Shown here piece after piece: positions 1 to 43,858 of a stretch of DNA of 43,858 nucleotides. The notes below the pieces were generated by a model that did not search any database, was not told where the DNA came from, and worked only from the letters and a program-made list of their open reading frames with translations. Location of the stretch: positions 11,583-55,440 of the forward strand of contig JAVHLK010000028.1 of assembly GCA_031082285.1 (NCBI GenBank), read 5' to 3'. The stretch's first letter is position 1, and each line of letters begins with the position of its first letter. This DNA comes from Desulfomonilaceae bacterium. Lineage in GTDB: Bacteria; Desulfobacterota; Desulfomonilia; Desulfomonilales; Desulfomonilaceae. The translations under genes were made by a program, and so were the position numbers.

Positions 1-135
1 CCCCTGGTCGGAGGGTTTCTCAGGCTCGATACGGTGAAGAAAGCTTTGATGAGCGACATGTTGCGCTCACGGTTTCTCCACGCCATGGCTTCAGGAATAA
101 CGTTCCTGGGTAAAGGCTATATCCATGAACTGTAG
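1..135 (+). CDS. C-terminal end of an unrecognised upstream gene (partial)
   Basis: Frame 1 is open from the first base to a TAG at 133-135 and gives 44 residues ending in GKGYIHEL. Its spacing of about 30 bases to the next gene and its direction suggest that it is the preceding gene of the same operon. The fragment has an amphipathic, Arg/Lys-containing character (LDTVKKALMSDML) that could fit the tail of a flavoprotein oxidoreductase, but this is only a guess. Too little is visible to assign a family. Confidence 0.55.
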   Translation, partial: PLVGGFLRLDTVKKALMSDMLRSRFLHAMASGITFLGKGYIHEL

Positions 136-165
136 CCGCGACACCGCACAAGAGGGGTGACCGAC

Positions 166-540
166 ATGCCGGAAGTACAGGTCTTGGATGAGGATCTCAA
201 CGGTCTCGGGTGGACGATAAAATCTCTGGTGGACGAGAACCTCGAACATCCGGAGGTCCAACGAAGCATTAAGAAGATTTCCGGATCGTTGGTAGTCACC
301 GAAAAGGATTCCGATGTGACGGTGACGCTTTTGTTCCGGCAGGGAGAGCTTGCGGTCCGGAACGGAGCCGTGGAAAAGCCTTCGGCCACCTTGGCCGGCG
401 GATTCGAGCAGCTTTCCGAAGTCATCAGCGGTCAGATAGGGCCCGTCAGGGCCGTACTGACGGGCCGCATTAAGGCCCGAGGCAACCTTATCAAATTGCT
501 CGCAATGGCGCGGGCGCTTATCAGCAAAGACAAGGGCTAG
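166..540 (+). CDS. SCP2-like sterol-carrier domain protein
   Basis: A 124-residue cytosolic protein resembling the single-domain SCP2 family, which binds hydrophobic ligands such as fatty acyl-CoAs. Typical features are a central strand-rich stretch (SDVTVTLLFRQGELAV), a segment ending in a Gly-rich turn (ATLAGGFEQLSEVISG) and a C-terminal amphipathic part (LTGRIKARGNLIKLLAMARAL). A GTG at 157 in the same frame is possible, but AGAGGGG at 151-157 overlaps that codon and sits eight bases from the ATG at 166, so the ATG is preferred. It lies 13 bases before the AOR gene in the same operon, which suggests a role in presenting or buffering a hydrophobic substrate; that role is inference. Confidence 0.7.
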   Translation: MPEVQVLDEDLNGLGWTIKSLVDENLEHPEVQRSIKKISGSLVVTEKDSDVTVTLLFRQGELAVRNGAVEKPSATLAGGFEQLSEVISGQIGPVRAVLTGRIKARGNLIKLLAMARALISKDKG

Positions 541-553
541 AGGGATCGGGACC

Positions 554-2413
554 ATGTCTGGATTCATGGGCAGAGTGCTGCGGGTAGATCTTACGGCCGG
601 CAGAATCGGAGAGGAGCCGGTATCTCAACAGGACGCTCGGGCATTCCTGGGCGGAAACGGTTTGGCCACCAAGTATCTATTTGATGAGCTTAGTGGGGGG
701 ATAGACCCATTAGGCCCTGAGAACAAGCTGGTCTACATGGCCGGGCCTTTGACCGGCACGATCTCGCCCAGTTCGGGCCGCTTCAGCGCAGTAGCGAAAT
801 CCCCGTTGACGGACCTGTGGGGCTCGTCCAATTCGGGTGGACGTTTCGGGCTGGACCTGAAGAGAAGCGGGTACGACGGAATCATCATCGAAGGGCAAGC
901 AGAAGAGCCGGCCGCGCTCGTCATCAAGGATGGATCGGCCGAACTGGTCTCCGCGCTCGAATTGTGGGGACTGGGCGTCGCTGAGACCACGAAGAGACTT
1001 AAGAGCAAGTACGGCAAGAGCCTCAACGTTTCGTGTATCGGTCGGGCGGGCGAAAATCTGGTCCGGTATGCCGCGATCGTCAACGATCTCCACCGAGCCT
1101 TGGGCAGGTGCGGGCTGGGAGCGGTAATGGGGAGCAAGAACCTCAAGGCGATCGCGGTGGGCGGCAACCGCTCTATTGAAGTGGCCGACAAGGAGGCGTT
1201 CAGCCGAGCGGCCAAGAAAGCGAGCGATTTCGTCAATGAAAGCATGTTGAAAATGACTCTGGAGGTCTACGGCACGGACATGGTGCTGGATCTCGTGAAC
1301 ATAAAGGGCGGCCTGCCCACCCGCAACTGGCAGACCGGGTCTTGCTCGTACGCCAGCGAACTCAACGGGCCCGCCATCAACGACAAAGTCCTGGTGGGGC
1401 GCAAGGCCTGTTTCGCGTGCCCTATCGCGTGCGGTCGTCTGTCCGAAGTGAAAACCGGAAAGTATAAGTGCAAGGGCGAAGGACCCGAATACGAAAGCGT
1501 GGGCGCTTTCGGCCCCATGTGCGATGTGAGCGATCTGGAGGCGGTCACCTATGCTCATATGCTCTGCAACGAGTACGGTTTGGACACCGTGTCCGCAGGG
1601 AGCACCATCGCATTTGCCATGGAGTGCTTCGAGAAGGGTATTCTCTCCAAGTCGGATTTGGGTGGGCATGAGCTGAAGTTCGGGGACGCGGACGCGATGA
1701 TTCAGATGATTCATCGCATCGCGGTCAGGGAAGGGGTGGGCGACCTTCTTGCGGAAGGAACCCGACTCGCGGCGCGCAAATTGGGGGCCGGTTCCGAACA
1801 ATTCGCAATGAATGTGAAGGGACTGGAACTGCCCGCCTACGACTGCCGTGCGACGAAAATCACTGGACTGGGATTCGTTACATCCAACCGCGGCGGCGAT
1901 CACATTACCGCATATGTGCAAGGCCCCACATTCCTGGACATCCCCTTCCTGATTGTGGAGGAGAGTTCAATAGACAACCCTCGGGTGGAAAACCCGGCCG
2001 AAGCCAAGGTCGTGATGGATCTCGAAAACGCGCTGACGGTATTCGACGCGGTGGGCGCATGCAAATTCATGGGAATGGCTCTCATGGCCGAAGACGTGGT
2101 CCCGGTGATCGCAGGGGTGACCGGATGGGATTTCTCGGTTGAGGAGTTCAGGACCGCGGGAGAACGGATTTTCAATCTTGCTCGACTGTTCAACGTGCGG
2201 GAAGGACTCACGAGGCAGGATGACACACTCCCCCCGCGGTTGCTCAACGAGCCTTTGCCCGACGGGCCTGCTGCGGGCCTGGTTGTCGATCTCGATCCGA
2301 TGCTTGAGGCGTACTACGAATTTCGCGGCTGGGACGCGGATGGGAGACCAACATTGAGAAAACTGCAGGAATTGGGTCTGGACCATAGAGCAGAAAAAGC
2401 GGGGATCGGTTGA
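554..2413 (+). CDS. aor: Tungsten-type aldehyde:ferredoxin oxidoreductase (AOR family)
   Basis: A 619-residue cytosolic enzyme matching the AOR family in length and order. The N-terminal domain, which binds the tungstopterin, has FLGGNGLATKYLFDEL and GPLTGT segments. The [4Fe-4S] ligands fit C286-x2-C289-x3-C293 plus C503 in DAVGACKFMG. The active-site acid region GPEYES is at about 311 and the conserved His follows in RGGDH at about 450. AORs oxidise aldehydes to acids and pass two electrons to ferredoxin at very low potential. Here the gene is followed two bases later by a CoA ligase and then an ATP-dependent radical reductase. It could therefore supply both the acid and the low-potential ferredoxin. 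BamB of class II benzoyl-CoA reductase is in the same family, but no BamC-I subunits are seen here. The start is supported by AGAGGGA about eight bases upstream. Confidence 0.9.
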   Translation: MSGFMGRVLRVDLTAGRIGEEPVSQQDARAFLGGNGLATKYLFDELSGGIDPLGPENKLVYMAGPLTGTISPSSGRFSAVAKSPLTDLWGSSNSGGRFGLDLKRSGYDGIIIEGQAEEPAALVIKDGSAELVSALELWGLGVAETTKRLKSKYGKSLNVSCIGRAGENLVRYAAIVNDLHRALGRCGLGAVMGSKNLKAIAVGGNRSIEVADKEAFSRAAKKASDFVNESMLKMTLEVYGTDMVLDLVNIKGGLPTRNWQTGSCSYASELNGPAINDKVLVGRKACFACPIACGRLSEVKTGKYKCKGEGPEYESVGAFGPMCDVSDLEAVTYAHMLCNEYGLDTVSAGSTIAFAMECFEKGILSKSDLGGHELKFGDADAMIQMIHRIAVREGVGDLLAEGTRLAARKLGAGSEQFAMNVKGLELPAYDCRATKITGLGFVTSNRGGDHITAYVQGPTFLDIPFLIVEESSIDNPRVENPAEAKVVMDLENALTVFDAVGACKFMGMALMAEDVVPVIAGVTGWDFSVEEFRTAGERIFNLARLFNVREGLTRQDDTLPPRLLNEPLPDGPAAGLVVDLDPMLEAYYEFRGWDADGRPTLRKLQELGLDHRAEKAGIG

Positions 2414-2414
2414 T

Positions 2415-4094
2415 ATGAGCGTGTATGATGGAAAAATCTGGCTGAGAAGCTACAAATTGGGCCCATTCGAGCTCGCCTCCACAATGGCGCCCTATCCCAA
2501 GGTGCCGGTCTTTACGTTCCTGGACGCCGCGGTGGCGAAGTTCGCAAGACGCCCGGCGTGTCTGTATAGGGATCGGGCCATGACGTACAAGGAGTTGGGA
2601 GGCCTCGTGAACAGACTGGCCTCAGGGCTCCGGTCCATCGGTGTGGAGCCGGGGGATCGGGTGGCCACGATACTTAACACTTCACCTCAGTACGTCATCT
2701 CCGACTTCGCGATCCAAAAAGCGGGTGCCGTGCACGTGCCGTGCAGCCCGCTTCACAGGTGTCACGATCTTGCCCTTGAGATCGGCGCATCAGGCGCGGA
2801 AACCCTTATTTGTCTGGACGATAATCTCTCTGAGGTTATGTCGCATGATTTCTCCGCAGGTTTGAGAAATATCATCACAACCTCGGCAGATGACTTCTCG
2901 GCAATGGAATCGGAAACGGTATCGAGGCCCGGCAGACTAAACCTTCGAGATCTGATCGAGCAGGCGGATCCAACCCCTCCGACGGTGGACATCGATCCGG
3001 AGGAGGACCTGGCCCTGTTGGTTTTCACCGGCGGGGCCACAGGGCGTCCCAAGGGAGTCATGCTGACCCACTATAACCTCGTTGCCAATACCATCCAAGC
3101 ACTTCCTTGGGCCATCGGTCCGTTGCGGAACGGCATTATCGGCAAGTCATCCGTCCTGATCGGGATACCGGTGTTTCACTCCTACGGTCATTGGGCCATC
3201 CGAGCGGCCGTCTACTGGGGACTGCAGATGATTATGATCCCGGACCCACGGGACACTCCGGGCATCGCCGCACTCTTGAAAGCGCACCGGCCGTTCATGG
3301 CCCCGTTGGTCCCAACCCAGTACATGAAATTGCTCGAACATGGGGTGGGCCGTACCAATACCACGTTCACCTCGGGCGCGGCCCCTTTGCCGCCCGAACT
3401 GGCCGCGCAATTCAGAAAGATGACCGGCATGCCGATCACGGAAGCGTACGGGTTGACTGAAACCAGTCCGGTAACACACTTCAACCTCTCCAGCTTTTCC
3501 AAAATTACGGGGTTTATGCCGAGCGAGAAGAAGGCATCCATCGGAGTTCCCGTTGCAGATACCGAAGCCAGGCTCGTGGACCCGGTCGTGGGTTCGGAGG
3601 TTCCGGTAGGGGAGGTGGGGGAATTGTACATCAGGGGACCGCAGGTGATGAAAGGCTATTGGCCGACACCCGGCAGGGGATTGGCCAACGGGTGGCTCCC
3701 CACGGGCGATCTGTGCCGGATGGATTCCGAGGGCTACTTCTATCTGGTGGACCGAGACAAAGACATGATCAACGTGAGCGGCAACAAGGTGTACTCGACA
3801 CGCGTCGATGAGGTCATCTTCGAACACCCGGGGGTCGCCCAGGCCGTAAGTATAGGAATACCCGACGGCGATCGCCCGGGAAGCGAGCGGGTAAAAGCTT
3901 TTGTCGTCGTCAAGGAGTCTTACGCGGGGAAGCTGACGGAAGAAGAGCTCATTGCACACTGCAGTGAACGGCTCGCCCCGTACGCGGTGCCCAAGACCAT
4001 CGAGTTCAGAGCCGGCTTGCCCATGACGGTCACACAGAAGCTGTTCAAGAAACAACTTCGGGACGAGGAAATCGAGCGATCCAAACGCCGTTAA
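2415..4094 (+). CDS. AMP-forming acyl/aryl-CoA ligase
   Basis: A 559-residue member of the ANL adenylating superfamily, which makes acyl-CoA from acid, ATP and CoA through an acyl-AMP. Visible motifs are the phosphate loop TGGATGRPKGVMLTH (about 213-227), the A5 motif EAYGLTETSP, the A7 TGDL, the hinge region DRDKDMINVSGNKVY and a C-terminal lysine region (MTVTQKLFKKQLR) in which the adenylation lysine is kept although the usual TGK reads TQK. The start is ATG 2415, directly after the AOR stop, so translation is probably coupled. The ligand pocket cannot be read by eye, so benzoate, a substituted benzoate or a fatty acid are all possible. The neighbours favour an aromatic or unsaturated acid produced by the AOR. 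Confidence 0.88.
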   Translation: MSVYDGKIWLRSYKLGPFELASTMAPYPKVPVFTFLDAAVAKFARRPACLYRDRAMTYKELGGLVNRLASGLRSIGVEPGDRVATILNTSPQYVISDFAIQKAGAVHVPCSPLHRCHDLALEIGASGAETLICLDDNLSEVMSHDFSAGLRNIITTSADDFSAMESETVSRPGRLNLRDLIEQADPTPPTVDIDPEEDLALLVFTGGATGRPKGVMLTHYNLVANTIQALPWAIGPLRNGIIGKSSVLIGIPVFHSYGHWAIRAAVYWGLQMIMIPDPRDTPGIAALLKAHRPFMAPLVPTQYMKLLEHGVGRTNTTFTSGAAPLPPELAAQFRKMTGMPITEAYGLTETSPVTHFNLSSFSKITGFMPSEKKASIGVPVADTEARLVDPVVGSEVPVGEVGELYIRGPQVMKGYWPTPGRGLANGWLPTGDLCRMDSEGYFYLVDRDKDMINVSGNKVYSTRVDEVIFEHPGVAQAVSIGIPDGDRPGSERVKAFVVVKESYAGKLTEEELIAHCSERLAPYAVPKTIEFRAGLPMTVTQKLFKKQLRDEEIERSKRR

Positions 4095-4210
4095 GTAGTC
4101 CGACTCAGTACTCTTTGGCATAAACCTCCATGATCGCCCCGATTATGGGGGGTTAGGAAATCGACCGCTAAGCCGGCGCATTCACCTTGAAAAAAGGTAG
4201 GGAGGAAACC

Positions 4211-5335
4211 ATGACCGCTCTGGAAGAACTTTTTCGGGTTCCCCACCGAACCGAGAACCCGTACATCAAGGACTGGAAAGGGAACGGCGGCCGAGTCATA
4301 GGGTTCACCTGCAGCTATGTTCCGGAAGAGATCATCCATGCGGCGGGCCTCCTGCCGTACCGCATCGAGGCTCGAGGATGCCGGGAAACCGACTTGGCCG
4401 ACGTGTATATGCATCGATTCAACTGCACGTACGCGCGATGCATATTGCAGGAAGGTCTTTCGGACCGATACGACTTTCTTGACGGAATGTGCCTCCTGAA
4501 CGGATGCGAGCAGATTCGTCGTCTGTACGAGATCTGGGACGCGGAGCACAAGACCGATTACATGTACATGGTAACCATTCCTCACTCCGTGTACGACGAG
4601 GGACTTGCCTGGTACAGAGACGAGATCTTCAATTTCAAAGAGAAACTCACGAGCGACTTCGCGGTAAGGTGCTCCAAAAAGGATTTGCAGAATTCCATTC
4701 AGGTCTACAATGAAACGAGACGCTTGATCCGGGAACTCTATGAGCTGAGGAAGACGAAAGATGTCCCCATCAGCGGTTCCGAAGCTCTCCGGATTGTGTT
4801 GTCCGCATACGTCATGCCCAGAGAAACGTATAACGAGCTTCTGAAACTGGCTCTGCATGAAGTTCGGTCGAGAGAGGGGAATTCCTCGTACAAGGCTCGC
4901 TTGCTCGTGGGAGGTTCGGCGGTCGACGGGCCCGAGCTCTTCGAGCTGATCGAGGGGATGGGGGGCATGATTGTTGCCGACACGCTTTGCTGTGGGTCGA
5001 GACAGTTCGACATGACGGTTTCGGAAGACGCAGACCCCTTGGATGCACTGACCCGGGCGTACTATGTGAAGAACCCGTGTCCTCGAATGATGAACGAGTA
5101 CAAGAGCAGATTGAAATACACCATAGACGCGGCGCAAGCCGCGTCCGTAGACGGAGTCATCCTTCAGAAAATCGTGTTTTGCGACAACCATGCCGTGGAC
5201 GGCACCATGTTGGCCGATGACCTGGAAGCCGCAGGCATACCGACTATGGTTATGGAACGAGACCATATGCTCACCGACACCGGTCGTCTGAGAACCAGGG
5301 TCGAAGCATTCATGGAGAGGATCGCCGGGAGGTAA
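4211..5335 (+). CDS. Benzoyl-CoA reductase / 2-hydroxyacyl-CoA dehydratase family subunit, BcrC/BzdN-like
   Basis: A 374-residue protein of the HgdB/BcrC family, whose members hold an Fe-S cluster and carry out ketyl-radical chemistry on acyl-CoA thioesters. The signature EEIIHAAGLLPYRIEARGC sits at 39-57, and cysteines at 34, 57, 72, 77, 94 and 99 supply candidate cluster ligands. A second Rossmann-like half follows with VVD/VFCDNHAVD near the end. A TTG at 4187 is in frame, but GGGAGG six to seven bases before ATG 4211 fixes the start there. The length matches BzdN/BcrC. It begins a four-gene set (4211-8390) in the order described for bzdNOPQ of Azoarcus-type benzoyl-CoA reductases. The substrate is not proved by sequence alone. 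Confidence 0.85.
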   Translation: MTALEELFRVPHRTENPYIKDWKGNGGRVIGFTCSYVPEEIIHAAGLLPYRIEARGCRETDLADVYMHRFNCTYARCILQEGLSDRYDFLDGMCLLNGCEQIRRLYEIWDAEHKTDYMYMVTIPHSVYDEGLAWYRDEIFNFKEKLTSDFAVRCSKKDLQNSIQVYNETRRLIRELYELRKTKDVPISGSEALRIVLSAYVMPRETYNELLKLALHEVRSREGNSSYKARLLVGGSAVDGPELFELIEGMGGMIVADTLCCGSRQFDMTVSEDADPLDALTRAYYVKNPCPRMMNEYKSRLKYTIDAAQAASVDGVILQKIVFCDNHAVDGTMLADDLEAAGIPTMVMERDHMLTDTGRLRTRVEAFMERIAGR

Positions 5336-5341
5336 GCGAAA

Positions 5342-6736
5342 ATGAACAACGGGAAGGATAGGACGGTTTTCAACAACTGGCGAGTGACGGTGGATCTGGC
5401 CAATTTCGTCTTGGAGCAAGACGGCCTCACGTCTCTTGACGATTGGGGCGGCAAGGAGGTCGTGAGGGAAATACTGCCTGAACACATGAGAAACGTCTTC
5501 GATAGGGTTCAGCCCGATCTGATTGACTGCATTCTGAAGGACCGGAACAGGAGAACAGCGTCGTCGTTCCTGAACAATGTGGTCAAGTTCGTGGACTACT
5601 GCGAGGCGCTCATGGATGACAACAGGCCTGTCTGTTACCACTACTTTCCCATTAGCGTAGAGATTCTCCTTGCCATGGGGATTGCTCCCATCTGTTACGA
5701 AGTAGTGTGCGGTCTCGATTCCGCACTCTACATTGACGGTGCCGAAGCCGGTATCGATAGAATAGAGGCGGAAGGGTACCCGGACCATCTCTGCTCCACC
5801 CAGAAAGGCACGGCCGGATATCTGCTCATGGACATGGTTCCTAAACCGGATTTCCTCGTGAAGTCCGCCACACCGTGCGACTCGAGCAACAAGCTTTACG
5901 AATGGACCTCCGTGAGGTTCGATGCGCCCCTGATCATGCTGGAAACACCATATTACAGGAACGAACGGGGCCATCGGTTCGCCGTAGGCGAAGTCAAGAG
6001 GATGATTCGTGAGTTGGAGAAGCTCACCGGCGCTCAACTTGATGAGGATCGGTTGAGGGGATTCTGTGAGGTCGGAAATGAAACGGTCGATTACATCCTC
6101 AAGATACAGGAACTGAAGCGAAAGAAGCCGTGTCCCGACACCGGTTGGCACAGACCTGCCGACACCATCTTCATGACCCAGATCGGCACCCCCTTTGGTA
6201 AGGACTATTTCAGGACCCTCTACGAAACGGTCAAAGAGAGGGTGGACGCAGGAGTAGGCATCATCCCGGAGGACAAGAAGGAACGGCGGCTCGCGTGGGG
6301 ATACACATGGGAAGTCTACGATCTCCCGTTCTTTGACTGGCTTGAGCAGGAGCACGGGGCAACCTACAGCCTGGATACGCTCACTTATCTTTCGCCGGAG
6401 GTGGGCCTCGTAGATACCACAAATATGGAGACGATGATCGAGGGGCTTGCATGGCGATTATTGAACATGCCCATGGGGAGACAGACCATGGGGTTTTCCG
6501 ACGTATGGATAGGCGATTTCGTGAGGATCGCCAAGGAGTACAAGATAGACGCGTTCGTCATCGGGGGACACATGGCATGTAAACACTTCTGGGCTCTCAA
6601 CAAGCTTCTCACGGACAAGATCAAAGAAGAGGTCGGGATTCCCACTCTCCGGTTCGAGATGGATATGTTCGACAAGAGGTTCACGCCGCCCTCCGAGTTG
6701 AAGCGCATCATGAATGAGTTTTTCGCAACCGTGTGA
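5342..6736 (+). CDS. Benzoyl-CoA reductase / 2-hydroxyacyl-CoA dehydratase family subunit, BcrB/BzdO-like
   Basis: A 464-residue partner of the preceding subunit and the larger of the two, as BzdO/BcrB is. It has the family arrangement NRPVCYHYFPISVEILLAMG, the loop GYPDHLCSTQKGTAG (about 149-163), KSATPCDSSNKLYEW, and a C-terminal half containing IGGHMACKHFW. The conserved cysteines in these loops are candidates for bridging [4Fe-4S] ligation. It starts six bases after the previous stop with GGGAGGTAA overlapping that stop, so the two chains are likely made in equal amounts. Together they would form the catalytic module that receives electrons from the ATPase module encoded next. Confidence 0.85.
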   Translation: MNNGKDRTVFNNWRVTVDLANFVLEQDGLTSLDDWGGKEVVREILPEHMRNVFDRVQPDLIDCILKDRNRRTASSFLNNVVKFVDYCEALMDDNRPVCYHYFPISVEILLAMGIAPICYEVVCGLDSALYIDGAEAGIDRIEAEGYPDHLCSTQKGTAGYLLMDMVPKPDFLVKSATPCDSSNKLYEWTSVRFDAPLIMLETPYYRNERGHRFAVGEVKRMIRELEKLTGAQLDEDRLRGFCEVGNETVDYILKIQELKRKKPCPDTGWHRPADTIFMTQIGTPFGKDYFRTLYETVKERVDAGVGIIPEDKKERRLAWGYTWEVYDLPFFDWLEQEHGATYSLDTLTYLSPEVGLVDTTNMETMIEGLAWRLLNMPMGRQTMGFSDVWIGDFVRIAKEYKIDAFVIGGHMACKHFWALNKLLTDKIKEEVGIPTLRFEMDMFDKRFTPPSELKRIMNEFFATV

Positions 6737-6803
6737 CGCGTGAGCGGCACGGGCGCCCGGGCAAGTGAGCAAGAAACAAGACTAAGACAGCCGGAGATTC
6801 CCT

Positions 6804-7595
6804 ATGATTGTGCTCGGATGTGATGTGGGAGCCATGGCCGCCAAGATCGTGCTCCTGGAAAACGGCAATCTGATCGGCCACAAGATCGCGGCCGCCGAAG
6901 GCAAGATTGCGGAAGTGGTCGACACATCAATCGACCGTCTCCTGGCGGCAACCGGGATCGGCATGAAGGACATTCATGAATGTGGAGGAACGGGCCGAGG
7001 TGAGAAGTATATCTCGTTTGCGCATACCGGCGAGGGTCTAATGAACTGCCTGGCACGGGGAGGCTTATGGGCCGTGCCGGAGGCGAGAACCATTGTCGAC
7101 ATGGGAGGGTTGGCCGGCACGGTGCTCAGCATCAATGAGAAAGGAAAGGTCCTTGAGTACCGTTCCAACGACCGGTGCGCCGCAGGTACGGGGTTCTTCC
7201 TGGAACTGGCCGCGCAGGCATTGGAGCTCACCGTGGATGAACTCGGTCCACTTTCTCGGCAGGCGAAGGGGCGAGTGCAAATCAGTTCTCAGTGCGCAGT
7301 GTTTCGGGAGAGTGAGATCGTCACCCACGTCAACGAAGGTAAAGACGTCGCGGATATCGTGGCCGGCATCAATCATGCGCTCGGGCTCGCCGCAGCCACC
7401 ATGGTCAGAAGGCTGGGGGCTAAGCCGGAAATTGTTGTCACCGGTGGAGTGGCGAAGAACGAAGGCGTGGTCAAGGCGCTTGAAGCAAACGTGGGGATGG
7501 AGATCAAGGCGGCAGGTACGGACCCTCAACTGATTGGAGCGATCGGAGCCGCTCTTGGCGCCGCGTCGTCCTCACAAAGACGGGAGACGGGATAA
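6804..7595 (+). CDS. BadF/BcrA/BcrD-type ATPase subunit 1 (BzdP/Q-like activator)
   Basis: A 263-residue member of the ASKHA-fold ATPases that hydrolyse ATP to drive electron transfer from ferredoxin to the BcrBC-type module. C125 in DRCAAGTGFF and C164 in SSQCAVFRESEI match the two cysteines that, with the partner chain, hold the shared [4Fe-4S] cluster. Phosphate loop 1 reads GCDVGAMAAK with K14 kept. The usual DIGGQD phosphate-2 motif is changed to DMGGLAGT at 99-106. That departure suggests altered nucleotide chemistry in this chain. A CCGGAG sequence lies about 11 bases before ATG 6804. Two unlike ATPase genes, rather than one, point to a benzoyl-CoA-reductase-like heterodimer and away from 2-hydroxyacyl-CoA dehydratases, which use a homodimeric activator. 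Confidence 0.85.
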   Translation: MIVLGCDVGAMAAKIVLLENGNLIGHKIAAAEGKIAEVVDTSIDRLLAATGIGMKDIHECGGTGRGEKYISFAHTGEGLMNCLARGGLWAVPEARTIVDMGGLAGTVLSINEKGKVLEYRSNDRCAAGTGFFLELAAQALELTVDELGPLSRQAKGRVQISSQCAVFRESEIVTHVNEGKDVADIVAGINHALGLAAATMVRRLGAKPEIVVTGGVAKNEGVVKALEANVGMEIKAAGTDPQLIGAIGAALGAASSSQRRETG

Positions 7596-8390
7596 ATGAT
7601 CGTAGCGGGATGCGACGTGGGCTCACTTTCGGGCGAAGCCGTGATACTTAAGGACAATTCCATACTGACGTACGAAATCATGAGAGTCCGTCCTCGACCT
7701 GAACAGACGGCCCAGGACGTCATGATCAAGGCGCTTTCCAAGGCCGATCTGACTCTGGCCGATCTCGACTATTGCGTGAGCACCGGGTACGGTCGGGAAA
7801 AGATCCCCTTTGCCCACAGCAGTATTTCCGAAATATCGTGTCATGGAAGGGGTGCTCATTGGGCAAACACCGAAGTGAGAACCGTGATTGACATCGGCGG
7901 CCAGGATTGCAAGGTGATTCGGGTCGACAAGCGCGGATACATGGTGGACTTCGCCATGAACGACAAATGTGCCGCGGGTACGGGGCGATTCCTGGAGGGA
8001 ATGGCAAAGGCCCTTGGAGTAAGCTTGTCGGAAATGGGTCCGCTGAGCTTCGAATCCTCTTCTCCCATAGGAATCACCAAGACGTGCAGTGTGTTGGCCC
8101 AATATGACGTGGTATGCATGATCAACGACGGGATGGAAGTGGCCGACATCGCGGCCGGGATCAACAAGGCCATGGCGGAGCGCATCAGCAAGATGACAAA
8201 GAAGGTAGGGGTGCGCAAAGAAGTGGCCATGACCGGCGGAGTCGCGAAGAACTCGGGGGTGGTCCACGGCTTGAAGAAAGTCCTGGATGTCGACATCGTG
8301 GACCTGAACGGCGTGGATCCTCAGATTGTGGGGGCGCTCGGCGCCGCACTCTTCGCACAGGAGCGCGCGGAACGCGAATTGCGAAAATAA
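7596..8390 (+). CDS. BadF/BcrA/BcrD-type ATPase subunit 2 (BzdP/Q-like activator)
   Basis: A 264-residue paralogue of the preceding subunit, starting on the base after its stop codon, with GGAGACGGGA as the upstream ribosome-binding region. C125 (DKCAAGTGRF) and C164 (TKTCSVLAQY) fall at exactly the same positions as in its partner, which fits a pseudo-symmetric heterodimer bridging one [4Fe-4S] cluster. Here the phosphate-2 motif is canonical (DIGGQDCK at 99-106), but phosphate loop 1 reads GCDVGSLSGE, with Glu at position 14 where the partner has Lys. The two chains have therefore lost different motif residues. The C-terminal MTGGVAKNSGVV adenosine motif is intact. Confidence 0.85.
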   Translation: MIVAGCDVGSLSGEAVILKDNSILTYEIMRVRPRPEQTAQDVMIKALSKADLTLADLDYCVSTGYGREKIPFAHSSISEISCHGRGAHWANTEVRTVIDIGGQDCKVIRVDKRGYMVDFAMNDKCAAGTGRFLEGMAKALGVSLSEMGPLSFESSSPIGITKTCSVLAQYDVVCMINDGMEVADIAAGINKAMAERISKMTKKVGVRKEVAMTGGVAKNSGVVHGLKKVLDVDIVDLNGVDPQIVGALGAALFAQERAERELRK

Positions 8391-8414
8391 GAAAAGGGTA
8401 AGGAAGCCGAAGTC

Positions 8415-9212
8415 ATGCAGACGGACTCCAATGCAAGGTCTCGTGGAGAGATTCTGGCCGTCACCGGAAAGGGCGGTACGGGCAAGACCACGACAACCGC
8501 CATAATGGCCAAGCTGCTTGTCCAACAAGGGGTGAGGCCCCTGGTGGTGGACGCGGACCCTCCGGTGAGCCTGGCCTATGCGTTGGGCGCCGAGCCGACC
8601 AAGACCCTGGGACTCTTCAGGAAGAAATTGATCGAAGATCCCCGGGAAAAAAGGCGAATCGCGGATTCCGAAAGGCATATGCGAGAGTTCATTTACGATG
8701 AGGTCCTCATGGAGGTCGGCGGGGCATCCCTCCTCGTTCTCGGGCGAGCCGAGGGACCGGGATGCTTCTGCGGAATCAATGAACTGCTGAAGTTCGGGAT
8801 CCAGTCTCTATCGGACAAGTATGCGATCACCTTGATCGATTGCGAAGCCGGAATCGAACAGATCAACCGCCTTGTCGTCAATCGTTTGACAACCCTCCTG
8901 ATTGTTTCGGATGCGTCGGTTAAGGGTATCCGAACCGCGGAACATCTTAGCCGGGTCGCCGGGGAATACGCAGTGGACGGCACCTTCAGAGTAGGCCTGG
9001 TCATCAACAAGGCCGGGATGGACATTCATCCGCTGGAAAAGAGGGCCGAAGAAATCGGCTTGGAAATCGTCGGACTAATTCCTGAAGATGAGAACGTGGC
9101 CGAATTCGACCTGTTGGGAACGCCCACTACGGCGCTTCCCGATGACTCCCCCTGTGTGAACGCGGTCCGAGGCATTATGGAACGGCTGAAACTCATTGAC
9201 CCGGTAGGGTAG
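8415..9212 (+). CDS. CooC/MinD-like P-loop ATPase, metal-cofactor maturation type
   Basis: A 265-residue SIMIBI-class ATPase with a deviant Walker A, GKGGTGKTT (18-26). A C117-x-C119 pair in GPGCFCG is like the metal-binding CxC of CooC that joins two monomers. The later segments TLIDCEAGIEQINR and VINKAG match the switch and base-recognition regions of the family. CooC proteins help insert nickel into carbon monoxide dehydrogenase; no such enzyme lies in this window. Its position as last gene of the AOR/reductase operon, 24 bases after the ATPase pair with AAGGAAG upstream, suggests help with building or loading a metal cluster of those enzymes. That role is inference. Confidence 0.8.
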   Translation: MQTDSNARSRGEILAVTGKGGTGKTTTTAIMAKLLVQQGVRPLVVDADPPVSLAYALGAEPTKTLGLFRKKLIEDPREKRRIADSERHMREFIYDEVLMEVGGASLLVLGRAEGPGCFCGINELLKFGIQSLSDKYAITLIDCEAGIEQINRLVVNRLTTLLIVSDASVKGIRTAEHLSRVAGEYAVDGTFRVGLVINKAGMDIHPLEKRAEEIGLEIVGLIPEDENVAEFDLLGTPTTALPDDSPCVNAVRGIMERLKLIDPVG

Positions 9213-9267
9213 GGTGGTGAGCTAAATCGTCTCTCCCATGAACACGGTCAAAGATCCGGACGCATGC

Positions 9268-9339
9268 GATTGCTTCGCGTTGCTCGCAGTGAGAACCGGG
9301 ATCGTGGCCTTGCGAGACGCGGAGCGACTCAGCAATCTC
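9268..9339. repeat. Inverted pair of REP-like palindromic units
   Basis: ATTGCTTCGCGTTGCTCGCA at about 9269-9288 and, in reverse orientation, a related unit at 9307-9339 whose complement begins GAGATTGCTGAGTCGCTCC. The two could fold into one long cruciform or transcript hairpin. It follows the CooC-like stop by about 55 bases in an otherwise gene-free gap, a usual place for repetitive extragenic palindromes. A similar GATTGC...GCAATC unit occurs at 17856-17884. Confidence 0.5.
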
Positions 9340-9387
9340 AATGCGAAAGGTCCGGCGCCGCATTTGTGAACCGGCGTAACCGGGTAA

Positions 9388-9825
9388 TCACTCGTTATTG
9401 TCGGACCCAAAGGGATAACTGAACAAGTCCGCTACCTTCTGAGTGCTATCCAGGACGTGTCGACCCGCCAGGTCCTCTTCGGAAATGTGTCCGGCCCCAA
9501 GGAGCTGCTCAATGACCTTGGGAAGCATCGTGTCGGTCAGACCATATTTCTCGATGAGGGACTCATCGTCCAGACCGCATCTGATATCGCTCACGAACTC
9601 CTTCAACTTGATCTTTACTCTTGGTTTATCCGCCACTTTGGGCCTCACCTGCCGATAGGCCTCTGCGATCCGGGGGGCCGTCCCCGAAGGCGCACTGTCA
9701 GGGCCACTCAGTATACGCATCAAACAGCCTTGATTCAAGCCATTTCTCGCGGGGGAGACGATCCGGCCGGCCATCGGAGGTCCGTCATGTCGGCCGAGGC
9801 TGAATTCGAAGAGTTTTCTTGACAC
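9388..9825 (-). CDS. Small protein with a putative DNA-binding-like C-terminal domain
   Basis: An open frame of up to 145 residues. Its recognisable part is a roughly 50-residue helical domain near the middle (VKIKLKEFVSDIRCGLDDES, then LIEKYGLTDTMLPKVIEQLL) resembling a short repeat-like domain often seen in Desulfobacterota/Geobacter proteins, with a helix-turn-helix appearance. The function is unknown. The N-terminal 40 or so residues are low in structure and the start is uncertain: GTG 9825 lacks a ribosome-binding site, and ATG 9774 and ATG 9720 are alternatives. It is divergent from the Rrf2 gene and the two share an intergenic region with an operator-like dyad, so they may be co-regulated. 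Confidence 0.6.
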   Translation of the reverse strand: MSRKLFEFSLGRHDGPPMAGRIVSPARNGLNQGCLMRILSGPDSAPSGTAPRIAEAYRQVRPKVADKPRVKIKLKEFVSDIRCGLDDESLIEKYGLTDTMLPKVIEQLLGAGHISEEDLAGRHVLDSTQKVADLFSYPFGSDNNE

Positions 9826-9836
9826 GCGCTATAAGG

Positions 9837-9854
9837 TACCGTATGAATATGGTA
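9837..9854. promoter_or_regulatory. Operator-like dyad upstream of the Rrf2 gene
   Basis: TACCGTAT-GA-ATATGGTA is an 18-base inverted repeat matching at seven of eight arm positions, lying 41 bases before the Rrf2-type start codon and 12 bases before the divergent gene. Rrf2 regulators commonly bind such dyads over their own promoters, so autoregulation is a reasonable inference. Confidence 0.5.
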
Positions 9855-9894
9855 TATCTATTTGGTCAAGAAAGGACTGCAACGGGAGAACAAC

Positions 9895-10362
9895 ATGCGT
9901 ATTGCCACGACGAGCCGATACGCAGTACGCGCCGTATTCGATGTCGCGTACCATGGAGGGGGAGTGCCGACGCAGATCAAAGACATCTCCCGCCGCCAGA
10001 GGATCTCTCAGAGATACCTGGAGCAGATATTTAACAAGCTTCTCAGGGCCGGTCTGCTCAAGAGCAGACGTGGACCGCGTGGAGGATACCTCTTGGCCGA
10101 CGATCCGGCCAAGATCACGGTAGGAGACATCGTGCTCGCGGCCCAAGGGCCGATCGTGCCCGTAGCTTGCCTGGAGCACGACCCCTCGGACGATGACGGC
10201 TGTGAAATGGCTCTACACTGCGTGACGCGGCACGTGTGGGGAGAGACGCAGAAGTTGCTCATAAACTACTTCAATTCGGTGACGATAGCCGACCTTTGCG
10301 CGCTGGCCCGCGAGCAGCACATCAGCAGAGAACTCGACCACAAATATATGTATTTCATCTAA
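9895..10362 (+). CDS. Rrf2/IscR-family transcriptional regulator
   Basis: A 155-residue winged-helix regulator. The N-terminus MRIATTSRYAVRAVFDVAY and the recognition region ISQRYLEQIFNKLLRAGLL, followed by the wing RGPRGGYLLA, are typical of the family. C92, C103 and C109 resemble the three cysteines of IscR that hold an Fe-S cluster, although the first spacing is longer (10 residues between instead of 5). That suggests sensing of iron-sulfur status, oxygen or redox. An in-frame ATG at 9862 would add 11 residues, but GGGAG seven bases before 9895 and the family N-terminus favour 9895. Targets could include the neighbouring Fe-S-rich operon; this is inferred from proximity only. Confidence 0.85.
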   Translation: MRIATTSRYAVRAVFDVAYHGGGVPTQIKDISRRQRISQRYLEQIFNKLLRAGLLKSRRGPRGGYLLADDPAKITVGDIVLAAQGPIVPVACLEHDPSDDDGCEMALHCVTRHVWGETQKLLINYFNSVTIADLCALAREQHISRELDHKYMYFI

Positions 10363-10846
10363 ACGTCTCTCGGGGGCATTCTTTCGGGGGGGGGGGCGGG
10401 ATCAAGTCTTTGCTTGACGTATTTCGCGCGTCGCTCGATCGTTTCCACGTTCTTCCCCAAGCCCCCATCCAAGCTTCTATAGTCCGTAAGGGAGACCGCG
10501 CTCCTCCACTATGATATGGAAAGGTTCCTCAAGTGAACAACGGCGGCAGGGCCGGAAATACGCCGAGTGACAGATGCTATACTGCAATTCCAGTGGGTTC
10601 GGGAGTTTCTTCCGGCACGAAACGAACCTCCACTTTTGACCCTCAGTTCATAAATATCGTCTCTTAGATAGGCAGGCCGGCTCTGGGGCAGACGTATGAA
10701 ATCACCGTTTCCAAAGGGCTGCAGGTTCATTCGTGGAAACGTCGGCCGGCTTTAATTGCCTGACGAGTTGATGTAATGAGACGTCCCGGGAGCCGCGGTT
10801 CGTCCTCTTTAGCCCAAAGCGCATCTCAGAGAATCGCGCTCATTTG
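10363..10846. other. Gene-free stretch with an 11-G tract
   Basis: No credible gene was found. A run of 11 G residues lies at 10386-10396, just after the Rrf2 stop. Open frames here are short, lack ribosome-binding sites and show no recognisable motif. The stretch probably contains decayed sequence downstream of the restriction-system remnant on the minus strand. Confidence 0.5.
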
Positions 10847-10984
10847 TCACCAATTGAGCATGGTGTACCCGGAAATGCCCGCAAAGCAAGCCCCCGGCTG
10901 TGACCTCGGCTGTACCATCTCGACGGGGGTGCCGCCTCCGCCGATAGTCGCAACCTTTGCCAATGTGAATAGTGGCTGTTTCAT
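10847..10984 (-). pseudogene. Remnant of a type I restriction specificity subunit (HsdS) N-terminus
   Basis: On the minus strand the ATG at 10984 overlaps the stop of the HEPN gene (ATGA). It starts MKQPLFTLAKVATIGGGGTP, closely like the start of an HsdS target-recognition domain, where GGGTPS/R is characteristic. After the TP the frame continues to a stop with no further similarity. Moving one base within the run of five C residues gives GGGGTPSRW, nearer the usual HsdS sequence, before another stop. This looks like a frameshifted, truncated hsdS. The assignment rests on a short motif only. Confidence 0.45.
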
Positions 10985-11382
10985 GGTGCTGCCTCAGCTT
11001 CGTCCAACAAGCCACCGACATGCGCCGTAAAATGCTCAACCTCGGAAATAACCTGAACCCGATCGATCTCGTGAGGTAACACGGGAAAGTCGTAGCGAAA
11101 CTGAACCGCGAAGTCAGTGAGATCTACTAGCCTTGAAAAGGGGTGGCAGTCCTCATGCGTCTGAGTCTGGAGCAAGCTCATGAGAAGCCGAAGGTCGTGT
11201 GTTTTCGGATAGGCAACGCCCCGCAGGGTCAACCATGCTTTGAGTGCTTTCTCGACTGCTTGTTGTGCGTGAAACCCGAAGACCGAGTCCTCGAACTCTT
11301 CAGGAGAGAGCATGTTCCGGATGGCCTTCAGGTCCACCTTGGCAAGGCCGAGCATCCTTTCTGCGTCTTCACGGTCGATCAT
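10981..11382 (-). CDS. HEPN-domain protein, toxin partner of an MNT-HEPN pair
   Basis: A 133-residue HEPN protein with the family signature FHAQQAVEKALKAWLTLRG (about 37-55), followed by PKTHDLRLL and, near the end, FRYDFP. Proteins of this class act as RNases or as partners of a minimal nucleotidyltransferase. A strict R-x4-6-H RNase motif is not evident: the nearest is R54 with His62, seven residues between, so catalytic activity is uncertain. The start overlaps the nucleotidyltransferase gene by 14 bases, so translation is probably coupled. It sits between apparent restriction-system fragments, a setting in which MNT-HEPN pairs do occur. Confidence 0.8.
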   Translation of the reverse strand: MIDREDAERMLGLAKVDLKAIRNMLSPEEFEDSVFGFHAQQAVEKALKAWLTLRGVAYPKTHDLRLLMSLLQTQTHEDCHPFSRLVDLTDFAVQFRYDFPVLPHEIDRVQVISEVEHFTAHVGGLLDEAEAAP

Positions 11383-11713
11383 AGAGGACCCTGCCTTCTC
11401 TCATGGAACGGGCTATTACATGGTTCGTCGAGTCTTTCCACTTTTCGACCTCTTCAGGCGTGAAGAGAAGTACGTCTATGGGAACGGGAAACCGCCAGAG
11501 TGCCTTTCGTATGCGGCTGGACTCGCTCCACCGGGACCCGCCCTGAAATGATGACTCTTTCTCTACGACAAGGAGGTCCACATCCGAATCCGGTCCTGCA
11601 TCTCCCCGTGCTGCAGACCCGAAGAGAATGATCCGATCCGGATCGGAAGTTTCTACGATGGCTTTCACTATGTCCTCTATGATGGAACCAACGGTGTCTT
11701 GGTGGTCGGTCAT
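11369..11713 (-). CDS. MNT-type nucleotidyltransferase, antitoxin partner of HEPN
   Basis: A 114-residue minimal nucleotidyltransferase. The catalytic signature GSAARGD followed by SDVDLLVV (about 32-50) is complete, including the G-S and the D-x-D metal ligands. The final metal Asp is plausibly in PIDVLLF. In studied pairs, the MNT protein adds AMP to the HEPN toxin and so silences it. The ATG at 11713 overlaps the stop (ATGA) of a decayed upstream frame, which shows that this was once the downstream gene of a larger minus-strand operon. Confidence 0.82.
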   Translation of the reverse strand: MTDHQDTVGSIIEDIVKAIVETSDPDRIILFGSAARGDAGPDSDVDLLVVEKESSFQGGSRWSESSRIRKALWRFPVPIDVLLFTPEEVEKWKDSTNHVIARSMREGRVLYDRP

Positions 11714-11900
11714 GACCTCACCTCTTGAAAAATCTTTTCAAGACCCTTTACGATGTCGTTCTCAATGGCCGGTATATCAGTAAAGAGCTGGACCGGGTCC
11801 TCATCCGGGGCCGTCTCTGCAATATGCCCAATTGAGCTTTACTGTCAAATGATTTCAGCGGGGTGCTTCAGGCCGTCAGAGGCAAGTGCGGGAGTCACGA
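11710..11900 (-). pseudogene. Decayed gene end upstream of the MNT gene, possibly HsdM C-terminus
   Basis: One minus-strand frame reads a protein-like end (IGHIAETAPDEDPVQLF then TDIPAIENDIVKGLEKIF) whose stop overlaps the MNT start. Further upstream the same frame continues as DLVTPALASDGLKHPAEII but is broken by TGA (11845-11847) and TAA (11839-11841). The pattern of a PAEI segment followed by an acidic helix with GLEKI is reminiscent of the tail of type I modification subunits, but this is weak. Together with the HsdS-like fragment on the other side it suggests a dead restriction operon. Confidence 0.3.
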
Positions 11901-11984
11901 GATCCGGACGGAGTCTATGGGAGTCGCGCCTCGAATTTGCAGGCCCTGATACAAGTCTCGAACGGGGAAAGTCTCCCCGGTCTG

Positions 11985-12012
11985 TTTACAATTCTTTTAC
12001 AATCGTTTTACG
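11985..12012 (+). promoter_or_regulatory. Three TTTAC boxes with 11-bp period, likely response-regulator operator
   Basis: TTTACA at 11985, TTTACA at 11996 and TTTACG at 12007 repeat exactly every 11 bases, on one face of the helix. The layout TTTAC-N6-TTTAC-N6-TTTAC is like the direct-repeat sites of OmpR/PhoB-family regulators and close to the CreB tag TTCAC-N6-TTCAC. It lies about 120 bases before the VWA gene, first gene of an operon that encodes such a regulator, so feedback control is likely. Confidence 0.6.
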
Positions 12013-12134
12013 CGGCCTTGAAAACTTCCTTCCGTTTTCGTGCTCCAATGGAAATTAGGACGGCAATGCCGTTCCATTTTGATCGACGCGTGGAAAGCAA
12101 CGATCTATCCTGGAAAGAGAAGGGAAGATTCACC

Positions 12135-13508
12135 ATGAAAAAGGCAAACAGTGGCAACAGGGTGTCGGCGAACTCGGCGGAAGGCGTCGTCCTCATAGTC
12201 CTTTTGGTGCTATGGTTTCTCTTGGGACCTGCTGCGGCCGACGATTCGAACCCTCGCGTGAAATGCCGGGTGGAGACCGACCGAAGCGTACTGGCCGTGG
12301 GAAGCCCACGGACAATCGTTGTCAAAGTCACCCTCGACGCGGAGAAGCCCCCGAAGACGGCCCGGAGACCGCCGGTCAACCTGGCGATCGCGCTGGACAG
12401 GTCGGGCTCGATGACGGGGGAGAAACTGGCCAAGGCCAAGGAGGCCGCAATCGAAGCCCTGGGACGTCTTGGATCTTCGGATGTCTTCTCACTGGTCGCG
12501 TACGATCATACGGTGACCACAGTGGTGCCGGCGCAACGTGTGGGCGATGCATATGGGATTCGAGCCAAGATCCGGGACATACACGGCGGCGGTAACACCG
12601 CGCTGTTTGGGGGGGTGAGCCAGAGCGCGTCCGAGGTGCGTAAACACCTCGACGGTGAATTTGTGAACCGGATAATTCTCCTGTCGGACGGCCTCGCGAA
12701 TGTGGGTCCGAGCAGTCCTGAAGAACTGGGCAGACTGGGAGCCGCCCTGATCAAGGAGGGCATCTCGGTCACCACCGTGGGAGTGGGACTCGACTACAAT
12801 GAGGACCTCATGACACGACTCTCCAGAAATAGCGACGGGAATTCTTATTTTGTCGAGTCGAGTAGGGACCTTGCGAGGATCTTCAATGCGGAACTCGGGG
12901 ACGTGCTCAGCGTGGTGGCTCAAAAGGTGCACATCATCGTGGAGTTCCCCGAGGATGTGAGGCCGGTGAGCATCATCGGCCGCGATGGTCGGATCAGAGA
13001 TCGCAAAGTGGAACTCTCCATGAACCAGTTGTATGGCGGGCAGGAAAAGTACGCGCTGATCGAGATCGAGGTCCCGAGCGGGAAGGTTGCGGACCGTCGG
13101 GACATTGCCGCCGCGGTGGTAACATATACTGATGCCGTTTCGCAGCGCAGGTCCAAAACCGGAGGAAGCGCGACGATTCGATTCAGCAAGGACCGCTCGG
13201 ATGTGGAGAAGTCGGTGAACGTGGACGTGCAAAAGGCCTACGAACTTACTCTGAGCGCCATAGCCCAGGAGGATGCGGTCGCGTTGGCGGACAAAGGCCG
13301 AGACAAGGAAGCCGGCGAGGCATTGCGACGATCTGCTGAACGATTGAAAGAAGTGGGCCGGAGATATAGGGACGAGAAGCTCCTCATCAGAGCCAAGGAA
13401 ACCGCTGAACAGGCAACTCAAGTATCTTCACAAGGGATGACCGGAAAAGCCCGAAAGAGCCTCAAAACGGATTCCCATCAGACCAGGCAACAGCAGTATA
13501 GCCGTTGA
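12135..13508 (+). CDS. Exported von Willebrand factor A domain protein
   Basis: A 457-residue protein with a signal peptide (basic start, hydrophobic 18-31, cut near AAA-DD at about 36) and a VWA domain from about residue 80. The metal-ion-dependent adhesion site is complete: D88-x-S90-x-S92 in LDRSGSM, a Thr in GGGNTALFGG and an Asp in LLSDGLANVG. A C-terminal helical segment (about 375-440) is rich in Lys and Glu. An open frame extends to 11886, but the signal peptide and the upstream GGGAAG favour ATG 12135. It heads a three-gene operon with a kinase and a response regulator 16 and 17 bases apart. The protein probably acts in the periplasm, possibly as a ligand-binding partner or output of the kinase; that is inference. 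Confidence 0.85.
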   Translation: MKKANSGNRVSANSAEGVVLIVLLVLWFLLGPAAADDSNPRVKCRVETDRSVLAVGSPRTIVVKVTLDAEKPPKTARRPPVNLAIALDRSGSMTGEKLAKAKEAAIEALGRLGSSDVFSLVAYDHTVTTVVPAQRVGDAYGIRAKIRDIHGGGNTALFGGVSQSASEVRKHLDGEFVNRIILLSDGLANVGPSSPEELGRLGAALIKEGISVTTVGVGLDYNEDLMTRLSRNSDGNSYFVESSRDLARIFNAELGDVLSVVAQKVHIIVEFPEDVRPVSIIGRDGRIRDRKVELSMNQLYGGQEKYALIEIEVPSGKVADRRDIAAAVVTYTDAVSQRRSKTGGSATIRFSKDRSDVEKSVNVDVQKAYELTLSAIAQEDAVALADKGRDKEAGEALRRSAERLKEVGRRYRDEKLLIRAKETAEQATQVSSQGMTGKARKSLKTDSHQTRQQQYSR

Positions 13509-13524
13509 GACCGGATAGAACGAC

Positions 13525-15276
13525 ATGAAGAAGCGCTCCATAATCCTGTACTGGCTCATCCTCATCGTGCCGTCCCTCGTCATAGCCGCCGGGGGCATTG
13601 TCCTGCTCCGCGGCGAGGGAGAACGGTTGGCTCAGGTGGAGCGCTCTTCTGCCCGTGATAGAGCCCGGGCCATCGCGGAAACCGTCCAAGTAACCGTGGA
13701 AGCGGTGGAACACGATCTCAGTGCCGCACTAATGCGAATACCGTCACAAAGCCCGATCGATGCGCTTCTCGATTGGAAGGACGCCAATCCGCTCATCAGG
13801 AACGTGTTCGTGTGGAAGCCGAAGACCGGTCTGCTGTACCCAAGGAATGAAGATTCCGCCACGCCTGAAGAAAGGAGGTTTATTGCCCGTTATCAGAGTC
13901 TTTTTTCCGACAGTGGCCGCTGGTTCACGGACAGCGCCGGCGGCGGGGAGATACCCGAATCCGGACTCGCCCGCAGGCAGAGACGGGACATGCCGGGGGA
14001 GCCTGAAATGCAACCGCAAAGCATGGTCATGGACATCCGAAGCCTGAGAAGCGGTCGCCGGCAACTTCAACAATTGGCACAGAGCAAGTTCAAAACGGAT
14101 TCCGAGGACCACGGTGCCGGTACGGTTTCTGAGCCGAGCTCGGAAGGATGGATACCCTGGTTCTCCGACAACAAGCTCCACATTATTGGATGGGTTCGCA
14201 AGCCAAAGGATGACGTGGTTTATGGTGTTGAACTGGAACTGGTCACGTTGCTCTCGCAACTCGTAGTCGATTTTCCCAAGTCCGCGGCCAAAGGTATGGT
14301 GTACGCTCTGGTTGACGACGGTGGGAGAATCATACACCAGGCAGGGGAGCCGCAGGTCAAACCGGGTGAGAAATCCGAGGTCGCAGTGTCCTTGGCACCC
14401 CATCTGCCCCACTGGCAGATCGCAGTGTATATGGACGATCGAAATCCGTTAGTCGGCGCCGGCCAAGGGTTTGTGATTCTTTCAGGGCTGCTCTTGGGGA
14501 TTTTTCTCATCGCCGTCGTCACGGGAGGCACACTTCTGACTCGGCAAGCGTACCGCAATTGGTTGGACGCTCAACAGAAGAGCTCGTTCGTGTCCAACGT
14601 ATCGCACGAGCTGAAGACGCCGCTTACCAGCATTCGTATGTACGCGGAACTCCTGGACGAGGACCGGATCAAGGATCCTGAGAAAAAGAAACGGTATCTG
14701 CAGGTCATCGTGTCGGAAAGCGAACGATTGGGCCGATTGGTAAACAACGTCCTGGACTTCAGCCGCCTTGAGCAGGGCCGCATGAAGTACCATCTCGAAG
14801 AGATGGACGTAAGCGGCTTCGTCCGTGGGATTATCGAATTGCATCGAGTCCGGATCCAGGCCGCGGGAATGACATTGACCGAGGAGATCCCGGAAGAGAG
14901 AATCCCGGCCCGGGCCGACCGAGATGCGCTCAAACAAGTGCTCATCAATATCATCGACAACGCGATAAAGTACGCTTCCGACGGAGGGGAGCTTACGGTC
15001 ACGGTGGAAGTCCGTGACGGTCAATGCGAAATCAACCTCATGGATCGGGGGCCGGGCGTGCCCGAAGGGCACCGGAAGCGTATTTTCGAGAAATTCCACC
15101 GTGTTGACGATTCATTGACCACGCCACGGCCGGGAGTAGGATTGGGGCTGCCGATTGCTCGCAGAATCCTACGGGATCATGGCGGGGACCTGATTCATCG
15201 CCCTCGCTCCGGCGGCGGGAGCTGTTTCATTATCACGGTTCCGCTACGACGCTCCGGAGCTTCGTTGATTCAGTAG
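13525..15276 (+). CDS. Membrane sensor histidine kinase
   Basis: A 583-residue kinase. Membrane segments at about 6-28 and 314-338 enclose a periplasmic sensor region of roughly 285 residues. The region is rich in charged and polar residues and contains a segment (GVELELVTLLSQLVVDFP) that looks like the end of a Cache-type sensor domain. The DHp helix carries H361 in VSHELKTPL. The catalytic domain has the N box (NIIDNAIKYA), G1 (DRGPGVPEG), F box (FEKFHRVDDS) and G2 (GVGLGLPIARRI). It should pass phosphate to the regulator encoded next. The sensed signal is unknown. The partner VWA protein upstream would share the periplasm with the sensor domain. Confidence 0.92.
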   Translation: MKKRSIILYWLILIVPSLVIAAGGIVLLRGEGERLAQVERSSARDRARAIAETVQVTVEAVEHDLSAALMRIPSQSPIDALLDWKDANPLIRNVFVWKPKTGLLYPRNEDSATPEERRFIARYQSLFSDSGRWFTDSAGGGEIPESGLARRQRRDMPGEPEMQPQSMVMDIRSLRSGRRQLQQLAQSKFKTDSEDHGAGTVSEPSSEGWIPWFSDNKLHIIGWVRKPKDDVVYGVELELVTLLSQLVVDFPKSAAKGMVYALVDDGGRIIHQAGEPQVKPGEKSEVAVSLAPHLPHWQIAVYMDDRNPLVGAGQGFVILSGLLLGIFLIAVVTGGTLLTRQAYRNWLDAQQKSSFVSNVSHELKTPLTSIRMYAELLDEDRIKDPEKKKRYLQVIVSESERLGRLVNNVLDFSRLEQGRMKYHLEEMDVSGFVRGIIELHRVRIQAAGMTLTEEIPEERIPARADRDALKQVLINIIDNAIKYASDGGELTVTVEVRDGQCEINLMDRGPGVPEGHRKRIFEKFHRVDDSLTTPRPGVGLGLPIARRILRDHGGDLIHRPRSGGGSCFIITVPLRRSGASLIQ

Positions 15277-15293
15277 GAAGGGAAACGCGGCTG

Positions 15294-16004
15294 ATGAGAT
15301 CTCCTCATATCCTTGTAGCTGAAGACGACAGTCACATCCTCATGGGGCTGGTCGACACTTTGGAGAGCGAAGGATACCGAGTGACTCCGGCATCCGATGG
15401 TAATCAGGCCCTGGAGATGCTGAACCGTGAGTCGTTCGACCTCGTGATTCTTGATATCATGATGCCGGGAACGAGCGGGTATGACGTGTGCCGAGACATC
15501 CGATCGCACGACCAAGATCAGCTGATCATGATGCTGACCGCCAAGGGAGAGGAAATAGACAAGGTGGTCGGGCTGGAACTCGGCGCGGACGACTACGTCA
15601 CCAAGCCTTTCGGTGTGCGTGAATTCTTGGCAAGGATCGCGGCACTACTGAGGCGATCTCGCAGAAACCGGGATCATTCCGTGAATCCCGCACCGTGCCC
15701 GGACCTTTTCACCTTTGGTGAGGCCGAAATAGACGCGCTCCAGTATCGTGCCCGGATAATGGGCACCACTCTGGATCTCACCGCAAAGGAGCTGAAGCTT
15801 CTCCAGTATTTCTACTCTCATCCCAACGAGGTCCTCAGCCGTGACCGGCTGTTGAATGATGTGTGGGGGATGAACTACTACGGGACCACTCGCACGCTCG
15901 ATCAGCACATCGCGCAGCTGCGGAAGAAAGTCGAACGCGATCCTGCCGCACCATGCGTGATTACCACGGTTCACGGGGTGGGGTACAGGTACGTGAGTAA
16001 ATGA
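15294..16004 (+). CDS. OmpR/PhoB-family response regulator
   Basis: A 236-residue regulator with a receiver domain (acidic pair D11/D12, phospho-acceptor D54 in LVILDIMMPG, T82, K104 in TKPFG) and a C-terminal winged helix (from about 140, with LTAKELKLLQYF and VHGVGYRYV). It starts 17 bases after the kinase stop. Such winged-helix proteins bind direct repeats with an 11-base period, which is exactly what stands upstream of this operon at 11985-12012. Autoregulation is therefore the simplest model. Confidence 0.93.
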   Translation: MRSPHILVAEDDSHILMGLVDTLESEGYRVTPASDGNQALEMLNRESFDLVILDIMMPGTSGYDVCRDIRSHDQDQLIMMLTAKGEEIDKVVGLELGADDYVTKPFGVREFLARIAALLRRSRRNRDHSVNPAPCPDLFTFGEAEIDALQYRARIMGTTLDLTAKELKLLQYFYSHPNEVLSRDRLLNDVWGMNYYGTTRTLDQHIAQLRKKVERDPAAPCVITTVHGVGYRYVSK

Positions 16005-16060
16005 AGGAGCATCCAGTGGCGGTCGAGACACTCGCCGAGCAATCTGGAATTAGAATCATA

Positions 16061-16471
16061 TTAACATTTAACGAACTCATGGGGAGTAATGATCGCTATC
16101 CCGCGAAATGGGTTGAGGATCAGGAGATCGCTGTCGCCACTCACAATACAATTGGCGCTACCGCTTACCGCAAGTTCGAGAAACTTGTTGTCTTTGGCAT
16201 CGCGACAGATGGCTAGATGTTCGTTAACGTCCACCAGGGTAACTTTACGAATGAATGCGACGAGGAACAGCAACCTGTCTTCCTCGTTGAGGTAGCGATC
16301 AAACTTATGACGATGGAGCACTTCATCCACTTCGGCTATGGTTGCAGCAGAGGCCAGAACGATCCCCTGTGCGAATGCCCGATCTACCGCTTGCCTGGGA
16401 ATCGACTGCGGCAACAGGACTGCGCTGACAAGAACACTCGTGTCCAAGACATAGCGAGGATCACTCGTCAC
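16061..16471 (-). CDS. PIN-domain toxin
   Basis: A 136-residue PIN-fold nuclease of the type in which toxins cleave RNA. The acidic residues are in place: VLDTSVL near the start, EVDEVLHR, DAKDNKFLELA and the final SGDSDLLIL. It overlaps its upstream partner by 11 bases, giving the usual antitoxin-then-toxin order on the minus strand. The family is the 'putative toxin component, PIN family' type and is distinct from classical VapC in sequence. Its convergence with the response regulator gene leaves about 55 bases between them. Confidence 0.85.
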   Translation of the reverse strand: MTSDPRYVLDTSVLVSAVLLPQSIPRQAVDRAFAQGIVLASAATIAEVDEVLHRHKFDRYLNEEDRLLFLVAFIRKVTLVDVNEHLAICRDAKDNKFLELAVSGSANCIVSGDSDLLILNPFRGIAIITPHEFVKC

Positions 16472-16691
16472 GGAGTAGAGCCTCGAGGATCTCAGGAGTC
16501 AAACCTCTTTGCTGAGCCTTGGCGCCGATGTCATCCATGATTTCCGCAAGTGAACCCGTAGGCAACCGGGCCAATTCACGCAGCCGCAGCCGAAGGAGGA
16601 TCTGCATCTTTTTTCGATCTTCCGGAGATGCCGTGTCATACACACGTGCAGTCTCGGCATCTACGGGAATGGTTATGAGTGTCTCAGACAT
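16461..16691 (-). CDS. Antitoxin partner of the PIN protein
   Basis: A 76-residue protein beginning MSETLITIPVDAETARVYD with an amphipathic C-terminal half ending LTPEILEALLRDE, as in small antitoxins that pair with this PIN type. An in-frame start at 16826 exists, but AGAAGAGG nine bases before ATG 16691 and the family-like N-terminus make 16691 the better choice. It is divergent from the ParD-like gene at 16826, and the gap contains a possible minus-strand -10 (TATAGT). Confidence 0.75.
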   Translation of the reverse strand: MSETLITIPVDAETARVYDTASPEDRKKMQILLRLRLRELARLPTGSLAEIMDDIGAKAQQRGLTPEILEALLRDE

Positions 16692-16825
16692 TGCGCGGCC
16701 TCTTCTGTATGGTGAACGTCCTTGTACGTTGTCTCGGACTATAACACAAGCCGTGAACGGATCGTAGAAATAGGTCCGACCATGTGGTATCGTAAAGTAA
16801 TCCAACACTCGGAGGGATTCACGCA

Positions 16826-17068
16826 ATGGGTATACAGATTACCCCGGAAATCGAAGAGATGCTTCAAACACTCGCCAGATCGGGCAACTACGCGAGTGAG
16901 GCGGAAGTGGTCCACGAGGCCTTGGGGTTGTTGTGGAAACGTGACCAACTGCGCAAAGAGATTGCGGAAGGGCTTGCCCAGCTCGACCCCGGGGAAAAAG
17001 TCGAATCGGGAGACCTATTCCGCGAATTTGAAGCTAACGCAGACAAGGTTACCGGCTCAGAGCAATGA
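16826..17068 (+). CDS. ParD/CopG-like antitoxin, without an obvious toxin
   Basis: An 80-residue protein with the ParD signature SGNYASEAEVVHEALGLL (about 20-37) and the typical following helices (RDQLRKEIAEGLAQLDPGEK). The N-terminus should form the ribbon-helix-helix DNA-binding strand. GGAGGGA precedes ATG 16826 at good spacing. The gene that normally follows, ParE, is missing; instead a 22-codon frame and a DUF433 gene come next, linked by stop-start overlaps. It may act alone or may have been recruited into the following module. Confidence 0.8.
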   Translation: MGIQITPEIEEMLQTLARSGNYASEAEVVHEALGLLWKRDQLRKEIAEGLAQLDPGEKVESGDLFREFEANADKVTGSEQ

Positions 17069-17133
17069 GTCGTCGTGAAACGGGACCTTCAAGGGTCATC
17101 CAGAATACTGAAGAGGCAGGACTTACCCAATGA
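17065..17133 (+). CDS. 22-residue open frame linking two antitoxin genes
   Basis: ATG 17065 overlaps the ParD-like stop, and the TGA at 17131-17133 overlaps the ATG of the DUF433 gene, so all three frames form a coupled chain. The peptide begins MSRRETGPS, which superficially resembles the start of a ParE toxin. It may be a ParE remnant or only a translation bridge. There is no independent evidence that a stable peptide is made. Confidence 0.3.
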   Translation: MSRRETGPSRVIQNTEEAGLTQ

Positions 17134-17360
17134 CTTGGCAAGAGCGCATCATCATTGATCCTGAAATAGTCGTAGGCAAGCCGGTGGTCAAAGGGACCCG
17201 GCTATCAGTCGATTTCATAATCGATTTATTGGCCCAGGGCTGGTCGGACGAAGACATACTGAATAACTACACTGGATTGACCCGCGAAGACATACAGGCA
17301 TGTTTGGCTTATGCCGGTGATGTTCTTCGCTCAGAAAAGATCTATCCTCTTGGGACTTGA
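17130..17360 (+). CDS. DUF433 antitoxin
   Basis: A 76-residue DUF433 protein. The family signature IIIDPEIVVGKPVVKGTRLS (about 7-26) followed by FIIDLLAQGWSDEDILNNY and LTREDIQACLAYA is complete, and gives a helix-turn-helix-like fold. It is paired with a DUF5615 PIN-like gene three bases downstream, the standard order for this toxin-antitoxin type. The encoded protein is expected to bind its own promoter and neutralise the nuclease. Confidence 0.88.
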   Translation: MTWQERIIIDPEIVVGKPVVKGTRLSVDFIIDLLAQGWSDEDILNNYTGLTREDIQACLAYAGDVLRSEKIYPLGT

Positions 17361-17363
17361 TCC

Positions 17364-17738
17364 ATGCTTTTACCAGCGGACGAGAACTTCCCTAAAGATG
17401 CGGTGGAAGCACTCCGACTTCAAGGACATGACGTGGTCTGGGTACGCACGGATTGCCCTGGTATCAGCGACCGTGATGTCTTGGCGTTAGCCCAGTCTGG
17501 GAATCGAGTACTCCTTACGTTTGATAAGGACTTTGGTGAATTGGCTTTTCAAGCGAAACTCCCGGCGTCCAGTGGGGTGATCCTATTTCGTGTTGTTCCA
17601 AAGTCCCCCGGTCTTGTTGCTCGGATAGCAGTGTCGGCGTTAAATAAGCGAACGGACTGGGAAGGTCATTTCTCGGTGATAGAGGAAGAGCGAATCCGAA
17701 TGATACCGTTGCCCGAGACACGTGATACCAACGATTAG
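17364..17738 (+). CDS. DUF5615 PIN-like toxin
   Basis: A 124-residue Mut7-C/DUF5615-type PIN-like nuclease. The short N-terminal strand LLPADENFPKDAVEALRLQGHD and the acidic core TFDKDFGELAF (about 52-62) are characteristic, as is the later GVILFRV. The start is three bases after the DUF433 stop, so the pair is translationally coupled. The length matches the family. Confidence 0.87.
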   Translation: MLLPADENFPKDAVEALRLQGHDVVWVRTDCPGISDRDVLALAQSGNRVLLTFDKDFGELAFQAKLPASSGVILFRVVPKSPGLVARIAVSALNKRTDWEGHFSVIEEERIRMIPLPETRDTND

Positions 17739-18004
17739 AGGATGGTAAGTGGATACGATGAGCGCTGGTATCTGATGCAAGGATTGGGTCGCAGACTCCG
17801 ACCCGCTGACGCTCCTTCGCCGTTTACTTGCGAGCAAGGACACTCTTGAGGTTCTGATTGCGAGGGCGGCACCCGGCGGCAATCCAGCGACGGCGAGAAG
17901 ACGGGAAGGCATTTCGTGAATAGCAGTGCTTAACAAGCATTCCAGCAGGCCATGGGCCGCTTGCGCGGCCCTCGGCCGAGAAACCAAGACTCCGCCCGGC
18001 TCAC
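17739..18004. repeat. Intergenic stretch with several palindromes including a REP-like unit
   Basis: This gap separates the DUF5615 gene from the 3' end of leuA on the other strand. It holds GGGTCG...CGACCC (17786-17804), a REP-like unit whose outer arms are GATTGC (17856-17861) and GCAATC (17879-17884), and GGGCCGC-TTGC-GCGGCCC at 17954-17971. The last lies just beyond leuA and could end its transcript, but no T run follows in that direction. The REP-like unit resembles the pair at 9268-9339. Confidence 0.5.
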
Positions 18005-19516
18005 TCAATGAGAATTGGCAAACGAGCGGTTGTGAGCATTCAAGTATGCCCGCGCGCTTGCCTCGATGACGTCCGGACTCGTGCCGATCCCCGAATACAC
18101 GGCATCCCCGATTTCCACGCGAACCATTGCTTCCCCCAGCGCGTCCTTGCCCATGGTCACGGCCTTGAGGTCATAGTCCCTCAGGATTCCGGTCCGGCCC
18201 ACAATGCGGTCGATACACGCGAATGCCGCATCCACCGGGCCGTTGCCTGCAGCCGCGTCGGTAACTTCTTCGCCTTCCTTGATCAGTGTAACCGAAGCCA
18301 GGGGAACCATTGTGTTGCCGCTCATGATCTGAAGACTGTGGAAGGTATACGTTTCCGGGACCTTGGTCAATTCGATCTCAACGATGGACTTCAGGTCCTC
18401 GCTGCCGATCTCCTTTTTTCGGTCCGCCACGTTGAGGAAACGGTTGTGGATCCGTTCGAACTGATCCGGCTCGAGGTTATACCCCAGGTCGTTCAAACGG
18501 TGCTTCAGTGCGGCACGGCCCGATCTTGCAGTAAGAACGATCCTGCTTTGGCGAATCCCCACGTCTTCCGGCTTCATAATCTCATAAGTACTCCGGTCTT
18601 TGAGGACTCCATCCTGGTGAACACCGGATGAATGGGCAAACGCGTTGGATCCCACGATGGCTTTGTTCGGTTGGACAGGGACGTTCATAAGACGGCTCAC
18701 CATCCGGCTGGTGCGATAGATTTCCTCGGAGCGGATGTCGGTGTGAGCGTCGTACATCGCATGGCGAGTCCTGAGAATCATCACGATCTCTTCCAGGGAC
18801 GCGTTGCCCGCACGTTCTCCTGTGCCGTTGATGGTACATTCCACTTGGTTTGCACCGTTTCTTATTGCGGCCATGCTGTTTGAGACTGCAAGGCCGAGAT
18901 CGTTGTGGCAATGGACGCTGAGCGTTGTCTTGTCCAAAGCCGGCACATGCTCCTTGAGCCTGCGGATGAGGTCCCCGAACTCTTCGGGCACTGCATAGCC
19001 CACCGTATCCGGAATGTTGACCACGGTGGCGCCTGCACGAATCACCGCGTCCACGATGCGGCAGAGGTACTCGAAATCGGTCCGGGAAGCATCCTCAGTG
19101 GAATACTCTACGTCCTCGCAGTAGCGTTTCGCATAGCGAACCGCGGCCACAGCCATCTGAAGCGCACTCTCGCGGTCCTGCCGAAGCTTTTTTTGGAGAT
19201 GCACGTCCGAGGAGCCCAGAAATACGTGGATACGCGGGCGTTCGGCCTCTCTTACCGCTTCCCAGGCTGCGTCGATGTCCAGATCCACGGCTCGTGCAAG
19301 GCCGGCGATGATTGGCCCGCGCACTTGTTCGGAAACAGCCTTGACAGCCCGCAAGTCCCCCGGGGACGAACACGGAAACCCCGCCTCGATGACGTCAACG
19401 CCCAGCTTTGCCAGTTGCTGGGCAATCTCTATTTTTTGCCTTTTGTTGAGTTTAGCTCCGGGCACCTGTTCGCCGTCCCGCAGGGTGGTGTCGAAGACAT
19501 GGATCTTACGGCTCAT
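18005..19516 (-). CDS. leuA: 2-isopropylmalate synthase
   Basis: A 503-residue enzyme of leucine biosynthesis that condenses acetyl-CoA with 2-oxoisovalerate. The DRE-TIM barrel begins MSRKIHVFDTTLRDGEQVPG; the metal ligands are in the N-terminal Asp and the HCHNDLG motif. The C-terminal regulatory domain, which binds leucine for feedback inhibition, is present. The length is normal for LeuA type 1. AAAGGA lies eight bases before ATG 19516. An in-frame ATG at 19621 has a still stronger AAGGAGGTG and would add 35 residues rich in Leu; the family start favours 19516. The gene is controlled by the leader and terminator at 19839-19984. Confidence 0.93.
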   Translation of the reverse strand: MSRKIHVFDTTLRDGEQVPGAKLNKRQKIEIAQQLAKLGVDVIEAGFPCSSPGDLRAVKAVSEQVRGPIIAGLARAVDLDIDAAWEAVREAERPRIHVFLGSSDVHLQKKLRQDRESALQMAVAAVRYAKRYCEDVEYSTEDASRTDFEYLCRIVDAVIRAGATVVNIPDTVGYAVPEEFGDLIRRLKEHVPALDKTTLSVHCHNDLGLAVSNSMAAIRNGANQVECTINGTGERAGNASLEEIVMILRTRHAMYDAHTDIRSEEIYRTSRMVSRLMNVPVQPNKAIVGSNAFAHSSGVHQDGVLKDRSTYEIMKPEDVGIRQSRIVLTARSGRAALKHRLNDLGYNLEPDQFERIHNRFLNVADRKKEIGSEDLKSIVEIELTKVPETYTFHSLQIMSGNTMVPLASVTLIKEGEEVTDAAAGNGPVDAAFACIDRIVGRTGILRDYDLKAVTMGKDALGEAMVRVEIGDAVYSGIGTSPDVIEASARAYLNAHNRSFANSH

Positions 19517-19838
19517 ATTCTCGTCCTTTCTCTTTTCTCGAAAACGTTCTTGGAATGTCAAATCGATTAGGTCGGATTCGTCGGGCGCATCATGTAAATC
19601 CGGTAGTCCGGCAAGCCCCATGTCTCACCACCTCCTTTCAAGGCACGCGCGTTCCACTGAGTAACTCAGGGTGCCGGGCTGGGATTTCCTTCACTACGGA
19701 TGACGCAAAGCCGTCAGACCTTCGTTCAGGAAACGCCCAGCCCGCTGTCTCAACCATCTAACCACTCGAAAGCTCATTGGTATCTGTTCTCCTGTCCCAG
19801 ACTATGCCGGCATGCCGGCTCCTTGCATGAGAACAAGA

Positions 19839-19870
19839 AAAGGCCATGGGGTGGGAACCCCATGGCCTTT
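19839..19870 (-). terminator. Attenuator terminator in the leuA leader
   Basis: A perfect 13-base-pair hairpin, AAAGGCCATGGGG with complementary CCCCATGGCCTTT and a six-base loop, is followed on the minus strand by a U-rich run (TTTTCTTGTT). It lies 25 bases after the end of the leucine-rich leader frame and well before leuA. This is the standard design of a translation-coupled attenuator. Confidence 0.85.
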
Positions 19871-19894
19871 GTTGTTTCCCGAGATTGAAACTCT

Positions 19895-19984
19895 CTATGT
19901 CACTCGTTCAGGAAAGGCATGAGGTTCCCGCGGCCTAGTCCATAGGCTAAGAAGGAGGAGAAGGAGCAGGAGGGAAAACAACAT
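19895..19984 (-). CDS. leuL: Leucine leader peptide of the leuA attenuator
   Basis: A 29-residue frame beginning MLFS and then eight consecutive leucine codons, with further Leu codons at 2 and 14, ending at TAG 19895-19897. AAGGATCGG stands just before the ATG. When charged leucyl-tRNA is scarce, the ribosome should stall in the Leu run and prevent the terminator at 19839-19870 from forming. The mechanism is known from enteric leu operons; here it is read from the arrangement alone. The frame is too short for usual gene finders. Confidence 0.88.
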   Translation of the reverse strand: MLFSLLLLLLLLSLWTRPREPHAFPERVT

Positions 19985-20416
19985 GACCGATCCTTGTGCT
20001 TGCGTTACTTCGGTTTCGTCAGCGACATCCGACCAAACTTACACATCCGGAAATCAGTCCATTGTTCGTACCAACAAGGTCGAACCCGTTCCGGACATCG
20101 GGCGCGACGTGTAGAAAAATAAATAGCAGGTCACCATCAAAAAGACAATACCAAATTGTGTCTTCTGTATCGACTGTAGCCGGCGTAGCCGGGGTCGAGT
20201 CTGGTTTTGGACTTTTCTCAACAGTTGTTCCAGCCTTCCCACCCGCTTTCGGAGTTGGATGTCGTGTGCCGGTGTTTCACCGGTCAGACGCGGGCGTATT
20301 GTATTCGTAATGGACGAGACATTTGGTACAGCCGGTAGGCACCACACTACGGATCTGCTCATGACGCAAAACCGGATTTGACCACAAATCTTGAGATCTT
20401 GAGCACCCGGTTGGCA
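19985..20416. other. Stretch upstream of the leuA leader, no firm gene
   Basis: The leuA promoter should lie at about 20000-20060 on the minus strand, but no convincing -35/-10 pair stands out. A 102-residue minus-strand frame (20054-20362) contains a charged helix and one hydrophobic segment (FGIVFLMVTCYLFFY), but has no ribosome-binding site. It could be a small membrane protein or chance. Confidence 0.4.
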
Positions 20417-20596
20417 CTAACTTGCCAATTGCCGTTGCGTCGGCGCAGGCTGCGGTTTTCGCCGAACAAGTCGCTCCCTGTATTGCGCTTGAACCTGCTC
20501 AAGATGTTCATAGTATTTGTTGGGGTCATTTTGGCACCCGGCTTCGATCTTGTGCCGAATTCGCCGCACTTCTTCTACAAGAGGATCTCTTTTCAT
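20417..20596 (-). CDS. Small partner of the PIN protein, likely antitoxin
   Basis: A 59-residue frame beginning MKRDPLVEEVRRIRHKIEA, a pattern common in small proteins encoded directly next to PIN genes of this type. It starts one base after the PIN stop (TAACATG) with GGAGGT six bases before the ATG, so the two are coupled. Most of it is helical and charged, ending in a proline-rich tail. The order toxin-then-antitoxin is the reverse of many modules, but is known for this group. Confidence 0.7.
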   Translation of the reverse strand: MKRDPLVEEVRRIRHKIEAGCQNDPNKYYEHLEQVQAQYRERLVRRKPQPAPTQRQLAS

Positions 20597-20597
20597 G

Positions 20598-21071
20598 TTA
20601 GACCTCCATGAGTTCTTCCGGAGTACAGATTATCGGCGTTCTTATCCCACGCATTGAGTTAATCTGCTCGATTATCTTTCTTACTCTACCACTTACAATG
20701 TGAGAACAATTCCACGATATCATGAAATCCATACCGTGCCATGAGGCCAAACTCAGATGATACGAATCTGCTCTTGCTTTTTCAGGGATTTCCATTGCAG
20801 AAAAGTATGATTCTGCAAGGTCGCGTACCTCAGGCAAGACCTCCAAGACGGGAAAAGCCGATACACTCTCGAGCCTCAAAGATATCGCATTGGTATCCCC
20901 TCTTGAAATCTCTTCCAGCACGACCGGAGAAATGAAGGGCTCAAAATTGGGTAGTGCCGTATTCCACCACTCATGTGTGATCTGCTGGTGGGCAGCGATG
21001 ATCAAATCGCGACTCGGTCTTGCAGAAAGATAGCTGATGACCGTGGTCTCAATGTATACCGTCGGCTTCAT
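20598..21071 (-). CDS. PIN-domain protein, VapC-like toxin
   Basis: A 157-residue PIN protein with the start MKPTVYIETTVISYLSARPS. This subfamily has Glu where the first catalytic Asp usually stands. The later acidic residues are in ISPVVLEEISRGD, the KARADSYHLSLAS helix and the WNCSHI segment. It is followed by a small coupled gene. The next gene upstream on the same strand, the P-loop ATPase, ends 69 bases before it. Confidence 0.82.
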   Translation of the reverse strand: MKPTVYIETTVISYLSARPSRDLIIAAHQQITHEWWNTALPNFEPFISPVVLEEISRGDTNAISLRLESVSAFPVLEVLPEVRDLAESYFSAMEIPEKARADSYHLSLASWHGMDFMISWNCSHIVSGRVRKIIEQINSMRGIRTPIICTPEELMEV

Positions 21072-21140
21072 TTTCTGGTTGGATTCCTTCCCTGTCGCCC
21101 AGGAGCAAACGGGTCAATTCCCATTTATTATACAGGATTT

Positions 21141-22994
21141 CTAAGATGTGTCACTATGACCACCCACCAGTGCCTGGTCAATCTTCGCCAGGAACTCGCC
21201 CTGAAAATGCTCCCTGACAAAAGAATGAAATATCGCTTTGTCCACCGGTCTTCGCTCACCCGTGGAATCAGCGGTGTACGTCAGGTCACCGGACCCGATC
21301 TTATCCGAGGTATAGACCAGCGCGTAAAGGTCGGCGAGATGACGGTATTCCAGATAAAGGACTTGGCCTCCCGCAGCTTCCAGAGCTTCGCGGGCCTTGA
21401 CGGTCTTAGGCATACCGCCTTTCTTGGGCGGGATCTTCTGCCTGGCATCCCTGACCAACACTGCGACCTGGGACAGGTTGGCCTCGATGCGTTCTCTCAA
21501 GAGGTTCAGAGACCTCTGGAGAGGATTCCAGTGATTCGCGGTTTCGACGAGTAGGTCAACGGTCTGGATTGGTGACTCCGCTCCTCCTGCTGCGATTCGG
21601 ATCTTCAAGTCAACCGGCCCTTCAGAGTCGACTGCCAAAACCTGATAGCCTTTCCCACGATCTCTACATCTGAACAGGAGATTGAGAGCAGCCACCAGAA
21701 CATCCTTGCGAGCAGGCGGCTGTTTCGTATCAGCGAGCACTCCCTCTCGCTCCGTCTCGAATGAGTGCAAGAGAATCCGCAACGGATCTTCCGGCACTAT
21801 TCTGACTATCTCTTGCGTTACTTCCTGGAACATGCGGTTTGCCTCTACGAGCACGTCCCTGGGGCTGGTGAGCCCGAGGAGGCGCTTCTCCAGGACCGCG
21901 CGTTGGAACGGATGGAAATCGTCCGGTCGTGGATAGGAGGTACCCGTATATGCCCATGACAGTCGGGCCCGGACGATCTCTATTGCCTGATCCAGGCTCA
22001 ATCCCTTCAGGTGGAACACGTTGGAAGAGAGTCGTCCCTTCGCGGCCCCGTCCAGACTCGGTGCCATCCGCATGTCCCACGTCTCCGCCCTGACAAAGCC
22101 CACTGGGAGCACGTTATCGACTTCGTTCACGATGTCGTTGATCAGCCTGCCGAACGATCCGATCAATTGGTCGGTGTTGAGGTTTTCCAGCTGATCGAAA
22201 CACAGGATCATGGGCCGGTAGTACTTCAGCAGCTTTCCGAGCGTCTTGAGGATTTCTTTCGATCGGTCCTCCCGAGCTTCGACGGTGAAATCTCCTTCCC
22301 TCAGTTTGACGCCCAGCAAACCGGCTCCCTCGTCATCCGGATCGGAGCCGCTCAAGTAGGTTGCCGCGGCTTCCCGTTTCGATTCGTCGAGATACTGAAA
22401 GAGGACCCTGAGGATTCTTTTGGCTGAGTGGCCTTGCAGGGAAGCGTGCCGCGAAAGGAAACTCACCGTACGATTCACCAGAGAGTCCCATTTGGAGAAC
22501 TTCCTGAATCCGAGGATCTTGAACGGGTGTCGTTTTACCGTTCCCAGGTACGGGCGTCCCCCATCGTCGGGATGGTTGCCGAGGTAATCCTCAAAGGCCG
22601 CAACCATGACGTGTGCGGCCAGGATCTCCAACTGAGACAATGAGGATGCCTGCGAACTGCCGGGAGGCGGATATTCGAGCGCGGCGATTATGATCTGCAG
22701 CAACGAGCTGAACAGGCGGCGATGATCCTTCATAGGATGGACATAGACGAAGACCAGATCGTCGCCTTGCAGAGAGACAAGTCTCCTTATCAGATGCGTC
22801 TTGCCGCTTCCGGCCTCGCCCAACACCAGCGCGGCCATGTTCGGAGTCCGCTCAATGGCCGTGAGGAGGTTCACCATGCCCTCGAATGCTTCCTTGTTGA
22901 CCTCTTGCACGTCGGGCACCTTGGAGTTCAAGGGGTCTCCAACGGCAACAGCGACAAAAGGATTGAGAAGAGGTTCCGCGCCCCGTTCGTTCAT
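21141..22994 (-). CDS. Large P-loop ATPase of unknown system
   Basis: A 617-residue protein with Walker A GEAGSGKT (59-66) and Walker B ILCFDQLE (about 263-270), followed by a sensor-like region VGFVRAETWD. The layout, with an N-terminal AAA/STAND-like ATPase and a C-terminal module of about 170 residues, resembles ATPases of phage-defence and stress systems. The C-terminal part (QTVDLLVETANHW, VAVLVRDARQKIP) has an alternating strand-helix look and could be a nuclease- or sensor-like fold, but no catalytic motif is plain. Its ATG overlaps the stop of the upstream gene by four bases, so the two form one unit. It is not a BREX or Dnd component that can be recognised with confidence. Confidence 0.65.
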   Translation of the reverse strand: MNERGAEPLLNPFVAVAVGDPLNSKVPDVQEVNKEAFEGMVNLLTAIERTPNMAALVLGEAGSGKTHLIRRLVSLQGDDLVFVYVHPMKDHRRLFSSLLQIIIAALEYPPPGSSQASSLSQLEILAAHVMVAAFEDYLGNHPDDGGRPYLGTVKRHPFKILGFRKFSKWDSLVNRTVSFLSRHASLQGHSAKRILRVLFQYLDESKREAAATYLSGSDPDDEGAGLLGVKLREGDFTVEAREDRSKEILKTLGKLLKYYRPMILCFDQLENLNTDQLIGSFGRLINDIVNEVDNVLPVGFVRAETWDMRMAPSLDGAAKGRLSSNVFHLKGLSLDQAIEIVRARLSWAYTGTSYPRPDDFHPFQRAVLEKRLLGLTSPRDVLVEANRMFQEVTQEIVRIVPEDPLRILLHSFETEREGVLADTKQPPARKDVLVAALNLLFRCRDRGKGYQVLAVDSEGPVDLKIRIAAGGAESPIQTVDLLVETANHWNPLQRSLNLLRERIEANLSQVAVLVRDARQKIPPKKGGMPKTVKAREALEAAGGQVLYLEYRHLADLYALVYTSDKIGSGDLTYTADSTGERRPVDKAIFHSFVREHFQGEFLAKIDQALVGGHSDTS

Positions 22995-23596
22995 GCCGGT
23001 CTCCAGCGCATGAGCAGGTAGAGCACGCTCCGGCGCTCGAAGGAATCCGCTATTTCATCTTCGCGGTAATTCTGAGGGTCGCCGGCGTGCAATTCGATCT
23101 CGGGGACCGGCCTTTCATTGAGATCTCTGACGGCCCGGTCGAATCTGTCTCGAGGCCAGCCCAGAGCGCGACGAACCTTGTATATGGGCACATGACCGCT
23201 CAGACGTTCTTCCGCGAAACCGTCATAAGCGTCCCGAAGCCTTTCATGGTCGCTCGCGCCCGTGTTTGGTTCCGGTTGCGTTCGGTCGCTGGTCAGCAAC
23301 GGGAAACGGGCCGCCGCGGCAGCAGGACTCCACACCCGCGGTGACGTCTGCCGTCCTTGCGGGGGTTCCACGAAGACTAGGCCCCGCTCCCAGAGACCAT
23401 ACACAAAATCCTTCACGTCTCTCGCACGGGCTTCTTTCGCCGAGATCTTTCTTGCTTGTGCAAGTGCGCGTTTCCACGGACCCCCGCATTTCTTCCCCAA
23501 CTCACCGTAGGTCAATCCGTTCCGTGAAGAATGTTGCGCCAGTTTCGCCAGGAGGTGCCCTTCCAGGTCTTGATGCAATGTTCTCTCTCGAGCCAT
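22991..23596 (-). CDS. Winged-helix-like partner of the large ATPase
   Basis: A 201-residue, highly basic N-terminal protein with two helix-turn-helix-like segments: GLTYGELGKKCGGPWKRALA (about 28-47) and HVPIYKVRRALGWPRDRFDR (about 135-154). Between them is a Pro/Ala-rich linker. It is unrecognised as a family, but its composition fits a nucleic-acid-binding protein. The stop overlaps the ATG of the P-loop ATPase gene (ATGA), so the two are a coupled two-gene unit. The start at 23596 has no perfect ribosome-binding site but has GAGAGGAAGAC upstream on the minus strand. Confidence 0.55.
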   Translation of the reverse strand: MARERTLHQDLEGHLLAKLAQHSSRNGLTYGELGKKCGGPWKRALAQARKISAKEARARDVKDFVYGLWERGLVFVEPPQGRQTSPRVWSPAAAAARFPLLTSDRTQPEPNTGASDHERLRDAYDGFAEERLSGHVPIYKVRRALGWPRDRFDRAVRDLNERPVPEIELHAGDPQNYREDEIADSFERRSVLYLLMRWRPA

Positions 23597-24057
23597 GTCT
23601 TCCTCTCCAACTCAACGGCATTGCGCGAGAACCGGCATCCATTGTAAACTCCGGGCCCTGACCGTGCAAGACCATTCCGGCAGCCGAGATCGGGACGCGA
23701 TTCAGTGAGGCAAGGAACGACAAGAGAAAACCGGCAGGGGCAAGGTACGCCGGTGCGTGTGAAAAAACGTGCGCGGGTGACGGAATTTGGTCGATTCCCC
23801 GGAACTTTCACTTCTCGCAGCTGTCCTGACATATGGAGCCCATGTGAAAGGCACGGACGATGTGCCTGTCGGCCTTCATGCTCTGACAGCCGACGCCGGT
23901 TTGGAAGAGGTGAGAGTTTTGATCGGCGTTTCTCTGGAAAGCAAGCCCACATGGGCTCTTGAGGTTTCCAACCTTCTCGTTGTTTTCCCCGACTACCTCA
24001 CAGACGAAGGCCCCCTCACCGACGCGACGTCGCGGCGACTCGTCGGCACGGGCGTCC
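23597..24057. other. Stretch without a firm gene
   Basis: A plus-strand frame at 23787-24071 (94 residues, strand-like LEEVRVLIGVSL) and a minus-strand frame at 23808-24098 (96 residues) overlap each other and the end of the cyclase gene. Neither has a ribosome-binding site or a recognised motif. One may be a degraded gene, but neither can be supported. The promoter of the winged-helix/ATPase unit should lie at 23600-23700. Confidence 0.4.
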
Positions 24058-24681
24058 TTACGTCCGGATGACCACTCTGGCGGGTGCTCCGTCCGCACCC
24101 TGGATTCTCAAAGGCAGGCAAAAGATTTCGCACGGCCCGACGGGTACGTGGAGCAGGTGGACGCCCTCCACGATGAGCACGCCGGCCTTGAGCAAAGCCA
24201 TATGGACAGGTGCTCCCGGGTTTCCATACCGTTCAATGGACAGGTAATCGTTTCCCACCATCAGGATGCCGCGGTCAATCAGATAGGCCGCACCGTCCTC
24301 CGTCAGGTGCACGTAATCCTCATGGAATTCGGATTCAAGGAGTCGCGGAGAATTATCGGTCTTGAACAAGACCCGCACGTGATTGCCGAGAGCCGAGTTC
24401 TCCAGTGCACCGCGATCCACCTGCGTTCGGCCGGTCATGTCGAGCACGATCCCCGGGCCTACAAGGTGATCGAGAGGGATCAGGTCCGCGGTGGCGCCCC
24501 CTTCCAGGTAGTGGGCAGGGGGATCTACGTGAGTCCCCAGATGGGTTCCCATCGAGATGCGCGCAAGATTGAACTCGCCCCCCGTGCGGCGTTGGACGAC
24601 CGGTTCCGTCTCGAACGGCGGATCGCCCGGAAAGGTGAGCATGCCCCTCCGTATGGGCAACGTTGCGTCAAAAAGCGGCAT
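24058..24681 (-). CDS. Cyclase-family metal-dependent hydrolase, kynurenine-formamidase-like
   Basis: A 207-residue protein with the family motif GTHLGTHVDPPAH (about 45-57), whose His/Asp residues bind two metals, and with HED/HLTEDGAAYL and HLLHVPVGP further on. Members hydrolyse N-formylkynurenine or other amide or lactone bonds. It starts with GGAAGGACAA before ATG 24681. It is divergent from the SLC13 permease with a shared 244-base region containing an operator-like dyad, so the permease may import the substrate; this is inference. Confidence 0.85.
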   Translation of the reverse strand: MPLFDATLPIRRGMLTFPGDPPFETEPVVQRRTGGEFNLARISMGTHLGTHVDPPAHYLEGGATADLIPLDHLVGPGIVLDMTGRTQVDRGALENSALGNHVRVLFKTDNSPRLLESEFHEDYVHLTEDGAAYLIDRGILMVGNDYLSIERYGNPGAPVHMALLKAGVLIVEGVHLLHVPVGPCEIFCLPLRIQGADGAPARVVIRT

Positions 24682-24723
24682 TTGTCCTTCCTTTCCGCGA
24701 ACGCGGAAGACTTTCCATGGGAC

Positions 24724-24752
24724 TTGACAACCTGTCGGTTGTCGAATAAGTC
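24724..24752 (+). promoter_or_regulatory. Putative promoter with overlapping dyad before the permease
   Basis: On the plus strand TTGACA (24724-24729) and TAAGTC (24747-24752) stand 17 bases apart. The inverted repeat GACAACC-TGTC-GGTTGTC (24726-24743) covers the -35 and the spacer and could be the operator of a repressor acting on both divergent genes. Confidence 0.45.
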
Positions 24753-24925
24753 AACTCGTGCGATCATGTCATTTCTATCATAGGGAATGCCGAAAGTACT
24801 GTCCAACACCGGGAAACCCACGCCTCCGGGGTCGGGCGGTTCGGCTCTGCAATCGCGTGAAGACTGCGGCGATTGAGCTCAATCTTGGTGAACTCGGGAA
24901 ACCCTCCGACCCCTGACAGGTATTC

Positions 24926-26695
24926 ATGTCACTCGCGGCCATCTTCACTCTCGCAGTCGTGTTGCTCATGCTCGGTCTGCTCGTACTGACGTCCATCGGT
25001 CCCGACACGGTTCTGATGGGCGGTCTCACCGTGCTCCTGGTTTCGGGCGTTCTCTCTCCTTCGGAAGCTCTCTCAGGCCTTTCCAATGAAGGCATGGTCA
25101 CCGTGGCCGTGCTGTATGTGGTGGTTGCAGGCGTACGGGCCACCGGCGGGACCGATCTGATCATGCATCGGGTGCTTGGGAGACCGCGCGGCCCGATCGA
25201 CGCGCAATTGAGGATCATGGCTCCTGTGGCTGCTCTGAGCGCGTTCCTCAATAACACTCCGGTTGTTGCCATCATGATTCCCACGGTGATCGACTGGGCA
25301 AGACGATTCAGCTTGCACGCATCCCGCTTACTCATTCCACTCAGTTATGCCTCGATTCTGGGGGGTACCTGCACCCTGATCGGCACGAGCACCAACTTGA
25401 TCGTCGACGGTTTGGTGAGATCCCATACGCAGTTGGAGCCGCTGGGCTTTTTTGACATCGCATGGGTCGGCTTACCGTGTACCGTGGTCGGCATCACGTT
25501 CGTCGTGCTCACGGGCCGTTGGTTATTGCCGGAACGTGTCCCGCCGATCGATTGCTGGGAGAATCCACGCGAGTACACCATTGAAATGATGGTCGAACCG
25601 GACGGACCACTGGTCAATAAGACGGTGGAAGATGCGGGGTTACGCCACATCCCGGCCCTGTTTCTGGCTGACATAGAAAGGGCCGGACACCTCTTGGCCG
25701 CCGTCTCGCCCCAGGAGCCTCTTGAGGCAAACGACCGGTTGATCTTCACCGGCCTGGTGGACGGGGTGGTCGACCTGCAGAAGATACGAGGGCTGAAACC
25801 GGCCACCAAGGAAATCGTCAAGCTCGATTCCCCGCGTTCGGACCGGGTCCTCGTGGAAGCGGTAGTATCTCATCGATGCTCTCTGGTCGGGAGATCGATC
25901 CGATCCGGGGGATTCCGGTCACGGTACAACGCGGTGGTCATCGCGGTGGCCCGCCACGGAGCACGACTGAGACAGAATATGGGGGATATTGTTCTTCGCC
26001 CGGGCGACACGCTCCTTTTGGAGGCTCAGCCTTCCTTTGTCGAGCAACAGAGGAACGAATTCGACTTCTTTCTCGTCAGTCCAATCAAGGACTCCGGACC
26101 CCCACGGCACGAAAAAGCCTTTCTTGCGCTGGGGATTCTGGGATCCATGGTTCTGGTCGCGTCCACGCGTTGGTTGCCCTTGCTCGAGGCGGCAATGCTC
26201 GCGGCCGGCGCCATGATCATGACCGGCTGCCTCAGCGGGACGCAGGCCCGAAGGAGTGTGGATTGGCAGGTCCTGCTGACCATAGCGGCTTCCTTCGGAT
26301 TCGGTCAGGCCCTCCTGAACACGGGTGCTGCAGGCTCGATCGCACATACCCTCATCAACATCGTTGGAGGAAGCCCCTGGGGAACGCTTGCCGTCATGTA
26401 CCTGTTGACGTCGGTATTCACTTCACTTATTACCAACAATGCCGCGGTGGTATTGCTCTTCCCCATTGCGCTCTCCGCCGCAAACGACCTGCAGGTGAAC
26501 CTGCTTCCATTTGTGATGACCATCATGGTCGCCGCGTCGGCAAGTTTTGCCACTCCCATCGGTTATCAGACCAATCTCATGGTCTACACTGCCGGAGGAT
26601 ATAAGTTCACGGATTTTGTTCGCATGGGCCTCCCGCTCAACATCGTGATCGGGATTATGTCGGTGCTGCTTATACCCGTCTTCTGGAGTTTCTGA
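24926..26695 (+). CDS. SLC13-type anion permease with TrkA-C domains
   Basis: A 589-residue membrane protein with about ten to twelve hydrophobic segments split by a central cytosolic region (about 205-380). The permease halves carry the inverted-repeat motifs FLNNTPVVAIMIPTV (about 108-122) and TSLITNNAAVVLLFP (about 500-514), each with the Asn-Thr/Asn pair that binds the anion and sodium in the family. GTCTLIGTSTNLIVDG is also typical. The central region has two TrkA-C-like stretches (LVNKTVEDAGL and VGRSIRSGGFRSR). The family includes sulfate, thiosulfate, di-/tricarboxylate and related transporters, so the substrate is not fixed. The start has only a weak AGGT. Confidence 0.85.
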   Translation: MSLAAIFTLAVVLLMLGLLVLTSIGPDTVLMGGLTVLLVSGVLSPSEALSGLSNEGMVTVAVLYVVVAGVRATGGTDLIMHRVLGRPRGPIDAQLRIMAPVAALSAFLNNTPVVAIMIPTVIDWARRFSLHASRLLIPLSYASILGGTCTLIGTSTNLIVDGLVRSHTQLEPLGFFDIAWVGLPCTVVGITFVVLTGRWLLPERVPPIDCWENPREYTIEMMVEPDGPLVNKTVEDAGLRHIPALFLADIERAGHLLAAVSPQEPLEANDRLIFTGLVDGVVDLQKIRGLKPATKEIVKLDSPRSDRVLVEAVVSHRCSLVGRSIRSGGFRSRYNAVVIAVARHGARLRQNMGDIVLRPGDTLLLEAQPSFVEQQRNEFDFFLVSPIKDSGPPRHEKAFLALGILGSMVLVASTRWLPLLEAAMLAAGAMIMTGCLSGTQARRSVDWQVLLTIAASFGFGQALLNTGAAGSIAHTLINIVGGSPWGTLAVMYLLTSVFTSLITNNAAVVLLFPIALSAANDLQVNLLPFVMTIMVAASASFATPIGYQTNLMVYTAGGYKFTDFVRMGLPLNIVIGIMSVLLIPVFWSF

Positions 26696-26986
26696 ACGCA
26701 TGAGGCGCGCCGGCGGGCCATTGGTGCTCCATGCCCGCGAATCGGCATTATTGTTCACTGAAGAACGCCGGGAGTCGAGTTGAACTTCGGGCGTCGGCAA
26801 CACGCACACATAAAAAATGGTCATTCGGAAAAACACATTCCGATCAAAGGTGTCCCATCTATTACGCTTCTTCCGGCCGCGTGAGAGCCGGATAAATGTT
26901 GACTGCCCAGGAGATGGTAACGAATGTGTGCGTAGAGTGGAGTTACTGTTCCTCAAAGAATGTCCTTAGATCCGAGGTTGCGAACG
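26696..26986. other. Gap before the copper-efflux operon
   Basis: No gene. An imperfect hairpin has outer arms ACGCC (26765-26769) and GGCGT (26790-26794) and could end the permease transcript, but lacks a T run. The operon's promoter is not clear; TTGACT at 26898-26903 is not matched by a good -10. Confidence 0.35.
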
Positions 26987-29101
26987 ATGAGTGAGAGCGG
27001 AATGCCGTCCCGGCCATTGAAGAAGCTCGCGAAGGCAATGGTGCTTATAAGTCTTGTTGGTGCTGCGTTTGGACTCGGTTACTTCCTGTCCGGAAGTGTG
27101 GATCGCTCCGCGGATGTGGATAGCCGCATGAAGGAAGCGCAGCATCACGATCACGAAGAGAAGACCGTCGCGAAATCATCAATCTGGACCTGTTCGATGC
27201 ATCCCCAGATTAGGCTGCCGAAGCCCGGGAAGTGCCCCATCTGCTTCATGGACCTCATCCCTCTTACGTCCGAAGACACCGATTCGTCGACCGCCGGCCT
27301 GACCACGTACACCATGTCGGAAACCGCCAAGAGGCTTGCAGAAGTTGAGACCGATGTGGTCAAACGGGAACAGGCCAAGGTCGTGGTTCGCATGGTGGGC
27401 ATGGTTTTCGAGGACGAGACTCGGATAGCAGCTCTCACTTCCCGTGTCGACGGCCGGCTCGATGAGATCTACGTCAATTTCACGGGGACACAAGTGAAAG
27501 AGGGCGATCCCATGGTCAAGATCTGGAGTCCCACCCTTATCACGAGTCAGGTGGAGCTTTTCGAGGCCACGCGGTCTTCCGAACCGGATGAGGACTTCAT
27601 GACCGGCGCCGAGGAAAAGCTGATCCAACAAGGGCTCACCAGGGAACAAGTGGAGCGGATCAAACTCGGGGGAAAACCCATTCTGTACGTCACTCTGCGG
27701 GCGCCCATCAGCGGCGTCGTCATGAAGCGAATCGCGGTCCTGGGACAGTTCGTGAAGGAAGGGACCGAAATGTACAGCATCAACGATCTCTCACACGTCT
27801 GGATCAAGATGGATGCGTACGAGACGGACCTTCCCTGGATCAGGTACGGTCAGGACGTAACGTTTACAACTCCGGCCCTTCCGGGCAAGCGATTCAAGGG
27901 AAAGGTGCTCTTCATCGACCCTACGTTGGAAGGACGGACGCGCTCGGTCAAGATACGAGTGGAAGCGTCAAACCCGGACTTGCTCCTGAAGCCCGGCATG
28001 TTCGTGAGCGCGGAACTTGAAGCCGAGATCGATGCCGCCGGCAAGGTGGTCAAGTCCGAGTGGACCGGAAAGTATATCTGCCCGGTGCATCCCCGCGATC
28101 AACCAAGCTCCGAACCGGGTATCTGCCCGGACAGCAAAGTACCTCTTAAACCTGCATCGGCGTTCGGATATTCACAGGATGACCAACCCGAACTTCCTCT
28201 TGTCATTCCCGCAACAGCACCCCTGATTACGGGCACGCGAGCCATAGTGTACGTCGAAGTACCGGGTGCGGAGAGACCGACCTATGAATTGCGACAGGTC
28301 GTGCTCGGTCCGAGAGCGGGAGATAAGTACGTCGTCTATGAAGGGCTCAAGGAAGGCGATCGGGTCGTAGTGAAAGGCAATTTCAAGATCGACAGCGCCA
28401 TGCAGATCCTCGCCCGACCCAGCATGATGAATGAGATCGAGGGGCCGGAAGAAGGCCGTACAGCCGCGAAAGAGGAGCCCCGGGAAGAGGAGGCGGTCGC
28501 CCGGATCGAAGCTCCCCGTGATTTCATAGAGAAGTTCACCCCTGTCTTCAGCGAGTATCTGGCCCTCAAGGATGCCCTTGTCGAAGAGAGGACCGATCTT
28601 GCCGTGGAGCATTCGCAAAGCATGGGGACCGCGGTCGAAGTGATTGATACGGCGGGCTTGAGCGAAACCGCGGCGCGAACGTGGAAAGATCTCTCCGCTG
28701 AGATGACCGCAAGCCTGGATGCCGTTGCGGCCGCAGAAGATGTGGAAGGTCAACGAAAGGCGTTTGCTCCTCTCTCCGAGGCCTTGGCCAGAGCGCTTAT
28801 GAGCTTTCGTCACGTCAGGAATGAGCCGATCGTTTTGTACCATTGCCCAATGAGCTTGGACGAGGAAGGTGCATACTGGATGGAATCGACCGAGGATCCC
28901 AAGAATCCGTATTTTGGTCGCAAGCCTTACCAGGGGCAGGTCATGCTTCAATGCGGGGAGATTTTAGAGAGGATCCCCGGAGTGCCTCCGGCCGTATCTC
29001 CTACCGGTGAAGCACACGATTCTTCCGAGACCGATCGGACCGGCTCATCCGGTGGAGGTGCCGGCACAGAGGAATCCGGAATGGAGGCCGCCGGAAAATG
29101 A
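26987..29101 (+). CDS. cusB: CusB-type periplasmic adaptor of a heavy-metal efflux pump
   Basis: A 704-residue adaptor that links the inner-membrane pump to an outer-membrane channel. A membrane anchor (about 17-36) is followed by His-rich HHDHEE and a metal-binding TCSMHPQ...KCPICFMDLIPL motif (69-92). The barrel-sandwich region follows, with LTSRVDGRLDEIYV and RAPISGVVMKRIAV. A second CPVHPRD...GICPDSKV motif appears near 370, and a C-terminal domain with YHCPMS and a Cys near QCGEIL recalls the DUF3347 metal-binding part. Starts at 26960, 26987 and 27002 are in frame; 26987 is chosen because GAGG precedes it. Overlap of four bases with the pump gene marks one operon. Confidence 0.88.
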   Translation: MSESGMPSRPLKKLAKAMVLISLVGAAFGLGYFLSGSVDRSADVDSRMKEAQHHDHEEKTVAKSSIWTCSMHPQIRLPKPGKCPICFMDLIPLTSEDTDSSTAGLTTYTMSETAKRLAEVETDVVKREQAKVVVRMVGMVFEDETRIAALTSRVDGRLDEIYVNFTGTQVKEGDPMVKIWSPTLITSQVELFEATRSSEPDEDFMTGAEEKLIQQGLTREQVERIKLGGKPILYVTLRAPISGVVMKRIAVLGQFVKEGTEMYSINDLSHVWIKMDAYETDLPWIRYGQDVTFTTPALPGKRFKGKVLFIDPTLEGRTRSVKIRVEASNPDLLLKPGMFVSAELEAEIDAAGKVVKSEWTGKYICPVHPRDQPSSEPGICPDSKVPLKPASAFGYSQDDQPELPLVIPATAPLITGTRAIVYVEVPGAERPTYELRQVVLGPRAGDKYVVYEGLKEGDRVVVKGNFKIDSAMQILARPSMMNEIEGPEEGRTAAKEEPREEEAVARIEAPRDFIEKFTPVFSEYLALKDALVEERTDLAVEHSQSMGTAVEVIDTAGLSETAARTWKDLSAEMTASLDAVAAAEDVEGQRKAFAPLSEALARALMSFRHVRNEPIVLYHCPMSLDEEGAYWMESTEDPKNPYFGRKPYQGQVMLQCGEILERIPGVPPAVSPTGEAHDSSETDRTGSSGGGAGTEESGMEAAGK

Positions 29102-32100
29102 AATCCTCGAGTGATCATCCCCCGGAAGCGCTTCATGGTGCGGCCGGAAAATCGTTATTTGCACCCGTGATGCGTTTCTGGGTTCAACAGAAGCTCTTCG
29201 CGACGGCCATTCTGATCCTCGTGATCGTATCCGGAGTGATGGTCGCGCCTTTCGATTGGGATATTCCCTGGTTGCCGCGCAATCCGGTGCCGGTGGACGC
29301 AATCCCCGACATCGGCGAGAATCAACAGATTGTGTTCACTACGTGGGAAGGGCGTTCTCCCAAAGACGTCGAGGATCAGATTACATACCCTCTCACCGTC
29401 TCTCTCCTCGGAATTCCGGGAGTCAAGTCTATCCGGAGTAATTCCTTTTTCGGCTTCTCGACCATTTACATTATCTTCAGCGAGGAGATCGATTTTTACT
29501 GGTCCAGATCGCGAATCCTGGAGAAGCTGAACTCGCTGCCGTCGGGAACTTTGCCGGAAGGGGTCCAGCCGATCCTGGGGCCCGATGCCACGGCTTTGGG
29601 ACAAGTATTCTGGTATACCCTCGAAGGCGAAGGGTTTGGGTTGGACGAGCTTCGTTCCATCCAAGACTACTACGTGCGATACGCGCTGCAATCCGCAGGA
29701 GGGGTGAGTGAGGTTGCGTCGGTCGGCGGGTACGTCAAGGAGTACCAAGTGGACATCAACCCCGATGCCATGCGGGCTCACTCCATAACCTTACCCGAAG
29801 TGTTCGATGCGGTGCGAATGGCAAACCTCGATGTCGGCGCCGGAACGATCGAAGTCAACAGAACCGAATATGCCATTCGCGGCCTCGGATTCATCAAGTC
29901 CGTGTCGGATCTCGAACAAAGCGTGGTCAAGGTAAATGAAAATGTCCCGCTGTTCATCAAGGACGTAGCGACGGTTAACCTCGGGCCGGCCATGCGCCGC
30001 GGAGCGCTTGACAAGGAAGGCGCGGAAGTGGTGGGGGGGGTGGTGGTCGTTCGCTTTGGGGAAAATCCCCTTCAGATTATCAAGAACGTCAAGAAGAAGA
30101 TCGAGGAGATCTCTCCCGGTTTGCCGACGCGAACACTTCCCAATGGAAAGGTCTCTCGGGTGAGGATCGTTCCTTTCTACGACCGCACCGAGCTCATCCA
30201 CCAGACGCTTGAAACGCTCAAGAAGGCCCTCACCGAAGAGATTCTCGTCACCATCATCGTAGTGATCGTGATGGTCAACCACCTGGTCAGTTCAGCGTTG
30301 ATTTCCACTGTTCTGCCGCTGGCGGTCCTTTTTACGTTCGGCGTGATGAAGATGGTAGGGATCGACGCCAACATTATGGCATTGTCAGGAATTGCCATCG
30401 CGATCGGCGTCATGGTGGACATGGGGATCATACTCAGTGAGAACATTCTGCGTCATATCGAGAACGATCCACCGGGAAAGAGCACCCTCGCGATGGTACG
30501 GGATGCCGCGTCCGAGGTGGGTGGAGCGGTCATGACCTCATCGCTCACCACCATCATTTCCTTCATCCCGGTCTTTGCCCTCACCGGGCCCGAGGGAAAG
30601 CTCTTCAAACCGGTGGCGTTTACCAAGACCTTTGCCGTCGGGGCGTCTCTCGTCCTTGCCCTTGCCTTGATACCCCCATTGGCGCACGTCGTGTTCACGA
30701 AGCGAAACTTCCGCAAGAACACGCTCATCCTCATGTACACGGCAGTCGCGGCCGCAGGGATTTGGACCGGGACGACCCTTTCCTGGTGGATTGGGGCGCC
30801 GCTGCTTCTTGTGGCGGTGATCAAGGGTGCGGGACTCTTTGCACCCCCATCCGTAAGTAACCAGACCACAAGAGTTCTGAACACGGCGGCCCTGATCTTC
30901 GTGGTCGTCATTCTCACCGCCCATTGGCAGCCTCTTGGCCCTCAGACCGGATTCGTGCGCAACCTCATCTTTACCTCGGGAATTATCTTCGGACTGCTCG
31001 GCGTCAGAAAGGTCTTCACCGCTTTCTATAGGCCGTTCCTGCGGTGGTGTCTCGACCATAAGGCCGCGTTTCTCGTTCTGCCCCTCTCACTGGTGTTGTT
31101 CGGCGCAACGATATGGCTCGGGTTCGACCGCGTGTTCTCGTTCATTCCCTGGACCGCGGACCGCATCCTCGGACCTCCCGGTCCCGTCGTGACGGCTCAA
31201 CACGATCACGGCCCGGCTCCAAAGAGCGACGCGGTCACTCCTGATTACGGCGCGCCTGCGCGGGGCAACATCATCCGAGATACAAGGCTTTGGTCAAAGC
31301 TGTCCCACATGTTTCCCGGTCTCGGAAAGGAGTTCATGCCTTCGCTTGATGAAGGTTCGTTTCTCTTCATGCCGACGACCATGCCTCACGCGTCCATCGG
31401 TGAGGCGCTGGACGTAATTCAGAAGCAGGACCTGGCCATCAGATCCATACCGGAAGTGGAGTCCGTGGTGGGCAAGATAGGTCGAGTGGAGAGTGCACTC
31501 GATCCCGCGCCTTTATCCATGGTCGAGACGGTCATCACATACTTGCCTGAGTACAAGGTCGATCCCGAAACGGGAGAGAAAGTCCTCGATCCCGAGACCG
31601 GAATGCCCGTTCGAAATTGGCGACCCCGAATCAAGTCGCCGGACGACTTGTGGAAAGAGATCGTCAGGGTTGCACAACTCCCCGGCTCCACCTCGGCGCC
31701 GAAACTGCAGCCCATTGCGGCCCGCGTCGTCATGCTCCAGAGCGGAATGCGCGCCGCAATGGGGGTCAAGATCCGGGGCAGCAGCCTCGAAGAAGTGGAG
31801 CGGGTCGGGTTCGAGATCGAACGCTTCCTCAAAGAGGTGCCTTTGGTTGAACCCGCATCGGTCATAGCGGACCGGGTGGTGGGCAACCCGTACCTCGAAA
31901 TCGACATCGACCGACGGGCCATTGCCAGATACGGAATCAGGATTCAGGACGTACAAGACGTGATCGAAATAGCCATCGGCGGCAAGCGGATCACCACCAC
32001 CGTGGAAGGTCGCGAGCGTTACCCGGTGCGCATACGGTATCAGCGCGAATTGCGGGATTCCCTTGAAGCAATCGGTCGCATCCTCGTGCCGGGACAAAAC

Positions 32101-32958
32101 GGAGTCCAAGTACCCATCAACCTCGTCGCGACGATCAATTACACTCGAGGTCCCATGAACGTCAAGAGCGAGGACACCTTTCTCGTGAGTTACGTCCTGT
32201 TCGACAAGCGTACGGACGCGGCCGAAGTGGACGTGGTTGTCGCTGCTGACAACTACTTGAAGCATAAGATCGCGACCGGAGAACTCAAGATGCCTCCGGG
32301 AACGTCGTTCTCATTCGCGGGGTCGTACGAGAACCAAGTGAGGTCCGAAAGGACGCTGAGGATCGTCATTCCTCTGGCGCTTCTGCTCATCTTTCTGGTC
32401 CTCTATCTGCAGTTCAGGTCCGTCCCCACTTCTCTGAACGTATTCTCGGGAATTTTCGTCGCATGGTCGGGCGGGTTCATGATGCTCTGGCTGTACAGCC
32501 AGCCGTGGTTCCTTGATTTTGCGGTTTTCGGAACGAACATGCGCGATCTGTTTCAGGTACGGCCGTACAACTTGAGCGTTGCCGTATGGGTGGGGTTCCT
32601 GGCCCTGTTCGGGATAGCCACCAACGACGGAGTCATCTACTCGACGTACCTCGACCAGGTCTTTGAGAAGCAGGAATTCTCGAGCATCGAGGAAATCAGA
32701 GAAGCCACCCTGGAAGCCGGCGAAAAACGGGTACGGCCGGCCCTGATGACCACGGCCACCACTATCCTTGCCCTTGTACCGGTATTAACGTCTCAGGGCA
32801 AAGGCGCAGACGTCATGGTGCCGATGGCCTTGCCCAGCTTCGGAGGAATGTGCATCGATATGATTACTATTTTTGTGGTTCCCACGATCTACTGCCTGGT
32901 GAAGGAGCTGCAATTCAAGGCAAGATTAGCCGTTAAGCAAAAAGGAGCAGTAACATGA
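29098..32958 (+). CDS. cusA: CusA/CzcA-type RND heavy-metal efflux pump
   Basis: A 1286-residue inner-membrane RND pump for monovalent copper/silver, or possibly other metals. The N-terminal PVDAIPDIGENQQIVFT, the membrane motif AIAIGVMVDMGIILSEN carrying the essential Asp in TM4, and GKEFMPSLDEGSFLFMPTT are characteristic. The length exceeds E. coli CusA (1047) by about 240 residues. Most of the excess is an insertion between TM6 and the second porter half, with about four extra hydrophobic segments around residues 545-690 and a His-containing loop (QHDHGP). The pump is coupled by ATGA overlaps to the adaptor and to the NosL-like gene. Confidence 0.92.
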   Translation: MKSSSDHPPEALHGAAGKSLFAPVMRFWVQQKLFATAILILVIVSGVMVAPFDWDIPWLPRNPVPVDAIPDIGENQQIVFTTWEGRSPKDVEDQITYPLTVSLLGIPGVKSIRSNSFFGFSTIYIIFSEEIDFYWSRSRILEKLNSLPSGTLPEGVQPILGPDATALGQVFWYTLEGEGFGLDELRSIQDYYVRYALQSAGGVSEVASVGGYVKEYQVDINPDAMRAHSITLPEVFDAVRMANLDVGAGTIEVNRTEYAIRGLGFIKSVSDLEQSVVKVNENVPLFIKDVATVNLGPAMRRGALDKEGAEVVGGVVVVRFGENPLQIIKNVKKKIEEISPGLPTRTLPNGKVSRVRIVPFYDRTELIHQTLETLKKALTEEILVTIIVVIVMVNHLVSSALISTVLPLAVLFTFGVMKMVGIDANIMALSGIAIAIGVMVDMGIILSENILRHIENDPPGKSTLAMVRDAASEVGGAVMTSSLTTIISFIPVFALTGPEGKLFKPVAFTKTFAVGASLVLALALIPPLAHVVFTKRNFRKNTLILMYTAVAAAGIWTGTTLSWWIGAPLLLVAVIKGAGLFAPPSVSNQTTRVLNTAALIFVVVILTAHWQPLGPQTGFVRNLIFTSGIIFGLLGVRKVFTAFYRPFLRWCLDHKAAFLVLPLSLVLFGATIWLGFDRVFSFIPWTADRILGPPGPVVTAQHDHGPAPKSDAVTPDYGAPARGNIIRDTRLWSKLSHMFPGLGKEFMPSLDEGSFLFMPTTMPHASIGEALDVIQKQDLAIRSIPEVESVVGKIGRVESALDPAPLSMVETVITYLPEYKVDPETGEKVLDPETGMPVRNWRPRIKSPDDLWKEIVRVAQLPGSTSAPKLQPIAARVVMLQSGMRAAMGVKIRGSSLEEVERVGFEIERFLKEVPLVEPASVIADRVVGNPYLEIDIDRRAIARYGIRIQDVQDVIEIAIGGKRITTTVEGRERYPVRIRYQRELRDSLEAIGRILVPGQNGVQVPINLVATINYTRGPMNVKSEDTFLVSYVLFDKRTDAAEVDVVVAADNYLKHKIATGELKMPPGTSFSFAGSYENQVRSERTLRIVIPLALLLIFLVLYLQFRSVPTSLNVFSGIFVAWSGGFMMLWLYSQPWFLDFAVFGTNMRDLFQVRPYNLSVAVWVGFLALFGIATNDGVIYSTYLDQVFEKQEFSSIEEIREATLEAGEKRVRPALMTTATTILALVPVLTSQGKGADVMVPMALPSFGGMCIDMITIFVVPTIYCLVKELQFKARLAVKQKGAVT

Positions 32959-33479
32959 AAATCCGGCAAAACAAATTGATCTATCTGTGTGCGATCGTAG
33001 TGTGTTCGGCAATGATTCCCGCGCCGGCTTGGGCGGAAGCGGTGACGCTTCCCAACGGTGCCAAGCTCGATCTTACGGTGAAATGCCCCGTATGCAACAT
33101 GGAACTCGCATCCGGCAAGTTGGGACCCGCCGCGGCGGTTTTCAAGGACGGCAAGGTAGTGGGATTCGACAGTACCGGCGACATGTTCAGGTATCTGCTC
33201 GATCCGAAGAAATATGGATTCGATCGGGAAGCAGTTCAGCACGTCTATGTGACCCAGTACGGCACGAAGCAATTCATCGACGCCAAGGAGGCGGTATACG
33301 TGCTGGGAAGCGACTTGAAAGGCTCGATGGGACCGGAGGTCGTACCCTTTGCCGACAAAGCCGGTGCCGACGAGTTCATGAAGGCCCATCACGGCAAGAA
33401 GATTGTGACCTTTGCCGAAGTGGGATTGTCCGACTTGAAGCCGAAGAAGGGTTTGCTCAAGATGAAGCACGGTCACTGA
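32955..33479 (+). CDS. NosL-like periplasmic copper-binding protein
   Basis: A 174-residue exported protein with a signal peptide cut near AWA-EA (about 27), and a CPVCNM motif (about 49-54) like the copper(I) site of NosL. The conserved YVTQYGTKQFIDAKEAVYV segment is typical of NosL. Unlike most NosL it has no lipobox cysteine and ends in a Lys/His-rich tail (KMKHGH). No nitrous oxide reductase genes are present. Its overlap with the pump gene suggests a periplasmic copper carrier for the efflux system. Confidence 0.82.
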   Translation: MKIRQNKLIYLCAIVVCSAMIPAPAWAEAVTLPNGAKLDLTVKCPVCNMELASGKLGPAAAVFKDGKVVGFDSTGDMFRYLLDPKKYGFDREAVQHVYVTQYGTKQFIDAKEAVYVLGSDLKGSMGPEVVPFADKAGADEFMKAHHGKKIVTFAEVGLSDLKPKKGLLKMKHGH

Positions 33480-33529
33480 TCGGGATCCGGTCACCGATCG
33501 AACTTCGAAATTGTGAAAGGAAAGGGGCG

Positions 33530-33549
33530 GTTCCGCACTGGTGCGGAAC
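33530..33549. other. Perfect nine-base-pair hairpin after the NosL-like gene
   Basis: GTTCCGCAC-TG-GTGCGGAAC at 50 bases after the stop. No T run follows, so it may stabilise the 3' end of the efflux mRNA or be a repeat unit. It could also separate the pump operon from the small genes that follow. Confidence 0.5.
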
Positions 33550-33733
33550 ACCCTACCGCATTGACTCAAACGCGCACTACGGGGTCGGTTCCACACGTAC
33601 TCCACGGCGGAAGTACGTTGACGTATTGAACGAACACTGCTCCTGCCTTGCCGGCGCCGGCCTCCGTCGGAAACGTTCGGAGTATTTTCGTTAAATGCAT
33701 TCCTCCTACGCGTCCCCTCTGCCGATCATGTAT

Positions 33734-33762
33734 TTGACTTGTCGCAAGTGAATACAAATACT
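33734..33762 (+). promoter_or_regulatory. Putative promoter with dyad for the small membrane genes
   Basis: TTGACT (33734-33739) and AATACT (33757-33762) are 17 bases apart. ACTTG-TCG-CAAGT (33737-33749) lies between them and could be the operator of a regulator. It stands 53 bases before the 30-residue frame. Confidence 0.5.
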
Positions 33763-33814
33763 TCTACATAGAAGATCATCTTTGGAAACGGGTGTGTATC
33801 CGGAGGAGGCCGTA

Positions 33815-33907
33815 ATGCTCTTCATCACAAAACGATTCGGATTGTACGCCGGCGCGATTGCGCTGGGACTGACTACCATCTTGCTGTTGGGCTGGGCATT
33901 CTATTGA
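33815..33907 (+). CDS. 30-residue single-span membrane peptide
   Basis: An ATG with GGAGGAGG nine bases upstream opens a frame of 30 codons ending in TGA. The peptide has a short basic start (MLFITKRFG) and one membrane segment of about 20 hydrophobic residues (AGAIALGLTTILLLGWAFY). It resembles the small accessory peptides that stabilise membrane pumps, such as AcrZ- or KdpF-like subunits. The location after the copper-efflux operon and behind its own promoter suggests such a role, but no family is recognised. It is too short for usual gene finding. Confidence 0.6.
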   Translation: MLFITKRFGLYAGAIALGLTTILLLGWAFY

Positions 33908-34105
33908 GACGGGGCGCGCAATTGTGTGCGTGAGACGTCACTTTGACGGAATAGTCTCCGTCAACAGCCGGCCGGCATGGGTGCAGGGGTGCCGCCGAGG
34001 CCATGCGAGTATACATGGCGTGGTGAGCGCCGCTGCACAGGACCAAGAATACCAAGAATGGTGAACTGGGCGTGATGCCCATACGTCTGAAGAAAGGAAA
34101 AGAAC

Positions 34106-34330
34106 ATGACGGAATTACTGATTTTCCTCGTGATCGTTGTCCTGTCCTTGGGCGCCCTGTTCCTCTGGGTGGCTCGGACAAGGTCCTCAAGTGTGAGCGG
34201 CGAGATAACGGATTCTTCGCCAAGTCATGAGATGTGGACAAGGCCTGACCGTTGCCTTGATTTCTGTCGGCAAGATTCGAGCGGTGATGTCACCGGCTGC
34301 GCGATGGCCTGTTCGTTGCTCCAGGACTAA
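34106..34330 (+). CDS. Small membrane-anchored protein with a twin CX3C motif
   Basis: A 74-residue protein with a membrane segment at about 4-23 (LLIFLVIVVLSLGALFLWVA) and a C-terminal part with four cysteines spaced C-x3-C-x10-C-x3-C (CLDFC and CAMAC). Such twin CX3C helices form either two disulfides or a metal site. AAAGGA lies eight to nine bases before ATG 34106. It has no recognised family. The pump, the NosL-like protein and this gene may form a copper-handling locus, with the cysteine part facing the periplasm or the cytosol depending on topology. Confidence 0.65.
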   Translation: MTELLIFLVIVVLSLGALFLWVARTRSSSVSGEITDSSPSHEMWTRPDRCLDFCRQDSSGDVTGCAMACSLLQD

Positions 34331-34592
34331 CCGACCCGTTGGTGACGGATGGGCCGGCGAAACGAGTCAACGGTGACCCGTACGGGGATGCAGTCGACCG
34401 GCTCTTGGCCAAGTTTTCAAGGTCGTGAGACTCCGCGCGGCGATCAAGGCCTTCCCAATGGCCGGCATAACCTCCCGTATGGGCAGGCCGGCGCCGAAAT
34501 GCCGGGGCCGTGAGCCGGCCATATACCAACTCAAGCTTTCTGTACCGCTCCCTCGTGTAGCCGTGGATTTCACGAATTGCATCCGTTGTTTT

Positions 34593-35531
34593 TCATTTGA
34601 GATCTTCGGCATATTCATCGCGGCTGGGAACACGTACCTTGAGAGCCGCATGATGAGACCGAAAGATCAACGGGGTATGTTGCCGGAAGGTCTCGCCGTC
34701 GAGGGCGACAGTTAAGCGGTGCCGTGACGAACGAACCGTAAGTTCCGTTGTCTCCAGGACCTCCAGATCTTCGGCCTTCCATATGCGGCCCGACAGAGCC
34801 GGTAACGCATCCCTCATCACGCTGAAGAAACCCAACTTCTTGAAAAACATCAACCACAGTACGCCTTTTCCGATCCCCTGCCTTCTTCCCACTTCCGGCC
34901 ATGTTGTCTCGTACGGGTTGTTCCCCACAAAAAGTAGCGGGACGAACCGTCGTGTCCGATGTCCATTCCATTCCATATGCACCCGAAACCAGGGCATCCT
35001 CAACAATACGAATAGAATCGCCGGAATCATGGCCGGCCATTTGCCAATGAACTTTCTCAATCGGTCGCGCAGTTGCACCACCTTGGGATAGGCTCCCAAG
35101 CTGACGTTGTTGATGAAGTATCGGCCATTGACCTCGCCCAAGTCAATGGGGGTTGTCATGCCCGCGCACACCGTGTCTACGGCTCTATCCAGATCAAGAG
35201 GTATTCCCAGGTCCTTTGCAAAATTGTTGAAGGTGCCCAGCGGCAGTACTCCCAATTCGACGTTTTTGCCCACAAGGAGATCTGCCACGGAGCTCACTGT
35301 TCCGTCGCCCCCCGCTGCGACAACAATTTGCGCAGATGTTTCGAGAGCTCGGTCAACGGATGCAGGAGTGCCTCCAGGATCTTGACAGTCGTCAATCCGG
35401 CAGGTCACGTGCGGGTATCTCGAGAAGGAGGCCAGGATCTCACGGCTACTGTTTCTAGGCAATAGCCCTGCTTTGAAGTTGGCCACCACATGGATAATGA
35501 TGTCGGCCGGAGTTGATCGATCTGTTGACAT
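34593..35531 (-). CDS. Diacylglycerol/sphingosine-kinase-like lipid kinase
   Basis: A 312-residue protein with the catalytic signature VVAAGGDGTVSSVADLL and the following LPLGTFNNFAKDLGIP typical of the DAGK catalytic domain. The C-terminal beta domain has KGVLWLMFFKK and VALDGE segments. An in-frame ATG at 35666 would overlap the upstream gene by over 110 bases; ATG 35531, 22 bases after that gene, gives a normal length. The enzyme phosphorylates a lipid, possibly diacylglycerol. It pairs with a metallophosphoesterase, a combination seen in many Proteobacteria. Confidence 0.85.
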   Translation of the reverse strand: MSTDRSTPADIIIHVVANFKAGLLPRNSSREILASFSRYPHVTCRIDDCQDPGGTPASVDRALETSAQIVVAAGGDGTVSSVADLLVGKNVELGVLPLGTFNNFAKDLGIPLDLDRAVDTVCAGMTTPIDLGEVNGRYFINNVSLGAYPKVVQLRDRLRKFIGKWPAMIPAILFVLLRMPWFRVHMEWNGHRTRRFVPLLFVGNNPYETTWPEVGRRQGIGKGVLWLMFFKKLGFFSVMRDALPALSGRIWKAEDLEVLETTELTVRSSRHRLTVALDGETFRQHTPLIFRSHHAALKVRVPSRDEYAEDLK

Positions 35532-35553
35532 GCCGGTTACCAATGGCTGCCCT

Positions 35554-36414
35554 TCAATTGTCCGCCTGACATTCAGGTTCCTCAGTTGCCTGTTCCCAGA
35601 TGCCACGCTTCGCAAAGCGAATGCTCGAAACGGCTTTGAAATCACTGCGTGTTTCCAACCATTCATAGGGAGTTACGGTCACCGCTTCTCCTTTGACATC
35701 TACCACATTGAAACTGTTCGGCATTCCTCGATTCCGGCGTGACAGAGCGGTTCCTGCCTGAATCACTAAGATTGAGTGCTCTGATGTTTCCAATTGCCGT
35801 TCGGTACGGCATGCGTGTCGGTGGTGAGCGTGACCGGCCATGATGACGTCTGTTCGGACGCTCTCCAGGATATCGCGCGCTTTCCTGGACCTCCCAACGG
35901 CCGGAATTACGGTTCCTTGTGACAGAGGGATGATCGGATGGTGCATGACAACCACTTTGAACACATTCGCTGGTACCTCTACAAGACGAGAGGACAGCCT
36001 GTTCATCTGCACATAGGATATGCGCCCTCCCTTCCAAGTCAATGAGCGGGCGGTGTTGACCCCGATGACGACAATGTCATTATCCTGGTACATAGGTTCC
36101 ACCTTTTCTCCGAAATATCGACGATAGTTCGTGAGTGGGTCCACAAAACGACGGATTACGTTCCACAACTTAATGTCATGGTTACCCGGTACCACCACCT
36201 TTGAAACGGGAATGCGCTTCATGAAAGCAGCCGCTGCCGCAAACTGAGAACTCTTCGCCCTCTGCGTCAGGTCTCCTGACACGACCAGCACCCGGGGACA
36301 AAGCTCAATGATTAATCCTACCAAGGGTTCAATCAATTTTGGCAAGACGGTTCCAAAATGGAGGTCGGACAGGTGAACAATACGTACTTCTGAATTATGA
36401 GCCGGTTCTTGCAT
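35554..36414 (-). CDS. Calcineurin-like metallophosphoesterase
   Basis: A 286-residue protein with the full set of metal ligands: D-x-H in LSDLHFG, SGDLTQ, GNHD, MHHP and GHAHHRH. This is a cytosolic phosphodiesterase type, close to CpdA- or UshA-like fold proteins without a signal peptide. It precedes the lipid kinase on the same strand by 22 bases, so the two are likely an operon. ATG 36414 has no strong ribosome-binding site. The substrate cannot be told. Confidence 0.87.
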   Translation of the reverse strand: MQEPAHNSEVRIVHLSDLHFGTVLPKLIEPLVGLIIELCPRVLVVSGDLTQRAKSSQFAAAAAFMKRIPVSKVVVPGNHDIKLWNVIRRFVDPLTNYRRYFGEKVEPMYQDNDIVVIGVNTARSLTWKGGRISYVQMNRLSSRLVEVPANVFKVVVMHHPIIPLSQGTVIPAVGRSRKARDILESVRTDVIMAGHAHHRHACRTERQLETSEHSILVIQAGTALSRRNRGMPNSFNVVDVKGEAVTVTPYEWLETRSDFKAVSSIRFAKRGIWEQATEEPECQADN

Positions 36415-36889
36415 GTTGTAGCTTTCGAGACATTAACGTCCGGATAATATTCCCCCAGACCTGGAATAATCCAAGGATCTTCCCCGTTGGCGACCGGTCA
36501 GCGGCCGGGCTCTTGAACATTTGCGCACATGGGCCCCTTCATCTTGTCTTCAAGTGTACTCACTCTTGAGTTCCCTGTCATGCCTTCGCTCGTATCGAAA
36601 GTTAACGAGCCTGATTTCACTACCTCTTTCGGATGGCAGTCTCCCGGAACAGGCCGGACAAGGTCCGGTCTCTGTGAGTCTCCATGCAAACTCCGGGAAC
36701 CATAATTCCGCGGCATCGTCCATTGTGCAGAGCAGTACTAGTCTCACGCCTTTTTCCCAGGTCAAGAAGATGGCTTTCCCAGCCGGCCGCACGGTAATGG
36801 CACGATTATTCTTGAAAATATGAAAACATTCCGGACGCTTAGTTGTCAAATAATTGTCTCGTCGTATCCTTCGGAAGACAGAGGTTGCC
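36415..36889. other. Gap between divergent genes, one doubtful frame
   Basis: A minus-strand frame (36550-36906, 118 residues at most) contains a CPAC pair and strand-like stretches (GKAIFLTWEKGVRLVLLC). It overlaps the start of the PAS gene, and it has no clear start or recognised domain. It could be a small member of the metallophosphoesterase operon. Otherwise no signal was seen. Confidence 0.35.
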
Positions 36890-37867
36890 ATGGAATCGAA
36901 AGACAAGTCGAGAACAGGTCTGACAGACGAGCCGGGGTCATTGCGGGAGCCTCATTCCGGACTGGAAGCCGAGCGGTTAAGCGAGGCCACGTCCGGTTCA
37001 ACTTCGGAAATCCACGGCAACACGACCATACCCGTTGACTTCTTCCGTGAGTTGGATCCGATTGCTCCGGTAAGGCGAGCGGGGTTCGAGAGCACCGAGT
37101 CCATAGAACTCAAGTCACTCCTGACTAGAGACGTGACGAGTTCAGGCAGCTTCGACGTCAGAAGCGGGATATGGGCCACTACGTTCGGCAAGGTTGTCCA
37201 GGCGCTCCCAATCCCCACCCTATTGGTGGAAGAATCGCTGCGTGTGACGGTGGCAAATCAAGCGTGTGGAAGGCTGGCGCCGGCCTATGAGAAGATCCAA
37301 GGAAAACCGTTTGTGAGTCTCCTGGGGGGACCGTCCTCAGTGGAACAGGCGGAATCGATGCTGAAACAGGTATTTTCGGACAGGAAACCGCGAGTTGCGG
37401 AAGGTACCTTGAGGATAGACAATTCCCCGGTCTGGGCCAGATTGACGTTTCGTCCCATCAGGATCACGAGAGAGCGATATGTTCTTGTTCTCATTGAAGA
37501 TCTTACCCGTGAGAAAGTGCAACTCCGTGTCAATGAATCACTTAGGTTGGAACTCGAAGACAGAGTGGAACGAAGGACCGCTCAACTGCGCAAAGCAAAC
37601 GAAGAATTGACGAAGGAAGTGGCGGAACGTGAGCGGGCCCAGCAGGAGAAGGAAAAGGTGATTATGGAACTCATGAAGGCCCTCGCCCAGGTGAAGAAAC
37701 TCAGCGGCCTGCTGCCCATCTGCGCGTCCTGCAAGAAGATACGTGACGACAAAGGGTACTGGCGGCAGATCGAGGCCTACATACGAGACCACTCGGAAGC
37801 GGAGTTCAGTCACGGCATCTGCCCCGAATGTGCGAGAAAGCTGTACCCGGAGTTCGTCAAGGACTGA
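36890..37867 (+). CDS. PAS-domain sensor with coiled coil and C-terminal cysteine module
   Basis: A 325-residue cytosolic protein without kinase or GGDEF domains. An unstructured N-terminal 90 residues is followed by a PAS domain (about 100-210, with FGKVVQALPIPTLLVEE and VLIEDLTREK). Then come a coiled coil (about 215-265) and a module with CASCKKIRDDKGYW...SHGICPECARKLYPE (about 280-318). This CxxC...CPxC unit is common at the ends of Desulfobacterota sensor proteins and probably binds zinc or another metal; its role is unknown. ATG 36890 has AGAGG six bases before it and is preferred to TTG 36854. The lack of an output domain suggests signal transfer by protein contact. Confidence 0.75.
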   Translation: MESKDKSRTGLTDEPGSLREPHSGLEAERLSEATSGSTSEIHGNTTIPVDFFRELDPIAPVRRAGFESTESIELKSLLTRDVTSSGSFDVRSGIWATTFGKVVQALPIPTLLVEESLRVTVANQACGRLAPAYEKIQGKPFVSLLGGPSSVEQAESMLKQVFSDRKPRVAEGTLRIDNSPVWARLTFRPIRITRERYVLVLIEDLTREKVQLRVNESLRLELEDRVERRTAQLRKANEELTKEVAERERAQQEKEKVIMELMKALAQVKKLSGLLPICASCKKIRDDKGYWRQIEAYIRDHSEAEFSHGICPECARKLYPEFVKD

Positions 37868-38166
37868 GTGCACATTTTCCGAGAGACGGTGTCGAATTCA
37901 CGGCACACATCCCCGCTTCGGCAGCCCCTTCCCGCTCCTTCCGGTATGAAACCCAATGGACCGACGTGCGACCGTCCGGGTCGATCAATCCCCCTTTGAT
38001 GACCGGGAAAAGCATAGGAATAGGCGTTCGGAGGTCTCAGGGCGACTCCGAGGTGGATGCAGATTTATTTGGTTCTTGCAGCACCAACCCCCATGATACA
38101 CTTGTACGGAACCGAGCCGATGGAAGCACGCTCGGCACGGGGCACTATTCGCAGAGGAGCTCTGAT

Positions 38167-39018
38167 ATGAATGCGGCCGCTTTTTCAATTCGCCGAATGG
38201 AGAGAAACGAAATCGACCTGGCAATAGATTGGGCCGAAGCAGAGGGTTGGAATCCCGGCGTCCACGATGCCGAGTGTTTCTATGCGGCGGATCCGAACGG
38301 TTTTCTGATTGGATTGTTGGATGACAAGCCTGTTGGAATGGTTTCCGCGGTTGCATATGGCGAGTCGTACGGATTCATGGGATTCTACATGGTGAAGCCG
38401 GAAGTCCGCAACAGAACGTACGGGGTTCAGTTGTGGGACGCGGGCCTGCGATACTTGGAGAATCGCTGTATAGGGCTTGACAGTGTCAGGCCGGATCTCG
38501 TGTCCCACAAGAAGCCCGAGTTCAAACCCGCGTACACGAACTATCGGTTTCGGTGGACCAAAGGTGAACGGTTTGTTCAGTCTTCCGAAATCAGCGAAGT
38601 TTCCCAAGTGCCGTTTTCGCTGGTAACGGTATATGATCGTAAGGTTTTCGGGTTTTCGAGAGAGAACTTTCTGAAATGTTGGATAAGCCGGCCCGGCTCC
38701 CGAGCCTTGGGCATTATCCGGGATGACGAACTCGCGGCATACGGCGTCGTACGGCAATGCCGGGAAGGATTCAAGATCGGTCCCCTGTTTGCGGACAACG
38801 CGCAATACGCCCGGGCGGTGTTCGAGGCACTGACAAGAGAGGTGAAACCGGGCGCGAATGTCTATCTGGACACGCCGGAACGAAATCCCGAAGCGGTCCG
38901 TATTGCTCAAAGCTACGGCATCACGGAAGTGTTTCGGACCACGCGAATGTACAACGGAGAAGAACCGGCCGTTCCACTGGACAAATGGTTCGGCGTGACA
39001 AGCTTTGAACTTGGCTAA
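38167..39018 (+). CDS. GNAT-family acetyltransferase
   Basis: A 283-residue protein with two halves. The N-terminal GNAT domain includes FLIGLLDDKPVGMVSAVAYG, the FYMVKPEVRNRTYGVQLWDAGL acetyl-CoA-binding loop and the helix after it. The C-terminal half (from about 160) has a similar alpha/beta shape seen in YitH/HolE-type GNATs. An open frame continues upstream to 37828, but GAGGAG eight bases before ATG 38167 marks the start. The substrate is unknown. Confidence 0.85.
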   Translation: MNAAAFSIRRMERNEIDLAIDWAEAEGWNPGVHDAECFYAADPNGFLIGLLDDKPVGMVSAVAYGESYGFMGFYMVKPEVRNRTYGVQLWDAGLRYLENRCIGLDSVRPDLVSHKKPEFKPAYTNYRFRWTKGERFVQSSEISEVSQVPFSLVTVYDRKVFGFSRENFLKCWISRPGSRALGIIRDDELAAYGVVRQCREGFKIGPLFADNAQYARAVFEALTREVKPGANVYLDTPERNPEAVRIAQSYGITEVFRTTRMYNGEEPAVPLDKWFGVTSFELG

Positions 39019-39077
39019 TCAAACCATGCTGCACGGGCATCATGGGTCGGAAAAGTGGGAACACCTGAAACGGATTT

Positions 39078-39226
39078 CCGTCCCGAAGGGACGGCGCACG
39101 TAAACGCTTTTACAATGGAGATGTCTGCGGCGTCCTTTCAGGACGCGTTTCCATACTCGACCGTCGATTTCCGGGCCTAAAAGGCCCGGCTAATCCCGCG
39201 AGGCGCGGGACGTGTCCCTTCGGGAC
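39078..39226. repeat. Cluster of five triloop hairpins
   Basis: Five short inverted repeats, each with a three-base loop: CCGTCCC/GGGACGG (39078-39094), GCGTCCT/AGGACGC (39130-39146), CCGGGCCT/AGGCCCGG (39171-39189), TCCCGCG/CGCGGGA (39194-39210) and GTCCC/GGGAC (39214-39226). They occupy most of the 362-base gap after the GNAT gene. The stems differ in sequence, so they are not one simple repeat family. The rest of the gap, 39227-39380, shows no gene. Confidence 0.7.
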
Positions 39227-39380
39227 GTCAAGAGTGTTCCGTTGAACCGTACTGCGTACAGGCTTATGTGAACGCCTATGGGGTTGCCCCGACCCACGCC
39301 CGGCATCCCGCGCAGAACGCAGGACGGGACGCTACCGAGCGTTTACGGGGATGCGCGACAGTATGTATGCCTCAGAGCAC

Positions 39381-40484
39381 TTAGTCACGAGGAAACTTCT
39401 GCCCGGGCTCCTCACCCAACCTCTTCTTCAACTCTGCAAGACCCGCACGCTTGAACTCGTCGCGGGGCTTCTTGGGGATGCGTCGATTCAAGATGGATTC
39501 CGACCTCAACCGTCTTCCAATGGTCTTTTCCATCATCGTGCCGAGATCGAGCAGTCGGTCCACGTCTATTCCGGTGTCGATCCCCATTTCGTCCATCATG
39601 ACGACCATATCTTCGATACATTGCAGACCGACAACGTTGGGATCGCGATAGTAATATGTCCCGGTCCCTCCCACGGGAACGCGATCCAGAAAGTTGGCGG
39701 GTTGCCCCCCAAGGCCTCCCAGAGTCGCTTCAAAGTTAACGATTCCCGCCTGTAGAGCAGCCAACACGTTAGCCGTTCCCCAACCTCGGGTCACGTGGAA
39801 ATGAGCAATGTGCCGGCTTTCATCGGGGATCTCGTTCACGATCATGGAGAAATATTTGTACACTTGATTGGGGGGAGCGCTCCCGTCGTGGTCCGCGTGC
39901 TCTATGTCCGTTGCGCCCAATGACAACCAGTGTTTCGTGAATTCTACCGCCTCCCGGAGTTCGGTCGGCCCGGAAATCGGTGATCCCCAAATGGTCGAGA
40001 CGGTGCCGTTGAATTGCATTCCCGAGTCTTTCGCCTTGTCGATGCACCGCTTGGCCTCCGTCCAGTACTGCGGGAGCGTCGTGGAGGAGTTGGCGTAGTG
40101 GTGTTCCTCATCGGTAGACACCATCATCAATAATCGATCCGGTCCCCAGCCCTCCTTGCGTGCCGCCACCGCCCGGTCTACGGATTTCTCTCTTATGGTT
40201 ACCACCGTAAGAACAATGTCATGCCAGTTCACACCGGCACGTGAGAGCTTTTTCGAATCTCTCAGTCTCTTGAGAACCTCATCAGCGTCCTTAAACTGAG
40301 GCATCAGCATCGGATTTCCGAAATTCGTCACCTCAAGGTGTTTGATGCCGCAGAGGATCAGTTCTTCGAGATAGAAGACCTTGGCGTCGGTCGGTATCCA
40401 GATCTCCTCGTGCTGGAACCCGTCCCGAACACTGATGTCCCCGACACGGACTTTTTTCGGATAACTCAAATCGCTCGGCACCAT
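39381..40484 (-). CDS. DRE-TIM metallolyase, divergent HMG-CoA-lyase-like
   Basis: A 367-residue TIM-barrel enzyme. The start VGDISVRDGFQHEE (R20, D21) matches the DRE motif, and the metal-binding H-x-H is at 228-230 (HFHVTRGWG). In HMG-CoA lyases the H-x-H is followed by Asp, here Val, and the catalytic Cys of GGCPYA is replaced by Gln (GGQPAN, 259-264). The chain is about 70 residues longer than HMG-CoA lyase at the C-terminus, ending in a basic tail. It is therefore a related but distinct lyase or aldol/Claisen enzyme. ATG 40484 has AAGGAGG at ten bases; an extended frame to 40583 is less likely. The preceding minus-strand gene is 144 bases away. Confidence 0.8.
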   Translation of the reverse strand: MVPSDLSYPKKVRVGDISVRDGFQHEEIWIPTDAKVFYLEELILCGIKHLEVTNFGNPMLMPQFKDADEVLKRLRDSKKLSRAGVNWHDIVLTVVTIREKSVDRAVAARKEGWGPDRLLMMVSTDEEHHYANSSTTLPQYWTEAKRCIDKAKDSGMQFNGTVSTIWGSPISGPTELREAVEFTKHWLSLGATDIEHADHDGSAPPNQVYKYFSMIVNEIPDESRHIAHFHVTRGWGTANVLAALQAGIVNFEATLGGLGGQPANFLDRVPVGGTGTYYYRDPNVVGLQCIEDMVVMMDEMGIDTGIDVDRLLDLGTMMEKTIGRRLRSESILNRRIPKKPRDEFKRAGLAELKKRLGEEPGQKFPRD

Positions 40485-40628
40485 GATATATGGCCTCCTT
40501 CCTATTTTCGCGCGGCGACGTAACGCCTGGTGTCGTTGAATGACACGCATGTGTTGATCCGAGTCAAGATGATTCGCACGCATGCGATTCGCCGGTTTTG
40601 CCGCGGTGGAGCCGCGGTCTGCAAAGCA

Positions 40629-42425
40629 TTACTTGGTCTGAGCCCCATTTCCCTCCTCTGTGTGGGATATTTTTCGAAAGAGAGCCTTGGCGGCTTCCAG
40701 TGGACCCTGGTTTTCGTAGCCCTCTATACCGAGTCTGGTCCGGAGTTGGCCCACGTACACGCCTGCGTCGAAAGCCCTATTGAAAACTTGGTGAGCCAAG
40801 TCTTCGTGCAATTCTCGGTATTGGGGCGGTCCAAATATGTTGGCGAAATAACTGTGCACCAGTCCCGTAGCGGTCGTGGTTCCCTTGGCCATGGCGGCAC
40901 CATCACGGAACACGGCCAATGCGCGATCCGCATCGCTGAACCTTTCCAGCACAGGGTGATCTTCATCGACTTCTTCGTAGTTGTTTGCATACAAGAGGTA
41001 GTCGACCGGATACCCCTTCAACACTTCATCAAGAGTGGTAATCGGGAGGACAACACGGGCGTTGACCTTTTGTGGACTCATAATGATGGCCCGGTCAATC
41101 TGCTCGAAGGCGTATCCTTGTTGCAGATCGTCAAGTCTGATAAAGGCTCCTATTTCGCTTCCATACGCCAGAATGGAGCCGTCACTCGTGACTTCAAGAG
41201 ACCCCATGTCGTCGGCTATCACTCTGAGTTCTCGGATATGCTCCCTGCCCAGAATGCGAAAGGCTTCCAATGATTCCGACTTGCCCGCCGCCGTATCGCC
41301 AATGATAAGCACGTTTGCCCCTGCACCACCTTTCAGTGAGATGCGGACCATTGCGCCGTGATAAGGCATGCGACCACGCTTCATCATCACGATGTTGTGA
41401 AGGGTGAGGACCATCTTTTTCAAGTATCCGAAATATCCGAACCGATCTTCCCCGGGAACGGCGGCAAGCAGGAGATTGTTCGCCTCATCGTCGTAGAACA
41501 CCGTTGGTAGGTCGCCGAACCAGCTCAGAGCCTCCGGCTCAGCTCCGTACAGGTAAATGGCGTCCGGCCCCCGAGCTATCTGTTCATCCGTGGCGATCTC
41601 GAACAGGTTGGCCAATGCGCAACCGAGTCCCATAAACCGCTGATGAAAATAGACAAAGATGACAAGGGGGCCAACCTGGGCCGGATAGCATAGCCATTTC
41701 TCGGCTGCCGGAGAAAGCCCGGCCAACGGGTTCGTGTCCACCTTCTTGAACTGCCCTGTACGCTTGTTCATGGGCGGATCAATGATCAGGGGAGGAGTAA
41801 TCCAGACCTGGCGAATGAACGATATGTCTCTGAGGAGTGCTTCACACTCTTCAGGCATTCGGGAAGTCCGTGGTACAGAGATAAGTCCAACGTTACAGCC
41901 TGCCGAGACCTGCCGGTAGACTCTTGGTTTGTCTCCCGTGATGTTCTCGCCGAGGTCTCGATATGCCCCCCGCACGGCCTGGGTAAACGCTTCCACGGTA
42001 GCATTAAATGATCGATACGGCCGTTGATCGAGGCTGCTCGGTCCCGGCTCGGAATGCAGCACGATGAAGCGATCAAAAGACCTCCAGAAGTCATACAACC
42101 TTTCCACGAACTGGTGGAGCATTCGGCGATTCGCCCCGTCGATGAACTCCTCCGCTCCGGGAAGGATGCTTGCTACCTGTTCCAGAGGAGTCTCCGCCAA
42201 TGACCGAAGCAGGTTCACTACCCGCGTCCAGTTTCTTCCGCTCTCCCCAATCCTGACGAAGGGTTGTAACAAAGGAGAACCCTGCTCCCAGAGTGTCTCG
42301 CAAAAGAGGCTCACCACTCGTTGGAAAACCTCTGCTTGGAGGACTTCTCGTCCTGTTGTGCAGATTGTACCTTCCGTATGAAGAATCAGTTGCTTGCCTT
42401 CCCTCTCGAAGCTCTTGAGTGCCAT
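40629..42425 (-). CDS. HPr-kinase/PEPCK-superfamily P-loop protein
   Basis: A 598-residue protein. The P-loop IIGDTAAGKSESLEA (about 402-416) and the following VIADD are very like HPr kinase (GDSGIGKSE...VADD), which shares its fold with ATP-dependent PEP carboxykinase. The N-terminal 380 residues match no domain I can recognise. HPr is not encoded here. The function may be phosphorylation of a protein or metabolite. AGAGGGG precedes ATG 42425; a TTG at 42467 is in frame but falls in the terminator region. The upstream leader contains hairpins and an intrinsic terminator only 40 bases before the ATG, which suggests attenuation. Confidence 0.75.
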   Translation of the reverse strand: MALKSFEREGKQLILHTEGTICTTGREVLQAEVFQRVVSLFCETLWEQGSPLLQPFVRIGESGRNWTRVVNLLRSLAETPLEQVASILPGAEEFIDGANRRMLHQFVERLYDFWRSFDRFIVLHSEPGPSSLDQRPYRSFNATVEAFTQAVRGAYRDLGENITGDKPRVYRQVSAGCNVGLISVPRTSRMPEECEALLRDISFIRQVWITPPLIIDPPMNKRTGQFKKVDTNPLAGLSPAAEKWLCYPAQVGPLVIFVYFHQRFMGLGCALANLFEIATDEQIARGPDAIYLYGAEPEALSWFGDLPTVFYDDEANNLLLAAVPGEDRFGYFGYLKKMVLTLHNIVMMKRGRMPYHGAMVRISLKGGAGANVLIIGDTAAGKSESLEAFRILGREHIRELRVIADDMGSLEVTSDGSILAYGSEIGAFIRLDDLQQGYAFEQIDRAIIMSPQKVNARVVLPITTLDEVLKGYPVDYLLYANNYEEVDEDHPVLERFSDADRALAVFRDGAAMAKGTTTATGLVHSYFANIFGPPQYRELHEDLAHQVFNRAFDAGVYVGQLRTRLGIEGYENQGPLEAAKALFRKISHTEEGNGAQTK

Positions 42426-42465
42426 TGCCCCTCTCTCGTCACACCCTCTATTGGTTTGCCGGCCC

Positions 42466-42513
42466 AAACAAAAAAAAGCCGAACACCACCAATCAAGGTG
42501 ATAGTTCGGCTTT
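42466..42513 (-). terminator. Intrinsic terminator 40 bases before the HPr-kinase-like gene
   Basis: On the minus strand AAAGCCGAAC (complement of 42504-42513) pairs with GTTCGGCTTT (complement of 42475-42484), with a smaller inner CACC/GGTG helix. A run of T residues follows. The only gene directly downstream on this strand is the HPr-kinase-like gene, so this may be a regulated attenuator or may end the DUF2294 transcript. Confidence 0.8.
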
Positions 42514-42669
42514 CATTTCCGAGAACCGCACTCTCCGGTGAGAGCCCGGTCGGACCTTATTCCGCTATGTTTTTGTTGACAAGAATGCCGGCCTCAAAGG
42601 TTGTTCTCAGGAGGTTGACGCTTTCCGAGCAGATTGAAGATCTGCAATCCCCTCGGTTCCTGCCACCAA
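42466..42669 (-). ncRNA. Structured leader or small RNA upstream of the HPr-kinase-like gene
   Basis: About 200 bases with three helices in order: CCGA/TCGG plus GCAGAT/ATCTGC (42625-42656), ACCGGGCTCTC with GAGAGTGCGGT (42525-42550) and the terminator (42475-42513). A promoter stands just upstream and no reading frame fills it. It matches no riboswitch class I know. It may be a regulatory leader for the downstream gene or an independent small RNA. Confidence 0.5.
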
Positions 42670-42675
42670 TACCGC

Positions 42676-42703
42676 ATCTTACCGGATGCGACTTTCTTGT
42701 CAA
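42676..42703 (-). promoter_or_regulatory. Putative sigma-70-type promoter of the structured leader
   Basis: TTGACA (complement of 42698-42703) and TAAGAT (complement of 42676-42681) are 16 bases apart. A dyad CGCATC-TTACCG-GATGCG (42673-42690) covers the -10 and could be an operator or the first hairpin of the transcript. Transcription would start near 42669. Confidence 0.55.
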
Positions 42704-42723
42704 GAGGAAATCGAAAGCTGTAG

Positions 42724-43110
42724 CTAATATATTGACTTGTCTGCATCTTTCAAGGCAGGTTCCTTCTTGAGAGTAAAGATGATGACTCTCTCCCCGGTCC
42801 GAGTGCTGATGTCCGTGTGGAGACTCACGACCGACTGACCTGCGATGGATTCGATGACGGACTCCAGAAGGGGGCGAGCCTTTTCGATGAGTTCCATCCT
42901 CGTTTGTTTGATGAGATCTCGTCCTCTTCCTGCATCGCCGCTCGTTGCCAAATGGTGCTCGGCTCGGGTGATCACACCTTTCAGTCGGACGAGAATCAAA
43001 TCCTCAATAATATACGTTTTCGTCTCCACGGGGCCTCGCCCCATGTATTCCTTTTCGAACTTGATTATGGCCTCGCTGATTTGAGCCTCGATCTGTCCCG
43101 TTGTGAGCAT
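42724..43110 (-). CDS. DUF2294 protein
   Basis: A 128-residue protein matching DUF2294 in length and pattern: an N-terminal amphipathic helix QIEAQISEAIIKFEKEYMGR, the strand-like YIIEDLILVRLKGVIT, then IKQTRMELIEKARPLLESVI and VVSLHTDIST...ERVIIFTLK. The family has no established function (the old name, Na-translocating decarboxylase subunit, is unsupported). The start is ATG 43110; the frame extends to 43368, but the upstream part is Arg-rich and looks non-coding. Confidence 0.8.
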   Translation of the reverse strand: MLTTGQIEAQISEAIIKFEKEYMGRGPVETKTYIIEDLILVRLKGVITRAEHHLATSGDAGRGRDLIKQTRMELIEKARPLLESVIESIAGQSVVSLHTDISTRTGERVIIFTLKKEPALKDADKSIY

Positions 43111-43596
43111 ACTTGCCCGTCGCTCCCAGTCTGTACTGTATAAGGTTCGTTGCCGGACTTCTCGTGGATACGCCCGGCCTCTTTGCACCGTGTCGCGTAA
43201 GGCAGGACAAGTCCGTGACTTTGACATGAACTCTCGCGCTTTCGCCCAAAGCCTGCAAGGATTTTCACAGCTCGTTTCCCGTCTCAACCTCGCCCCCGGG
43301 AATCTGCACACTATGGTGACGCGCGCTGAATTTCGCGGTGATCCTGCCCACCTCCTCAACCCTCCCACCGAACGCTCCCGTCATAGCGATGAGCGCAGAG
43401 ACGAAGCAATCTCAGGCACATATGGAAAACCAATGCCACTAGGAGCGCGGCACGGACTTTGAGACGAGATAGGCGATTCCAGGACACTTCCACGGCATCG
43501 CGCGCCGTTTTGCCCGATTCTCTGACAATGACCTTGAGAACGCGATTGACGGCATGAGATTCGATGAAGGCGAGACGGAAATTTGGGTTGCACGTC
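43111..43596. other. Stretch without a firm gene
   Basis: A minus-strand frame (43356-43607, 83 residues) contains one hydrophobic stretch (VRAALLVALVFHMCLRLL) but starts inside a terminator and has no ribosome-binding site. Other frames are Arg/Ser-rich. The DUF2294 promoter must lie in the part next to 43110; no clear one was found. Confidence 0.4.
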
Positions 43597-43631
43597 CGAA
43601 AAAACAAAACCCGGAAGCTGCAACTTCCGGG
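43597..43631 (-). terminator. Intrinsic terminator downstream of the tRNA-Asp fragment
   Basis: CCCGGAAG-TTGCAG-CTTCCGGG on the minus strand (43610-43631), an eight-base-pair stem, followed by TTTTGTTTTTTC. It lies about 95 bases after the 3' end of the tRNA-Asp fragment and probably served the intact tRNA gene. Confidence 0.8.
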
Positions 43632-43724
43632 GAAAAAGGTAACAAAAAGATAACAAGACCTATGTTGCGTTCACTCCAAGGAGAAGCGGCCAATGCTTAA
43701 CATCCTTGGATTACTAAGCTTATG

Positions 43725-43773
43725 TGGCGGGGACGACGAGACTTGAACTCGCGACCTCCGGCTTGACAGGCCG
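43725..43773 (-). pseudogene. 3' half of a tRNA-Asp gene (likely attachment-site remnant)
   Basis: The minus strand carries the anticodon loop CTGTCAA (anticodon GTC, Asp), the variable region, the T arm GCGAG-TTCAAGT-CTCGT, the 3' acceptor strand CGTCCCC, the discriminator G and an encoded CCA. The matching 5' half (acceptor GGGGACG and D arm) is absent: the sequence upstream of the anticodon stem has no cloverleaf partner, and the outer anticodon pair is mismatched. An isolated 3' half is what tRNA-targeting integrases leave at the far end of an element. Confidence 0.75.
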
Positions 43774-43858
43774 TGACCCCGTCAATCATAACAACCACAT
43801 GCCTCGATACTTCAGTCATTTCAATGCCCGTCATTCCGGTTCGGACCTTCTCCGTCCC

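Follow-up and report, generated by a model that had tools for sequence, protein, structure and literature searches.

A Candidate ATP-Dependent Double-Cubane Acyl-CoA Reductase Encoded with an Aldehyde:Ferredoxin Oxidoreductase in a Desulfomonilaceae Bacterium

Introduction

A 43,858-nucleotide stretch of DNA from a Desulfomonilaceae bacterium (GCA_031082285.1, contig JAVHLK010000028.1, positions 11,583 to 55,440; hereafter, the window) encodes two HGD-D chains, here termed N and O, and two unlike ATPase chains, P and Q, next to an aldehyde:ferredoxin oxidoreductase (AOR) and an acyl-CoA ligase. The locus raises the question of which reaction such an assembly carries out. A preliminary description had likened it to BzdNOPQ, a class I benzoyl-CoA reductase (BCR), coupled to the AOR and the ligase. 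The question is addressed here through observed gene content, synteny, cofactor ligands, and clade placement, with comparison to the 2-hydroxyacyl-CoA dehydratases (HAD), DCCP, and the class II enzyme BamB.

Gene Organization

The genes lie on one strand in the order SCP2, AOR, AMP-forming ligase, N, O, P, Q, and CooC-like ATPase, forming a tight run that spans 157 to 9212 of the window (Table 1). From SCP2 to the CooC-like gene, the intergenic gaps are 13, 1, 116, 6, 67, 0, and 24 bases. The reading frames of N, O, P, and Q are all intact; N starts at the ATG at 4211, with AGGGAGG upstream, while the mechanical ORF begins at TTG 4187. The tight succession of two HGD-D and two unlike BcrAD_BadFG chains, as initially described, is confirmed by these intact frames and by Pfam, and so is the close linkage to the AOR and ligase upstream, which is conserved across four families.

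Simple scans for promoter and terminator signals returned no more than in shuffled sequence and thus neither support nor refute a single transcript. A 100-N scaffold gap ends just before the first base of the window and separates it from upstream genes on the same contig, which encode an acyl-CoA-dehydrogenase-like protein (ACD), an SCP2-like protein, and a Fer4 protein. The operon probably begins upstream of the window, across this gap.

Table 1. Genes of the operon within the window
Feature	Coordinates	Strand	Evidence
SCP2-domain protein, 127 aa	157..540	+	Pfam SCP2 1.9e-9; 39-47% identical homologue at the same position in G367, G069, G333
Aldehyde:ferredoxin oxidoreductase (AOR), 619 aa	554..2413	+	Pfam AFOR_C 5e-138; phmmer vs 1aor
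AMP-forming acyl-CoA ligase, 559 aa, fatty-acyl-CoA-ligase-like	2415..4094	+	Pfam AMP-binding 4e-84
HGD-D subunit N, predicted electron relay, six-Cys [8Fe-9S] double-cubane site	4211..5335	+	Pfam HGD-D 6e-94
HGD-D subunit O, predicted catalytic subunit, three-Cys open [4Fe-4S] site	5342..6736	+	Pfam HGD-D 7e-54
ATPase chain P, degenerate partner	6804..7595	+	Pfam BcrAD_BadFG 6e-43; motif table
ATPase chain Q, complete activator motifs	7596..8390	+	Pfam BcrAD_BadFG 3e-59; phmmer; motif table
CooC-like MinD/CbiA P-loop ATPase, CxC motif (GPGCFCGIN), putative cluster-maturation factor	8415..9212	+	Pfam

Family Placement of N and O

Both N and O are placed in a large clade without characterised members, and O stands apart from the class I BCRs. 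Among NCBIfam models, N scores 196 bits with the double-cubane model, 180 with both BzdN and HadC, and 162 with BcrC; the corresponding values for O are 58 (double-cubane), 50 (HadB), 48.6 (BcrB), and 24.5 (BzdO). Both chains are far below every curated cut-off (453.8 bits for BzdN, 448.6 for BzdO, 421.2 for BcrC, 486.6 for BcrB, and 350 for double_cubane), and for both the double-cubane model scores highest. The best phmmer match of N among solved chains is BzdN (8s02_B, 3.6e-51).

The reference chains BzdNO, MbdNO, HadBC, and DCCP were read from PDB alignments, in which BzdO residues 282-352 are missing. No BzdO above the cut-off was found in a sample of 398 Pseudomonadota genomes; the follow-up gave a genuine BcrB (888 bits), and this BcrBC pair serves as a reference and appears in the trees as L125. 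In the maximum likelihood tree of O (IQ-TREE), a window clade of 27 rows is split with support of 100/99 from an 11-row reference group that includes BcrB, BzdO, MbdO, and the dehydratase HadB, i.e., all characterised reductases and the dehydratase. BzdO forms a long branch, so where precisely it sits within the reference group is uncertain. The maximum likelihood tree of N recovers a window clade of 21 rows (99/95), with BzdN near it at a position that the tree leaves unresolved and DCCP, used as the outgroup, on a separate branch (100/100). The proposed membership in BzdNOPQ or any class I BCR family is therefore not borne out, either by the scores or by O, which lies outside the clade of BCRs and HadB. 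The window clade holds no aromatic reductase among the references available, an outcome that the preliminary description had named as refuting its reading; it is, however, neither a dehydratase nor a DCCP clade. An AlphaFold model of O built from two sequences (pLDDT 37, pTM 0.30) is too poor for structural use.

Cofactor and Active Sites

In BzdO, three cysteines (Cys95, Cys128, and Cys380) ligate the [4Fe-4S]-OH2 cluster; Glu65 and His131 are placed at its water molecule, and Tyr97 is on the thioester, whose oxygen it holds. The [8Fe-9S] double-cubane of BzdN, an electron-storage cofactor, is held by six cysteines (PMC11971306). According to the same source, DCCP, a reducer of small molecules, is the sole other protein known to carry a double-cubane, and HAD is without one.

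Aligned with DCCP, the six BzdN ligands read as Cys36, 73, 100, 263, 293, and 327. All six are kept in the window N, as in BzdN and DCCP. N also keeps the equivalents of Arg53, Arg267, and His330 and has a lysine at the Arg290 position. The six-cysteine set is not kept in HadC, BcrC, MbdN, or the HAD-like pair of the same genome. The double-cubane subunit supports the earlier reading of the locus as having features of an ATP-dependent reductase.

O keeps the three cluster cysteines (Cys95/128/380) and Glu65, and it is without three of the six double-cubane cysteines. Neither Trp46 nor His131 of BzdO is kept, and Tyr97 is replaced by threonine. Tyr97 is present in 8/8 rows on the BCR/HAD reference side versus 1/32 on the window side, the latter including three or four rows that the O tree puts outside the 27-row window clade. 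Conversely, a histidine three residues before Cys380 occurs in 25 of 31 window-side rows versus none of the eight reference rows. His131 was dropped as a separator of the clades, being absent from BcrB, MbdO, and HadB as well; because it is missing on the reference side too, only Tyr97 and the new histidine are used as clade markers. With six cysteines kept in N and Tyr97 lost in O, N has an electron-storage site of the Bzd/DCCP type and O an altered active site. Without Tyr97, O would have to bind CoA esters in another way, or its substrate may be something other than a thioester.

ATPases and the CooC-Like Protein

Q has the complete set of activator motifs (GGQDCK, TGYGR, and KCAAGTG), and its highest-scoring phmmer match is HadI (1.2e-61), with MbdQ at 2.2e-57. 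P keeps both cluster cysteines and has GGLAGT in place of GGQDxK and TGRGE in place of TGYGR. Its orthologues likewise keep both cluster cysteines and have lost GGQD, and most have lost the arginine of TGYGR. In a quick tree, the window-type P and Q group together (SH-aLRT 87), apart from MbdP/Q, the BcrA-like chains, and HadI. Two unlike chains are present, as in class I enzymes, but given this grouping and the loss of GGQDxK in P they are probably the product of a separate duplication and not a sign of the BCR family.

The CooC-like label stands. The protein has a P-loop MinD/CbiA fold according to Pfam, and its GC[FY]C (CxC) motif, which is known from CooC, is invariant across 8/8 loci. A corresponding role in cluster maturation is predicted from these features.

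AOR, Ligase, and Associated Proteins

The AOR, probably an enzyme of the tungsten type, has AFOR_N and AFOR_C domains and contains both the CxxCxxxC cysteines (286/289/293) and C503. By score, it is an aldehyde oxidoreductase and not BamB; the phmmer scores of 520 bits to 1aor versus 214 bits to BamB (4z3w) rule out the latter assignment. The ligase scores 346 bits with NCBIfam PRK06187, below the cut-off of 476, and its nearest solved chains are fatty-acyl/feruloyl-CoA synthetases (~210 bits). The SCP2 protein is a probable carrier of a hydrophobic substrate. The SCP2 proteins, together with a ligase of the fatty-acyl type, point to a hydrophobic substrate for the operon.

A second AOR-ligase pair occurs in the same genome beside an amidohydrolase (L126:11692-15351, G000 C291), the two proteins being 59% and 49% identical to those of the operon; the contig of this pair gave no HGD-D match. 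The ACD-like protein of the operon (L074:8624-9883) carries methionine in place of the usual catalytic glutamate, with IWMGG for IYEGT. This replacement is common to the window genome, G367, and G069, while the G333 version keeps the glutamate and its operon also encodes EtfBA (loci L064, L065, and L066).

Conservation and Spread

The search with O covered 395 genomes from the phylum together with 31 relatives. Orthologues occur in G142 (68% identity), G069 (64%), G367 (63%), and G333 (46%), and the order AOR-ligase-N-O-P-Q-CooC is common to these and the window genome, i.e., five genomes from four families, with EtfBA inserted between AOR and ligase in G333. The same order in the other four genomes indicates that the arrangement is not due to chance. 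SCP2 precedes AOR in G367, G069, and G333; the G142 contig starts inside AOR, placing the SCP2 position beyond it. Four operon genomes have the ACD-like gene and a second SCP2 gene upstream; for both genes, synteny with the window's contig extends to G367, G069, and G333, with 50-71% identity.

The operon is patchy, being present in 3/42 genomes of the class, 1/18 of the window's family, and 1/36 of the family of G333, which suggests horizontal spread. It looks mobile, and its hosts are strictly anaerobic bacteria. More distant N-O-P-Q sets (~40%) are found in G174, G077, and G041 in other gene settings, which makes the AOR-ligase link a trait of one subclade. The G077 set adjoins FAD oxidoreductases and an SDR, while the G174 contig begins at N, its upstream genes falling outside the contig. 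Across the N/O clade, the gene neighbourhood is one of acyl-CoA metabolism, with genes for ACD, EtfBA, ligase, thiolase, and acyl-CoA mutase. A tblastn search of plasmids gave distant relatives only. Three hits from Marinomonas (67 residues at 32%) were also noted. No description of the clade or operon, including the activity of any member, was found in the open-access literature, to which the search was confined.

Two loci are of separate note. In G075 (L071:6921-15494), one run holds two N/O-type pairs together with another, highly diverged HGD-D chain and the large subunit of a methylmalonyl-CoA-mutase-like protein. On a Rhizobium leguminosarum plasmid (L131), an N/O pair and two activase genes lie beside bile acid:sodium symporter and rhodanese-like genes.

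Benzoyl-CoA and the Host Genome

The host genome encodes a BamB (L139) that scores 1267 bits over 651 residues against the solved class II enzyme, as well as an Oah/BamA above the cut-off (560 bits). With genuine BamB and BamA/Oah, benzoyl-CoA has an ATP-independent route of its own in this organism. No Oah above the cut-off was found in G142, G367, G069, or G333, whose genomes are 91-99% complete. Both observations speak against benzoyl-CoA as the operon substrate, which is unlikely. A DCCP-like protein of the true type is also encoded elsewhere in the host genome (L001). The benzene-activation "Magic" cluster of PMC13101534 consists of different genes, and identity with the operon was ruled out.

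Proposed Pathway and Alternatives

We infer every reaction step that follows, as well as an acyl-CoA substrate other than benzoyl-CoA. The SCP2 proteins would hold the substrate. AOR would oxidize an aldehyde to the acid, reducing two one-electron ferredoxin equivalents, and the AMP-forming ligase would convert the acid to its acyl-CoA. The Q/P activator would hydrolyze ATP and raise electrons from ferredoxin to the N double-cubane, with Q as the active chain and P as a degenerate partner sharing the bridging [4Fe-4S] cluster. N would store the electrons and hand them to the open [4Fe-4S] cluster of O for the two-electron reduction of the acyl-CoA, and CooC would mature a cluster. The stoichiometry of this scheme would close, since one aldehyde oxidation yields two electrons and one reduction takes exactly two.

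It is an evenly balanced proposition that the new clade represents an ATP-dependent double-cubane two-electron acyl-CoA reductase, here in an operon for the breakdown of a hydrophobic aldehyde or the corresponding acid. Its parts differ in strength. An acyl-CoA is quite probable as the substrate class, and a net reductase is nearly as well favoured; a reductase is preferred over a dehydratase because the known double-cubane proteins are reductases. Coupling from AOR through ferredoxin to the reductase is plausible, while the chance that AOR feeds both substrate and electrons is about even. A point against a linear pathway is the AOR-ligase pair at L126, which is seen without the reductase; the AOR of the operon could work backwards or on its own.

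The last point leads to an unlikely alternative, in which AOR works backwards or separately, using low-potential ferredoxin to reduce the acid to the aldehyde, and NOPQ consumes in parallel instead of acting as a later step. Acid reduction with H2 is within the reach of the Aromatoleum aromaticum AOR (PMC9295118), and the occurrence of the AOR-ligase pair without NOPQ at L126 is in keeping with such a role. However, each of the five operon genomes has AOR linked to the ligase and NOPQ (with EtfBA intervening after AOR in G333), an arrangement consistent with a linear pathway, and the ligase and a reverse AOR would compete for the acid. Rather unlikely is a radical 2-hydroxyacyl-CoA dehydratase, in which N and O would eliminate water from a 2-hydroxyacyl-CoA and the ATPase pair would be a catalytic activator only. 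Membership in the same superfamily, the proximity of Q to the HAD activator HadI, and NCBIfam scores for HadB/HadC similar to those for BzdO/BzdN all fit this reading, but N has a full double-cubane site that is absent from HadC, O lies outside the clade holding HadB, and the ATPase is heteromeric with a degenerate P chain instead of a single activator with complete motifs. Moreover, no genes forming 2-hydroxyacyl-CoA were recognised in the block.

A further reading is a DCCP-like enzyme that reduces some small molecule other than a CoA compound, the AOR and the ligase taking part in unrelated steps. This would accord with the double-cubane model being the best NCBIfam score of N and O and with the loss of the thioester-site Tyr97. 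It is quite unlikely, given that DCCP branches separately from N, that a true DCCP-like protein is encoded elsewhere in the host genome, that O has a single three-cysteine site and not a double-cubane one, and that the operon carries a ligase and an ACD. A canonical Bzd-type class I benzoyl-CoA (or methylbenzoyl-CoA) reductase, dearomatising benzoyl-CoA derived from benzaldehyde, is very unlikely. The closeness of N to BzdN among solved chains with its six-cysteine site, the two unlike ATPases, a ligase and AOR that could supply benzoyl-CoA and ferredoxin, and the Oah of the host genome are what it would explain. Against these stand N and O scores far below the BzdN/O and BcrB/C cut-offs, the position of O outside the BCR and HAD clade, and the loss of Tyr97 and His131 in O (the latter absent from BcrB and MbdO too), together with the class II BamB of the host genome and the lack of an Oah above the cut-off in the four other operon genomes.

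Beyond the proposed acyl-CoA reductase, a more far-reaching and tentative possibility is that N and O form a third branch, distinct in function, within the BCR/HAD superfamily. Such a branch would comprise an ATP-driven reductase whose active site is rearranged (no Tyr97 and a clade-specific histidine beside the third cluster cysteine), an activator made asymmetric by a dead ATPase chain, a non-benzoyl substrate, potentials beyond ferredoxin, and a cluster matured by a dedicated CooC, possibly with a second metal.

Relation to Known Systems

To our knowledge, the use of ATP and a double-cubane to push electrons below the ferredoxin potential is known only for benzoyl-CoA-type reductases and DCCP, and we know of no physiological role for the latter. 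If the proposed function is correct, a widespread clade would combine the same electron machinery with a different active site for biological Birch-type reductions on new substrates. The linked AOR and ligase would offer a concrete, testable route to the substrate and to a redox-self-balanced pathway from aldehyde to reduced acyl-CoA in strict anaerobes.

As judged from sequence, the reductase resembles BzdNOPQ in its electron supply and is not a family member by the tests made. Like the enzyme from Aromatoleum sp. CIB (PDB 8s02; PMC11971306), it has two HGD-D and two ATPase chains, an N chain with a six-cysteine [8Fe-9S] site in mostly the same charged surroundings, and an O chain with a three-cysteine open [4Fe-4S] site and Glu65. 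In contrast to BzdNOPQ, O belongs to a separate clade, does not keep Tyr97, Trp46, or His131, and has the clade-specific histidine before Cys380; P is without GGQDxK, and the operon includes CooC, AOR, and SCP2. The (R)-2-hydroxyisocaproyl-CoA dehydratase HadBC with HadI shares the fold family, and Q scores highest to HadI; however, HadC is without the double-cubane cysteines, HadB keeps Tyr97, and there is one homodimeric activator. DCCP (PDB 6eno and 7yyl; E. coli YjiM) has the six-cysteine ligand set in common with N and provides the best NCBIfam model for N and O, but it is homodimeric and on a separate branch, whereas N/O is heteromeric with only one six-cysteine chain. Class II BamB belongs to the AOR superfamily, as does the operon AOR, which differs in being an aldehyde oxidoreductase by score.

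Other Features of the Window

Downstream of the operon and on the same strand, 9862-10362 encodes an Rrf2/IscR-like regulator that could sense FeS status. On the minus strand, HEPN and MNT-type nucleotidyltransferase genes with a 14-base overlap (10981-11713) form a probable HEPN-MNT toxin-antitoxin pair. A heavy-metal-type efflux system at 26960-32958 consists of a CusB/HlyD-like fusion protein with a heavy-metal-binding domain and an AcrB/CusA-like pump.
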